Assembly: GCA_033439265.1 (NCBI GenBank)
Contig: JAVTVX010000030.1
Location: 7,451,774 to 7,515,773 of the forward strand
From: Dillenia suffruticosa
Lineage: Eukaryota; Streptophyta; Magnoliopsida; Dilleniales; Dilleniaceae
Length of the DNA: 64,000 nt
Reading direction: 5' to 3'
In this document: one piece after another, positions 1-64,000 of the stretch
Numbering within the stretch: position 1 is the stretch's first letter
How the letters are laid out: the number at the start of each line of letters is the position of its first letter
The notes under the pieces: model-generated
The model's input: only the letters and a program-made list of their open reading frames with translations
The model's database searches: none
Told to the model about the DNA's origin: nothing
Translations under genes and position numbers: made by a program

Positions 1-807
1 ATAACATCTGATTTTTTCTTTCTTGTTTAGTTTCTTAAATTCTCTTCTCTCTTTGTTCTTCTTTCTCATCGTAAACCTTTTAAATTTTTTGGTGAGAAAT
101 GCCATATTTTCATTATTATCATCACTCAAATTGTCTTTATCGCTCTCAGCTTTAAAAGCTATTGTTTCGCATTTCTCCTCATTTCCTACTCCTTTGGAGT
201 TTATCTTCATCCTAGGGGGTTGTTAGTAATTCTACCAGCTGATCTATTATCAGAGTTTCTAAATTATTAGACTCACCTATGGTTGTGAACTTTACCTGCC
301 AAGATTTGGGCATGCAGCTAAGGATTTTATCTATCATATCCTCCTAACTAATTCCCTTACCAAACAATCTAAGATCATTTGTAATCGTGTTGAACCTAGT
401 GATTATTTCTTTAGCTGTCTTCCCATCTCTCATCTTAAAGGTTTTGTATTCTTATTTTAATATCCTAATCTTATTTTTCTTAATGTGATTTGTTTCTTCA
501 TAAATATCCTCTAGTCTATCCCAAAGTTTTTTTGGCAATTCTACAGGATGAAATTTTGTTGTATTCATTTAAGCTAAAAGCAAGATAGAGAAGATTTAAA
601 GCCTCACAATTTGCTCAATATGCTTTATTCTCCTCAGTAGTCATGTTCTTCATTTCAAATGGAACTCTAACACCATGTTGTCTCATCTTGTGCTATGATG
701 AAGTTTTTCATTATCTACTTCCAATAGCTATAGTTGTTCTCATTGAAGAAGGGTGCTCTGTTTGTTGACCAAATTTTGAGTAAAACACTATCGCCATTCA
801 GTGCCAT
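1..807 (-). pseudogene. Ty1/copia retrotransposon gag remnant (window-edge truncated)
   Basis: Reading the minus strand from a start codon at 807 gives the classic plant Copia gag opening: MALNGDS, then NRAPFFNENNYSYW, where related elements have NRPPLFNGNNYxYWK. Further on come the gag (UBN2-type) signatures LWDRLEDIYEE, KTFKMRDGKTAKEI, FNTITNDLRL and MIDKILSCMPKSWQ, each in one of several frames. A TAG follows SYWK, and frame jumps are needed throughout, so the gene is dead. It would have encoded the capsid/nucleocapsid polyprotein. The reading continues off the left edge, so protease, integrase and reverse transcriptase would lie outside the window. It sits directly downstream of a primer-binding site (854-867) and LTR, in the order expected for a minus-strand element. 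Family call is secure; lineage within Copia is not resolved. Confidence 0.8.
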
Positions 808-853
808 TTTAGATCTTTACTTCTGAGATTGTTAAACTTTTTTTCCAAAGGAT

Positions 854-867
854 CTGCTTTGATATCA
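854..867 (-). other. Retrotransposon primer-binding site (initiator tRNA-Met type)
   Basis: On the minus strand this reads TGATATCAAAGCAG, two changes from the usual plant Copia primer-binding site TGGTATCAGAGC. It lies between the inner LTR edge (870) and the gag start (807), which fixes the element's orientation. Confidence 0.75.
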
Positions 868-2180
868 ATTGAAGAAATAGTTGCTTACAAGCAAAAGAGA
901 GGTGAATAGTAAAACCAACTAGATTGAACAAATGCTAGTCGAACCTTACAGTTTTTCTCGCAAATAGTTCCTATTAACTTTATATAGAAGCAGCAAATCT
1001 CATATGTTTCGCTCAACACATTTTAAATGCCTAGACCAAAGGAGTCCTTCCTTCTGTTCTTTTACAAGATTTATAAGTAAAATGAAAATACAAGATGAAG
1101 CTTTAACTTCAAATGTTTTGTTATAGCACAAATAGGGAATACAACATAGAAAATAAATTTAGATCATAGAAGATCTTTGTTTAATTGTGTTCAATGATGT
1201 TCAAAAGTTCTAAAGTTCTCCAATCTTCTCTTGGAGTATTGTGTTTAAAGTGGTTTTATAAAAATAATTGTTTAATCTCATTAAATGACTTAAAGATAGC
1301 TGTTGAAGGTTGTTAAGGTTCATTTAATGTTCAAACAGCTTTGTTGAACAATTGACTGTTACTCACATTGAGTTGATTCCTTTCTTCAGGTTGCCTGAAA
1401 TTTGATTTCTATAATGTCTCGGCTAGTGGAAGTTGACTTCATATGTATGCTATGTCAACTTGTGTTTTAAATTTCCTAAGTGCTTTTGCTTTGTTGTTCA
1501 TGCAGGTTAGCTCGTGTATGCTTTAGGTCGACTTGGGTTTTAATCTATTTAAGTATTTTTCTCCTTATTGCTCGTGCAAGTCAACTTGTTTATGTTTCAG
1601 GTCGACTTGTGTTTGATGGTACTTAAGCTTTTTCCTATTATGTATGTATGTAGGTCAACTGGCTAATTTGTCTAGTCAACTTGGTCTCTTCTTGACTCAA
1701 ACAATTCTTACCTTAGGACTCATGCAAGTCGACTTGTTTTAGTCTTAGATCAATTAGTGCACATGTTCTATGAAATCTATGTTTAAGGAGGTCGACTTGT
1801 GTAATTGATAGATCGACATGAGCATCGGATGACAAATATATTTTACAATGTAGCTCATGCAAATTAACTTATTATTGCTTATAGTTGACTAGTGAAAATG
1901 TTAAGTGAAATTTATGTTTTGTATAGGTCAACTTGTACAATGGTCAGGTTGACTTGGGCCCAATTAGCTTTGAACTTTTCACTATGATGCACATATAGGT
2001 CAAGTGCTTATAATGCCTAGATCAACTTGAGTTTGAGCTTGCTTAAAAATTTCTAAGTCCAGTTCATGCAGATCAACTTGTGTTGGTGATGAGTTGACTT
2101 AAACCAAAGGTTACTTCAAAAATTCAAGTCCTGGGTGAGTCAATTTGTGTTCCACAGATTTTTCTAAGTGTTTGTGTGGC

Positions 2181-3218
2181 TAGGACTAGCAATTGGGTCG
2201 GACTAGTCTGAGCTCAACTCAAGCATGGCCCATTTTGAAGGGCCGAGCTTGGCTAGTTTTACGGCCGGGAGCTTGGTCCCCTTATTTAGGTCTGGGCTAA
2301 GCTTGGACATCAGTTGGCTTGGCCTGTTATAGGCCCGTCCCGTCCGAAGCCCCAAAATATAAGACCAAGACTTGAAATCTCCCCCTCTCTCCCCTATTTG
2401 TATTCTGCATCTCTCTCTCTCTCTCTCTCTCACTCTCTCTCTCTCTCTCTATCTCTCACGTCGATGCTAACACTGTTACATTGGTGGTGAGATTGATGAG
2501 TTTGTTGGCAAAGGTTCATCCAACCGACAACATGAGACTGAATACGATAGATAGATCTAGATTTTGCGACATCTTCTTCCACCACATCGAGCGCCACAAT
2601 CGCGGGGATAGATCATCCATGGAGGGGGAGATATTTAGCATGATCTGCCATATCAGAAGCTTCGAGAATAGCAAGGAAGGAAAATGAGCTCCCACGTGCT
2701 TCAAAAGGAAGTATTGCGCTCCCTCCCTAAATGGAACGACGTCATCTCTGGCCATTGGAAAATTGTGAAAATCTTGGAGATCTATGAATGGTCATCTCTT
2801 TATGCATTTCAATGGCTGATCGCTTACTTCAACATCTGCGATTGCTACATAGGAACTCTTGATTAAGTCGATCGAATCATCGATACTCTTCTCGGATCGA
2901 TTTCTCCCGATGGTGTTGATCAGATCTCTCTCTCTCTATCTCTCTCTCTCTGGTGTTGATCAATCCAAACATAGTCTTCTGATCAGGTCTCTCCCTCTCT
3001 CTCTCTCTCTCTTTTTCTCCCTCTCTTTTTGTTTTTAAGGTTTAAATCGAGCTCAAGTATAGCTCGAAATGGGCCCGAGGTCCTTTTAATTTTTTGGGCT
3101 AAGTTCAAGCCTTGATTTTTCAAGTTTTCTCAAATCGAGTTCGAGTTTGGCCTCATAAAATTCTAAACTGGCTAAGCATTTTGTAAAGCCTGGCTCAAAA
3201 AGCTCGATTGCCAACCTA
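2181..3218. mobile_element. Non-autonomous hAT-like transposon nested in the Copia LTR
   Basis: The left end TAGGACTAGCAATTGGGTC pairs with the right end read in reverse, TAGGTTGGCAATCGAGCT. Both resemble the plant hAT terminus (C/T)AGGGGTGGCAA. Flanking 8-bp sequences TGTGTGGC (2173-2180) and GTTGCGGC (3219-3226) agree at 5 of 8 positions, as an aged hAT target duplication would. Subterminal sequence is rich in GGGCC, GGCTTGG and GAGCTCGA words, typical of this group. No transposase was recognised; the interior has two CT tracts (2410-2456 and about 2929-3012). It is about 1.04 kb long. Confidence 0.65.
2410..2456. repeat. CT microsatellite inside the hAT-like element
   Basis: A near-perfect CT run of about 45 bases. 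Short ORFs crossing it are low-complexity artefacts. A second CT-rich stretch lies at about 2929-3012 in the same element. Confidence 0.9.
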
Positions 3219-3714
3219 GTTGCGGCAGATCGACTTGTTGTAAGATTTGATTGACTTGAGATTTTGTATAAGTCTACTTATTCTAATTTTTTGCTGTTAG
3301 ACTTTTAAATTTTTGTATATTGCATCTATTGGATAAGTCAACTTGTGCTTTAGGCAGGTTGACTTGTTCTCATACTCACACTTAGTTTTATTCACAATTT
3401 GTTCTTCTAGTCGACTTGATTCCTAAATGAGTTGATTGACTAACATTCTGTCATTGTTTAGAGTTTGATTTATACTTGAAAAGTCGACTTGGCCTTTAGT
3501 TAGTCGACTTGTTCAACTTTTGTTTTGCTTAGAAGCTTGATTTACACTTGGCAAGTTGACTTGTTTAATGGGTGAGTCAACTTGTTTACATCTGCAACTA
3601 AATTAACTAGTTTTAAGCATTCTTAAACCTATTTTAAATTCTTCCATCAATTTATCTTACTTTTGCTTATCATCTAACCTAGTTTTGCTCTTTATCAAAA
3701 CATATTTTCCAACA

Positions 3715-4837
3715 AAGCTTATTGTATATTTATCAACGGTTCATCAATTTGTTTCTATATTTTTTCAATCATTTGTTAGAACAAATAATTGAAAAATAAA
3801 ACCGAAAATGGAAGTGCATATAAAGTCAAAACAAGCTGTAATCTAAAATAGTATAATTAGTTTATAGAGTTAAGACTAGTTTGGACAAACTGTTGTCAAA
3901 ACCAAAATACAAAGTGCAATAAGAAATATCAACACAAATATTAACACAATGACCCGGTTTAGATATATATCTATAAACTCAACACAACATGTAAATTATC
4001 ATTAAATTAGCAAACTTTGAATTGATATTTGTGTCATTCATTTTCATATATGTGACTTTGTAGAGTGCAATTATGTCAGGTTTCTCTATTGTCTCTGATT
4101 CCTAAAATTAAAGTGTTAGCAATTGAGAGAGAGAGAGAGAGGAAAAACAAAACCTTTACCAATTTCCTTTATTTTCTGGTGAATGATTTGGATTCACTGG
4201 TGTGTGTATACTTTTGTTGGGTTCTATTTAGTTTTCCAATTTTTAATTGTTTTGTAATGATATCTAAGTAAACAATATGGTATTTCTCAAAAAATGTTCT
4301 TACTTTTCTATGCTTTGAATACCAGTGTGAAATTAGTGCTTCCTACTCAGGAGGGAAGTGACCGTCTTGGATATTTTGTGAAACCTCTTCAACTGTTTTG
4401 TTATTATCACAATATTGTCTTTTTAGACTATATCTGTACTCTTTATATTTTGTGAAAATAGATTGGAGGACAAATTTACTAGTAGCGGCGTAATTGTCAG
4501 TATCATTAGACCCCGAACATGTTCCGACAATTATACTTGAAAGTTTTCAAAAAAAGTATCTTTATGAATGTTTTTATTCATTCTTTGATGGAGCAAAGAT
4601 TTTGTGCTAGGTATTATGACTGAGTAGGCAAAATTGGGAACTCTTAGCCAGAAGTCCACAAAAGTTTGCTAGTATCTGAGATCCATATCTTACTGCTTAT
4701 ATTTCAGTATTGAAAGATACAAAAATATGTTGTGATTTTAGATCTCATATATCCTTTAAAGTTGTTCTCTCTCTTCTACAGAGACTTATAACATTATCTA
4801 CTGTAAAATGGCATAATAAATTAATAAACCACCTTAA
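3715..4837. other. Intergenic sequence, nothing recognised
   Basis: AT-rich sequence between the Copia LTR and the CACTA-type field. It has a short GA run at about 4124-4140 and no coding signature I recognise in any frame. Confidence 0.5.
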
Positions 4838-7800
4838 CATTATAAAAAAAATACGGTTTTAGTGACGGAATTTGGTGACGGAAAAAATTCGTAACTATTT
4901 TACAACAAATTTAGTGATGAAAAATTTTTTTGTCTCTATTTTGTAACGAAATTTACAACAAAAAAGTAATCGTGGCTAAATTAGCAACCGATACTTTATT
5001 CGCAGCTAAATTCGTTGCTAATTGGTAACGAAAAATTTTTCATTGCTAAATTCGTCACTAATTAGCAACAAAAAATTTTTTATTACAAAATTCGTTGTTA
5101 ATTAGCGATGAATAGAAATTTCGTAGCTAAATTTTGCCATGAATACTGTTATTCGTTATTAAATTTAGCGACAAATACTCTATTCATGACAAATTTTGAA
5201 GCTAATTAACTATAAAAATTTTCTGTCACTAAATTCGTCGCTAATTAGTCACAAAAAATATTTGTCACAAAATTTAGCAATGAACTCCAATATTCATGAC
5301 TAAATTCGTCACTAACTAATCATAAAAAAAATATTCGTGGCTAAATTCGTTACTAATTAGTCACAAAAAATATTTATGGCTAAATCTGTCACTAATTTAT
5401 TACTAATATTTCAAAATTCATAGCTAATTTCGTAACTAATTTCGTAACTAAATTTCTTCTATAATTTATTAGGAAAGATTTTTAATCGTGTCTTTCGTAT
5501 CTTTCTTTTAACCTATTCTGAATAATGAAATCGAGTTAAATATATAGTGAATGTTAAAATTATCACTAAATGGATAATTTTCAATAATAAATAATTCTAT
5601 CAATCTCTAACAAACAATTTTCTATCAATCGCTGCTATCGAGTTCACTCTTTATGTTCTTCATCTTCTACTTCCGTTTACATCTCTTATAAATAGTTCAA
5701 TCGTCTTTGAAAGTTTAGCTATTAATCTTCATTCATCATCGTCATCGCAAGGAAAACAATAGATCATACATCCACGTCCAACAATCCATTTCGTCTGGCA
5801 AATAGATCAAACAGTAGTTTTCGAAAAACAACAACAATAAGACGAATGGCTACTAAGAGGCGGCTGTCCATTTACAAACTATTCTAGGGTTTCAAAAAAA
5901 ATAAAATAAAAAAGAATAAGAATAATGAAATAATAAAAGAAAAGAAAAAATAAGAAAATAAAATATAAATTGGTCATAGAAAAAAAAAGAATTAAATTAG
6001 CGATGGATACGGTTATCCGTCGCTAAATTAGCGACGAAAATTTGAATCTATTGTTGAGTTACTGACGGATATAGGAATCTGTCGCTAAGTTAGTAATGGA
6101 TATGAGAGTTCGTCGCTAATGCGAAGGATATGAGGATTTAGCAACGGACTCCGAAAATCCGTAGCTAAATTTAGCAACAGATTCTAGAAATCCGTCATTA
6201 AATTTAGTCACAGATATGAGAAATCCGTGACTAAATTTAGTGACGGATTTTCAAAATCCATATCTAATATTAGCGACGAATATGAGGAATCCGTGCCCAA
6301 CTTAATCTTTTTTTTTAATTAGTATTTTAAATTATAATTATTTTATTTTATTTTACTTTATTATTTTATATTAACAGATCATATTTATTATTTTATAATA
6401 TTTTAAATTAGTATTTTATTTTTTAAAGAATAATATTATTTTATTTTAATCTTTTATTATTTTATTTTAAATTAGTATTTTATTATTTTATTATTTTGTA
6501 ATAGTATGTGTCACTAATTAAGCGACGGATACTAAATTAATATTTTTTTTTAAAATTAGCAATTTATATTTTATTTTATTATATTTTTATTTTATTTTAT
6601 TATTTTATTATTCATTTTATTTGATAAATCAAAAAAAATAATTGATGATAAAATTAACAAATCATATTCCTTTTATTGGATAAATCAAAAAAATAATTTG
6701 TTATTTTATCTTAATTAATCAAATTTATCTTTTTCATTCATAAAATTAGGATTTAACGACGGATTTTGAAAATACGTGGCTAAATTTAGCGACGGATTTC
6801 TAGAATCCATGATTAAATTTTACGATGGATTTTTAGAATCTGTGGCTAACTTAATCTTTTTTTTTAGACTAGTATTTTATATTTTATTTTATTTTATTTT
6901 ATTATTTTATATAAACAATTCATATTTATTATTTTATAATATTTTAAACAATATTTTAAATTAGCATTTATTATTTTATTATTTTATAACTAGCGACGGA
7001 TACTAAATTAATATATTTTTTATTTAAATTAGCATTTTATATTTTATTTTATTATTTTATTATTTATTTTATTTGATAAATCAAAAAAATAATTGATGAT
7101 AAAATTAACAAATCATATTCCTTTATTGCATAAATTAAGAAAAATAATTTATTATTCTATTTTAATTAATCAAATTTATCTTTTTATATCAAAAAATGAG
7201 GTTTTAGCGACGGATTTAGGAAATCCGTCGTTAAATTTAGTCATAGATTCTGAAAATCTTTTGCAAAATTTAGCCACAGATATGAGAAATCCATGGCTAA
7301 ATTTAGCTACTGATTTTCGGAATCCATGGTTAAATTTAACCATGAATTTCCGGAATCCGTGACTAACTTAATCTTTTTTTTAATTAGTATTTTATATTTT
7401 ATTTTATTATTTTATATTAACAATTCATATTTATTATTTTAGAATATTTTAAACAATATTTTAAATTAGCATTTTATTTTTTTATATTTTATTTTTTAAA
7501 GAATAATATTATTTTATTTTTTAAAAATCTTTTATTATTTTATTTTAAATTATCATTTTATTATTTTATTATTTTATAACTAGCAACGGATACTAAGTTC
7601 ATATATCTTTTATTTAAATTAGCATTTTATATTTTATTTTATTATTTTTTCTTTTATTTTATTATTTTATTATTCATTTTATTTGTTAAATCAAGAAAAA
7701 TAATTAATGATAAAATTAACAAATCATATTCCTTTTATCGGATAAATCAAGAAAAATAATTTGTTATACTATCTTAATTAATCAAATTTATCTTTTTGCC

Positions 7801-8545
7801 TAAAAAATATTTTATTTCTTTATTTAATGCCAATTTAATCAAAATCAAATTTAAATAGTAAAAAAAGTTCGATGAGAATAGAAAAAAAAATTACCCTAAG
7901 GTAAAAGAAAAAGAATAGACAACAAGAAAAGTTCAATGAAAAAAAAAAGACCCCTAGGTGAAGAAAAAAAAATAGAGATGAGAGTGAGATAAGAAAATAA
8001 AAAAAAAAAAGGAGAGTGAAATAATAAAAGAAAAAAAATAAACTTTTGTGGCATGGTGGTTGTGAGATCTCAAAAACCTTCTTAATGCTCGGTTTCGAAT
8101 TCGGATAGAAACAATTTTTGTAAAAATAAAGAAGGGACGTAGGAAGGCGCCCACGGTCGGGTTGGCGGGGCGAGAGCGGGCGGGTGGGGGGGTTGGCGAG
8201 TGCGTGCGTGAAGGTATGGGCGTGCCGGCGCGGCTCCTGTGCTTGTGTGCATATGTACATTAGTGACAGATTTCTAATATCCGTCACAAAATTTCACAAT
8301 GGATTCCTGCTAAATTAACCACGAATTTATTTAGCCACGAATTCCTCATATCCGTTTTAGTCACAGATTTCTGGAATCCATCGCTAAAATTAGTGATGAA
8401 AAAGAATTCACCACTAAATTTAGTGATAGATTTCTGATTTTCGTTGTTAAATTTTTGTGATGCGTCATTAGCGACGAAAAATTTTTTGTAGCTAAATTTG
8501 TCACTAAGAAAATTAGTAACGAATTTTTCTAAAATTTTCATCGAT
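4838..8545. mobile_element. CACTA-type element or remnant made mostly of subterminal repeats
   Basis: Dozens of short direct and inverted copies of TTAGCGACGAAT, TTAGCGACGGAT and their complements (ATTCGTCGCTAA, AATCCGTCGCTAA) fill 4855-5460, 6000-6310, 6750-6850, 7200-7370 and 8260-8545. Such iterated words are the subterminal transposase-binding arrays typical of plant CACTA (En/Spm) elements. A possible degenerate left terminus, CATTATAAAAAAAATACGG, starts at 4838. I found no matching right terminus, so the borders are approximate. No transposase gene was recognised. A GC-rich patch at about 8150-8235 stands out from the AT-rich surroundings. Confidence 0.5.
6298..7810. repeat. Three tandem copies of an AT-rich unit of about 0.5 kb
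   Basis: Each unit begins after an AATCCGTG-type word with AACTTAATCTTTTTTTTTA. It runs through TTATATTTTATTTTATT-type sequence and GCGACGGATACTAA, then AATTGATGATAAAATTAACA and TTAATTAATCAAATTTATCT, and ends in more GACGGAT words. The units start at about 6298, 6846 and 7366. The array lies within the CACTA-type repeat field. Confidence 0.75.
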
Positions 8546-9465
8546 TGGAGAAATAAAAGTTTAATGGGTTCAGCCAAGGACCTAAATTCACGAACAAAGA
8601 CGATTGGAGAAATTTCACCCTAATTTGAAATTATTTAAAATAATGTCATTTATTTTAATTTAAATTACTTTACCTTAATTTAAAATAATTTTGTCATAAT
8701 TTTATCCTAATTTAAATAATTTTACCCTAATTTCTCCTAATTTTTTTTTCAGATTGGATAGATAAGTTAAATTATAACAAAATCAATTTCTACAAACACC
8801 ATTTTCAAATTCAACCAATCAATTTCCCCTAACAAAATCCACAAAACCAAAGGAGGAAAACAAGGCACTCTCCGGTAAAGAAGAAGAGAGTAGGTCATAT
8901 TGATGGAGGCGGTAGTAGAATCATGTGATGGCAGTAGTGGAATCACGACTGGAACAGCAGCAACATCAAAGGAACTAATACATCAAGATGAGGAGTTGAA
9001 GTCGACATCAGGACAGATTGGAGTTACAGTCTTGTCATCCATTAGAGTTTGCCGTTTTCAGTTAGCAGTCGACGTCAGAGATTACGCATTGTCGGCTATA
9101 ACGAGAGAAGGGTAAGGGGGAAAGAGATGCGAATGGAGTTCTGCACAAAGTGAGGGTTTCATTTAAAATCAAGTCCCGATATTTTTTAAGTGAAACGTCA
9201 TGATAACTCATCAATTGCTGACGTTTTTAAGTGAGATGTCGACCAATGCCATCTATATATCTCTCTTTCTCTCTCTCCCCTTCTCACTCTTTCTACGTCT
9301 CTCTATCCAAAGAACCACTCTTCAACATTTCAGAGAGAAACATTGTCAAATCTAGCACTATGCCAGTGGATATAACGTAAATGTCGGCAATGACAAGAGA
9401 AGTCCTAACATTTTCCAAAAATAAATATCAAGACAGAATACCATATATCTCTCTCTACCCCTCTC
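8546..9465. other. Sequence between two CACTA-type fields; possible arm of another element
   Basis: Holds a run of TTTACCCTAATTTAAA-like repeats at about 8630-8750 and two copies of CGATTGGAGAAAT (8541 and 8601). The 71-codon reading frame at 8900-9115 has no family I recognise. At about 9180-9400 come words such as TGACGTTTTTAAGTGA and AAATGTCGGCAATGAC. These resemble words at 17580-17990 beyond the far side of the next element, so this may be the other arm of the element that ends at 17997. A CACTA at 9356 is a weak candidate terminus. Confidence 0.35.
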
Positions 9466-10079
9466 CACTACAAAAAAAAAAAAAACAGAATTTTTGTGAT
9501 CAATTTTGCAACAAACTTTAGTGAAAAATTCATCGCTAAAAGTATTAACGAGGAAACACATGATCATCTCTAATAACTTGCCACATGTATTAGCGATGAA
9601 CTTTTAAAATTTGTCGCAAAATTTGTGATGAACAGCATTTCGTCACATAAGTGTGTTGTTAATTTTAGCCACGAATAATATTTCATTGCAAATTAATGAC
9701 GAAGTTAATGACGAACTTTTCAAAATTTGTCACAAAATTTGTGACAAACAATATTTAGTTGGAAAATTCCATTTCTAATTTTAGCCATGAATCGTCAATC
9801 ATCACAAATTTGTGACGAATTTAGTGACAAATGTTTTGCGACAAACTTAACAACAAATTTCGGTAACAAATATGGTGATGAACTTTTATGATGAATTTAG
9901 CGATAAATTTTTGTGATGAATTTTGAAACAAACTTTTGCAATGAATTTAATGATGAACTTAGCTACGAATTTGAAAATTTAGTAACGAATCTAGAAATTT
10001 AGCGATAAATTTAGGGACAAATCTGGAAATTTAACGACGAATTTTGTGACAAATTCAAAGAATCCACCCCAAGTGTTCT

Positions 10080-11531
10080 TTTTTTTTTGTTCCATCAATT
10101 GTCTCAAGCCATAGAGCCATACTATCAATAGAAGGCTAAGATGTGGCAGCATCATCACTACTACTCAAATTCCTCAGTAAAAGTTTATCATATTTCTCCT
10201 ACATTGTCATGGCAAAAATTAGAAGGAAATTAAAATAATAATATAATAAAATATCCAATACGATATGTTCAAATCAATATCATCATTATAATTAAACAAA
10301 AAGTGTACAACAAAATAATATTGTTATGGTAGGTTCAAATATTTCCAATATAAACAAACAAAAATATGATAACCATGTAATTGATAAAAAAAGATGCAAC
10401 AATCAAATTCACGACTAGTACTTTTCATATATCAATAACTAATTCTCTACTTTCATACTTATTCTGATATGACATGAGTTCATTAAGCTACTAAAACAAT
10501 TGAAAGTTTTTAAATTATATACCTTAGCTACTCTAGTTCTCTCCCCACTCTTGTCTTTTTTTAGAATGTCCATTTGAAAGTGTCTATAAATGATGGCTCA
10601 GTTTCCATTTCATTGGCCTAAAAGAAATATTGTTAGAAATAATGAAAAAGTTAAAAAAATAATTGAATTAAATTTAAAAATTAGTGTTTTAACAAAATTA
10701 TCAATTTATTTATATACTCATCTACATTGATTGACCTTACCGCATAAGTGGTAGACGACTGCCCAGAATTATAAAATCGATTCTTTATGTTCTGCTCACT
10801 CCTTCATTTGCTCTCATCGGATTCCCAAAAGCTCAAAATTTTGACCTAATTTTCTTCAGTGATGTAATTTGGCTTTTTTATGTTGCTCTTTGCATAATTC
10901 AACAACTCTCGGATGTGATAACCATATTTCTTGTTAAAAATTCTTCATATCTCATTCTCCTCAGTCTCATCCCAAGTGAATTATCATTACAATAAATAAA
11001 AATATAATTAGCTATATTAAAATTATAAACTTTGTTTCATATATAAACTAAAGGGTATAACTTACTTTAAACTCTCTGCACCAAAACAACTCTCTCTACC
11101 ATAACTCTTTTGTATTATCTGGAGTGTTAGTGTAAGTCATCCAAGTCTCTCCTCAATAGTTGTTCACTATTCTATTAAACTCATGTACAACATGTACAAA
11201 ATTTATGAATCTGTCATATAGTTATAGACAAACCATGGTAAGTAAATAAGATAGTTAAAAAGAATCATATGCTACATAAATAAAAGAAAGAATAATGATG
11301 AAATTTTAAAATTTAATACTTATAAATCTTCGTAAGGGGATATCACCTGTCGCCTATCTTCTTCTCCCTCAACAAGTGAATGTTGCACCGAAAGTGCAAT
11401 CGAAGGGGATGGCAAAGGTGCATCAGTAGAAGGGGAAAGGGAAGGGAAAGGGAAAGGTACAATTGAAGGAGACTGCAACATTGAAGAGAAAGGGTCCACT
11501 CTTCCATCACTAACTCGTTTATACCCCTCAC
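10080..11531 (-). pseudogene. Ptta/TnpA-like CACTA accessory protein, decayed
   Basis: Minus-strand fragments give the plant Ptta/En/Spm (Transposase_24) signature in order. They are TNTPDNTKELWxREL (about 11150-11080), EENEIxRIFNKKYGYHIREL, FWESDESKxRSEQNIKNRF (about 10830-10780), EPSFIDTFKWTF (about 10610-10570), and a C-terminal EKYDKLLLRNLSSSDDAATS followed by SIDSMALWLETIDGT (about 10200-10090). Family members have ELW near the start of the domain, FW...ERS...NR in the middle and EPS...LF.xTH near its end. In CACTA elements this product binds the subterminal repeats and helps excision. Introns and stops separate the blocks and I cannot reconstruct exons. The 62-codon frame at 11343-11531 lies at its 5' side and is uninformative. 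Confidence 0.65.
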
Positions 11532-11834
11532 GTCGATACCATCAAGTATAAATGTTAGAACAATAAAGAAAATAAAAATTCCATATTCATCATATGCATA
11601 ATGAAGTACATAAAGAAGTTTACTATATTTAAATTGACGTACTAATTAGTACAGAGACCACCAATACTCCAAAAAACTGACTCTAATGATCTATAAAAAA
11701 AACAATGCATCAACGAATGAAAGACAATATTTAATAAAAACTACATCATCAAATAATACATTATAAAGACCAGATTAGTAGATCTGAAGATAGATATCAG
11801 ATTCTTGTTGTATTAAGAAAACAAAACTTACCCA

Positions 11835-14800
11835 TCATAAAAAATCAAAGTCATCATTTTCATCTCTACTATCAGATTCATCTCCTTCATCATCCGTGTC
11901 ATCAACATCATCCCCATCCTCATTCTCATTCTGATCATCTATCTCAAAATTAGATTCTTCAACGTCATCCTCATAAATTTCACTTGGATCCATATCTATC
12001 ACTACTCCACATGGATCTAGTAACATTGGATCTTTAATTTGAAGTGTGTTCGTAACTTCTTCTTGTTGACATGTTATGTCTTCCCAACATTCCTCAATCT
12101 TTCTCTGGGCTTTCATTTTACAAATAGCCCACCATTCAATTTTGTCACGTCATTCTTTATCAATTAAATATCTAATCTTACATGTCTCATTTGGTCGATC
12201 AAGTTAGTTAAAAATTGAGAATAACTTCAAATTGGGATCAGCAGGACCCTTATCATTTCTTCCTGCTTTCCACCTCTTGGACTATATGTGAGACTCGAAA
12301 TAATATGAGGCAAATGTTGTCACTTCCTCCACAATGCATGCATTAACAATAGAGATTTCAACTCATGCCTTATTTTTCACTTTTTCCTTAAATGATATAG
12401 GATTATAATTGTAATGAAATGAAATGTATCAAAAAATAATATATACTAAATAGTAATTTGACATGCATTGAAAATGAAGTGTGAAAGATAAAAAATTCAC
12501 CTTTCAAATGGATACGTCCATCGAAATTGGACGAGACCTGTAACTTTGGCTTTGTAAGGCAAGTGAACTTGAGGTGTTCCATGGAATCAAAAAACGACGG
12601 AGGAAATATCTTTTCTAAGTTACACAGAATGATAGAAATATCTCTTTCTAACTTTTTCATGTGTGATTCTCTCAACACTGTCGAGTAAATATTATAAATA
12701 AAAATGCTTCATTTTGTAATGGTGTCCCATATAAAATTTGATAAAAGTTTCTTGAAAGCAATAGGAATTAGTGTTTCCATAAATATGTGACAATCATCGG
12801 TCTTCAAACCAATCAACTTGTGATCCTTTGAATCAACACATCTCCCAAAATTTGAGGCATAACTATCAAGAAATCTCAACGATTTCAACCATTTGCAAAC
12901 ATTCTATCTCTAATCCTTATTCAATATATAAACTGCCTTTGTTTTGGTCCCTTACTACTTCCATCCACATCAAGTGTAAGTCGATTACAAAGAAGTTGCA
13001 TATCGAGAAGAATGTGTTTTTATCTCAACGATTTCAACCATTTACAAACATTCTATCTCTAATCCTTATTCAATGTATAAACTGCCTTTGTTTTGGTCCC
13101 TTACTACTTTCGTCCACATCAAATGTAAGTCGATTACAAAGAAGTTGCATATCTTTTCTCGCATTCAAGTTGTATTTCATTTTTTTAGTGATATCTATCA
13201 CTGTTTTTATCACACTATCAAAAACATTCTTCTCGATATACATCACTTCAAGATTATGAACCCTTTCAATATGGTGGATCTCAAAATATACTCAATTTGG
13301 TCCATTTATGCATACTTTCATATCCATATATTGTACCATGTGGGTCTTCAATAATAGATGGAAAGTGAAGTACTCGTTCCCAAATTTGTTCACCAGTTAA
13401 TTTCAATAGAGGGCGCTCTTTTTCAATTCTATTTTTAGTGAATTCTTCTTTATTCCTTCTGAATTTATGATTTAGTGACAAAAATTATCTATGATAATCA
13501 AAATAACTCGCCTTCTTATCATATTTTGATCTAAATAACTTTGATCTCTCCATACATATCAAACATCCTAAGATCCTAATGGTACTCCATTCTGAAAATA
13601 TGCCATAAGTTGGAAAGTCATTTATTGTCCAAAGAAGAATAGCCTTCATTACAAACATCTGATCGGTATGAACATCATGGATAGGAACACTTTCATCCCA
13701 TAATTGTTTTAACTCCATAATTAGTTATTGCATATAAACATCTATTAAATTCTTTAGATTTTGTGAACCAGGCATGACCAATGTCAAAAACATATAGGGT
13801 GTCTTCATGCACATACCAGGTAGAAGATTATATAGAGTTAAGATTAATTGGCTAACAAGAATAAGTTTTTCCTAATTTTCCAAATGGAGCAAAGTCATCA
13901 GCATAGAGATCTAACCTAATATTTCGAGTCTCTTTGGCAAACTCAGGATTTGTTTTATCAAAATATTTCAATATCTTTGCATCCGAAGGATAACACATTA
14001 GCCCCTTTTTTGTTTCATGATTTGCATGCCGAGTCATGCATTTAGCAGCGGCCTTAGATGTATAAAGCCTTTGCAATCCATGAGTTAAGGACAAATAAAA
14101 TATTTGTCTTTATGGTTTACACTATTGATTACGACATGACCTCCTACTACTATTGTACCTATATTAGTTATAAAATTTACAAAATTCTGTATTTTTTCAT
14201 CTCCCAAATATAACATACAACTATCTTTGCAAACATCAATCCTTTCCACCGGAAGATCTAGGTCTTTCATTAACTTTTTCATTCTATAAAAATTATTTGA
14301 AATGATGTGATCATGAGGCAACACTTTTCAAATTACTTGAACAATATCATTGAAACAATTCTCAAATATTGTTAGTGATAACTTATACTCTATCTCGACA
14401 TTTAATAGTCTTACTATTAGTGATAACTTAGGTGGCTATCATAACCAACCCACAAAAGTTCATCTGTAGCTCTCAACATTTCCTGAAATTGATTAGAGAA
14501 AAAAAGCTTTATTATTTGAATTATCATCAACACCTATTACTTCTATCTCCTCTAATGGTGGTGTATAATTAGTATACACTTGTTCATATATTGGAGCAAA
14601 ACTAGTACTTGCATGGCTTGGTTAGGGAACAAAATTCTGACTCGTTGCATCAATTACTATCCTCTAATATGGGTTCAATTGATCATAATAACTCTGATCC
14701 CCTCTAACTAAAAAATGCATGTTTTTTTCGATATTCTTCATCAGATATAAACAGTTCACCGTACCAAGTCCAATTATAGTAATTCAGGATAAAACTAAAT

Positions 14801-14995
14801 CTACAAAGGTGTTCCTTAACTTTATCACACTCACAAAATTTACCATTACCGTACTTCTATATGGGCACTTTAACTTATTCACATCCATAAACTCAATTTT
14901 ACTACTAACGAAATCCAAAAAATAGTAATAAACTCATCAATTAAATCTCAGTGGTCAGATAAATTCTCATTATTCATCCAACCTCTATAGTTCTG
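11835..14995 (-). pseudogene. Tnp2 transposase of the CACTA element, decayed
   Basis: Read on the minus strand, the blocks follow Tnp2 order. The transposase-associated domain (about 14995-14720) includes FMDVNKLKCP, KFCECDKVKEHL and FILNYYNWTWYGE. Then come FQEMLRATDELLW (about 14480), YRMKKLMKDLDLPVERIDVC, and the tnp2 core LQRLYTSKAAAKCMTRHANH with IRLDLYADDFAPFGKLG (14094-13852). Next are ELKQLWDESVPIHDV, MWTINDFPTYG-like sequence and LICMERSKLFR (13718-13485). A DUF4218-like block follows, including LERDISIILCNLEKIFPPSFFD (12678-12403), and finally an acidic Asp/Glu-rich tail ending at 11835. Frames change between blocks and stops interrupt them, so the gene is dead. Tnp2 is the catalytic DDE transposase of CACTA elements. 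The family call is firm; exon borders are not. Confidence 0.85.
12873..13153. repeat. Tandem duplication, about 132 bp per copy at a 149-bp period, inside tnp2
   Basis: The segments at 12873-13004 and 13022-13153 differ at only a few positions. Both start ATCTCAACGATTTCAACC and both end AAAGAAGTTGCATATC. The duplication is internal to the tnp2 relic and adds to its disruption. Confidence 0.85.
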
Positions 14996-15360
14996 TATTT
15001 TCTTTACTTGCAAATTTAACATTTATAAAATATTAATAAAAAGTACTACTAACAAATGGCATTTGATTGGAGTAAAAAAAAAAAAAAAAGTTACCATGCT
15101 TATAAAGAGAGTCCTATTCTCCTCTTGAATTCAATCGTTGAAACCACATAATTAAATAATATATTAGTATCACATATACACACTATTAATTATATAAACC
15201 ATATATAATATATTAATTTATAACAATAATAAATAATTAACACATAATATAAGATAATATAACAAACATTAACATATATAAATAAAATTAAAAAAAAAAA
15301 AAGATGATAAAGGGACGGGATGCCTCCCAAAACAGCGGTAGAACGATAGCTCAACCGCAG

Positions 15361-15830
15361 TTCTAGGTGAAGGGGGAGGGTTGCCCTCCCCCTCTCTTTG
15401 TTAGAGAGAGAAACATCAGAGGGGGAGGGGCTAGCCCCTTCCCTCACCTTTCTCTCTCTATTAGAGAGAGAGGCAAGGAAGGGGAAGGCCCTCCCCCTCC
15501 CCTTCCAAACATGCTACAAGATCTGGTTAGGGGAGGGGTTGAACCCACCCCCCTTTCGCCTCTCTTTGTTAGAGAGAAACGGAAGGGAGGGAGAGGGGTC
15601 GACCACTTCCCCTTTTTTGCCTCTCTTTGTAAGAAAGAGAAATACGAGGGAGGGGTTTAACCCTCCCCCTCCCAAATCCGATGGAAGCGCCATTGGATAT
15701 GTAGGGGGAGGACCCCTCCCCCTCTTTCAAGAGAAGCGAGGGAGGGGGAGGGTCTATTCCCCTCTTTCGTCGAGAAAGGCATTGGAGGGGGAGGGACACC
15801 GCTCCTCCTCCCAGATCTAACAGCATTGCT
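15361..15830. repeat. GC-rich imperfect tandem array with hairpin-forming units
   Basis: About six units of CCCTCCCCCTCTCT followed by a short self-complementary word such as CTCTCTTTGTTAGAGAGAG, seen near 15393, 15441, 15562, 15623, 15725 and 15762. The units alternate with GGGGAGGGG tracts. Composition is very unlike the surrounding AT-rich element. The three overlapping long reading frames here are low-complexity artefacts. Confidence 0.75.
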
Positions 15831-16062
15831 ATAGAATTATTAGTCAGTAAGATGTTGCCGCTGGACCTTGAGCAGAGAGAGAGTTGGAGACTTAAATTGT
15901 TGCTCTAGCGTGCGTGAGAAAGAGAGCGCGAGCAAGATAGTGAGGCATTAGAGAGAGAGAGACTGAGAGTGTAATAGAGTGAGGTGTGAGGTGTGAGGTG
16001 TGTGTGGGAATGAAGAAGAGGTAGGAGGTATGTGCGGGAGTGAAGAAGGAATTGAGAGTTTT

Positions 16063-17530
16063 CCACTTGAAATTAGCAACAAACGTGGAATTCATCGCAA
16101 ATCAGCGACAAACATCTATGTTCATCGCTAATTTGTGATGAACATAAGCGTTCATTGCTGATCAATGACGAACTCCTTAGTTCATCGCTATTAGCAATGA
16201 AGGTGACTAACACTGATGCTCGTCACTAATTTAACGACAAACAGTCATATTCGTCGCTGATTTGCAAGAAATTTAATAATGAATATACAATTTGCGATGA
16301 ATTTACGATAAAAATTTAATTCCATCCACTAAACTACAAAATTAGTGACAAACTATCAATAATATTTAGTTCAATGCATGCAACAATAAAATTACAGATA
16401 AAATATTTATTATATCAATCATCAATAAAAGAATTTTTCTTTTGCATACTTAGAAAATGACTTGAATACTAAACAAATTTATAACTCTGTAGCTTATATA
16501 AATATATACTCATTTCTTCATATGAATAAACTCTAACACTGTAAAAGATAAAACTTAGTTACCATTTTCTTATATAAATAGAAATTGAATGAATTATTTA
16601 TTATCAAAAGTGGTTGACTTGGTAAGAATCTTAATATTCACTACATATTCAAACTGATTTCGTTACTCCAAAAAAGGGTCAAAAATAGAGAGATAATTGA
16701 AAAGATTACATAAGAAAGCGTAAAAGGAATTTAGTCACACTTAAACACGAGATTTCAACTACCATTGAAATTAGTGACGAATTTAGTTATGAATAATTAG
16801 TTTGTAGCTAATTAGCAATCAATTTAGTGACGAATTTTAGAATTCATGACAATTTTGTGACAAAATCTGTATTTATCACTAATTAGTAACAAATTTGGTG
16901 ATGAACTTTGTTCTTCATCGCTGATTTAGCGACAAACTATCAATTCATCGCTGGTTTAGTGACGAACTACGAAGTTCATAGCTAATTTAGCAATAGACAT
17001 TACATTTGGTCTCTAAATCAGCGAAGAGCTTTGTCTATCATCACTGAATCAGCAACGACGGAGGAGTTTATCATTGATTTAGCAACGAACGCCTTTGTTT
17101 ATCTTAGATTTAGCGACCAACTGCAGAGCAATGATCCCTTGCTATCGTCACTGAATCAGCGACTGTGTAAAAGTTTGTCACAGATTTAGTGACAAACTTT
17201 GTACTTTGTCGTTGAATCAATGACGATGTAGAAATTCGTTATAGATTTAGCAATGAACTTTGTGCTTCATCATTGATTTAGCAATGAACTTTTTTGTTTG
17301 TTGCAAATTTATTGATCAATTAAGAGTTTGTTGCAGTCACAAAATTTTTTTGATTGCTAATTAGCTATGAATTTAACAACGAGGTTTCTATTTGTTGTTT
17401 ATTTAGCCATGAATATAAATTTGTCGCTAATCATGTTGCAAAAAAGTAATGAATTTTGATTTTGTCGCTAATTTTGTAGTAAAATAGCAAAGAAATTTTT
17501 TCGTCACTAAAATTTATTGCTAAATCCATG
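16063..17530. repeat. Right subterminal repeat array of the 8.1-kb CACTA element
   Basis: Iterated words such as AGCGACAAAC, TTCATCGCTAATTT, TTAGCAACGAA and GTCACTGAATCAGCGAC occur in both orientations. They are denser and longer than in the left array (9480-10060). In this family such arrays bind the accessory transposition protein. Confidence 0.75.
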
Positions 17531-17543
17531 TTTTTTTGTAGAG

Positions 17544-17997
17544 TTCTCTAAAGACCTAGCCCCTCTCTCTCTACCCTTCTCTCTTTCTATGATGTGTCGG
17601 TGTTTCCTTGAGAAATGTCGTCAGTGTTTTTAAACAATTACGCCGACATTTATGGTAAAATGTCGGTAACAACCTAATAAAACATATGGTAATTTCTTAC
17701 GACATTTTGTCCCCAAGGTATCAGGAAAGAGGTAACATATTGCCGACGTTTTATCTAAAAACGTTGAAAGTGATCATTTGACGTTTCTTGAGAGTAAACA
17801 TCGCCATGGTTAAAATTTTTCCTGCCATCTCTCTATTTTATGCGCCATTAGTTTTAGGTGATGTTTTGCATTAGAAACGTCTCTAATGACATATTTAGGC
17901 AATGTTTTTTGCATTAAATGTCACCAAAAGTAAATTTTTTGTGACATAATGTCTAAACATCAGGAAATATATGTTGAGAAAACCATTTTTTGTAGTG
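17544..17997. mobile_element. Right arm of another CACTA-type element
   Basis: The segment ends with CCATTTTTTGTAGTG at 17997, an exact inverse of the CACTACAAAAAATGG type terminus. It contains its own repeat words (TGTCGGTG, CGACATTT, GACGTTT, AATGTC), different from those of the neighbouring element. Similar words at 9180-9400 suggest that the 8.1-kb element inserted into this one. The left terminus was not found convincingly. Confidence 0.5.
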
Positions 17998-20479
17998 TTG
18001 GTATCATACATAGGCCAACCTATATCTTTATAAATTTTAAATTATTTTCAAAAAATGCTAAATTTTTATTGTAACTAACTACTTTTAAGGCGTCTTATAG
18101 TAAAATTTAATTTACACCATTACTTGAGAATGCTACCATGAATTATTCTAAAATTCCAAACAAAATTCAATTTTCACAATTTCCATTGTCCAGAGAAAAT
18201 CTAGGTGTTAATGTATCTTATTTTATTTGTTAGACTCTGACATTAATTAATTCAATTTTTGTCCTATGAAATGTGAATAAGAAAATCCTATATTTGGCAT
18301 GTAATTTTTGAGATAGAAATCAAATTCTCTGCAAATATAGTATTAAAATCAATTAGTATCCAAACCACATTAGTATCCAAGTCGATTATATGGAGTTCAA
18401 GTCCGTTTTCCCATATTCACCTCTATTTTAAGTTTGCAGTATTATCGTACATTTTTGTAGAGTTAGTCATTTGTGAATGAGGACATGAAAATCTTATATT
18501 GACTAATTCAATTTCCAAGTGTAAAATAAAAATGTTTCATCTTAATACACTACAAAACATATAACCTATCAACATAGACGAAAACCATTTGCAAAATCCA
18601 CTAAAACCATCGGTAGAACTTTCTCTGGGGGATGGGCCTTCATTGGCTATATACCAGCTTGGATAGGTCTATCCCAATGACTTTGGTCATCGTTCGAAGT
18701 TATCTTGATTCTATATTGACTGTTAGAAAATCGATAATAAAAATTATTGTCTTTTATTGTTGGTTGCCACATGTGTTAAGAAAAACTATTGTATTTTATC
18801 GTTGGTTATTACAATTGTTAGAAAAAATTATTATCTTTTATCATCAATTATCGTGTTAAGAAATGTTACTGTCTTTTATCGTCTGTTATCATGCGTTTGG
18901 AAATGTTACCACCATTTATCATCAGTTACCATAATTATTAAGAAATACTACTACCATTTATCGTTGGTTACTATATGTATTAAAAAATATTACTATCTTT
19001 TATTGTCGATTACTAGAAGTGTTAAAAAATATTATTGTTTTTTATCATTGGTTACCACAAATGTTAGAAAAATTTATTGCATTTTATCATTGGTTAGAAA
19101 AGCATTAAAAAAATTACTATCTTTTATAGTGATGGTTTTTTTGGAGTGGTGTAAATTTGAATTATTAGGTAAATTAAGAGATTATAAAATAAATAAATTA
19201 TAAAAATAATATTAACATAATAGGATTATATTAATATGTGAGAATGATTGACACATTGATTCGTAAGTAAAATGATAGATACATATAAAAAAAAAAAAGA
19301 TTAAATGTCCTACAACTGTATATCTTCTGATATACTCAAACAAAAAATATTTACTGCAATCATAAAAAATGTTACCATAACAATTTGAAGGTACAATCTC
19401 AGTATCAAAACCAAATAATTCCAAAATTAAACAGATAAATAACAATAGTAATCAATTTCATGCACAATCCTTCATACCAATTTACTTATAAAAACTAACA
19501 GTGAAATGAATATAATTATATGGTAACATTGTAAAGAATGGTTGCAAATGAAACTATTATCTTCTGGGATGGAGTCAAGTGGTGATGATGATGGTTGGTT
19601 TATATGTGCACTCCTAGCATCTGATATCGGAGAAACTTAATAATACAAATAATTTGGATTATTATTTAAAGACAAATGTGAAATTAGTCAGATTATACTA
19701 AAAACTAAAGAAATTATGTTCGTACCTGAACACTAACAATAAGCCTTGCTTAGTTAACAAGATTTATCAATTTGTCTTACTGTCCACCTCCAATATGCAT
19801 AACATGCATAAGAATGTTACACATCAAATTAGTAAGATTGTGATTTTTTTTTCATTAATCGTTTCATAACAGTCATATCTTCATTTTCAGGTCTGGTTGG
19901 ATGTACAGATTTATGTTGTGACGGAGTTGTAACCTTCCTCACACGTCTGATTCTTTCTCTCAAATCAAACCCTATAACTTTAAATACAATGTCACTTTCC
20001 CAATATAAATTTGAACTTTTTACTTACCCTTTTCACTACCAATAGATTTCATTCCACTCTTCATCATTTTCTGTAAGAAGTAAAATGAATCAAATTTCAA
20101 TATCTCATAAATATATCAATTAGAATTATGTGAAAGATAATCATTCATATCACAATTTATGATACTTTCGTAAAAACTAAACTGTTATCTGATCGTGTTC
20201 TACTTGTAATATAAAGCTCAACTCTATAAGGTTTCGTCTCATTAAATTGTGTTGTCTATAATGATAAAAATAAACTATTTTGAAGTGTTATGTGGGTAAA
20301 ATTAATTGCAAGTAAAATAAAATATGAATTCTTTATATTTTCTCGTATATAAATTTGGCAAATAACTTCAATTCTAAGCAATGTTGATCAGTTAATTTTT
20401 CTCGACATTCTAAATTTCTTTTACTAATTTCCTAACATAGATAAAAAAAGTATTGGAACAACACATGGATTGCATCATA

Positions 20480-21060
20480 GAGTTTTAGTATGAAAAATTG
20501 ATAATTTGTACATTTTCTTTATCACTCAACCAAAATGAAACAAGCTCTTTATGCTGATTTGGATCAACCCTTGCATCTTTCATTCTCTTGATATTTTCAT
20601 CTATTCAAATGAATTATTAAACTATTTTTACTACAATTTAACTACAATTAACATTTAACTACAATTAAAATAAAAGCTCAACTCTTTCATTTATCACACA
20701 AGTTTCTAATAATGCATTTCTTATTGTCATCTCTGAATAGATTGAAAGTAACATTTAACTACAATTAAAATAAAAGAACTATATAAGAAACAAAATTAGA
20801 TATATTAATTTCTCATCTATGCTATTGAATAATAAAACTAAATAATTGTATAATCTTTTACATGTCATCTTTATACTCCGTTGGTATGTCACGCCAAATC
20901 CTATATTTTATTGGAACAATCAAATGCACTCTGATTATAAAGTCAAGAAATCCGATAACAATCATACCATCTATTCCTATTGGTTGCTTTAATTCTTTCA
21001 TTTCAACCATCATACGCTTTCTTTTTTTTACATACCAAACATCTTGACAGTGTATTGTGT
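20480..21060 (-). pseudogene. Ptta/TnpA-like protein remnant in the 4.66-kb CACTA element
   Basis: Minus-strand reading gives KRKRMMVEMKELKQPIGIDG, then IVPIKYRIWRDIPTEYKDDM (21050-20862). A block near 20750 reads FNLFRDDNKKCIIRNL, and one near 20560-20500 reads DPNQHKELVSFWLSDKENVQ. This order, with QPIG, VPI...WRDIP, F.., and HKELVSFW, matches the plant Ptta/En/Spm (Transposase_24) domain. Frames change and stops occur between blocks. I could not define further exons toward 19200. Confidence 0.55.
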
Positions 21061-22269
21061 TTTTACATTTCTTGACAACTGTTCAAAATAAAAAAATTAA
21101 AAATAGATAATTATTTGGTAATATGTTAATATTAAATCTCAAATTAAATGGATCTGTTTATTTTTAAATCTCGGGTAACATCTTAGGATGATTGGGTTTT
21201 TTCAGACTGAACTTGTTTTTGAAACTGTTGTGGCTTTTCGTAGTCAGTTACAATACTTATCCATCAATTAGTTCGTCTCATATTTGTAACTAGAAAACTT
21301 TAAAATCTTTCAAATATCTATTTTCAACACAATCTTGCAGAATCTAGCACAACAGAATAACTTTTTTATAGAAAAAAACGCGATTATCTTTTGATGAAAT
21401 TTTGCAAAGTCATTGTTCGTTTTCTAGATTTGTTGGTATCTAAATATATATTACAAAGAGTTTTAGTGGGAGCTTGAATGAGAGCTTTGGATGGGTTTGG
21501 AGGCTAAGAATATATTTGGTTGATTGTATAGATTCTACAGGAAGGAAATCTTTGATTTTTGGTTGAAAATATATTTGGTTGAGTAAGAATTTTCAATGGA
21601 ATATGAGAAATTTCAGGAGAATGAGGTTGAAAACATATTTGGTTGAGTTAAAAATTTCAATGGATTTTAAGAGAGAGAGGGAAGAGAGCTTTCGATGGAA
21701 GGAGAGTTTTGATAGTTTCAAGGGGGTGATTTAAAATATATTTGGATTTAATCATTTGAGCAGTCTTATTTTCAAAAACAAAATTTTAAAACCTCTTTTT
21801 TCAGTCTTTTGTCTCTATAAATTTTTCTACCCTTTTTTCCACACTTTTTCTCTTTACCCACCTATTTTTTCACTACACACTTTTTATTTTCCATACTTTT
21901 AGTCATTACCAACTTTATTCTTAATTTCTCACATTTTTCCACACTTAATGTCCGACACATGTCTTTCCCATATTATCATGATTATTGTGCATTATTTAGA
22001 TTGTTCAAAACAATCACCACTTTTGTCATGCATTACAACTATATTACTATATTTCATATAATTTTTATAACTTGTTACCGTGTTTTGTAGATATATCAAT
22101 ATATATTATGTTAAGTTAATATCATTACATAGATCCAGTCATATGAAGTTGCAATATTTAACCATCAATAAAATCGATAGCGTATTGTGTTTTATATAAA
22201 TAAGAAAAAAATCACACTTGTTACCATATTTTATTACTGTACTACGATATATCATACATTTGTTAACAC

Positions 22270-23180
22270 CTGATACCATACGTTAGAATAGTATATAGCA
22301 TTTATAAACGGTACAATATATGAGTTAATATAGTTATAGTTTATACATACAGTATGGTTCAACGGACAATAAAATTAACCATAGAGAGCCTGTTCTTAAA
22401 CCGTCTCTAAAGGCTGACACATTTATTGACGAAAAGTGATAACAATCAGAATTATAGATAGTATTTATATATGGTACAATTTATGGGTTAGCATAGCTAT
22501 AACATTTATGTAGGCAGTATGATTTAGCAATCAGAAAAAAAATATTATAGAAATTATTTTTAAACTGTTCTTAAAAGAGCGTTACATTTACCGACAACAA
22601 TTGATAACCGTTCTAATTGAATATCGTTTTTATAAACGGTGTAATATATATATTAGTATAAATATAAAATTTATGTAGAAGATATTGTTTAGCCGTCAGT
22701 AAAGAAAATTCATATAGAGATTATTTTCAAACTACCACTAAAGGTGATCACATTTATTGATGACAAGTGATAATAATCCGAATGGTAGATAGTATTTACA
22801 GATGGTGTAATGTGTCGGTTAGTATAAATATAGAATTTGTACAAATTGAACATAACTTTTAAAAATGGTACAATATATGAATTAGTATAAATATAGAATA
22901 TATGCATACAATATGATTAAGTAGCCGATAAAGAAGAGTCATATAAAAACTGTTTTCAAACCGTTTCTAAAAATTATCATATTTACTAATCACAATTGAT
23001 AACCGTTAGAATTGAATATCGCTTTTACAGACGATTATGCTATCTTTATTGACGGTTGATAAACTTTTTCTAATGGATAATTTATACCATTGGAAAATGT
23101 ATACATTTCCTAACAATATTGTCTAAAGCGTCTCTGTAAGATATAAAAACCGTCATTAAAGATTATCAATAATTAAAGTT
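22270..23180. repeat. Right subterminal tandem repeats, period about 165 bp
   Basis: Repeating landmarks are AAACCGTCTCTAAAGG-like words at about 22398, 22561, 22728 and 22958. Each is followed by TTTATTGACGA, GTGATAACAATC and a GGTACAATATATG-like segment. There are about five diverged units. They lie just inside the right terminus of the 4.66-kb CACTA element. Confidence 0.7.
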
Positions 23181-23214
23181 ATCGTCAATATATGGTTTTA
23201 ATTTTGTAATGATA

Positions 23215-24170
23215 ATTAATTTTTAAAATAAAAACTTATATTTTTCTTATAATATCTAACAGTTTTTAAACATGTAATTGTTTACCAAATCTTGCTTGGA
23301 TGCCGGGGGCAGGATAAATCTAATCTACATTCGAGTATCATCAAGGGGTTGTGAAAATTGCTAAATTATTAAAAAAAAAAAAAAAAAAAAAAACACATAG
23401 AGAGAGAGAGAGAGAAAGAGAGAGAAGGGCAAGAACGCCCATTCTCGTGCATACAGAACAAAGCCATGAAAAAAATAAGTTGAAAATGCAAGGCTAAGAA
23501 AAGCAATTCGTGTTTGCGTCTACCTTCAACTCCGGGACTAGAATTCAAGGAAGTGATTTAGTAATAAGTATATTACTTCAATTCGTGTTTGTGACAGAAT
23601 AACTGTGTGCATGCAAATACACGTCTACGAGTATTAGTTGGGTTTAAAGCATAACTAACTTAACTTCTTTTTTTATGTTAAAAGTTTTTATTTTGGACTT
23701 CTGAGATAGGGAAATAAGAGATTTACAATTTAAATGAAAATTTATTTACTAATTTTTCTTTAAAAAAAAAGACTCTTTTCTTAAACAAATTATTGTATAA
23801 TAAAACAATTTAATATAAATTTTAATAATTAATGAAATTATAATAAAGAGAAATTGATATTTTAAGTTATAAATATACAAAATATTCATAAATATTTGAA
23901 GTTCATACAATTTTTAAGCGACAATTTCATAAATAATTAAATTAAACATATATTTGAAAAATATTTTTTGAAATTTATTTAAATATTAAAAAATATTTAA
24001 ATATTTTTGACTTTATATACGATAAAAATTATAATTTTGTTTGGGTTTTAATAAAAATTATAATATTTGAAATAGTCGGAGACAATTTGAATCTTTTTCC
24101 CAGTTTCTCTGTTTTTCTTTTTGGCTTGGTTTTCCGGTTTCCATGTTTTAATTTTAACATATTACTATTG
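23215..24170. other. AT-rich intergenic sequence with poly(A) and GA runs
   Basis: Contains a run of 23 A bases at 23371-23393 followed closely by a GA microsatellite (23399-23427). No coding signature was recognised. Confidence 0.6.
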
Positions 24171-24177
24171 TAAGGTA

Positions 24178-24500
24178 CACAGTCAGGTGTTTGATGAAAT
24201 GCCAGAGTGAGATTTGTTGATTTCTTCTCACGGGAACGAACAAGTATTCCTTTTTTCTTGTCTCTTCACGTAGTCGTCATGATCTAGGAGGGAAAACTCT
24301 CGATTCCCATGATTGTAGAACACCTCACCGAACACCACAACTAAAGAGAATTGGAATAAAGTTGATTTTATTTTTCCTTCAATCCTATCCTTGTTATCGA
24401 AGAATAACAATCAAAGCTTATTGGTGGCAGTGGCTGATGTTGAAGCATTTGCCTCCAACTCGAATTCAACAATAACAGGTTTGATTCTTGAAAATCCTTA
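24178..24500 (+). pseudogene. Possible pentatricopeptide-repeat (PPR) gene scrap
   Basis: The plus strand reads HSQVFDEMPE, a stop, then DLL, very like the VFDEMPERDLVSW hallmark of plant PPR proteins (organellar RNA-binding). The match is short; downstream frames contain stops and I see no second repeat. This could be a decayed exon fragment or chance. The two minus-strand frames here (24228-24583) have no recognisable family. Confidence 0.25.
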
Positions 24501-24583
24501 TGAAAAATTAAGCGATGTTGTTTTGAGCCTTTTGTTTTCCCTGAACAAGCTTCGCTTTTGCTTTTATTGCAATATACAAACAA

Positions 24584-25552
24584 TGGTTCTCATTTCATGT
24601 GATTCTTTTGTTTTTTAGACATTTTCATTAATTCGTTGAATTAGACGATGTAGGTTTTGATACGGTCACGGTTCCCTCCAAATTGGCAAATCGTGAAATC
24701 GGATCAAATTGAACTGTAATCCATAGGTTAAAAAATTGTTTATTAATTCACTATTTCAAAATAAAAATTAAAACCGAGACTATAATTTCATTTTCTCATT
24801 TGAAAAATTGAAATTGTTTAATTTGAACCAACATTTTTTTTTTAAAAAAAAAATTGAATTGAAAGTCAGTAGCTTTGTTGCTACGAATTGCCATTTAATT
24901 AAAAAAAAAATTCAAATTTTTTTACCAACACCATTGAATTTTTCACAATATTGAATTTACAATAATCATAATGAATTTCAAATTTCAAATGTAAACTCCA
25001 ATATAAATACCCATCATTCTCTTCTTTTTTCACCAGAATTAAATTTTCAATTTCTTTCTCAGTTATCTCTGTTCTCTCAAAATTCATCCAAAATTTCCAT
25101 TGGAAACAATCCTAATGACTTCATGTGGCAAGCCATTTGAAGGCCTTCGTCATTTCGAATGATACAGTAATGATGATGGATTAAACCCAAAATTTTCTCC
25201 ACATTGTGCTAAAGAAAGTCTTTGCTACCTCATGTGCATGAATTTATATATAATACCCTTTGTAAATTTATAGTATTTTTGAGTAATTTTAACATATATT
25301 TTTTTGTATGTTGTTAATAAGGATTTGGAAACAATAAAGCATGCAATGAATACTTTAAAAAAGAAAACCAACACGTAGAAATCATATTCTCAAATGCGAC
25401 AAAGTATACTTATACCATTTGGGTGCAACAACACAAACATGAAATCAACACTTTGCAATTCTCTTCAAAAGATCATCCCAAAATTGTCAACTTCAAATTT
25501 TCCGTTTAACAGTCTAAGATAGAGATTTTTTTATTAATTTTATAGGTTTCTT
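24584..25552. other. AT-rich sequence, nothing recognised
   Basis: No gene, tandem array or transposon terminus that I can support on either strand. Confidence 0.4.
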
Positions 25553-26326
25553 TGTAACCCCAATTTCCTATTCTTTAGAGAAAATCTATAAATATGTAGA
25601 GAGAGAAATAGAGGGACATTTTTCATTCTTTGATCAAATAATAGCAAGGTATATGAGGAGGTAAGGTGGACGACTCTCCCAACTATAGGGTTTCCTACCC
25701 TTTTCTGTTTTAATTTTATATTTTATTTTCATCGGTGGTTAATTCTCTTAGTCACTAGAACTCCATTGTTAAACTATGTCGATTTGAATATTTGATTCAT
25801 AGTGTTATTATTTTCTAGGTAAATTATCATATTCTTACTACTTTCCAATTGATTAACCATCTTTTTCAATATTTTGGGGATTATAGTATGAACGAGGACT
25901 TATTATGACTTGGTCTAGGGATAATTAATATATATCGAATGTATCAAAGAGATTTGATGCGTGATATATATAATCATTTAAATAATTTGATTTTAATTTA
26001 TTATTTATAATTAAATTCAGTTGGTGATTATATAACAATAGAATTAAGACTTAAGAGAGCGATTAAAATAAATTAACACAAAAAATAAACCATATAGGTG
26101 AATACAAATGGATAATTTGATGATATTTATCTCTTTGAAATTTTTTTTTTATTTACATATAATTATTAGTTTAGTAAATTTTAGAAATATTTATCATCTA
26201 ATTCATTATCTAAATATTATAAATAGTAAGGTAGACTAATAATTAGACAAAAATTCTCGTGTGAACTATATCTCACTCATTACTTTATTAATCGAAAGAT
26301 TCATAAACTTGCAAATATGCACATCA
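25553..26326 (+). mobile_element. Probable Ty3/gypsy LTR (left border uncertain)
   Basis: The right edge is well marked: GCACATCA (to 26326) is followed directly by AGTTTTTGGCACCGTTATAA. This is a variant of the AGTTTTTGGCGCCGTTGCCG primer-binding region of plant Athila/Tat-type gypsy elements. A TATAAATATG promoter-like word lies near 25588. The left border is guessed from a TGTAACCCC at 25553; no target duplication was seen. Confidence 0.45.
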
Positions 26327-26747
26327 AGTTTTTGGCACCGTTATAAGAGATCTTTTAACATCTAATATTAGTTTTAATTAATAAACTTGTAGTATAGGAT
26401 GAAAAAAGAGAGAGATAATTTCGTGTGTTTTCCTTTGACTTTCTTGGAGGAATATGTATTCAAGAATGCACTTTGAACGAAATATTATCTGTATTTATCG
26501 TAATGGAAACAATTCCTATCATGAGTGTGTCGGAGGTAATTATCATCATCAACCCCCCTTTAATAACACTATTCTGTCTAATTTTAATAGATAATTTAAT
26601 CCATACAACAATTGCTACAATCATATATAGATGGATCAACAAAACCTTTTTTTTTGGACCAAAATCATGTGGTCCCACCTCCATATGCGGAATTTCAACA
26701 TCCACATAACAGATCAAGTTCTTGGCAGCAACCAATACCTGAATTAC
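26327..26747 (+). pseudogene. Ty3/gypsy 5' leader and gag fragment, split by a MULE
   Basis: After the primer-binding site, one frame reads ECVGGNYHHQPPFNN then NPYNNCYNH. Another reads VVPPPYAEFQHPHN then SSSWQQPIPEL. This Asn/Gln/Pro-rich composition with short C and GG words resembles gag C-terminal regions of Athila-like elements, but no diagnostic domain survives. The fragment stops at the 9-bp target site of the MULE. In the same frame, PEL is regained after it (29268 onward reads ELQPSRV). This supports insertion into an existing gag. Confidence 0.45.
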
Positions 26748-26913
26748 GGGTTATTTACCGAAAGAGGGTTATTTTAAAAATAAATTTCAAAAATATGTTT
26801 TTTTTTTGCTTCCTGTTGTAGCGATTTCGCATTCTCGTAGTACGAAATCATAAATTCTTTTTTTATTTATTTTTTAAGGAAAAAAAAAATTTGAAAAAAA
26901 TTGATATCGTGGT

Positions 26914-26934
26914 ATCGCGCTTGTGGAGCGCGAT
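26914..26934. repeat. Perfect 8-bp stem-loop at the inner edge of the left MULE terminus
   Basis: ATCGCGCT and AGCGCGAT flank a 5-base loop. The same architecture, imperfect, recurs at the right end at about 28992-29017, 29029-29053 and 29085-29105. An AT-rich version (GATTTCG ... CGAAATC) sits at about 26822-26850 in the outer terminus. Confidence 0.8.
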
Positions 26935-27480
26935 TCCATCATCCTATAACCTTCCTGCTCTCCTCTTTCACCGCAATTTCAGTCGTCCCTCTTCTCTCCC
27001 CTGCGAGTTCATTTCCTGCTCTCTCTTCCCACCGCGAAATTCAATTTGTCTCCCTCTCCTTCCCCCGCGAAGCCTCCTGCGAATCCCCCTGCGAAGCCTC
27101 CTCCTCTTCCCGACGAACCCTCCTGCGAAGTGCTACCCTCTCTCCCTCTCCTCTCTCCCGTGACCACACACTCCCCGCCTACAAAGCGTGCTGCTATCTC
27201 TCTTGCAATCGCACACTTCTCTCCTGCGACCACACACTTCTCTCCTGCGAAGCGTGTCGTTGTCTCTCCCGCAACCGCGCAAAGGCACCGCACACTCCCC
27301 CGCGAACTGTCCTGCGAAGCCTGCTGCTCTATCTCCTATGACCGCGTAGAAGCCTCTCTCCTCTCCCCCACAAAGTGTCCTGCATAGCCTGCTGCCCTCT
27401 CTCCCGCGATGTGTCCTGTGAAGTCTCTTCTCCTCGTCCAGCTTTCCCTGTCCTGTCTTGCAAATTCATTGCTCCACTCC
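26935..27480 (+). repeat. GC-rich degenerate repeat leader of the MULE gene
   Basis: Iterated CTCTCCTGCGAAG, CTCTCCTGCGACC and TCCTGCGAAGC-like words, in a region far richer in C and G than its surroundings. Several open frames cross it in different phases (26891-27387), which points to repeat composition rather than a protein. Confidence 0.65.
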
Positions 27481-28661
27481 CCTGCTACTGCGAATAGTTG
27501 GGATGTTCCTCATAACTTTGTACATACTAGGAAGTTCGTTCTTAGAGCATATAGTAACCAGCTCGATCATATGGGAGATATAGGCATGAGTATAGATTCT
27601 TTTTCTTCTCATTCTCTTCGATATCTATATTATTTACTAACAATTTATTTATTTTGTAGTTTATTTGGATGCCCTACTCGCGTGTCGACTTGATGGCATT
27701 GCCCTCTATTGTTTTGTCGGCAGCTATATATGCAGACCGAGATTCTCTTGATTTGTTTTGAGATCGTCGAGTTTCATTACCCCCAAAGGGTAATGAGATA
27801 GTTCGGCCTCCTTCAAAATATTCCTATACCTGTATCTACGGATCGGGAGTTGCACCGCACTGATCGATGTAGGTGGCAGGGATGCAATTGGGTGAGAACA
27901 CACGCCGTACACTTGCAAGTCTGGGAAAACCATACATACCACATTATAGAGGGCAATGACACTTTTAGTGAGTCGAGGACTACACCTGAGTATATGCGGT
28001 GGTATCATTAGATCACCTGTTTATATATTGTCTGTCCTGCCCATTGTTATCGGTACGAATACCGATGCACAGCGATACAAATGGAGTATCTCGTAAGTGA
28101 ATGCACATTTACCATTAACTTAGGGTTTCATATTCATATAATATTTTATTTTTCCTTTTTTTGCAGTGCTATGAATTAGAAAATATGTTCTTACTGGTCT
28201 CAGATATACTCGCTGACGAAAGAGTGGATCCAAGATTTGGAGAGTTTAGAGATACGTCATGGCGTGCCCTTCAATTTGTCGATCATGTGTCATTTGACGA
28301 GGACCGACCTTCGACATCCGCACGCAGACGTACTGCACGCATGGATATGCCTTCGACCTCGGGTGCTGTGGATGATTATGATGACTTGACAGAGTTGCTG
28401 CCATCATCTTCCTATCCGATTCCGACTCCAACTCCGGTTTGTACGGTCCAGGCCGATGAGCCTCCGCGACTTAGTGTCTACGAGTGGAGACGTCGTCATC
28501 CTAGACATTCGGTTGATGCTCCTCCTCTAGTGGCCTTTCCCAAGGTTGATGAGGGTGTACCTTTATACGATATACCTCCATCTGCACCTAGACGACCAAA
28601 TCGTATACCCGTAAGATGTCAGCCACGACACCATGCTGGACGACCTCCTTGCGGCACTTAG
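27480..28661 (+). pseudogene. Plant mobile domain (PMD, MAIN-like) gene, broken
   Basis: Before a frame shift near 27725 the frame reads WMPYSRVDLMALPS. The next frame holds the PMD core LLICFEIVEFHYPQRVMR, a stop (27799-27801), FGLLQNIPIPVSTDREL and PEYMRWYH, then another stop (28009-28011). A GT-AG intron at 28093-28166 joins in phase to a last exon of 165 codons beginning CYELENMFLLVSDIL. That exon ends in a Ser/Pro/Arg-rich tail with SVYEWRRRHPRH. PMD proteins include the Arabidopsis nuclear factors MAIN and MAIL1, which work with phosphatase PP7L, and many transposon-borne relatives. Most of the N-terminal half of the roughly 350-residue domain is not recognisable here. With two stops and a frame shift I call it dead, though the last exon is intact. 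Confidence 0.75.
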
Positions 28662-28785
28662 ATTACATTTGACATTTCTTCTGTATGATTTCAAATTTGT
28701 AAACATGGATTCAAATTTTTAATATAACCATTTTCGTTACTTTCTTCTTATTCGCGTTGATTTCTTATATTGGTTTGCAAGTCAC

Positions 28786-28985
28786 TTCAAGAAAAAAAAA
28801 AGAAGAAATAAAAAAAGTAAAAATAAAACGAAAGGTTGAAGGAAAAAAAAAGGAAGAAAAAGAATAAACTAAAAAAAAAAATCAAAAAAAATAAGCAAGG
28901 ATGAAGGGTAAAAACAAAAAAACAAAAAAGGGTAAATATGTAAAAAAAAAGAAGTAAAAAAAAAATCAAAATAGAGGAAAATAAA
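28786..28985. repeat. A-rich purine tract
   Basis: About 200 bases of AAAAAGAAG-type sequence between the PMD gene and the right terminal repeat. The phenylalanine-rich minus-strand frame across it is an artefact of composition. Confidence 0.8.
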
Positions 28986-29276
28986 AAAGTTACGGCTAAC
29001 GGTATCGCACTTTAGGAGCACGAAACTATTATCACTTTAGAGGAGTGCGATACTTGTTTTGTGCCCCAGAAACGCGATATAGTTATTGCGCTCGTCGAGC
29101 ACGATGCCCATTGTTTCAAAAAAAAAAAATTTCTTCCTTAAAAAATAAACAAAGAAAAAAAGATTTTCTGATTTCGTACTCTAAAAGTATAAAATCACTA
29201 CAACGGGGAAAAAAAAATCATATTCTCATAATTTTATTTAGAATAATCCTATTTCGATAAATAATCCCTGAATTAC

Positions 29277-29748
29277 AACCTTCGAGAGTTAGGAAACAAA
29301 GAAACATTTGCTGCACTCAAAAGGGTTGACAAGAATAGATGTCAGCATCGATGCTACTTGTTAAAGTCTAATGTTGGGACGAGTGTCTCGTGACATTGTC
29401 AGCGCATCTCAAAGAGCATGACAATGAATAATGAAGACAAATTCAAATAAAGTTTCTTCGAATCGAACTTGCAGCAGCAAACCTCTATACGGTAGAGAAA
29501 ACCTAGTCATCCTCGCTTAGTGTTTGATCCTGTAAGATGATTACCATGACAAAATTCTAAAAAAAAATTTAACGCTAAACTATAAATGGATCTTTTATTG
29601 AGAGGAAGCCCAATCAAGTTTTATATTTCCTTTAAAAAAAAAGTATGTGAAAGGGTGCAACTACACCATATATGCATAGTTTTCACCCATAATTAAGCAT
29701 ACACGTAGACGTGGTTTGACCCCTTCAAATTCAAAACAAACTAACAAA
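29277..29748. other. Continuation of gypsy-derived sequence, then unassigned sequence
   Basis: The first bases continue the gag reading that the MULE split. Further on I recognise no domain. A tRNA-like stretch at 29455-29520 is discussed among the rejected items. Confidence 0.4.
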
Positions 29749-30345
29749 TGGGGGTGGCAATTGAGTTTTTTTAGTCCGGCTTTGCGAAAACTAGGTTTGG
29801 CCCAATTAAATTTTTATGGGGTCAAACCTGAGCCTGGTTTGAGAAAATTTGAAAAATCGAGACTCGGCTTTGGCTTGAAAGATTAAAAGGGTCTGCGGCC
29901 CATTTCGGGCGAAGCTTGGCCTGACACATAAATTTCTTTTATTTTTTGTTAATTTCATTTTTCATATCTTTAACCCATTTTATAATATAATAATACAAAA
30001 AAAAAACACATAAATCATTCAAAATAAAATACAAAACAAATACTAACTATCAAATTAAAGATTACACACTATTATAAAAATTAATAATAATAATGTCATG
30101 AAAAATTTAAAAATTATATCAAAGAGTAATATATTAAAATTATCAAAATCTCCATCTAACCATCGCAATATTGAATTTTAAATCTCACAAAAAAAAAGTT
30201 TTAAATAGACCGAATGTTTAGCTGGCTGGCAATTAAAATGGGCCTTAAAAATGAGCCCAAATTCGACCTGATCCGGAAAATGAGCCCAGGTCGGCCCTTC
30301 AAAACGGGCTGAGCTTGAGTCGACCTGGTCCAATTGTCAGTCTCA
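29749..30345. mobile_element. Non-autonomous hAT-like element, 597 bp
   Basis: The left end TGGGGGTGGCAATTGAG pairs with the right end read in reverse, TGAGACTGACAATTGG. Both are close to the hAT terminus (C/T)AGGGGTGGCAA. Flanks CTAACAAA (29741-29748) and CAGATAAA (30346-30353) agree at 5 of 8 positions. Subterminal GGCCC and GGGCTC words match the style of the element at 2181-3218. No transposase. Confidence 0.65.
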
Positions 30346-30353
30346 CAGATAAA

Positions 30354-31189
30354 TAAACAAACAAACAATCGAGAAGGTCCAAAAGAGGGGTTTTGAACCA
30401 TCCACCCTCTGTACCAAAAAAACAAAAAGAACCATCCACCTTCCCCCTTAACCCTAGCCTTCATTCATGCAGAACTGCAACCCACAACCCCAGCACCACT
30501 GCTACACCACCACGACCACCGCGGTCCTCGAGCACCTCCGGTTCACCATTCAGATGTCGTTGAATCATGATTCAACAATTATCCTCTCACTTTCACAACC
30601 CTAACATGAACAGAGATGTGTCATCTTCACAGTTTTTTCTCGATTTGTGCGCCGCTATCCAACATTATCAACGCATGACCACATGTCGTCGACCATTGCC
30701 ATTCCCTTATCTATTGCTGTGTCAATCACTCATCCTTTATCATCTCTGCACTAGCAATTGAGAGATTCAGCATCTTTGTCAAGGAACAGATCTTCGTCAA
30801 TTACGAGTTTGGGGTGTCCTTATCCACAAAACTGAATTTCACCGACGCATAGGGATCAGAGCTCCATCTTTGGCATGTGAGCACTTTGACTCGGTAAGGC
30901 ACTGAACTTGACTTTTTGATCCATACACCAATTGCTTTCTTATTCGACTATCTCGATGTGTGAGACTGTTACGGAACTTCAGTAAATTGTGCTCGTTCTA
31001 GTTGGTTGATTATGAATGAGCTTGTACTGACTGGGAGTGCTGTTGGGATATGGTGTTTATTCTGGTTGGGAGTGAGATTCAGCTCACTTTGTGTTTGTTG
31101 ATCAGTTGAGCTTATATTTTGTTCTAGTTGGGTTATGTGTCACGAGAATATGTTTGTTGTGGCTAATTTGCTGTGGAGTGGGAGTATAA
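30354..31189. other. Unassigned sequence, possibly an untranslated exon
   Basis: Around 30440-30895 the sequence is more GC-rich and C/CA-rich, with AACCCTAGCC-like and CACCACCACG-like words. It meets a good splice-donor-like CGGTAAGG at about 30891. That would suit a 5' exon of a plant gene, perhaps of the cofactor E gene 7 kb downstream. Nothing connects them directly, and the 64-codon frame at 30567 is unrecognised. Confidence 0.25.
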
Positions 31190-32242
31190 TTCCTCTTGTT
31201 GATTGTCAGTGAGATTATGTGTTCCCCTATGATTATAGACTACCATTACATGGCCTCCACAAGTTGATTTCAAGAAACAATCATCTAATCCAATGCTACC
31301 CAGAACAGTCTCCTATAGGCCTCAAGACAAATAGACATTCTTTTAAATCTTGAAGTTAGTGGGCATTCGATACATGAGGGCTCCATATCACTTTCAGGCA
31401 CGAAACTCTTAATCTAGCACGCGCTTCCCCTATTGGTTCTCAAAATTTCTTCAAATTTCAATCTTAAAATAAAGAACTATTCCTTCTCATGCCCTTCTAC
31501 AATTTCTTTTGCTTTACGTTTTCTTTTGAGGCCTTGATTCTTCCACAACTTAACGTAAACTTCCTCTTGCCTTCCTTTGCAGAACATGCACTTTGATGTT
31601 AGGATCATGCTTAAACTTATTCACCCATTTTTTCCTATTCCTAACTAGTTTGTTGTTGCATGCTATTTATTCAAACTCCTTGGACAAAAATAGTTAGAAC
31701 TATAAGTAACTTGAAAGGCGATTTTTCTCATGTTCACTTAGATTTTTGGCATTGACCAACAAATCAACCTCAGCTTGTCATTTTTTAGAAATATTAGGTT
31801 CTTCCCGTTATATACAACATAATCCTTTGATACTTCTTTAAAAAGAATCAAACTCTCAAAACCCTACCTAAACTTAATGAACTATGTTCATTTCATCTAC
31901 ACTATGTTCTATATCAAAATCAACTTGCTTCTTTTTCTTCATTTCATGCACATAAGACAACAATAGAATATCAATCAAAATAGAACACATATCATTTCCA
32001 TGAAGACATAGCCATGGCCTTACATAATAATTATAACCTAACTCTACTACCATGTGCTTTGATTCAAAGAGGGACATTTTATCCCTATTATAATTATCAA
32101 AGTATATCAATAAACCACCTTCATATGTATCTGCTCCCACAAACTTACTCCATGATGAAATGCAACAGTGAATATAGAATATATAAAATCCATGTTTGAA
32201 GATATAAAAATAAAATAAAATAAAAATATAAGTTATCATCAC
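31190..32242 (-). pseudogene. MULE transposase relic (PB1-like N-terminus to start of catalytic domain)
   Basis: The open minus-strand frame from 32242 contains YEGGLLIYFDNYNRDKMSL and MVVELGYNYYVRPW, then MKKKKQVDFDIEH. This is the layout of the PB1-like domain that opens many plant MULE transposases. Downstream fragments read LFKEVSKDYVVYNGKNLIFL (about 31840-31780) and IGLDDCFLKSTCGGH (about 31305-31260). The latter matches the IGLDGCFLKGPYGGQ motif that carries the first catalytic Asp of the DDE domain. Intervening frames have many stops, and the rest of the catalytic domain is absent. No terminal inverted repeats were located. It is separate from the PMD-bearing MULE and runs on the opposite strand. 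Confidence 0.65.
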
Positions 32243-35200
32243 ATTAATGCCAATTTAATTCAAAATCATTGTAAATTAAAAAACTTGATTTATTTGAAAA
32301 CAATAATTCATTTTCATTACAGTTTCTGATTTCAAAACACCAATTTAAATTGAAACCCTAAATCTATTTGAATCCCTAATTTGAATTGAAACCCTAATTT
32401 AATTAAATCCGCAATCCAATTTGAAATCCTAATTTATTTGAAACTAATTTATTTATAAGATTAGACCACATGCAAACTCATACTAAAAAAAAAAACTATA
32501 ATCCACTTTGACTAAGAGACAAGCCCAAAGATTCTCGGTTTCTCTCTTAACATCTTCCACTAATAACACTATCTTTCCCTCGAAGAAAGCAAACTAATGA
32601 ATTCTCTCTCTCCCTAACAATGTTAAACCTGTTCTCCTCTCTCACACTTGTTTTATGATTAGATCTCTCCCAAAAAAATGTATATAACAATGTATTCAAT
32701 GGAATAAATTAAAGAGTTTCAACTTCTCGTTGTCATGGTCAAAAGTTGACTAACTAGGCTGACGTGGCATGTACAATGTTAGCTTGACAGTCAAATATTA
32801 CACCACCATGTCCAAACTCACTCTCTCTTTCTCTCTCTATCTCTCTTATTCGTAAGTATATGAAGGAAAAAGTTCTCGTCCTAATTTAATAGGGTGATAA
32901 ATGGACTAATAAGTTGATATCTCATGTGTGCTTCCTCTCGTGTGTGCTTCCAATAATTGCATGGTTTTTATTTTTTCATTTTTGAATCTATTACCTATCA
33001 CTGTTGTATCCTTTTTCATTCCTATTAGTCTAGAATGCGTGGAGTTGTGATTTGGCCAATTGTTGGGGTCTTCTGTAAATCATAATTTTCTTTTAAGCTC
33101 CTCCTAAAATTGGGGCGATTGGGTTGAAGTAACAAAAGTGATGTTAAAGATTTATCAACAAGTTGTCAGCATTTGAAGAGGCAATGGATATATAAAAGAT
33201 GAATGTGTAAGCAGCCAAGTGTGATGGTTTCTCTTCCGTTCTTTTTGTTACATTTATTCTGCATCATTTGATGGCTGGATGCTAGTGTTAATTTTCTGTT
33301 TTCCTAAACAAATTCAAGCCTCTATGACCTCACTACTGTTTGATTAGGTTTTTTTGTGTTGAGATCATTGCACTTGTTCAGATTGCAATTTACTGATGAC
33401 CTTAGATGAAAGCTTTATCTTCTAATGAAATGACTAAGAAGTAAGAGACTACTTCACAACATATTTGCTATGTTAGGTTCTGCTTTCCTAAACAAATGCA
33501 AGGACCTCATTAATGTCTGGATAGGCTTTTTAGAGATCAATGCTCTAGTTGATTAAAAAATATTTTTTTTTGGAACTTAAAAATAAATTTAGGGTCATGA
33601 AAAGAATAAAGTCATTAGGTAGGAAAGACTTAAGTTGTTAGTTGTTATTATTATTGTGGGGACAAAAAAAGAGAAAGGATTAGTTTAGTAAAGTGGATTA
33701 CTGAGGCCTTTTCAAAAGATTTTAAACAGGGAACCTGGTCATATTTTTTCATGCATGATATATATGATTAGAGGATGATCTTTAGGGCTCTTCAGCATGA
33801 GCACAAATATATGTTTGCATATTCTTGAATTATGGGTTAAAGTAGCATATTTAAACGCTCATTTCATCTACGTACTTGGGATTTCATATTTGTTTCTGAT
33901 TCAGGCGTACTGAAACTTTGTTGTGCTCTAGCATTAATGTTGAGAATCACATTTGACAGTATTTGGTATGTCAAAGAGTCATTTTGATGATCTTCAATCC
34001 TAGAGCAGAAGACATTTTAGAGATAACAGTTATATTACTTTTGCTTGCTATCTTAAATATTTCACCCATGTATCCACTGTTTTGTATAAAGAATACAAAT
34101 AAAGGGTGGTATTGGAGCTATATAGGCCTCATATTGACTGGCTGCTCCAACTTGAGAAGGTTGATTTTTTAGGATAATGACATTGAAATGTTATGTTCAT
34201 GATTATTTTTTATCTCATAAATTTTAAGAGCTATAGCTCATATACTATGTGGAAAGGCTCCATTGATTAGGACTATGAATGACATTTTTGGGTTCTATGA
34301 CAATTGATTTTTGGTTATAAATATTTCATACTTCACATTTGTTGTTTGACATAAGTTTTTGGCTGGACTTGTGTGTGAAAATTCATGTCAAGGATGTTGA
34401 GTGAATTAGCAGTGATTGCTTGTTATTGGTGAGATAAATTGTTGCATTAAACTAAATTTGTTGATTTGAATTTTATAGTTATAATTTAATTATTAAAACC
34501 TTAAAACTGTAATCTAGAAAGTGGCTATTGTAAAAGATTCTATGTATTTTTAATTTTATGTTTGATTGTAGCTACTATTGACTTTTTTGTACATATTTTC
34601 ACAATTTTTGTTTTGTTTTTTTTTGTGTTTTGTTATGGTATTGGTTTTAGTGTTGGGTGTTGGTGTTTTGTGTTTGGAATTGGTATTTTATGTTGTGTTT
34701 TTGTTTTAATTAATTGTCGCTCTCTTTGTATCATAGAAATATGAAATACTACTCAAGTATGTTAACAAACGTGTTTATCTGGATATATATCTTATCCGTA
34801 AAATTTTTAATGCATTTGTGATTTTCTAGTTCATTTCTTGTCTGCATTTGTCAAAAAGTGAATAAAATTTAAAAATAGCATATAATTAGGAATTTCCCTA
34901 AAATATGTCTCGTGTATTCATTCATCATTAGGGCATTATTTTTTCTATAATTTTTAATAAAAAATTATATATCAGAAGAAACAAAGAATGCATAAAACTT
35001 TTTAAGGATAAAAAATCCTCAAAAGTAAAAAGGGCATGATTACAAAATAAAAAGTAAAGCACTACTACCCTCCTCCAATCCTTATTTTAAATTTTCTAAA
35101 CTACAGCTTTCATAAATTCCCAAGATGTGAGCCCATAAAGAAATAAAAAAATAATTTTGTCCGTAAAAGATTGGAGTCAATAGTCCAGTTGGGAAAATTC

Positions 35201-35339
35201 AAGTATTCTACTCTTTCCATATACACTATGCGATGGCCAACATGCAATGTGCATTTTCACACCTACCGAGCATCTTTCTTACCTACAAAACCATTTGCTT
35301 TTTATGAGAAATAGTCAATAATTTGGATTAGGAGAAATA
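32243..35339. other. Long AT-rich non-coding stretch upstream of cofactor E
   Basis: No gene recognised. A diverged direct duplication of a TTTCCTAAACAAATTCAAG-type segment occurs at about 33298-33385 and 33480-33560. A CT-rich patch lies at 32820-32850. Parts could be intron of the cofactor E transcript. Confidence 0.4.
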
Positions 35340-35600
35340 GATTATGATAAAGATCAGATGAAACCAAAGCATGGGGCATCTAGGATTTGTCTTCCTCCGA
35401 TAAAAGCATTTTGATTATGAGCAATTGTCTCATCTAGCACCACAAATAACCTATTAGCTAAAACTTTAGCTATAATATGATAAAAACCATAGTCTAACTG
35501 ATGTGTAAAAAATCTTTCACCTTCGTGGATCAAGATTTTGTAGGGACAAGAGTCATATGCTTACCTACCACCCAGTATTATAAAACTCATCAAAGACTAA
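35340..35600 (-). pseudogene. LINE reverse-transcriptase fragment
   Basis: The minus strand reads [20 protein letters not shown] followed by [15 protein letters not shown]. This is the conserved LINE RT block [34 protein letters not shown]. Upstream frames are broken ([19 protein letters not shown] and similar). Only this portion of ORF2 is recognisable; related debris may extend from about 34950 to 35840. It lies upstream of cofactor E on the opposite strand. Confidence 0.75.
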
Positions 35601-37801
35601 ATAAATCATCACCGATAAAAAAAAAAGGACTCTAAATAAACCATGAGGCTGTAGAACTCCCAAGAGGAAACCAATCAAGCTCTTCAGTAATTGGGGAGCT
35701 CTATCCTCCTATGTTTACAAATCGCTAGAGAAGCTAATGGTAGTATCCTCGATAGAAACAAAGCTGGTAACCAGATTACCCAAATCATCCGTTCTCTTCT
35801 AGAACTTCTCTGCCTCCTACCATTTGGAAATAGATTGCCTCATGATTATTTTACCATATAACAGTAATACTATGCAAAACATATGATTTATTTTCTATAA
35901 TCAATGAAAAATTATATTGAAGTACTACAGGAACTGGGCTCTTTTCTGGTTTCCATGTGCTAGAGTAACTTTTCTGTATTAATTCTCCACAATTATTCAA
36001 CAAGATCCTTTATAATTGAAATTTTGTTCTGATAGTCATCTTTATCCTTTGAACATGTTAAAAGTCTCTTTGATTCATTTTTCATCACCCTAAGGTTTTT
36101 CCATTGCTTTTTGATTCTTTTGTGCAGTTAATTGTAATATTTTTGTTTAATCATTTTTATTAATCTAATTACTCTTTTGTGTGTCCATATAACATGGACA
36201 TGATTTAACAAGAAATTGTAACAAAATAATTCTTATAGTTTGAAATTTTGTCTTGTAGAAAAATGAATGTATAAATTGGCAGGTGATTTTGTAACTTCTT
36301 GAATGTGCATTAGTTACTAAACATGAAAGTTTTGATTTGGCATATAATAAAAGGGTAAAACTAGAAATAAAATAAAAAGAATATAATTATACAATGCACA
36401 CCAAAAAGAATTGTTGAATTCATTGATGTGTTCCACCTATGATAGTGTACATAGTCATAGTCTTTGCATGGTTTATGCCTACTAATAATCATATATATCA
36501 GAAAATAATTTTCCTACAAAGTCTACTCATCTTAATTCAAGCTATAATATTGTTCGGGTATAGCATTCACATTCAATGTTCAGTTTCAAGAATCTCTAAA
36601 TGCCATTCATGATACCCGTCTACTAATGAACTGCCCTTTTTAACATGTTATTTTGTTTGTCATTTATGAGATCTAGCCCAAACAACCACAAGGCATTGGA
36701 ATAGCAAAAGACTATCTTTTGCAGGTTGCCTATCTATTAATGATGATGTACTTTATGCCCTAATATGTGTAGATGACTGAGGTGACTATCATCAGCATGC
36801 AAAATAACATGGTCATATCTCTGATTTTTAGTAGTGGTTTAAAAATTTTATTGTATTCTAACATGAAACAAACATCATCATTGGATCTTCTTGCCCCTAT
36901 GCGACTTTCACATGGTCAAGGGGCATTATGCGTTAATCTTATACAAAGTCTTTACAAGGCATGTGGATTGTGCAGGAGTCCAAAATACACTACTTGAACC
37001 CATTGTAGTAGATTGTGCATGTGTATTTATTGTTTGTGTGCAAGATTAATTAAGATTGTCTTTCTAATGTGTAAACTGACAACACAAGGTTTGACCATGT
37101 AGGTTTCTTTCTTAATGGTTTTGTTGAAAACCAAAACTATCTAGTTTGTTGAATCATCCCCAATATAATGACGATCTACGACAACTCTCTGTCTCAAGAT
37201 TTTTCTCTTAATTGTTTAGAATTTTTCTGGCCTTAAATTCTCTTTTCTTGTTTTAGAATCAAATGTTTTGTAGGGCAATCATTGAATATGTCTTTGTCTC
37301 TCCATCCTAATTAAAGAAAAACATCGGAAAAACTTGAATATTCACATTAGATATGTGGAAAATGAAACATATCAAAAACTCAAAAGCATGGAAATGAGCT
37401 CGGTTCGCTCTGCTTCATGTTTTATATCCAAGTTTTGACACCATAAGAAAAGTAAAATTAGTGAACTAACTAATTACGCTTGGATGAAGCATTTCTATCT
37501 TTATGCATGCATGAGGTGTTCCAATCTTTCTTAATCATTTGATTAATGAACGAAGGTAGATATCAAGGAACCTTATTAGTGGGACCATCAACCCTGCTAG
37601 GCAAAAGAGGTTAATGTAAATCACAATCTAGGGAAAGCTTATTTACCTTTAGATAACTAAGTGAATAAGAGCTTTGTTTATGTGGTTTAATTTTTCTTGC
37701 ATATGCATCTATATATGCATTAAGCCGGGGAGCACTTTGTGCACTGGGTGAGCCATTTTTATGCATCTATATATGCATTGCTCTTATTCCTTGTCGAAAC
37801 T
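35601..37801. other. Non-coding sequence upstream of cofactor E
   Basis: No gene recognised. The word ATGCATCTATATATGCATT occurs twice, at about 37704 and 37761. Part is probably the 5'-UTR intron of cofactor E. Confidence 0.4.
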
Positions 37802-37862
37802 CTCTCTCTCTCTCTCTTGCAGTGTTTGAGAGTGGCAATATTAGCGGAAGCTTATTACAAGG
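37802..37862 (+). other. 3' splice site and 5'-UTR segment of cofactor E
   Basis: A pyrimidine tract of CT repeats ends in TTGCAG at 37822, a strong acceptor. It is 40 bases before the start codon. This implies an intron in the 5' UTR; its donor exon was not identified with confidence. Confidence 0.6.
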
Positions 37863-39491
37863 ATGCAAAACTCGGAAAAATCAGATTCTTCATTGTCGTG
37901 GGAGTTAAAAATTGGTGATAGAGTGCACGCCATCGGGGATCGTCGAAGAATTGGGACTGTCAAGTATGTGGGAACTGTAGAAGGGCATTCAGGGCTGTGG
38001 GTTGGAGTCGATTGGGACAATGGTGATGCAAAACACGATGGTTCTCTTAATGGGGTTCGCTATTTTCAAGCTACTTCTCTTAAATCTGCATCTTTTGTCA
38101 GACCCCACAATTTCAGTCATGGCATTTCCTTCTTGGATGCTCTCAAGCTCCGCTACTGCAACCATTCCTCTACCAAGCAAGAAGAAGATGAAATGTATGT
38201 TCTTTCAGCAAGCAACCAACGAGTATTGGTGCAGCTTGTTGGGAAGGAGAAAATCGAAGACAAGCTAAGCCGGTTTGAAGAATTAACCACTGCTTCTTTA
38301 TCTTATCTAGGTGTCAACTCAACTGGATTGTCATCCGAGATCAGTGCCATCGTGTCAAATCTAAAGGAGCTTGACTTGACAGGAAATTTGCTTTCCGAGT
38401 GGAAAGATGTTGGTGCAATTTGTGAACAATTGCCAGCTTTATGCGTGCTTAATTTAACCAGCAATAGGATGTCTCATGAAGTCAAGGGACTGCCATCATT
38501 GGAAAACATCCGCGTATTGGTTCTAAATAATACTGGTGTAGACTGGCTGCAGGTTGAAATGCTCAAACAGTGGATGCCAGCAATAGAAGAGTTACATCTG
38601 ATGGGGAACAACATTACGGCAATAATACCTGCTTCCTCTGCTGTTGTCAAAGGATTTAATTCTCTACGCCTTTTGAATTTGGAAGATAATTCTCTGGATC
38701 AATGGGATGAAATCTTGAAGCTTTCACAGCTAAGAGGCTTGGAGCAGCTTTATTTAACCAAGAACAACTTGAGGAAGATTTTTTACCCTGATCATCAGAA
38801 AATGCAAGAGGTTTTTAATGATTATAAATCACTTGAGAGTAGCCACCGGCCCTTCCAAAATCTGCATTGTCTTCTTCTTGGATGTAACAACATTGAGGAT
38901 GTGGCATCTGTTGATTCACTGAATCTTTTTCCCAGTTTAGTGGATATCAGACTTTCTGATAATCCAATTACCAATCCAGGAAAGGGTGGAATCCCAAGAT
39001 TTGTTATAATAGCACGTCTGGCGAAAGTTAAAATACTGAATGGAAGTGAGATCGGTTCACGGGAGCGCAAGGATTCTGAGATTCGGTATGTGCGCTCGAT
39101 CTTGTCAAAGTTTTGTGACAGTCCGGAAGAAATCAAGCAATTCCATCCTAGGTTTGCTGAGCTTAAAAGTTTTTATGGTATTGAAGATAAAAGACCCTCT
39201 GTTAGTGCCACAGGACCGCAGAAAATGGCATCTGGACTTATTTCTATTACCTTGAAATGTGTTGGAGCATCAATCGGAGAAAAGCCACCAGTTACAAAGA
39301 AATTGCCAGCCACCACCACCATTGGGAAGTTAAAGATGCTCTGTGAAAGCTTCTTCAAGCTTAAGTCTGTGAAGCTAAAATTGTTTCTGCAAGAAGAGGG
39401 ATCTCCATTGCCAACATTGCTTGATGATGAGATGGCATCATTGATGGACATTGGAATTGGCCAAGATTCAACAATTCTGATAGATGATTAG
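37863..39491 (+). CDS. TFCE: Tubulin-folding cofactor E (PFIFFERLING homologue)
   Basis: A single uninterrupted 542-codon frame, close to the roughly 530 residues of the Arabidopsis protein. Cofactor E is a cytosolic chaperone: it binds alpha-tubulin and, with cofactors C and D, assembles the alpha/beta dimer needed for microtubules. An N-terminal CAP-Gly domain covers residues 17-85 (GTVKYVGTVEGHSGLWVGVD). Leucine-rich repeats cover about 145-400 (LKELDLTGNLLSEW, IEELHLMGNNIT, LRLLNLEDNSLDQW, LVDIRLSDNPIT). A ubiquitin-like domain covers about 455-542, including LFLQEEGSPLPTLLDDE. The first Gly of the CAP-Gly GKNDG motif is Ala here (AKHDG, residue 56). The start is the first ATG after the acceptor at 37822, and upstream sequence lacks an in-frame extension. 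Both downstream and upstream neighbours are transposon debris. Confidence 0.95.
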   Translation: MQNSEKSDSSLSWELKIGDRVHAIGDRRRIGTVKYVGTVEGHSGLWVGVDWDNGDAKHDGSLNGVRYFQATSLKSASFVRPHNFSHGISFLDALKLRYCNHSSTKQEEDEMYVLSASNQRVLVQLVGKEKIEDKLSRFEELTTASLSYLGVNSTGLSSEISAIVSNLKELDLTGNLLSEWKDVGAICEQLPALCVLNLTSNRMSHEVKGLPSLENIRVLVLNNTGVDWLQVEMLKQWMPAIEELHLMGNNITAIIPASSAVVKGFNSLRLLNLEDNSLDQWDEILKLSQLRGLEQLYLTKNNLRKIFYPDHQKMQEVFNDYKSLESSHRPFQNLHCLLLGCNNIEDVASVDSLNLFPSLVDIRLSDNPITNPGKGGIPRFVIIARLAKVKILNGSEIGSRERKDSEIRYVRSILSKFCDSPEEIKQFHPRFAELKSFYGIEDKRPSVSATGPQKMASGLISITLKCVGASIGEKPPVTKKLPATTTIGKLKMLCESFFKLKSVKLKLFLQEEGSPLPTLLDDEMASLMDIGIGQDSTILIDD

Positions 39492-39920
39492 AGTTGACCA
39501 AAGTGATAAGGTTCAACATCTTCTTGATTTTTTATATTTTTATATTCTTTTACCTATTTCATATATTAGACTGGGAAGGGCAGTAAATGAGCTTGAGAAA
39601 GGCTCTATATGCCTTAACTATGAGTATATCCTTTGCTGCAATTGATTAATTAAAGGATTACAATTATTTAATTAATTAAAATAATTCCTGTTGAAATTGC
39701 ATGATTCATAGCAGAAGTGAGCTTGAATATGAAACAATGGTGCATCAAGAGGCAAAGAGATCACAACTTGAAGAATTTGGAAGAGAGAACATCATTGTTT
39801 GGTAACAGGCTAAAGATTAAAATTATTTCATCTTCTTTTTACCCTGACTTAAATGTAAAAAGAACTAAGAAAGAGAACAATTTGGCCACTTTGATCAGTG
39901 CATGTTTATTCAATTCACTT

Positions 39921-39922
<2 letters not shown>

Positions 39923-39964
<42 letters not shown>
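39923..39964. repeat. CT microsatellite
   Basis: About 40 bases of CT, at the head of the first copy of the 225-bp tandem duplication. Confidence 0.9.
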
Positions 39965-39965
<1 letters not shown>

Positions 39966-40395
39966 GTTCCTCTCTTGTAGTTCTTTCTTCATATCAAGTT
40001 GTAGTTTTCTTAATGAGCTACACCACCTTAATTCTTTCTTATAAATTGTTTGATTTATAAGAGTTTTTTGATACATCAATTCTCTCTTGCATGTGTATTT
40101 TTTATTTTTGTAATCTGGCATGCGGTGAAATTTTATTTCTCTTTCAGGCATTTAGTAGAAAACTCTCATAAAGCTCTCTCTCTCTCTCTAGTTCCTCTCT
40201 TGTAGTTCTTTCTTCATATCAAGTTGTAGTTTTCTTAATGAGCTACACCACCTTAATTCTTTCTTATAAATTGTTTGATTTATAAGAATTTTTTGATACA
40301 TCAATTCTCTCTTGCATGTGTTATTTTTATTTTTGTAATCTGGCATGCGGTGAAATTTTATTTCTCTTTCAGGCATTTAGTAGAAAACTCTCATA
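39950..40395. repeat. Nearly perfect 225-bp tandem duplication
   Basis: Two copies (about 39950-40170 and 40175-40395) run from CTAGTTCCTCTCTTGTAG to GTAGAAAACTCTCATA with only a few differences. Each copy is headed by a CT run. Matching 62-codon minus-strand frames in both are repeat artefacts, not genes. Confidence 0.9.
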
Positions 40396-41046
40396 GTTAA
40401 TGAAGCTCTCCAGTGAACTTTGTATCTAAAATAAATTGATATGTTGGAATTCATACAATCAATTTAATTTACAGTGAATTTCTACATATTTGTGCTGATA
40501 TATCTATTTGAAGGAAATGGTGTGCTGTGTATCTGAAAAATTCTATTTTGCATTTGTCAAGAAGGACAATCGTTGGACATTCTTTCCTGATGCGTTAAGT
40601 TGCATGGAAAGTTTGGAGTTATCGATACTGGTTTATTCATGATCAATTTGTTGCATTCTCTTGTTGGATCTCCCACGGTAAATGTTGGTGTTTTTCGATA
40701 TCTACTCCTCAACATGCACAATGTGCACCTTACTGGCTTGTGCCTCGTGCAATTAAGGATAGGTAGTGTGACATTTGGTATAGTGAATATACTAAGTGGT
40801 TTATTATTTTTGGATTGTATAATGTCACATATTTTTCCTAGGAAAGAATATATATATAGATGTTTTTAGAAGAAAAACAGAGTTGAAGGGGGGAGAGGGG
40901 AACAATATTACTCTATTTGGGTTTACTAAAATATTACCCTTTCAAGGCCATTGTATGACCCTGTTTGTGCAAAAATATGAGCCTCCTACATAATGCTAAC
41001 ATCTGGAATGTCATTGAGAATCACCACTCTATGCTTTTTGCTTGTA
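40396..41046. other. Unassigned sequence between cofactor E and the segmental duplication
   Basis: Contains an 89-codon plus-strand frame (40600-40869) with no family I recognise and no other support. Otherwise nothing noted. Confidence 0.4.
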
Positions 41047-41141
41047 TAAATTGTGTACCAAGTTGAATTTTTGGAGCATCCAAAACTTCGATAATTTTCT
41101 TATTCAAAAGTTCAATAATTTTGAGGAAAATTTAAGTGATT

Positions 41142-41460
41142 GGTACTTTGAGATTTTTCTCTGATCCTTTTTTAAGTGTTTTTATTTATTTATTTATTTT
41201 CCTTCGCCTTTTCCTTTTTTTGGGCAGGGCATTGAATTTGTGTATATAGCTGTCTTTTTTGAGTCATACTGGTTTTGCTGTCATCTGTTGTGTTCCTATG
41301 TGTGGTACTTTGAGCCTTTCTTCAGTGTTTTTATTTTTTTTCCTTCACCTCTTCCTTTTTTTGGGCAGGGCATTGAATTTGTGTATATAGCTGTTTTTTT
41401 TTAGCCATACTGGTTTTGCTGTCATCTATAGTGTTCTTATTGATAGGTTACTTAGGAGAT
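41142..41460. repeat. Internal tandem duplication of about 160 bp, shared with copy 2
   Basis: TGGTACTTTGAG ... GGGCAGGGCATTGAATTTG ... CATACTGGTTTTGCTGTCAT occurs twice in a row here and twice in copy 2 (54466-54785). It therefore predates the segmental duplication. Confidence 0.8.
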
Positions 41461-42309
41461 GTAATCTGAGCAAAGTTTTTTCAATTTGCTAGTTTCAGAG
41501 ATGGCTTGGGTTCTACAAAAATTACGGAGGAAATTGTAGGCATGGAAGTGAAAAAGGGACAGGGAGATTTAATAGAATATGATCCACCTTTCAAATAATC
41601 TTACTTAGCTGGAAAAAAACTTGAACCAGCCACCCTTTTACCTCCTCAAGTATATGATGCACATCTTTGTGACAAGTTTCCTAACTAAATTCTAATTGCT
41701 GCATTTTAATTATGATTTAATTATGCACTATTGTTAGTAGGATGGGGGCAGTCTCAAGTAGTCTTCTATGTTGCCTTTTGGACCTCAAAGAAATGCATTT
41801 GCCTCCACCGCTCCCTTTGCAAATTGTAGTCCCTGAGGAACTAAAATGATAATCCAGTAAAAATGTCAAATATTAGGGCTTTGGTGTTTATGTCAACATT
41901 CCTGGTTCTCCATGAGGCCACAGATTATAGTGATCTATATTTGAATATGGGCAGAAGTGTTCATGTTTCCTTCTCCAGCTATTAAGTTATGCCAATCCTC
42001 CTACAAAACCTGCAGCTAAGCTATCTCCCCCCCACCGCCTAAAAAAAAGAAAAAAAATTGGAGAAAGAAGGAAGAAGTTTAGTATCTTTTCCCTTAATTA
42101 AACTAAGGTGAACTTATACTTCAAGAATTCCTTTGTGTAAGAAGTTGCATTTTCACCTAATACACACTTGAGTTACGACAATTCGAATTCTTTGGTATCA
42201 ATATCATGATGTCCACATCTTGAGCTTGCAAAGATTTTGGTGTTAGAAAGAAATACATAGTGAATGGCATGTACAGGATTAGGTTGATAGGTCAGTAGTT
42301 CAAGCCACT

Positions 42310-43380
42310 CTGACATGTGATGAGTTGTAAACTCCCGAGAGGGGTGTGTGATGAGATTGAAGAAGCAGTTAGGCGTTTCTGGTGGCATAAAGGTGATGAT
42401 GGGTCCTATATCTCTTGGATGGAATGGATCAAATGTTGCCAAACTAAGGAAGACGGTGGCCTTGTTTTCTGCAAGCTGGCTGTTTTCAATCAAACTCTTT
42501 AGGCCAAGCAAGGTTGGAGGTTGACTCATCCAAACACATTGCTAGGCAAAGTTCTCAAAGCCAGATATTTCCCTCACTAACATTCTATGCAGGCTACTTT
42601 GGGTCACAATCATAGTTACCCGTGGAGAAGCATTGGACAGAGTTGGGTTGCTGGAAATGGTCTGGTCCATAAAAATTTGTAAGGGCAAATGGTTGCCGTG
42701 TCGGTTTGGCTTTAGAATCTGGTTCCCAAATAATGGTCTGGATGCTTTTTTTTTTTTTTTGGTCCCTAGCTTGGCCACCACCCAATATCCGAGATTTCGT
42801 CCCAACTAATCTGGACCGATCCGTTGTCAAACCCACTTTCGGGGGTATCTTCCAACATGGTTTTTTCTATTTCCATGCCAAGTAGAACCCAGGCATGGTT
42901 AAAGGGTCTCAGCGCCCTTTCCACTCCCTTCCCACGGCCAACCAAACGTTGGTCTGGACGCTGATGCTTTCTTGGAGCAGCTTACGGATTCAGATTTTAA
43001 GAGTTGGAAGCTGTCTCTCCTTGGTCTTTTTCTTACCATTTGAGCTAGAGCAAATTCGATCTATCAGTTGGCACCTTCCAAAGAGTCAATTATCTTGGCA
43101 CTTCAATAAAAATGGTATCTATTCTAGCTGAAATGGGTTTATGTGAGCTTGATGTCGGATACCAATGAGCAGTATTTTCAAGTAGTGGTACTACGGATTC
43201 TAAGACATTGGTGGTCAACCTTGTGGAAACTTCAAATCCCTCCCAAAATCCGACCTTTTTATCTGGAGAGCGCACAGAGAAGCCTTTCCTGCTTGTGAGA
43301 ATCTTGCTATTAGACTTCCTTTTGCTGATTCTTAGTGTAATATATGCAATGCTTCTGTGCTTTGAAAGAATGTTCATAGG
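42310..43380 (+). pseudogene. LINE ORF2 fragment, copy 1
   Basis: Plus-strand reading gives LPRGVCDEIEEAVRRFWWHK then SYISWMEWIKCCQTKEDGGL, and AKQGWRLTHPNTLLGKVLKA. This is the region just after the LINE reverse-transcriptase core (family form: IPxxVCxxIExxxxRFWWG). After the SINE insertion it continues toward LWKLQIPPKIRPF, the zinc-finger (zf-RVT) domain entry. Stops and frame shifts occur throughout. The homologous fragment in copy 2 is at 57130-57950. Confidence 0.75.
42747..42949 (-). mobile_element. SINE inserted in copy 1 only
   Basis: About 200 bases present in copy 1 and absent at the same site in copy 2. It is bounded by TGGTCTGGATGCT (42734-42746) and TGGTCTGGACGCT (42950-42962), a 13-bp target duplication with one change. 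The plus strand begins with a T run, so the poly(A) tail is on the minus strand. Minus-strand sequence has a B-box-like GGGTTCTACTTGG. Its 3' part, ATTAGTTGGGACGAAATCTC and GGATATTGGGTGGT, resembles the 3' region shared by many angiosperm SINEs. No coding capacity. Confidence 0.8.
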
Positions 43381-43419
43381 ATAGGGGCATTTTCATTTTT
43401 TCATTTTTTTTTTTTTTTG

Positions 43420-43880
43420 GGGTGCTTGACCTACAATTCTTTTTTCACTTATTTGATTTTATAAACAATGTCAACTTCTAACTTATAGTTAGCATAATTG
43501 CTTCATTATTGCTTGCATAATTGCTTATTTGACAAATACATGGCTTGGTCTTCATCATCTGTAGGTTTCCACCAGATAAAGACTTGAAAGTTTTAACGAG
43601 GATTTTTGTGGGGCGGGGGGAGGGGAGTTGCCATCTAACTAGGCTTTTGTTGGGAGGTTTCACTGATATTAGTGAGATGACAGGGCATGGAAGGATTACG
43701 TGACTTTGCTTTGTCTCTGTACTGATGTTGAACATATGGTACCAATTTTTGCTGGGATAATTGTGTGTGACAACTATTATTAGGATTCTAATGCTAGTGG
43801 AAGTATTTTTGTTTGTCAATGTTTGCTACGTGGTCTTTTATTTTATTTTATTTTTATCTTTATTTTTGGTATTAAAAGTA
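43420..43880. repeat. Segment present three times in the window
   Basis: The same sequence (CTACAATTCTTTTTTCACTT ... ATAATTGCTTATTTGA ... GTAGGTTTCCACYRGA ... GGATAATTGTGTGTGACAAC) occurs here, at about 56600-57060 and at 57970-58440. The plus-strand frames in it (for example 58099-58335) are unrecognised. Confidence 0.75.
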
Positions 43881-43968
43881 CACTTTTTTAGTGAATGGCA
43901 TGCACAAGATATGGTTGACCTTGTCAATCCCATCCTTCCCGAAAAGATTGTGCAGAAAGATACAATTT

Positions 43969-44003
<35 letters not shown>

Positions 44004-44004
44004 C
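43969..44004 (-). mobile_element. Poly(T) retroposed tail with 16-bp target duplication, copy 1 only
   Basis: A run of about 33 T bases lies between CAGAAAGATACAATTT (43953-43968) and CAGAAAGATACAAATTT (44005-44021). Copy 2 has a single CAGAAAGATACAAATTT and no T run (58510). This is what an extremely 5'-truncated LINE-mediated insertion on the minus strand leaves. Confidence 0.75.
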
Positions 44005-44390
44005 CAGAAAGATACAAATTTAAGATTGTACAGATGAACAGATGACTATTGAAACAATTAAATGTTCTTCACTCAGGCATACGTTTTTAATTTCAAACAA
44101 AAAAAAACCCGACCAAAAATGAGGAGGTACTCTCATAGATATCAAATCAATGAGAGTTTCATGGAATACTTCATGCACACATCACACCTCAACATCAACA
44201 ACACTTTATAATTTACTTGGTAAATCATATCCCGATTTATTTCATAAAATGTGCCTACAAGATAGCAATCATACCCACGAGAAAACTATAACGTATACAA
44301 TGCTAGATTTTATGGTAGCATCAGAACATTGCACTTGGCTTGCAGTGTAATGGACTAGTCACAAACAGCACCCCTGCTGCTTTGTTCATC

Positions 44391-46039
44391 TCAGGCCGCA
44401 TTTACCTTTTCCTGACCTTCATTATCTCTGGCAGCTGATGCTTTCCATTTTATAAGTTGATTCCGAACTGCAGCGCCTAACGTTATAGCAGCAGTGCTAT
44501 GCAGAAAAGGAGAAATATAGGAATTCCATTGTTCCTCTGGAGTGATGAATGCCATAGAAAGGACTACAGCTCCAGACATGAACACTAATGCTACCACAAA
44601 AAATGGCATCAGGGGAGACCCTACTGTGAGGATAACCATTATGATGGATGAAATGAAAAACGCATACACATTGAAAATAACGAACAGGTAAAATGTGAAA
44701 GGCCATGTAGCCATTACTGCAGTTCCAACCCTGCGTGACGTAGTTGTAGTGTCAGTGTTACCAAAGGTGATAGTGCTGCTATTGGAGTATGTTTGGAGGT
44801 TGACTTGCCAAACACCACCGGGAGGATGGAGTATATTGAAAAGGCATATTAAAGCAACCAAAAGGGAAATTAGGAAGATCCTATTCTGCAAGTCTTTTGA
44901 AGCAACACGACCAAACATGGATAGTTTCCTTTTTGGTTGTGGAAGTGACGAACTGGGAGTAATTATCTGACTTGCAGATACAGCCCCAGCACAACGAAGG
45001 GCAGATTCTATTTGTTCATCCCCTTCTTCTCTTGGTAGCTGCATAAATATGTCCAGGGCTGTCAGATTGTTCATATTTGTTGCATTTACATCCACATGAC
45101 ATACTTCTGCAGTAGTGTTGCTGCCGAGAATTGCTACAATCATCTGTCAAGACAATTTGAAAAGTTTGATTTCTGCATATGACAATTGAAAAGAAAAAAA
45201 AATTCCAAATTTTCAATGCGAAAATTGCTTGCTCCTAAAAAGAAGAAAAAAGGTATGTCCAGAGGCCTTTCCTTGTGTTGCTTTGTGAGGACAGCGAGAT
45301 GCAGGACAGTGTTCCCTTCATCATCCTTCAAATTCAAAAGCCCCTCCTTTTTTATTTTCATCAGATCGTCCCTGATCATGATGAAATCTTCTATTTCATT
45401 CTTCTCAAAAGAAAATGCTAATATTTTGCTCAGAATCTCATTTCTGTCAATTAGTTTTCCTTTTCCGCTCAGTGCTGAAAATTTCTCCAGGATTCTACCT
45501 TTGGTGGCAAGAAAAAGCGCAGCCAACTCGGCCTCTTCCTCATAGATTTCGTTGAGCCATTGAAGCAAGATACTAAATGCTTCCAACTGGTTACACTTTA
45601 CTGCTATGTGAAGGGCAGTCTCTTTTCGGATAGTCAACTCAGCAAGGCACTGAGAGTAAAATTTGCGCAGTAGGTTTATGACTTCAATTTGTCCGGTCAT
45701 GACAGCACAGTGAAGAGGTGTTCTCTTCTCTCTTCCTTTCAGAAGATGGAGGGTAGAGTTGATCGATAGGAAGTCCTTCACCAACTCAACTTGACCGGTT
45801 GCTGAAGCCAAGTGAACGGGGCTTAAACCATCGTGATCTAGCTTGGTTACAAAAGATGGCTTCAGATTGGCGATCTCCTTGGCGAAACGGGTTTGCCTTG
45901 ATGACACGGCTATGTGCAGTGGAGTTTGAGAAAATGGAGATTTGTCTATGTTATTCAGAACAAAAGGATTTTCTTGGAGTAATATGTACAAGGAATCTAT
46001 ATCGCCGGCTTGAGCAACATGGACCATTGTTAGCTCCAT
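44391..46039 (-). CDS. Ankyrin-repeat/PGG-domain membrane protein, BDA1-like (copy 1)
   Basis: Two exons: 46039-45272 and 45143-44391, giving 506 residues. Exon 1 encodes ankyrin repeats over about residues 1-256 (QTPLHIAVSSRQ, GLSPVHLASATGQVELVKDF, RTPLHCAVMTGQIEVI, ETALHIAVKCNQ, GNTVLHLAVLTKQHK). Exon 2 completes the last repeat (VNATNMNNLTALDI), then has a PGG domain with LHPPGGVWQ and about four hydrophobic helices. The family is plant-specific, with roles in immunity and cell-death control (BDA1, ACD6). The codon phase joins cleanly only if the 128-bp intron starts with GA at 45271 and ends with AG at 45144; no usable GT exists nearby. I chose the start conserved in copy 2; an upstream ATG at 46069 is in frame here only. 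Reading through the intron would give a soluble ankyrin protein ending at 45140. Confidence 0.8.
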
Positions 46040-47524
46040 TGCTCCTCTTGAGTAGGAACAATTTTGCAAGACCTTATTGCCTTCTTTATGCTACTGCAAA
46101 TGCAACCTAAGTCAAGTGTATTAGGTTGGACCTAGTAAATCAATGACATTATATATATATTCATATCCTTTCAATGACTAAGCAAACATTTAAAAATAAC
46201 GAAAAATGTATTTGAATTACCTTGTAAGTTACATGTAACTTCTGGGATGATGCAAATCCAATATTTTAACACAAGTAAGACCAGATAAATTTGATACATG
46301 TCTAATATAATATAAATGAAAACAACACTAAACACTTCATTTTCAAAAATAAATAAATCAGTCTCGTACCCAAAAGAGACTTCCCCTAAAGAGCACCCAA
46401 AAGGGTTCCATTACTAGTCATTGCATTTTTTGATTATTTTGGGTGAAGATGCAAATCAAACCGGTGCCTATTTATGTGCTAGAGTGTCTATAGGTGAGGA
46501 AATGGGCAGACCCAAAAATTAACAAAAAGGAAAATCTGAGCATTTAGCTTGACAGAAGCAATTTGTACTAGAAATCAATTTTTTCATCTCTCATAACTTT
46601 GTACCTTGAATCTTACAAATCAATCTGTAGGTGCGTACCTATGAACTTATTATACTTTTGGGTGTATTACCCATATCGCTTTATGATATGATAGGGTATT
46701 GAATTTAACAATTATTTTAGCTGAATTAAATTCTTATGAGTATGTGACATTTTATTTACTCATATTTTTATTGTTAGCAGCTGAAATTGAATGGTCCTAA
46801 TGGGTCAATGCCCTTACAATATTTATAAATATGTAATAAATAATTTGGGTTGTATCACATTTGGGCATTCTTACACAACAATTTTGATCCTTTCATTCCC
46901 ATGACTTCCTTTGTGGGAATTCCAACCCTTCTCTATGTATACCAGCAGAAAAATATATATATCTATTGCATAGTCCCTCTATAATTTTGTTGGGCTTCTT
47001 CAAGTGTTTGGAAGTCACTTTCTAAGTCTTAGTCCAGTAGCCCTTACAATAAAATAAAACATAACTTTTTATTAGCATTAAAAATTGAAACAACTTAAAA
47101 AAATTGCTACAACCACAAAATTAAAGAATCCAATTCATGGGACAAGATAATTGCCCTATACTTGACCCTCAAGGAACCCTAATTTCTCAAGAATGCACAT
47201 TAGCTAAACCCTATATATCTATGCCCCGACATTTCCAAAATATAGCGCAAACAAGCAAATGCAAACTGAGTCACAACTCCTTAAAGAAAGCCCAGTTGCA
47301 ATGACCTGTAGACTTTCACTAAGTTTTAGAGCTAAATTTTATAATGAGAAAATTGGCAATAATAATAATAATAATAACAGAAAAGGGGGCTGTTTCTCAA
47401 ACCCAACCTTTCGGACAATAACCTGCACTTGAGCCCCAAGAAACCCTAAATTGACGAAGTGGGAATAAATGGAAACCCCAGACAAAACCCTCAAAAACCC
47501 CAATTATGATTCTATCTAAAATTG

Positions 47525-47565
<41 letters not shown>

Positions 47566-47639
47566 AAACACACGAGCAAGCACAATCTTGGAGATATTTC
47601 TTCACATAAAGATCGCTCCAACAATGCTTAGAGGGCTTG
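46040..47639. other. 5' flank of the ankyrin gene, copy 1
   Basis: Conserved with copy 2 (60554-62189). It holds a short AAT run near 47355 and a 33-base A run at 47529-47561, which in copy 2 is interrupted by T bases. No other gene. Confidence 0.6.
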
Positions 47640-48228
47640 CCATAACGTTCTCCATATAGCTGATAATTTGCAGATGAAAAGAATTACTCTTGAGCCTAGC
47701 TATCCTATGTGTACAAAGTGTACTGAATCAGTGTTTCATGTGCTTGTTGGATGTGAATTTGCATCGTTTTGTTGGTTATCAGCTCATATGCATAGTTATA
47801 ATCTTAATGCCTCTATTTTATTTGTTTGGTACCCTACTTTATCTAAGGATTATGACGAGGTGTTGTGTTGTTTGTTTTTCATGATTAGTTGGAGTATATG
47901 GAAGGCAAGGAATGATGTTTTCCGGACTTCCAAGCCTACAAAAATTTGTCAGGTATTAAACTCTCCGGGTCAAGTTTATTATCAATTAAATACAGCTAGG
48001 AAGAAGCAAACATTCATATTGATTGCCATCAGCAGGAGCTTAAGGGTGTGAAAAGGACCAAATGGGGTTAGTATAAGCTTAATATTGACGACACTGTCAT
48101 ATTTCTGGAGAGAGAGAGAGCAGACTTTCACTATATTTCAAGAGATGGTTATGACCCAAGGGGATAGTCTAGTAATCACAGTTTTTTCCTCCAACCCTGT
48201 CATTAGGGGTTAAAATCTAGACTGTAAG

Positions 48229-48267
<39 letters not shown>

Positions 48268-48640
48268 TATTTCAAATGATTCTAGTAGTTTAGTTGTTTA
48301 TTTATTTATTTAATTTATTGCTGGCCTTTTGGTTGGGACTTCTCCCCCAAGAAGTGGAAGTGCAGAGCATTCACGAGGCCTTTAGCTGACTTATGAAAAA
48401 AGAGTTGTCTTATGTCAATGTAGAGGTGGATGGCACTAAAGTAGTTCATGCTATCAAAGAGGTTTTAGTTTATAACTCTTTATTCCGTGGAATCGTTGAG
48501 AATTGTAAGCATAGGATTCAAAACATGCATATGTTAGGATTTGATTTGTTTTTTCATCTATGAATGATGTAGCTCATACTTTAGTAAGGGTCACTTATTC
48601 CATGTTTGATTGTTTGGAGTGGGAGACTCAACCTCTTACT
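47640..48640 (+). pseudogene. LINE 3' remnant (zf-RVT and RNase H), copy 1
   Basis: The frame at 47668-48051 reads EPSYPMCTKCTESVFHVLVG and CEFASFCW, then FFMISWSIWKARNDV. This is the Cys/His zf-RVT segment plus the linker of LINE ORF2 (family form CxxC...ESxxHxLxxCxFAxxxW ... WxIWxxRN). Near 48360-48600 broken frames give KKELSYVNVEVDGTKVVHAI and FRGIVENCKHRI, matching the plant LINE RNase H domain (LSxVxVExDxxxVVxAI ... GxIVExC). An AT dinucleotide run at 48245-48270 separates the two parts. The same remnant is at 62190-63190. Confidence 0.7.
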
Positions 48641-49200
48641 TTTTTTTTTAATTTTTTTACACAGCGATTTGAATCATGAATTTTATAATTGAAGGAAAGG
48701 ATTGTGACTATTAGGTTACCTTTTGGGACCTTCTTAATTAATGAAAAGATGATTTACTTCGATGAAAGTTTATGTTTTATTAAATAAAAGGAAACTATTT
48801 GCTATGCAACACCATACATTGGAATAGACGTCGGTTTTCCTACAAGTAGAAGTTAGCAAAATAGTCGTTACTTAACGAGAACAAAAAAAGAAAGGGAAAA
48901 AACATATACGGAGGTGCACTTTTTATTAAGTGGAACAACCAAGAGACGATGTCTTTTGGTAATCTTTGTCTTAGATCGTCTTTATCTTAGATCGTCGGTA
49001 TTTTGAGTCATCGTCGTCAACCACTAAAATAATAATTCCTATTTCCTAAAATTGATTATCTCAAGTGAGAGATTGATTAACAAGATGAATCAATGTGCTC
49101 TCTCTCTCTCTCTCTCTCTGTATAGGATGCGTCTAACATGGGTATGACATGACATGAAATCTAAATATATTCAATTTGAGATTTAAAATAGCAATACATA

Positions 49201-49855
49201 CACACTATAGGCTCGTGCATCCAGTGAGATGCATAAGCAGTGTCAAGGTATGAGACATCATAGATAAATTTGTTATATAATTTTAGAAGATAGTACCAAC
49301 CCTTTCAAATTTAATAGAAGAAGACGAAGAAAGATATGAAAACATCAATTGGAAATCATCAATAACAAATACCAAACTGAGAGTCAATTATTGATAAAAG
49401 ACAAAAGCTTGAAACTGAGAGATCTTATGGTCAAAATAGACCTTTGATGGTTCCCCACACAACAAAGAAATTTGGGACCGTGCAGAGCTTGGAATAAGCC
49501 TTTCACTTTCACCACATAAATCAGCTCTCAACCATTCAAACTGCAATAGTGCACAGCACAGTTTGATTCATGGCTAGCATCAAGAGCCCCGAAGGCCACA
49601 AATAATAAACAGCAAACAAATAAATGAATAAAAATATAAAAAGAAGCACAAATTGAGACATATTGGCTCAAATCTGGCCAAATAATCCGTATAAGAAAAA
49701 GCTTTAATTATATATGCATCAGATGTGGCTACCACTGAACCGCTATTAGTTTCATTTGACAAAAAGGAAAAATGGAATCCACCCATAAATGCATTGTTAA
49801 TGGAACACCAAGAGTACTTATGCCAAGACAGATTAAAAGGAGAAGCACCAAAAAA
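49201..49855. other. 3' flank of the glycine/proline-rich gene
   Basis: Unique sequence after the end of copy 1; it presumably includes the 3' UTR of the gene at 49856-50832. The minus-strand frame at 49580-49786 is unrecognised. Confidence 0.5.
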
Positions 49856-50238
49856 TTACTTCCACTTCTTGAAGAACTTATTCTTTCCGAACTTGCCATG
49901 GTGCTTACCGAACAAGCCATGCTTGCCAAATTTACCATGCTTTAACTTGCCATGCTTGCCAAATTTACCATGCTTGAATTTGCCATGGTGGTAACCATGA
50001 CCAAGATGATGGGCACCATGGGACATGTGGTGAGCCCCATAAGCAGCCGCAGCAGCAGCCGCACCTCCGGCAATCATTGCGCCAATGCCTCCTATAATTT
50101 CGTAACACCAGGTCAATGAAGATTTTGTAGATATGTTGAAAGAGACTAACAGATATTAAATTACTGCAATTGGCCTACAAAGGATTCATATGGATTCAAA
50201 CACATTATACGACTCCAATGCTCATGTGTGTGTTTGCT

Positions 50239-50313
<75 letters not shown>

Positions 50314-50832
50314 CACAAAAAGAATTTCTGTAATCTTCTAAATGTCCACTATCCCCCACTATCAGTGGAGATCCTGCCCAATGCACGTCTCATAACATAA
50401 TGAACTAATTACTGGGGGCCATACAAACACAGGCCTTTTGAAGGCCAACAAATCTCAAAAATGACGAGCACATCAACATTTCATGAGGAACAAACCATGT
50501 ACAATGTGCCCCATCCTAGTAGAAAGATCTTAGTCATTGAACATACCATGAGGTGCATGTGAAGCAGATGGACCAGGATATCCAGCTGGGGGATATCCAG
50601 CCGGAGGATATCCACCAGGGGGATATCCAGCTGGGGGAGGATATGGTGCTGAAGGGTGTCCCCCTGGTGGAGGATAACCAGCAGGAGGGTATCCACCTGG
50701 GTAACCTGCTGGTGGGTATCCCTGTGGAGGATAACCCTGAGGAGGGTATGCCCCATGTTGTGGTGGATACCCATATCCACCGAGATGAGAAAATAATCCT
50801 TTATCATCATGATTGTCCTTTCCGCCTCCCAT
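49856..50832 (-). CDS. Glycine/proline-rich protein A3-like (XYPPG repeats, His/Lys-rich tail)
   Basis: Exons 50832-50547 and 50091-49856 join through a GT-AG intron (GTATGT at 50546, AG at 50092) to 173 residues. The N-terminus is [19 protein letters not shown]. Residues about 20-90 are [11 protein letters not shown] repeats. A short hydrophobic [20 protein letters not shown] follows (about 96-115), then a basic tail of [14 protein letters not shown]-type repeats ending KKWK. This order matches the plant glycine-rich protein A3-like family; its biochemical role is not established. The intron contains a 69-base CT tract (GA on the coding strand). A further intron probably lies in the 5' UTR: an ATATTCAG acceptor 12 bases before the ATG pairs with a GTATGC donor near 52430. 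Confidence 0.9.
50242..50310. repeat. 69-base CT microsatellite in an intron
   Basis: Perfect TC repeat inside the coding intron of the A3-like gene. Confidence 0.95.
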
Positions 50833-51075
50833 CTTTCTTCAAATCTGAATATGAAGCCACAAATAAAGCAAACAAGCAGTAGTAAGGGCAAACTCATTAA
50901 ACTTTCTACTTGTAAAATTAAAACAAAAGACACAGAGCAATTGCGAAGGTAAAGACAACCATACATGATAATTTAAGATCCAAATACGATACAATTGGCT
51001 ACCCACTTGCATTCCTCACCCTCTCCCTTGGTCATGGTAAAGAGGAGATCAACATTTTTCCGGTGACAAATTATT

Positions 51076-51675
51076 ATTAGAATATATTATATATCAAAAT
51101 CAAATTAATTATTGAATTTGATTTTGAAAATATTTAACCTAAATTATTTCTATATTTCCATATTTATCATAATGAGTTTCTCTTTCAATAATACATAATA
51201 CATAATATTTAACTTAAATTATTTCTATATTTCCATATTGTTATGTATCATAAATAAAATTTTAAATCCTATATATAGATTCTCTTCCAAATGATTTTCA
51301 TCATACCAAATTGAAAACACCCTACAATTTTAAATCCTCTATTCAGTTTTTTTTTCCCCTCCAAAATCAAGTAATTTTCATTATACCACATTAAGTTTGA
51401 AATGAGATGTTAAAATATATGATGTATTAAATTAAATCAATTATTGATTTGATTTTGATAATATTTTATTTTATTTATTTTAATATTTTCATATTTGTAA
51501 TTTTATGTTATAATGGATATTCTATAAAAATTTAAGTTATTGTAATAGATTAATGGAAACAATTGAACCAATGGAACATTAGTGTTCACATTATTATATT
51601 GCTCTTTGAAAGAATGAAGTATTAGGGTTTTATATAAATATTGTTATATTGCTTCCACATTTCTATTCTCTAACA
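51076..51675. repeat. Two related LTR-like AT-rich segments in the A3-like 5' intron
   Basis: AGAATATATTATATATCAAA at 51079 and TTAAAATATATGATGTATTA at 51410 head similar sequences that share ATTATTGAWTTTGATTTTG and TTTCCATATTT. The second runs from TGTTAAAATATATG (51408) to TCTCTAACA (51675), like a short LTR. The flanking five bases do not match, so an LTR origin is unproven. Confidence 0.3.
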
Positions 51676-52431
51676 ATTATATATCCAAAAGATAACCTAA
51701 CAATTATATATCCCAAAGATAACCAGATTGCAGAATGGATTAAAATCTAATACACTTTCTTCCCTCTATCACACTCGCAAAAATGATACCGATAGCCTAA
51801 ACACACATCCACAAGCCCGGCACACGTATGGCAAATAACCCTCTTCAACTATGAAGAAAATTTAAGATTTTCCTCCAAATTGCAGCATAAAATATAAATT
51901 TGAATCCTACAGGATCTGGATCAAGGTCCATTGAAAACAGAATATCTCAGCCTCGCTAGAGTAAAGACAAACATCAAACAAATTCACAAGATACCAAAAC
52001 CAATACCCACGTAGAAACTATCATGTGGAGGTTTCATCAAAAGCAAAATCATATGCAGATTCGCTTAAGAACAAATATTTAATCAAATAATTAATGAAGG
52101 GCAGGGATAGCGTACCAAGGAAAAGCAGGAACCCCCAGATTCCAAGAAAGGCTTCCCATGTGCAATTTTTTCAGGAAAATCCAGGTGAAACTTCAGTGGA
52201 ACTCAAACAGATCAAAACCCCATGTCCAGAAAGAAACAACGCAAGATTGAAGGGAGAAAACAAGAGGAAAGAAATTTAAAAGAGAAAACTAAAATCGTTC
52301 CATGAATCCTTAAGAAGCAATACAACAATTAAAATAAAACATATCAGGCACAAATTGATGGAAAGCAACCAAGACAAACGAAAATGAAAAACAATAGACA
52401 AAAGGGATTTTTCAAGTGAAGCGAGCATACC

Positions 52432-52640
52432 TCAATCGCTGATTTGATAGTTGGCTCGCTTTTTTTGATTTTAGAGAGAGAAGATGAATGATCAAATCTT
52501 TGGGGCGGCGTGGTGCAACGTTACATAGAGACCCGCTCCGGTGATTGCGTGTGTCTTGCTTTTTGTTGACGCGTGTGTTAACACGTTCTCCTCGCTCGAC
52601 TCGCTCACGGCTCCCCCCAGGCCCCACCGCACATAAGAGT
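52432..52640 (-). promoter_or_regulatory. Probable 5'-UTR exon and promoter-proximal region of the A3-like gene
   Basis: On the minus strand a GC-richer stretch ends GCGATTGAG then GTATGC, a good splice donor at about 52430. It would join across about 1.6 kb to the acceptor before the A3-like start codon. The stretch has no coding frame in common with the gene. I could not place a TATA box. Confidence 0.45.
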
Positions 52641-54370
52641 GAATCTTTCTTCTTTCAATTCTGGATAAGAACAGAACCCGATGCCTTAATCCTTAACCAT
52701 TAAGCGTGTCAATAAATTATCCAAAAAATCAAATAAATAAATCGTAATTAAGGCAGGATCAGATCGTTCTAATTTTGATTATAAATGGCCGGTTTTAATT
52801 TTAATTTAAAATGGTTTTAATTTTGATTTTGATTTTAAATAATTTTGATTCGGATTATAGAATCAAAATTAAAAATAAAATAATAAAAAATATATATTAA
52901 TCTTTTTTGTTAAAAATATAAAAAATATGACTAATTAATAATAAAATAAATTTAATTAAACTCGTTAACACAACATTTTAATCCCCATTTTACTATGTCC
53001 ATGAAAGTGAATTTATCCATACATAATAATTTTCATAATAAATATTTATTATCTCATTAAATTTGTAAACTAACTTATTTAAATTAATTTTGCTAATATA
53101 AAATTTATATGTGTTTTTATAACGGAATTTTAATAATTATACTATATTTAACATTAATTAAAATAAAAAATAATAACTGTTTTGAATATTTTCAATTCTT
53201 AATATAACTTATTTTATGATCAACAAATTAAAGAATATACAAATTTCAATTAAAATCATTTGCTCAAATTGAAAATAAGTGATTCAAAATGTTAATTTCT
53301 AGTTTAAAAAAAATGAGAAAGCGAATCGAATTTTTAGACACAAATTTGATTTCGACTTTCAAATCGTAATCTAGTTAATGATTCACTGTTAATTATCATT
53401 TGATCTAAACCATGACTGCATATAAAATGGGTATTATACTTCAAAAATAATCATATCTGAATTTATTTTGAGCGATTTAAGATGAAAATCAAGAAATGTT
53501 TGGATCAATTAGCAAGATTTTTAATAAAATATACACTTTATCATATTTAAAATTTATTTATGGATAAATGCAATTACCACCTTTGCCCTTTATAGTTTGT
53601 GTTTTCAACCACACATTTATGACTATTTTCAATTCTGATCTCACGTCATTGAGACAGAAGGAAAGGGCTTAAATACTCTAAAACAGCTTCAAATCCAGGC
53701 TAAGCATGAACACCCTACTTTTGACTTGTGGGGTCCATAATTAGTCTCAACTCAAATCTTCTTTCTCCTATGAAAATTTAATTCTGATAAGAAAAATTGA
53801 GGTATATTATTACCATGATAAGGAAAATTGTGATGCTAAATGTGCCAAAATTGTAATTTAATTTTAAGATTAAATATTTAATTAATTTTTTTTACAATTA
53901 TTGTTGAATTTTTTATAAAAAATAAAATTTAATAATAGAACACATTGATGTCACACTAGAAACAATTTTTTTAATCATAATATTTAAATCAACGTCACCT
54001 ATGTTTAATAGTAGAATACTAAGTTTTTTTTTTTAAAAAAAAATCTCAAATTTAATTCTTAAAAATGAAAAGACAGATGTCGAAAAAGATAACCCATAAA
54101 TTGAACTTTATAATTATTAGAATCGAATTAATAATACCGATGATTAAATAAAAATAAAAATACCTAATGTTTAAAACTAATATTCTCGACAACAATTTAA
54201 TGGAATTCCATAGGAACACCCGCCTTCCATCCCTCATCCTATGTACAATTAAACATATAACTTCAATTTTTAAAGTAACGAACCAAAAGAATCAACTTTC
54301 TCCAAATGCCACATGCAGTGGAGGAAGGGGTGTGCGAAGCAACTGCCCACTTCGTATATATATTTTTTTA
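52641..54370. other. AT-rich spacer between the A3-like gene and duplication copy 2
   Basis: Simple AT-rich sequence with AATTTTGATTTTGATT-like repeats at 52760-52880. No gene or transposon terminus recognised. Confidence 0.5.
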
Positions 54371-55617
54371 ATAATTGTGTACCAAGTTGAATTTTTGGAA
54401 CATCCAAAAGTTCGATAATTTTCTTATTCAAAAGTTCAATAGTTTTGTGGAAAATTTAAGTGATTGGTACTTTGAGATTTTTCTCTGATCCTCTCTTCAG
54501 TGTTTTTATTTATTTTTTTTTTCCTTCACCTCTTCCTCTTTTTGGGCAGGCATTGAATTTGTGTATATAGCTGTCTTTTTTGAGCCATACTGGTTTTGCT
54601 GTCATCTGTAGTGTTCCTATGTGTGGTACTTTGAGATTTTTCTTTGATCCTTTCTTCAGTGTTTTTATTTTTTATTTTTCCCTCACCTCTTCCTTTTTTT
54701 GGGCGGGGCATTGAATTTGTGTATATAGCTGTCTTTTTTGAGCCATACTGGTTTTGCTGTCATCTATAGTGTTCCTATGTGATAAGTTACTTAGGAGATG
54801 TAATCTGAGCTAAGCTTTTTCAATTTGCTAGTTTTGAGAGATGACTTGGGGTTCTACAAAAATTACGGAGGAAATTATAGGCATGGAAGTGAAAAAAGGA
54901 TGGAGATTTAATAGAACACGATCCACCTTTCAAATAATCTTACTTAAGATGGAAAAACTTGAACCAGCCACCCTTTTACCTCCTCAAGTATATCATGCAC
55001 ATCTTTGTGACAAGTTTCCTAACTAAATTCAATTGCAGCATTTTGATTATGATTTAATTATGCACTATTGCTAGTAGGATGTGGGCATTCTCAAGTAGTC
55101 TTCTATGTTGCCTTTTGGACCTCAAAGGAATGCATTTGCCTCCACTGTGCTCCCTTTGCAAATTGTAGTCCCCAAGGAACTAAAATGATAATCCAGTAAA
55201 AATGTCATTTTAAGCAAAATATTAGGGCTTTGGTGATTATGTCAACATTCATGGTTCTCCATGAGGCCATCAGATTACAGTGATCTACATTTGAATATGG
55301 GCAAAAGTGTTCATGTTTCCTTCTCCAGCTAAGTTATGCCAATCCTCCTACAAAACCTGCAGCTAAGCTATCTTCCCCCCCCCCCCCCAAAAAAATGAAG
55401 AAAGAAGGAACAAGAACTTTAGTATCTTTTCCCTTAATTAAACTAAGGTGAACTTATACTTCAAGAATTCCTTTGTGTAACAAGTTGCATTTTCACCTAA
55501 TACACACCTGAGTTATGACAATGTGAATTCTTTGGTATCAATATCATGATGTCCACATCTTGAGCTTGCAAAGATTTTATGTTGTAATTTGGATGCTTTT
55601 TTCTGTTTCTTCTTCAT

Positions 55618-56424
55618 TAGGACTCAAAAATTGATAGAAGTTGGATGCATGAGCATAGGACATCTGAGAATAACAAGCAAGGAGTTACAGTGTTTCTGAA
55701 ATTTGTGTAGGATCACATAGGTGACTGGAATGTCATTCGTTGTCCTTGTATCAAACGTTTGAATGTGAGGATTCAAAGTCCTCCTATAGTGCAATATCAT
55801 CTATTGGAGGATGGTATTATGTTTAGTTATACAAAATGGAGATATCACGGGGAATATAAGAAGCATGAGGATGATAGTGATCATGAGGATGATGATTATG
55901 AAATAATGATGAATGTTGAGGAAGATGATGAGTTGCTTGAGATGCCCCAAGCCTTTCTTGGAGAAAATCACACTGACGATAGATTTCAGGAGTTTGTGAA
56001 TGATGATCAAGGGCCTGAATGGAAATTAGAAAAATCAGGTAAACTACTGAGAGAATGTTGAGATAAATCATGCCCTGGATGCACTATGCCAAAATTGTCT
56101 TTCCTGGTTGAACCACTCCTCTTGAAGGCATGTGAGCGTTGGAGTGTTGAGAGCTTTAACATGTTGTTTGGGCTCACAACGGCTGCTCTTCCTGTTCGGG
56201 GGAAGTACCCTAAGTCATATGAGGAGGCAAAGAGCGTATTGAGGACTGAGTACCTGAAGATTTGGGAAACAACTTTGGGCATTGTCCAGATGGTTCCTAA
56301 TTCAAATGATGATGATGCAAGAGGCGTGTTGCAGACTTTGCAGATAGAGGCAAGTACTAGCAACCCACAGATATCCAAATACAAAGGGTGTAAGAAGTCA
56401 AGGAAACACAAGTTGAGACGATGA
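55618..56424 (+). pseudogene. CACTA Tnp2 N-terminal fragment, copy 2 only
   Basis: The plus strand reads DSKIDRSWMHEHR, a stop, then DWNVIRCPC and VQYHLLEDGIMFSYTKWRYH, the transposase-associated domain that opens plant Tnp2 (family form MDRSWMY ... IRCPCxxC ... HLxxxGFxxxYxxWxxHGE). An acidic linker follows. The open frame 56086-56424 then begins PKLSFLVEPLLLKACERWSV and continues PKSYEEAKSVLRTEYLKI, matching the next Tnp2 block (KLSFLVxLLHIK ... WSxxSFxMLL ... PKSYYEAKKxI). After about 56265 the frame no longer resembles Tnp2. It is broken by stops and lacks the catalytic core and any CACTA termini. It lies within the 1480 bases missing from copy 1. Confidence 0.7.
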
Positions 56425-56599
56425 GGAAAATTGAATTGCTTGGTTAGTATACATAGCTTGCTTTGTGTTCTGATTTTTGGTCTGGATTTAAGACATCATG
56501 AGCACTAGGCATCTAACTAAATTGTTTTGGGGGAAATTTCTTAACATAATGCCACGGGGTTTGATAGATTAAATATTCCTGATATAAACCTAGATTTTT

Positions 56600-57060
56600 T
56601 TTTTGGTCACTTATAAACCTACAATTTCTTTTTTGTCACTTATTTGATTTCTTAAATAATGTGAAATCTCCAGCTTATGGCTAGTGTAATGGCTTCATTA
56701 CTGCATAATAATATGCATAATTGCTTATTTGAGAAATAAATTGCTTGGTTTTCATCATCTGTGGGTTTCCACTGGACAATGACCTAGGTGTTGGCAAAGT
56801 TGAAGGGGGGTGCCGTCTATCTAGGCCTTTTTTGGGAGGTTTGGTTGATCTCAGTAATGACAAGACATGGAGTAATTGCATATATGGCCTCTTTGCTTCG
56901 TCTCTTTTGTACTGATGTTTGACAGATGGTACCTGTTTTTACTGGGATAATTGTGTGTGACAACTATTTTAGGATTCTAATTCTAGTGGAGGTGTTTTGC
57001 TTATCAGCATTTGCTGTGGTTTTTTTATTTATTTTTATTTTATTTGTCTTTATTTTTTGG
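56600..57060. repeat. Second occurrence of the triplicated segment
   Basis: Homologous to 43420-43880 and 57970-58440, but more diverged from both than they are from each other. Confidence 0.7.
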
Positions 57061-57129
57061 TGTTAGAAAGAAATACATGGTGAATGGCATTTACAGGATT
57101 AGGTTGATAAGTCAGTAGTTCTAGCCATT

Positions 57130-57950
57130 CTGACATGTGATGAGTTGTTTTAAACTCCCGAGAAGGGTGTGTGATGAGATCGAAGAAGCAGTTAGGCGTT
57201 TCTGGTGGCATAAAGGTGATGATGGGTCATATATCTCTTGGATGGAATGGATCAAATGTTGCCAAACTCTTTAGGCCAAGCAAGGTCGGAGGTTGACTCA
57301 TCCAAACACATTGCTAGGCAAAGTTCTCAAAGCCAGATATTTCCCTCACTCAGATTCTATGCAGGCTTCTTTGGGTCACAATCATAGTTACCCGTGGAGA
57401 AGCATTGGACAGAGGAGTTGGGTTGCTGGAAATGGTCTGGTCCATAAAAATTTGTAAGGGCAAATGGTTGCCGTGTCAGTTTGGTTTTAGAATCCGGTTA
57501 CCAGATAATGGTCTGGATGCTGATGCTTTCTCGGAGCTGCTTATGGATTCAGATTTTAAGAGTTGGAAGCTGTCTCTCCTTGGTCTTTTTCTTACCATTT
57601 GAGCTAGAGCAAATTCGATCTACTCCTATCAGTTGGCACCTTCCAAAGAGTAAATTATCTTGGCACTTCAATAAAAATGGTATCTATTCTAGCTGAAATG
57701 GGTTTATGTGAGCTTGATGTTGGATACCAATGAGCAGTATTTTCAAGTAGTGGCATTACAGATTCTAAGACATTGGCGGTCAACCTTGTGGAAACTTCGA
57801 ATCCCTCCCAAAATCTGAACTTTTTATCTGGAGAGCGCACAGAGAAGCCTTTCCTGCTTGTGAGAATCTTGCTATAAGACTTCCTTTTGCTGATTCTTAG
57901 TGTAATATATGCAATGCTTCTGTGCTTTGAAAGAATGTTCATGTTCATAG
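57130..57950 (+). pseudogene. LINE ORF2 fragment, copy 2
   Basis: Counterpart of 42310-43380 without the SINE: VCDEIEEAVRRFWWHK, SYISWMEWIKCCQ, then DRGVGLLEMVWSIKICKGKW and LWKLRIPPKI-like sequence. It also lacks about 50 bases (GEDGGL-coding part) that copy 1 keeps around 42450. Stops and shifts throughout. Confidence 0.75.
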
Positions 57951-57969
57951 GATAGGAGTTTTTTTTTTT

Positions 57970-58440
57970 TTTTTGGTACTTGACCTACAATTCTTTTTTC
58001 ACTTATTTGATTTCAAAAACTATGTCAACTTCTAACTTATAGATAGCATAATTGCTTCATTATTGTTTGCATAATTGCTTATTTGACAAATACATGGCTT
58101 GGTCTTCATCATCTGTAGGTTTCCACTGGACAAAGACTTGAAAGTTTTGATAAGGATTTTTTTGGGGCGGGGGGAGGGGAGTTGCCATCTAACTAGGCTT
58201 TTGTTGGGAGGTTTCACTGATATTAGTGATGACAGGGCATCGAAGGATTATGTGACTTTGCTTTGTCTCTGTACTGATGTTGAACATATGGTACCTATTT
58301 TTGCTGGGATAATTGTGTGTGACAACTATTATTAGGATTCTAATGCTAGTGGAAGTATTTTGTTTGTTAGTGTTTGCTATGTGGTCTTTTATTGTATTTT
58401 ATTTTATTTTAATCTTTATTTTTGGTATTAAAAGTACTCT
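57970..58440. repeat. Third occurrence of the triplicated segment
   Basis: Direct counterpart of 43420-43880 in copy 1. Confidence 0.75.
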
Positions 58441-58897
58441 TTTTTAGTGAATGGCATGCACAAGATTTGGTTGACCTTGTCAATCCCTTCTTTCCTGAAA
58501 AGATTGTGCAGAAAGATACAAATTTAAGATTATACAGATGAACAGATGACTATTGAAACAATTAAATGTTCTTCACTTAGGCATATGTTTTTAATTTCAA
58601 ACAAAAAAAACCCGACCAAAAATCAGGAGATACTCTCATGGATATCAAATCAATTGAGTTTCATGGAGTACTCCATGCACACAACACACCTCAACCTCAA
58701 CAATACTTTATAAGTTACATGGTAAATCATATCCTGATTTATTTCACAAAATGTGCCTACAAGATAGCAATCACACCAGAAGAAAACTATAACGTATACA
58801 ATGCTAGAATTTATGGTAGCATCAGATCACTGCACTTGGCTTGCAGGGTTATAGACTTGTCACAAACCGCACCTATTCTCCTGCTGCTTTGATCATC

Positions 58898-60553
58898 TCA
58901 GGCTGCTTTTACCTTTTCCTGGTCTTCATCATCTCTGGCAGCTGATGCTTTCCGATTTTTATGTCGTTTCCAAGCTGACACAGTGGAGAACGTTACACCA
59001 AAAGTGCTCAACAACAGAAAAGGAAAGATATAGGAATTCAAGTGTTCGTCTGGAGTGATGAATGCTATAGAAAGGACTACAGCTCCAGACATGAATACTA
59101 ATGCTGCCACAAAAAAGGGCATCAGAGGAGACCCTACTGTAAGGATAACCATTACGATGGATGAAATGAAAAACGCATACACGTTGAAAATAATGAACAG
59201 GTAAAATGGGAAAGGCCATGTAGCCATTACTGCAGTCCCAACCCTGTTTGACGTAATTGTAGTGTTTGTGTTACCAAAGGTGATAGTGCTGCTATTGGAG
59301 TATGTTTGGAGGTTGACTTGCCAAACACCACCGGGAGGATGGAGTATATTGAAGAGGCATATTGAAGCTACCAAAAGGGAAATTAGGAAGATCCTATTCT
59401 GCAAGTCTTTTGAAGCAACACGACCAAACATGGATAGTTTCCTCTTTGGTTGCGGGAGTGACAAACTGGGAGTAATTATCTGACTTGCAGATACAGCCCC
59501 AGCACATCGAAGGGCAGATTCTATTTGTTCATTCCCTTCTTCTCTTGGTAGCTGCATAAATATGTCCAGGGCTGTCAGATTGTTCATATTTGTTGCATTT
59601 ACATCCACATGACATACTTCTGCAGTAGTGTTGCTGCAGAGAATTGCTTCAATCATCTGTCAAGACAATTGAAAAGTATGATTTCTGCACATGCCAATTG
59701 AAAATAAAAAAATTCCAAATTTTCCATGTGAAAATTGCTTGCTCCTAAAAAGAAGAAAAAGTATGTCCAGAGGCCTTTCCTTGTGTTGCTTTGTGAGGAC
59801 AGCGAGATGCAGGACAGTGTTCCCTTCATCATCCTTCAAATTCAAGAGCCCCTTCTTTTTAATTTTCATCAGATCGTCCCTGATCATGATGAAATCTTCT
59901 GCTTCATTCTTCTCAAAAGAAAATGCTAATATTTTGCTCAGAATCTCCTTTCCGTCAAGTAGTTTTCCTTTTCCGCTTACGCTCAGTGCTGAAAATTTCT
60001 CCAGGATTCTACCTTTGGTGGCAAGAAAAAGGGCAGCCAACTCAGCCTCAACCTCATAGATTTCCTTGAGCCATTGAAGCAAGATATTAAATGCTTCCAA
60101 CTGGCTACACTTTACTGCTATGTGAAGGGCAGTCTCCTTCCGGATGGTCAACTCTGCAAGGCATTGAGAGTAAAATTTGCGCAGTAGGTTTATGACTTCA
60201 ATTTGTCCGGTCATGACAGCACAGTGAAGAGGAGTTCTCTTCTCTCTTCCTTTCAGAAGATGGAGGGTAGAGTTGATCGATAGGAATTCCTTCACCAATT
60301 CAACTTGACCGGTTGCTGAAGCCAAGTGAACGGGGCTTAAACCATCGTGATCTAGTTTGGTTACAAAGGATGGCTTCAGATTGGCGATCTCCTTGGCGAA
60401 ACGGGTTTGCCTTGATGACACGGCTATGTGCAGTGGAGTTTGAGAAAATGGAGATTTGTCTATGTTATTCAGAACAAAAGGATTTTCTTGGAGTAATATG
60501 TACAAGGAATCTATATCGCCGGTTTGAGCAACATGGACCATTGTTTGCTCCAT
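58898..60553 (-). CDS. Ankyrin-repeat/PGG-domain membrane protein, BDA1-like (copy 2)
   Basis: Two exons, 60553-59780 and 59656-58898, give 510 residues with the same architecture as the copy 1 gene. Ankyrin repeats cover about 1-258, and the PGG domain has LHPPGGVWQ plus four hydrophobic helices (RIFLISLLVASICLFNIL, YLFIIFNVYAFFISSIVMVI, FFVAALVFMSGAVVLSIAF, and a last one). Both exons are fully open. The intron (59779-59657) again starts GA and ends AG, with no nearby GT. Exon 1 has two extra residues (SALSVSGKGK against SALSGKGK). The last helix and tail differ sharply from copy 1 (LLLSTFGVTFSTVSAWKRHK against HSTAAITLGAAVRNQLIK), although flanking codons match closely. Likely a membrane-anchored regulator in defence or cell death, by family analogy only. 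Confidence 0.8.
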
Positions 60554-61903
60554 TGCTTCTCTTGAGTAGGAACAACTTGCAAGACCTTATTGCCTTCTTT
60601 ATGCTACTGCAAATGCAACCAAAGTCAAGTGTTTTAGGTTGGACCTAGTAAATCAATGACATTATATATATATATATATATATATATATTTCCATATCCT
60701 TTCAATGACCAAGCAAACATTTAAAAATAATGAAATTTGTTGTTGAATTACCTTGCAAGTTACATGTAACTTCTAGGATGATGCAAATCCATTATTTTAA
60801 CACAAGTAACACTAGATAAATCTGATATATCTGTCTAATGTAATATAAATGAAAACAACCCTAAACACTTCATTTTCAAAAAAACAAAAAAGAGTCAGTC
60901 TCGCACCCAAAAGAGACTTCCCCTAAAGAGCTCCCAAAAGGGCTCCTTTACTAGTCATTGCATTTTTTATTATTTTGGGTGAAGATGCAAATCAAACTGG
61001 TGCCTATTTATGTGCTAGAGTGTCTATAGGTGAGGAAATGGGCAGACCCAAAAATTAACAAAAAGGAAAATCTGAGCATTTGGCTTGACAGAAGCAATTT
61101 GTACTAGAAATCAATTTTTTTTATCTCTCATAACTTTGTACCATGAATCTTACAAATCAATCTGCAGGTGCGTACCTATGAACTTATTATACTTTTGGGT
61201 GTATTACCCATATCGCTTTATGATATGATAGGGTATTGAATTTAACAATTATTTTAGCTGAATTAATTTCTTATGAGTATGTGACATTTTATTTACTCAT
61301 ATTTTTATTGTTAGCAGCTAAAATTGAATGGTCCTAACGGGTCAAGGCCCTTACAATATTTATAAATATGTAATAAATAATTTGGGTTGTATCACATTTG
61401 GGCATTCTTACACAACAATTTTGATCCTTTCATTCCTATAACTTCCTTTGTGGGAATTCCAACCCTTTTCTATGTATACCAGCAGGAAAATATATATATC
61501 TATTGCATAGTCCCTCCTCTATAGTTTTGTTGTACCTCTTCAAGTGTTTGGAAGTCACTTTCTAGGTCTTAGTCCAGTAGCCCATACAATAAAATAAAAC
61601 ATAACTTTTTATTAGCATTAAAATTGAAACAACTTTAAAAAATTGCAACAACCACAAAATTAAAGAATCCAATTCATGGGACAAGATAATTGCCCTATAC
61701 TTGACCCTCAAGGAACCCTAATTTCTCAAGAATGCACATTAGCTAAACCCTATATATCTATGCCCCAACATTTCCAAAATATAGCGCAAACAAGTAAATG
61801 CAAACTGAGTCACAACTCCTTAAAGAAAGCCCAGTTGCAATGACCTGTAGATTTTCACTAAGTTTTAGAGCCAAATTTTATAATGAGAAAATTGGCAATA
61901 ATA

Positions 61904-61966
<63 letters not shown>

Positions 61967-62189
61967 GCAATCAAACCCAACCTGACAAGAACCTGCACTT
62001 GACGAAGTGGGAATAAACTGAAACCCCATACAAAACCCTCAAAAACCCAATCATTATTCTATCTAAAATTGAATTTAAAAATAAAAAATAAAAAACTCAA
62101 ACACACGAGCAAGTACAATCTTGGAGATGTTTCTTCACATAAAGATCGCACCGAAAATGCATGCAGGCCTTGCCATAACGTTCTCCATA
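60554..62189. other. 5' flank of the ankyrin gene, copy 2
   Basis: Homologous to 46040-47639. Contains a TA microsatellite (60663-60689) and an expanded AAT repeat (61896-61965). No separate gene; the poly-Asn frame is the microsatellite read in one phase. Confidence 0.6.
61896..61965. repeat. AAT microsatellite, expanded in copy 2
   Basis: About 23 AAT units, against about 7 at the matching site near 47355 in copy 1. Confidence 0.9.
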
Positions 62190-62753
62190 TAGCTGATAAT
62201 TTGCAGATGAAAAGAATTACTCTTGAACCTAGCTATCCTATGTGTATAAAGTTTACTGAATCATTGTTTCATGTGCTTGTTGGATGTGAATTTGCGTCAT
62301 TTTGTTGGTTATCATCTGATATGCATCGTTATAATCTTAATCCCTCTATTTTATTTGTCTGGTACCCTACTTTATCTATGCATAATGATGAGGAGTTGTT
62401 TGTTTTTCATGATTAGTTGGAGTATATGGAAGGCAAGGAATGATGTTGTTTGGACTTCCAAGCCTGCAAAAATTTGTCAGGTATTAACCTCTGCGGGTCA
62501 AGTTTATTATCAATTAAATGCAGCTATGAAGAAGCAAACATTCATATTGATTGCCATCATCAGCAGGAGCTTAAGGGTGTGAAAACGACCTAATGGGGTT
62601 AGTATAAGCTTAATATTGACACTGCTATATTTATGGAGAGAGAGAGAGAGAACGGGCTTTCACCATATTTCAAGAGATGCTTATGACTTTAAGGGATAGT
62701 TTAGTGATCAGAGCTCTTCCTCCAACCCTATTATCGGGGGATTTAAATCAAGA

Positions 62754-62793
<40 letters not shown>

Positions 62794-63190
62794 CAAGAGA
62801 TGATTATGGTAGTTTTGTTATTTATTTACTTATTTATTTTATTGCTGGCCTTTTAGTTGGGACTTCTTCTCCACGAAGAAGCGGAAGTGCAGAGTTTTCG
62901 CGATGCCTTAAGCTGACTTAAGAAAAAAGAGTTTGTCTCATGTCAATGTAGAGATGGATTGGACTGAAGTTGTTCATGCTATCAAAGAGGTTTTAGTTTA
63001 TAACTCTTTATTCCGTGGAATCGTTGAGAATCGTAAGCATATGATTCAAAACATGCATATGTTAGGATTTGATTTGTTTTTTCATCTACGGATAATATAG
63101 CTCATACTTCAGTAAGGGTCACTTATTCCATGCTTGATTAATGCTTGGAGTGGGATGCTCAACCTCTTACTTTATTGGCTTTTTTATTTT
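62190..63190 (+). pseudogene. LINE 3' remnant (zf-RVT and RNase H), copy 2
   Basis: Counterpart of 47640-48640: FTESLFHVLVGCEFASFCW, FFMISWSIWKARNDVVW, then SLFRGIVENRKHMI-like RNase H sequence. In copy 2 the first frame is cut earlier by a shift near 62400. An AT dinucleotide run lies at 62761-62791. Confidence 0.7.
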
Positions 63191-63503
63191 TTATTTTTTG
63201 GTTATACAATGATTTAAATCCTAAATCTCAGAGTTGAGAAAGGGGTTGTGACCACTAAAATATCCCCTTAAAGACCCTCTTACTTTATTAGTAAATGTAT
63301 GAAACCATGATTTGCTTTAATGAAAGTTTATGTTATCTTAAAAAAAAAAGGAAACTATTTGCTATGCAACGCCCCACAATGGAATAGACGTCAGTTTTCC
63401 TACAAGTAGAAGTTAGCAAAATAGTCGTTACTTAACGAGAACAAAGAAAGAAAGAGACATCACAGATACGGAGGGAGAAAAAAAAACGAATATGAAATAT
63501 ATA

Positions 63504-63557
63504 GAGGTGCACTTTTTATTAAGTGGAACAGAGGTGCACTTTTTATTAAGTGGAACA
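63504..63557. repeat. 27-bp tandem duplication, copy 2 only
   Basis: GAGGTGCACTTTTTATTAAG plus TGGAACA occurs twice without a spacer; copy 1 has one copy (about 48911). Confidence 0.95.
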
Positions 63558-63759
63558 AACACGAGACGATGTCTTTTGGTAATCTGAAATTGATTATCTC
63601 ATGTGAAAGAAATTGATTGTGAGAGAAATTGATTAACAAGATGATTCAATGTGCTCTCTCTCTCTCTCTCTAGGATGTGTCTAAGAAGGGTATGATATGA
63701 AAATTCCTACTCATACAATCTAAATATATCCGATTTGAGATTTAAAATAGCAATACATA

Positions 63760-64000
63760 TTAGGCCTGTTATGATATTCGGATAGTGTCACGGGTTAGTG
63801 TCACGGGTACCCGTGACACTACCCGTTCAAAATCCGAGCTCAAACTCGGTCAACTCAAGCTCGAGCTCAGCGATTCCTCTCTCGAGCTCGAGCTCGAGCC
63901 CACATTCCTTTAGGCCCGAAGCTCGTCGAGCTACCTAGTCTTTCTCAAAACCTAATCCCTCCTTCCTCCTTCCCATTCTGATTTCCTGCACACCCGTCTC
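63760..64000. mobile_element. Start of a probable hAT-like element (runs off the window)
   Basis: TTAGGCCTGTTATGATATTC leads into GAGCTCGAGCTCGAG repeats and GGCCCGAAGCTCG, the same compositional signature as the ends of the two hAT-like elements in this window. The far end is not visible, so this rests on composition and on the abrupt loss of homology to copy 1 at this point. Confidence 0.35.
63796..63821. repeat. Perfect 26-bp palindrome
   Basis: The half-site TAGTGTCACGGGT is followed directly by its complement. With a one-base bulge the pairing extends by CGGG/CCCG on either side. A further GTGTCACGGGT copy lies just upstream at 63785. Confidence 0.9.

Follow-up and report, generated by a model that had tools for sequence, protein, structure and literature searches.

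A Mutator-like element of Dillenia suffruticosa with a plant-mobile-domain gene remnant, and the longer, transposase-bearing copies of its family

When a Mutator-like element (MULE) encloses a plant-mobile-domain (PMD) gene between long inverted ends, does that gene stand in for the transposase, or is it a gene of the family in its own right? Host PMD proteins such as MAIN and MAIL1 help to silence transposons. The question is raised by a copy at positions 26748-29267 of a 64-kb stretch of Dillenia suffruticosa DNA, here called the window (C30:7451774-7515773 of a host assembly of 596 Mb in 37 contigs). A preliminary description of this DNA held that the element carries PMD in place of a transposase, with the gene being either cargo or a family trait.

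There is precedent for PMD in such elements. According to Ikeda et al. (2017, PMC5418596), the first description of PMD came with a rice MULE, MULEs captured PMD-C twice, and MURA-PMD fusions occur in several grasses and in Amborella; these authors call an anti-silencing use of PMD by MULEs tempting to speculate, and a 2021 review repeats the counter-silencing idea (PMC8616336). In the account of Dupeyron et al. (2019, PMC6446971), four groups of plant MULEs (Monocots, MDR, MUDRAVI2 and MUDR) have PMD in most of their members, sometimes or often antisense, with duplications of 9 or 9-10 bp where indicated and, across the PMD-bearing groups with TIR lengths in their Table 1, TIRs of 14-421 bp.

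Borders and gene remnant of the window copy

The window copy is flanked on both sides by an exact CTGAATTAC (26739-26747 and 29268-29276), with 9 of 9 bases identical. Its terminal inverted repeats (TIRs), the left one on the plus strand and beginning with GGGTTATTTACCGAA (26748-26885) and the right one on the minus strand (29130-29267), pair imperfectly over ~138 bp: 108 of 134 aligned bases are identical, with 19 transitions, 7 transversions and 8 gap columns. The alignment is gap-free over the outermost 33 bases, and there is also one 59-base ungapped pair at 73%. The local score of the TIR pair was 68, compared with at most 16 in 200 shuffles and at most 22 in 300 Markov controls. Long inverted termini without gaps at their ends, and an exact 9-bp duplication, had both been claimed for this locus, and both are confirmed. 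We rejected an insertion date from TIR divergence and assign the copy no age: the two TIRs may already have been unequal when the copy inserted, and the duplication is still perfect, for which the chance at such a divergence is 0.14.

Inside the left TIR lies a 21-bp dyad of the TIR class (26826-26846), followed by a 21-bp dyad of the subterminal class, ATCGCGCTTGTGGAGCGCGAT (26914-26934), and by a C-rich leader of degenerate repeats on the plus strand (26950-27493). Copies are named here by host contig (C2, C5 and so on) and other loci by L numbers; the C2 copy has the same leader upstream of MURA, at its own left end. The gene remnant comes next, on the plus strand, and comprises a PMD exon remnant (27494-27583, its end placed by sequence reading and comparison with L011), an intron remnant with an AG acceptor and GC in place of the expected GT (about 27584-27659), a PMD exon (27660-28092), a GT-AG intron (about 28093-28166) and a C-terminal tail exon whose frame is open to its own stop (28167-28661). 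Both introns were placed by sequence reading, and eight other PMD loci have a break near the same profile place as the intron at 27584-27659. The earlier claim of a PMD gene with a clean GT-AG intron is accordingly right for the gene and the downstream intron, but there are two intron remnants and the upstream one has GC. Beyond an A-rich spacer (28770-28995) stand four 21-bp dyads in 27-bp steps (29004-29105; starts at 29004, 29031, 29058 and 29085), of which those at 29031 and 29058 have decayed, with 5 and 6 mismatches of 18, and the other two are clear.

PMD homology starts at ~27494, and the window copy lacks profile positions 1 to ~216. Read through with X at two stops and with pieces joined across the introns and the frameshift, the C-terminal part matches PF10536 at profile positions 217-347 of 347 (E 1.4e-21), scoring 77.5 bits against a curated cut-off of 34.9. 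Two of the three single-frame pieces match PF10536 alone, at 0.01 and 8.2e-06 and below the curated cut-off, and the third gives no match. The main exon contains two in-frame stops (27799-27801 and 28009-28011) and one frameshift (near 27745-27760), and the description of this copy as dead is borne out by them. A scan for transposase domains, which covered the tail piece and ten others, with few of the smaller ones, out of 38 frame pieces of 40 aa or more, gave no match; in the piece 27802-28008, also scanned, PMD was the sole match. The MURA of locus L013 gave no tblastn match to the window copy, and an intact transposase, the mark of an autonomous MULE, was not found in it. A 69-aa PMD piece searched against viral and genomic contig collections gave 18 and 81 pattern stretches, none of which was confirmed. 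The window gave no match to Rfam at gathering thresholds, a PDB search by sequence gave none, and there are no further copies within the 64 kb, where matches were short and mostly A/T-rich.

Other features of the window were noted in passing. A ~6.3-kb direct duplication (42950-49200 and 57509-63759; 88%) contains, on its minus strand, frames with ankyrin repeats and PGG domains, and the duplicated block also contains zf-RVT remnants just below the curated cut-off (47632-48048 and 62003-62413). A 548-aa frame with CAP-Gly and LRR (37845-39491) resembles tubulin-folding cofactor E, and a near-perfect 222-bp tandem duplication (98.6%) occupies 39949-40170 and 40174-40395. An inverted pair, 71% identical (29752-29918 and 3054-3216), with one copy starting ~480 bp to the right of the element, is perhaps another short repeat family.

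Longer relatives and internal deletions

The host genome contains many relatives of this element, and the family counts given here are lower bounds. A search with the left end (26748-26950), as had been proposed, returned at least 40 matches including the window copy's own two ends (40 of 48 candidates scored); copy inspection drew on the left-end matches that had a locus, all but ten. A search with the PMD stretch 27494-28700 returned at least 44 rows (40 of 238 candidates scored), which are 78-89% identical, the window copy itself and four short secondary rows excepted.

When the best of lengths 8-11 was chosen for each copy, perfect flanking duplications of 9-10 bp were present in 6 of 10 copies with both ends: the window copy, C26:15109041-15113418, C5:10893975-10895324, C21:1249306-1251145, C2:7823164-7828550 and C20:10360333-10369788, the last read in part in its interior, where PMD is present. 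The remaining four have duplications matching at 8 of 9 (C16:18178958-18183586), 7 of 8 (L013, C17:18243589-18249857), 7 of 10 (C10:25852855-25854798) and 6 of 10 bases (C17:18382317, 2577 bp). Each of the eight other copies that were read from one end to the other (C2, C5, C10, C16, C17, C21, C26 and L013) contains PMD-gene sequence, limited to the tail exon in C21 and C5. Two miniature copies of ~0.8-1 kb, in L039 (C1) and L040 (C19), have like ends and 9-bp duplications, with neither a PMD nor a MURA match inside. Copies with like termini and without PMD, raised earlier as a sign of chance capture, do exist as these two miniatures, but the eight other end-to-end copies all carry some PMD; with many copies sharing the ends and PMD across the family, a single chance capture is not supported and PMD as a family trait is.

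Copies of this family also have a transposase. In L013, whose TIRs start with GGGTTATTTACC and GGATTATTTACT and whose ends are like those of the window copy, one strand carries PF10551 (5.6e-12), DBD_Tnp_Mut (1.4e-05, at its cut-off) and PMD (2.9e-22), with MURA upstream of PMD; it is a MURA-type partner of the sort that the preliminary description had suggested looking for. L014 and L016, relatives with diverged ends, both carry MURA and PMD, and MURA-like sequence was found in 8 of 11 further left-end loci (1.5 kb each side; one of these, L041, corresponds to L013's left end), although in L039 it sits outside the miniature copy. With a duplication in the 8-11 bp range, long TIRs and a MURA-type transposase in the family (L013), the assignment of the window copy to the MULEs holds. 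In its MURA and PMD frame, its 9 or 9-10 bp duplications and its TIR length, the family is like published PMD-bearing MULEs as they are described (PMC5418596, PMC6446971).

The relation of the window copy to these longer copies is seen by alignment to the C2 copy. Positions 1-746 of the window copy align to C2 positions 1-768 (76%) and positions 746-2520 to C2 positions 3611-5387 (82%), with a junction at 27493-27494, where ~2.8 kb (C2 ~769-3610) are absent. The absent segment contains the MURA and N-terminal PMD matches of C2. We read the window copy as an internal deletion of ~2.8 kb relative to C2 that took out MURA together with the N-terminal portion of PMD. The C2 copy itself is without part of MURA, and therefore the original size of the deletion is approximate and probably larger; among the loci read there was no intact MURA and PMD copy with the window copy's termini. 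On the sequences compared, PMD is a second gene of the family and not a substitute for the transposase, because both MURA and PMD occur in longer copies, from whose layout the window copy derives by internal deletion. The claim that PMD sits in place of a transposase is not supported.

This layout also bears on whether the window copy is a Pack-MULE, a transposase-less MULE whose cargo is a captured fragment of a host PMD gene of the MAIN or MAIL type. The window copy alone would invite this reading, with its TIRs, an intron-containing gene fragment and no transposase domain in the pieces scanned; gene capture by MULEs is possible, and Ikeda et al. infer PMD-C capture by MULEs (PMC5418596). 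Like Pack-MULEs as described in PMC6446971, it is a non-autonomous MULE containing gene sequence; unlike them, its gene also occurs in the family's MURA-bearing copies. The same PMD sequence lies at the same place in copies with MURA and like ends, whereas a Pack-MULE would have a gene piece that replaces the transposase and is absent from the transposase-bearing parent. We consider cargo capture very unlikely. An old capture of PMD at the root of the family, of the kind that Ikeda et al. put forward for other MULEs, is nevertheless compatible with these data.

The deletion in the window copy is one of several. The five short copies (window, C5, C10, C17 and C21) have five different junctions, which lie in C2 coordinates at ~640/3489 in C17, ~436/3807 in C10, ~632/4214 in C21 and ~486-635/4516 in C5. 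Differing internal deletions are typical of internal deletion derivatives of cut-and-paste elements. A blastn alignment of C17:18382317 crossed the junction of the window copy, but a deletion shared by the two was rejected: C17 retains intron sequence absent from the window copy, and its junction is elsewhere.

All five short copies keep the tail exon at least in part, and in the window copy its frame is open to its stop, as if the 3' part of PMD and the tail had been retained as a useful short product, for example a dominant regulator, rather than through the position of the deletions. However, an internal deletion of any kind tends to spare the retained part, which adjoins the right terminus; moreover, the PMD exon of the window copy has stops and a frameshift, and the two miniature copies have lost PMD wholly. 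Retention for such a product is therefore hardly probable.

We conclude with high confidence that the window copy is a dead, non-autonomous Mutator-like element derived by internal deletion from a longer member of its family. In that parent the order would have been a TIR with dyads, the C-rich leader, MURA, PMD (on the same strand, with introns), the A-rich spacer, dyads and a TIR. MURA from other, longer copies may recognise the TIR and dyad ends and mobilise deleted copies in trans; it would have cut and pasted the window copy, leaving duplications of 9-10 bp. Internal deletions may arise through faulty or incomplete gap repair after excision. The dyads are putative protein-binding sites, most simply those of MURA, and PMD would be retained since its protein serves the element in a putative role, most likely the regulation of expression or silencing.

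PMD beside MURA across the host genome

The pairing of PMD with MURA was counted genome-wide. A PMD profile search of the host genome gave at least 125 matches (117 of 1536 candidates scored) and a PF10551 transposase search at least 150 (150 of 737 candidates scored). After removal of eight second-exon rows from the 125, 59 of the 117 PMD matches scored had PF10551 on the same strand within 6 kb upstream, at a median distance of 1334 bp and against a chance expectation of ~0.0008 per match. No other arrangement of the two within 6 kb was found among these 117 and 150 matches, and the remaining 58 PMD matches had no such neighbour among the 150. In the window copy's own PMD subfamily, 7 of 40 had an upstream transposase when compared against 18 of the 150 PF10551 rows. 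Decayed MURA escapes the PF10551 list, as L014 and L016 are absent there yet match MURA by tblastn. Unlike published PMD MULEs, by their descriptions, all 59 pairs here are same-strand and the window family's PMD has introns.

We estimated dN/dS between copies with a shifted frame as a rough control, the pairs being non-independent. Medians were 0.33 for the PMD N exon (15 pairs; 0.62 in the shifted frame), 0.43 for the PMD tail (45 pairs; 0.74), and 0.39 and 0.39 for two parts of MURA (6 and 13 pairs; 0.89 and 0.83), while the PMD middle exon showed little constraint (0.52 against 0.60; 28 pairs). The N-exon, tail and MURA medians suggest protein-level selection on PMD and MURA between lineages. 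Against this stand the middle exon and the recent trio of C26, C16 and C2, whose N-exon values of 0.72-0.90 lie above the shifted frame (0.35-0.51), as would be expected of copies decaying after insertion. An unrooted PMD tree of 16 rows gave no single count of PMD captures.

Several other PMD loci were observed alongside. In a young family, L002-L008 (for example C20:1162997-1165709), an open MURA frame of up to 870 aa and a SWIM finger are followed on the same strand by a 490-aa PMD frame; over ~4.08 kb, six loci share 98.0-99.8% identity with L002, the PMD match is stop-free in L002-L008, and the family is possibly still active. L015 (C30:7571907-7578175), ~56 kb beyond the window end, belongs to another MULE lineage with inverted ends 84.6% identical; it has MULE and SWIM domains, DBD_Tnp_Mut just below cut-off and PMD on the same strand. 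In L011 (positions 3656-5584; C11) a stop-free 378-aa frame joins a MURA N-terminal-like stretch, 43% identical over 142 aa to the MURA N-terminal frame of L012, to PMD positions 1-181; with neither inverted repeats nor dyads in 9.9 kb, L011 could be a domesticated or truncated copy. Weak DUF1985 matches in three of the eight PMD members of one alignment, L009 included (best E 0.00068; under cut-off where shown), hint at a distant PMD-DUF1985 link.

Dyad arrays at the element ends

The 21-bp dyads are CpG-rich and occur at both ends of the family, with the form (A/T)TCGC(G/A)CTCnnnGAG(C/T)GCGA(A/T). Counting as a site any sequence that departs from one of three consensuses at no more than 4 of 18 positions, we found 52 sites in ten elements within the outer 300 bp of each end (6000 bp in total), none in 35,715 bp of element interior and none in the other 61,480 bp of the window; a looser cut (6 mismatches, one consensus) gave three sites elsewhere in the window. 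Eleven copies have 58 sites, 14 in the TIR and 44 subterminal, at one to five per end. Of the 23 spacings between neighbouring subterminal dyads, 21 fall on a multiple of 27 bp (17 at 27 bp, three at 54 and one at 81), the others being 26 and 43. At dyad pair 6, all 14 sites of the TIR class have A-T and 29 of the 44 subterminal sites have G-C. By hand count, ~69 of ~99 unpaired cells in the subterminal dyads are of the C-to-T type, a share that would fit decay of methylated CpG.

Genome-wide, at up to 2 mismatches, the dyad pattern occurs at 167 places, compared with 4 for a reversed control; of 50 distinct places listed among the 167, 36 lie within 9 kb of 80 family PMD places or left-end matches, whose neighbourhoods make up at most 0.24% of the genome, and 14 do not. 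Each of the 11 further left-end loci has at least one dyad. None was found in L015, another PMD-MULE read end to end, in 4-kb stretches of L002 and L004 from the young family, which may miss the element ends, or around the PMD loci L001, L009, L010 and L011.

Shared ancestry would explain part of the resemblance among dyads, and the phasing together with the variable number of units suggests a functional tandem array. We do not claim co-variation of the dyad arms beyond ancestry: the paired value of 0.759 lies above the mean of 2000 shuffles (0.710) but below their maximum (0.766), and likeness to palindromic consensuses was itself the basis on which the sites were selected. We also rejected self-identity as a mark of the window copy's 27-bp repeat, as the lag-27 identity of 0.51 is reached elsewhere in the window, and Tandem Repeats Finder did not report a 27-bp repeat in the window copy.

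PMD in a MULE and repeat arrays at MULE ends are both already known as such, the former from PMC5418596 and PMC6446971 and the latter from PMC5735166 and PMC5225508. The target motifs of VANC are described as tandem repeats (Hosaka et al. 2017, PMC5735166), but the VANC21 motif in that account is 9 bp and has a single orientation, whereas here a 21-bp dyad recurs in 27-bp steps adjoining the TIRs; the DOWN-motif example CATGCAGTTT, as given, has no exact match in the element or the window. Muta1 of Aedes aegypti has subterminal tandem repeats in its MULE TIRs (PMC5225508) and, as described, is likewise a MULE with long TIRs and many derivatives varying in repeat number, but its repeats are 12 bp with 3-4 bp spacers and not 21-bp dyads phased at 27 bp, and the description consulted makes no mention of PMD. 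A mostly shallow look through open-licence literature on PMD, MULEs and arrays found no description of a 27-bp-phased dyad array.

A speculative reading, which we regard as unlikely, is that the dyads form a putative helix-phased docking array for a dimeric, element-encoded protein. If this were true and PMD encoded that protein, the element would possess a methylation-sensitive switch of its own, consisting of a site array and its reader; the VANC principle would then have been invented a second time, and PMD would gain a direct DNA target. The phased dyad arrays offer concrete DNA probes for MURA or PMD binding.

For the family as a whole, the picture shifts from a cargo gene replacing the transposase to a second family gene in elements with recurrent internal deletions. 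A much younger MURA and PMD family with open frames exists in the same genome, and what use PMD is to a transposon, given the role of MAIN and MAIL1 in silencing, becomes a tractable question.
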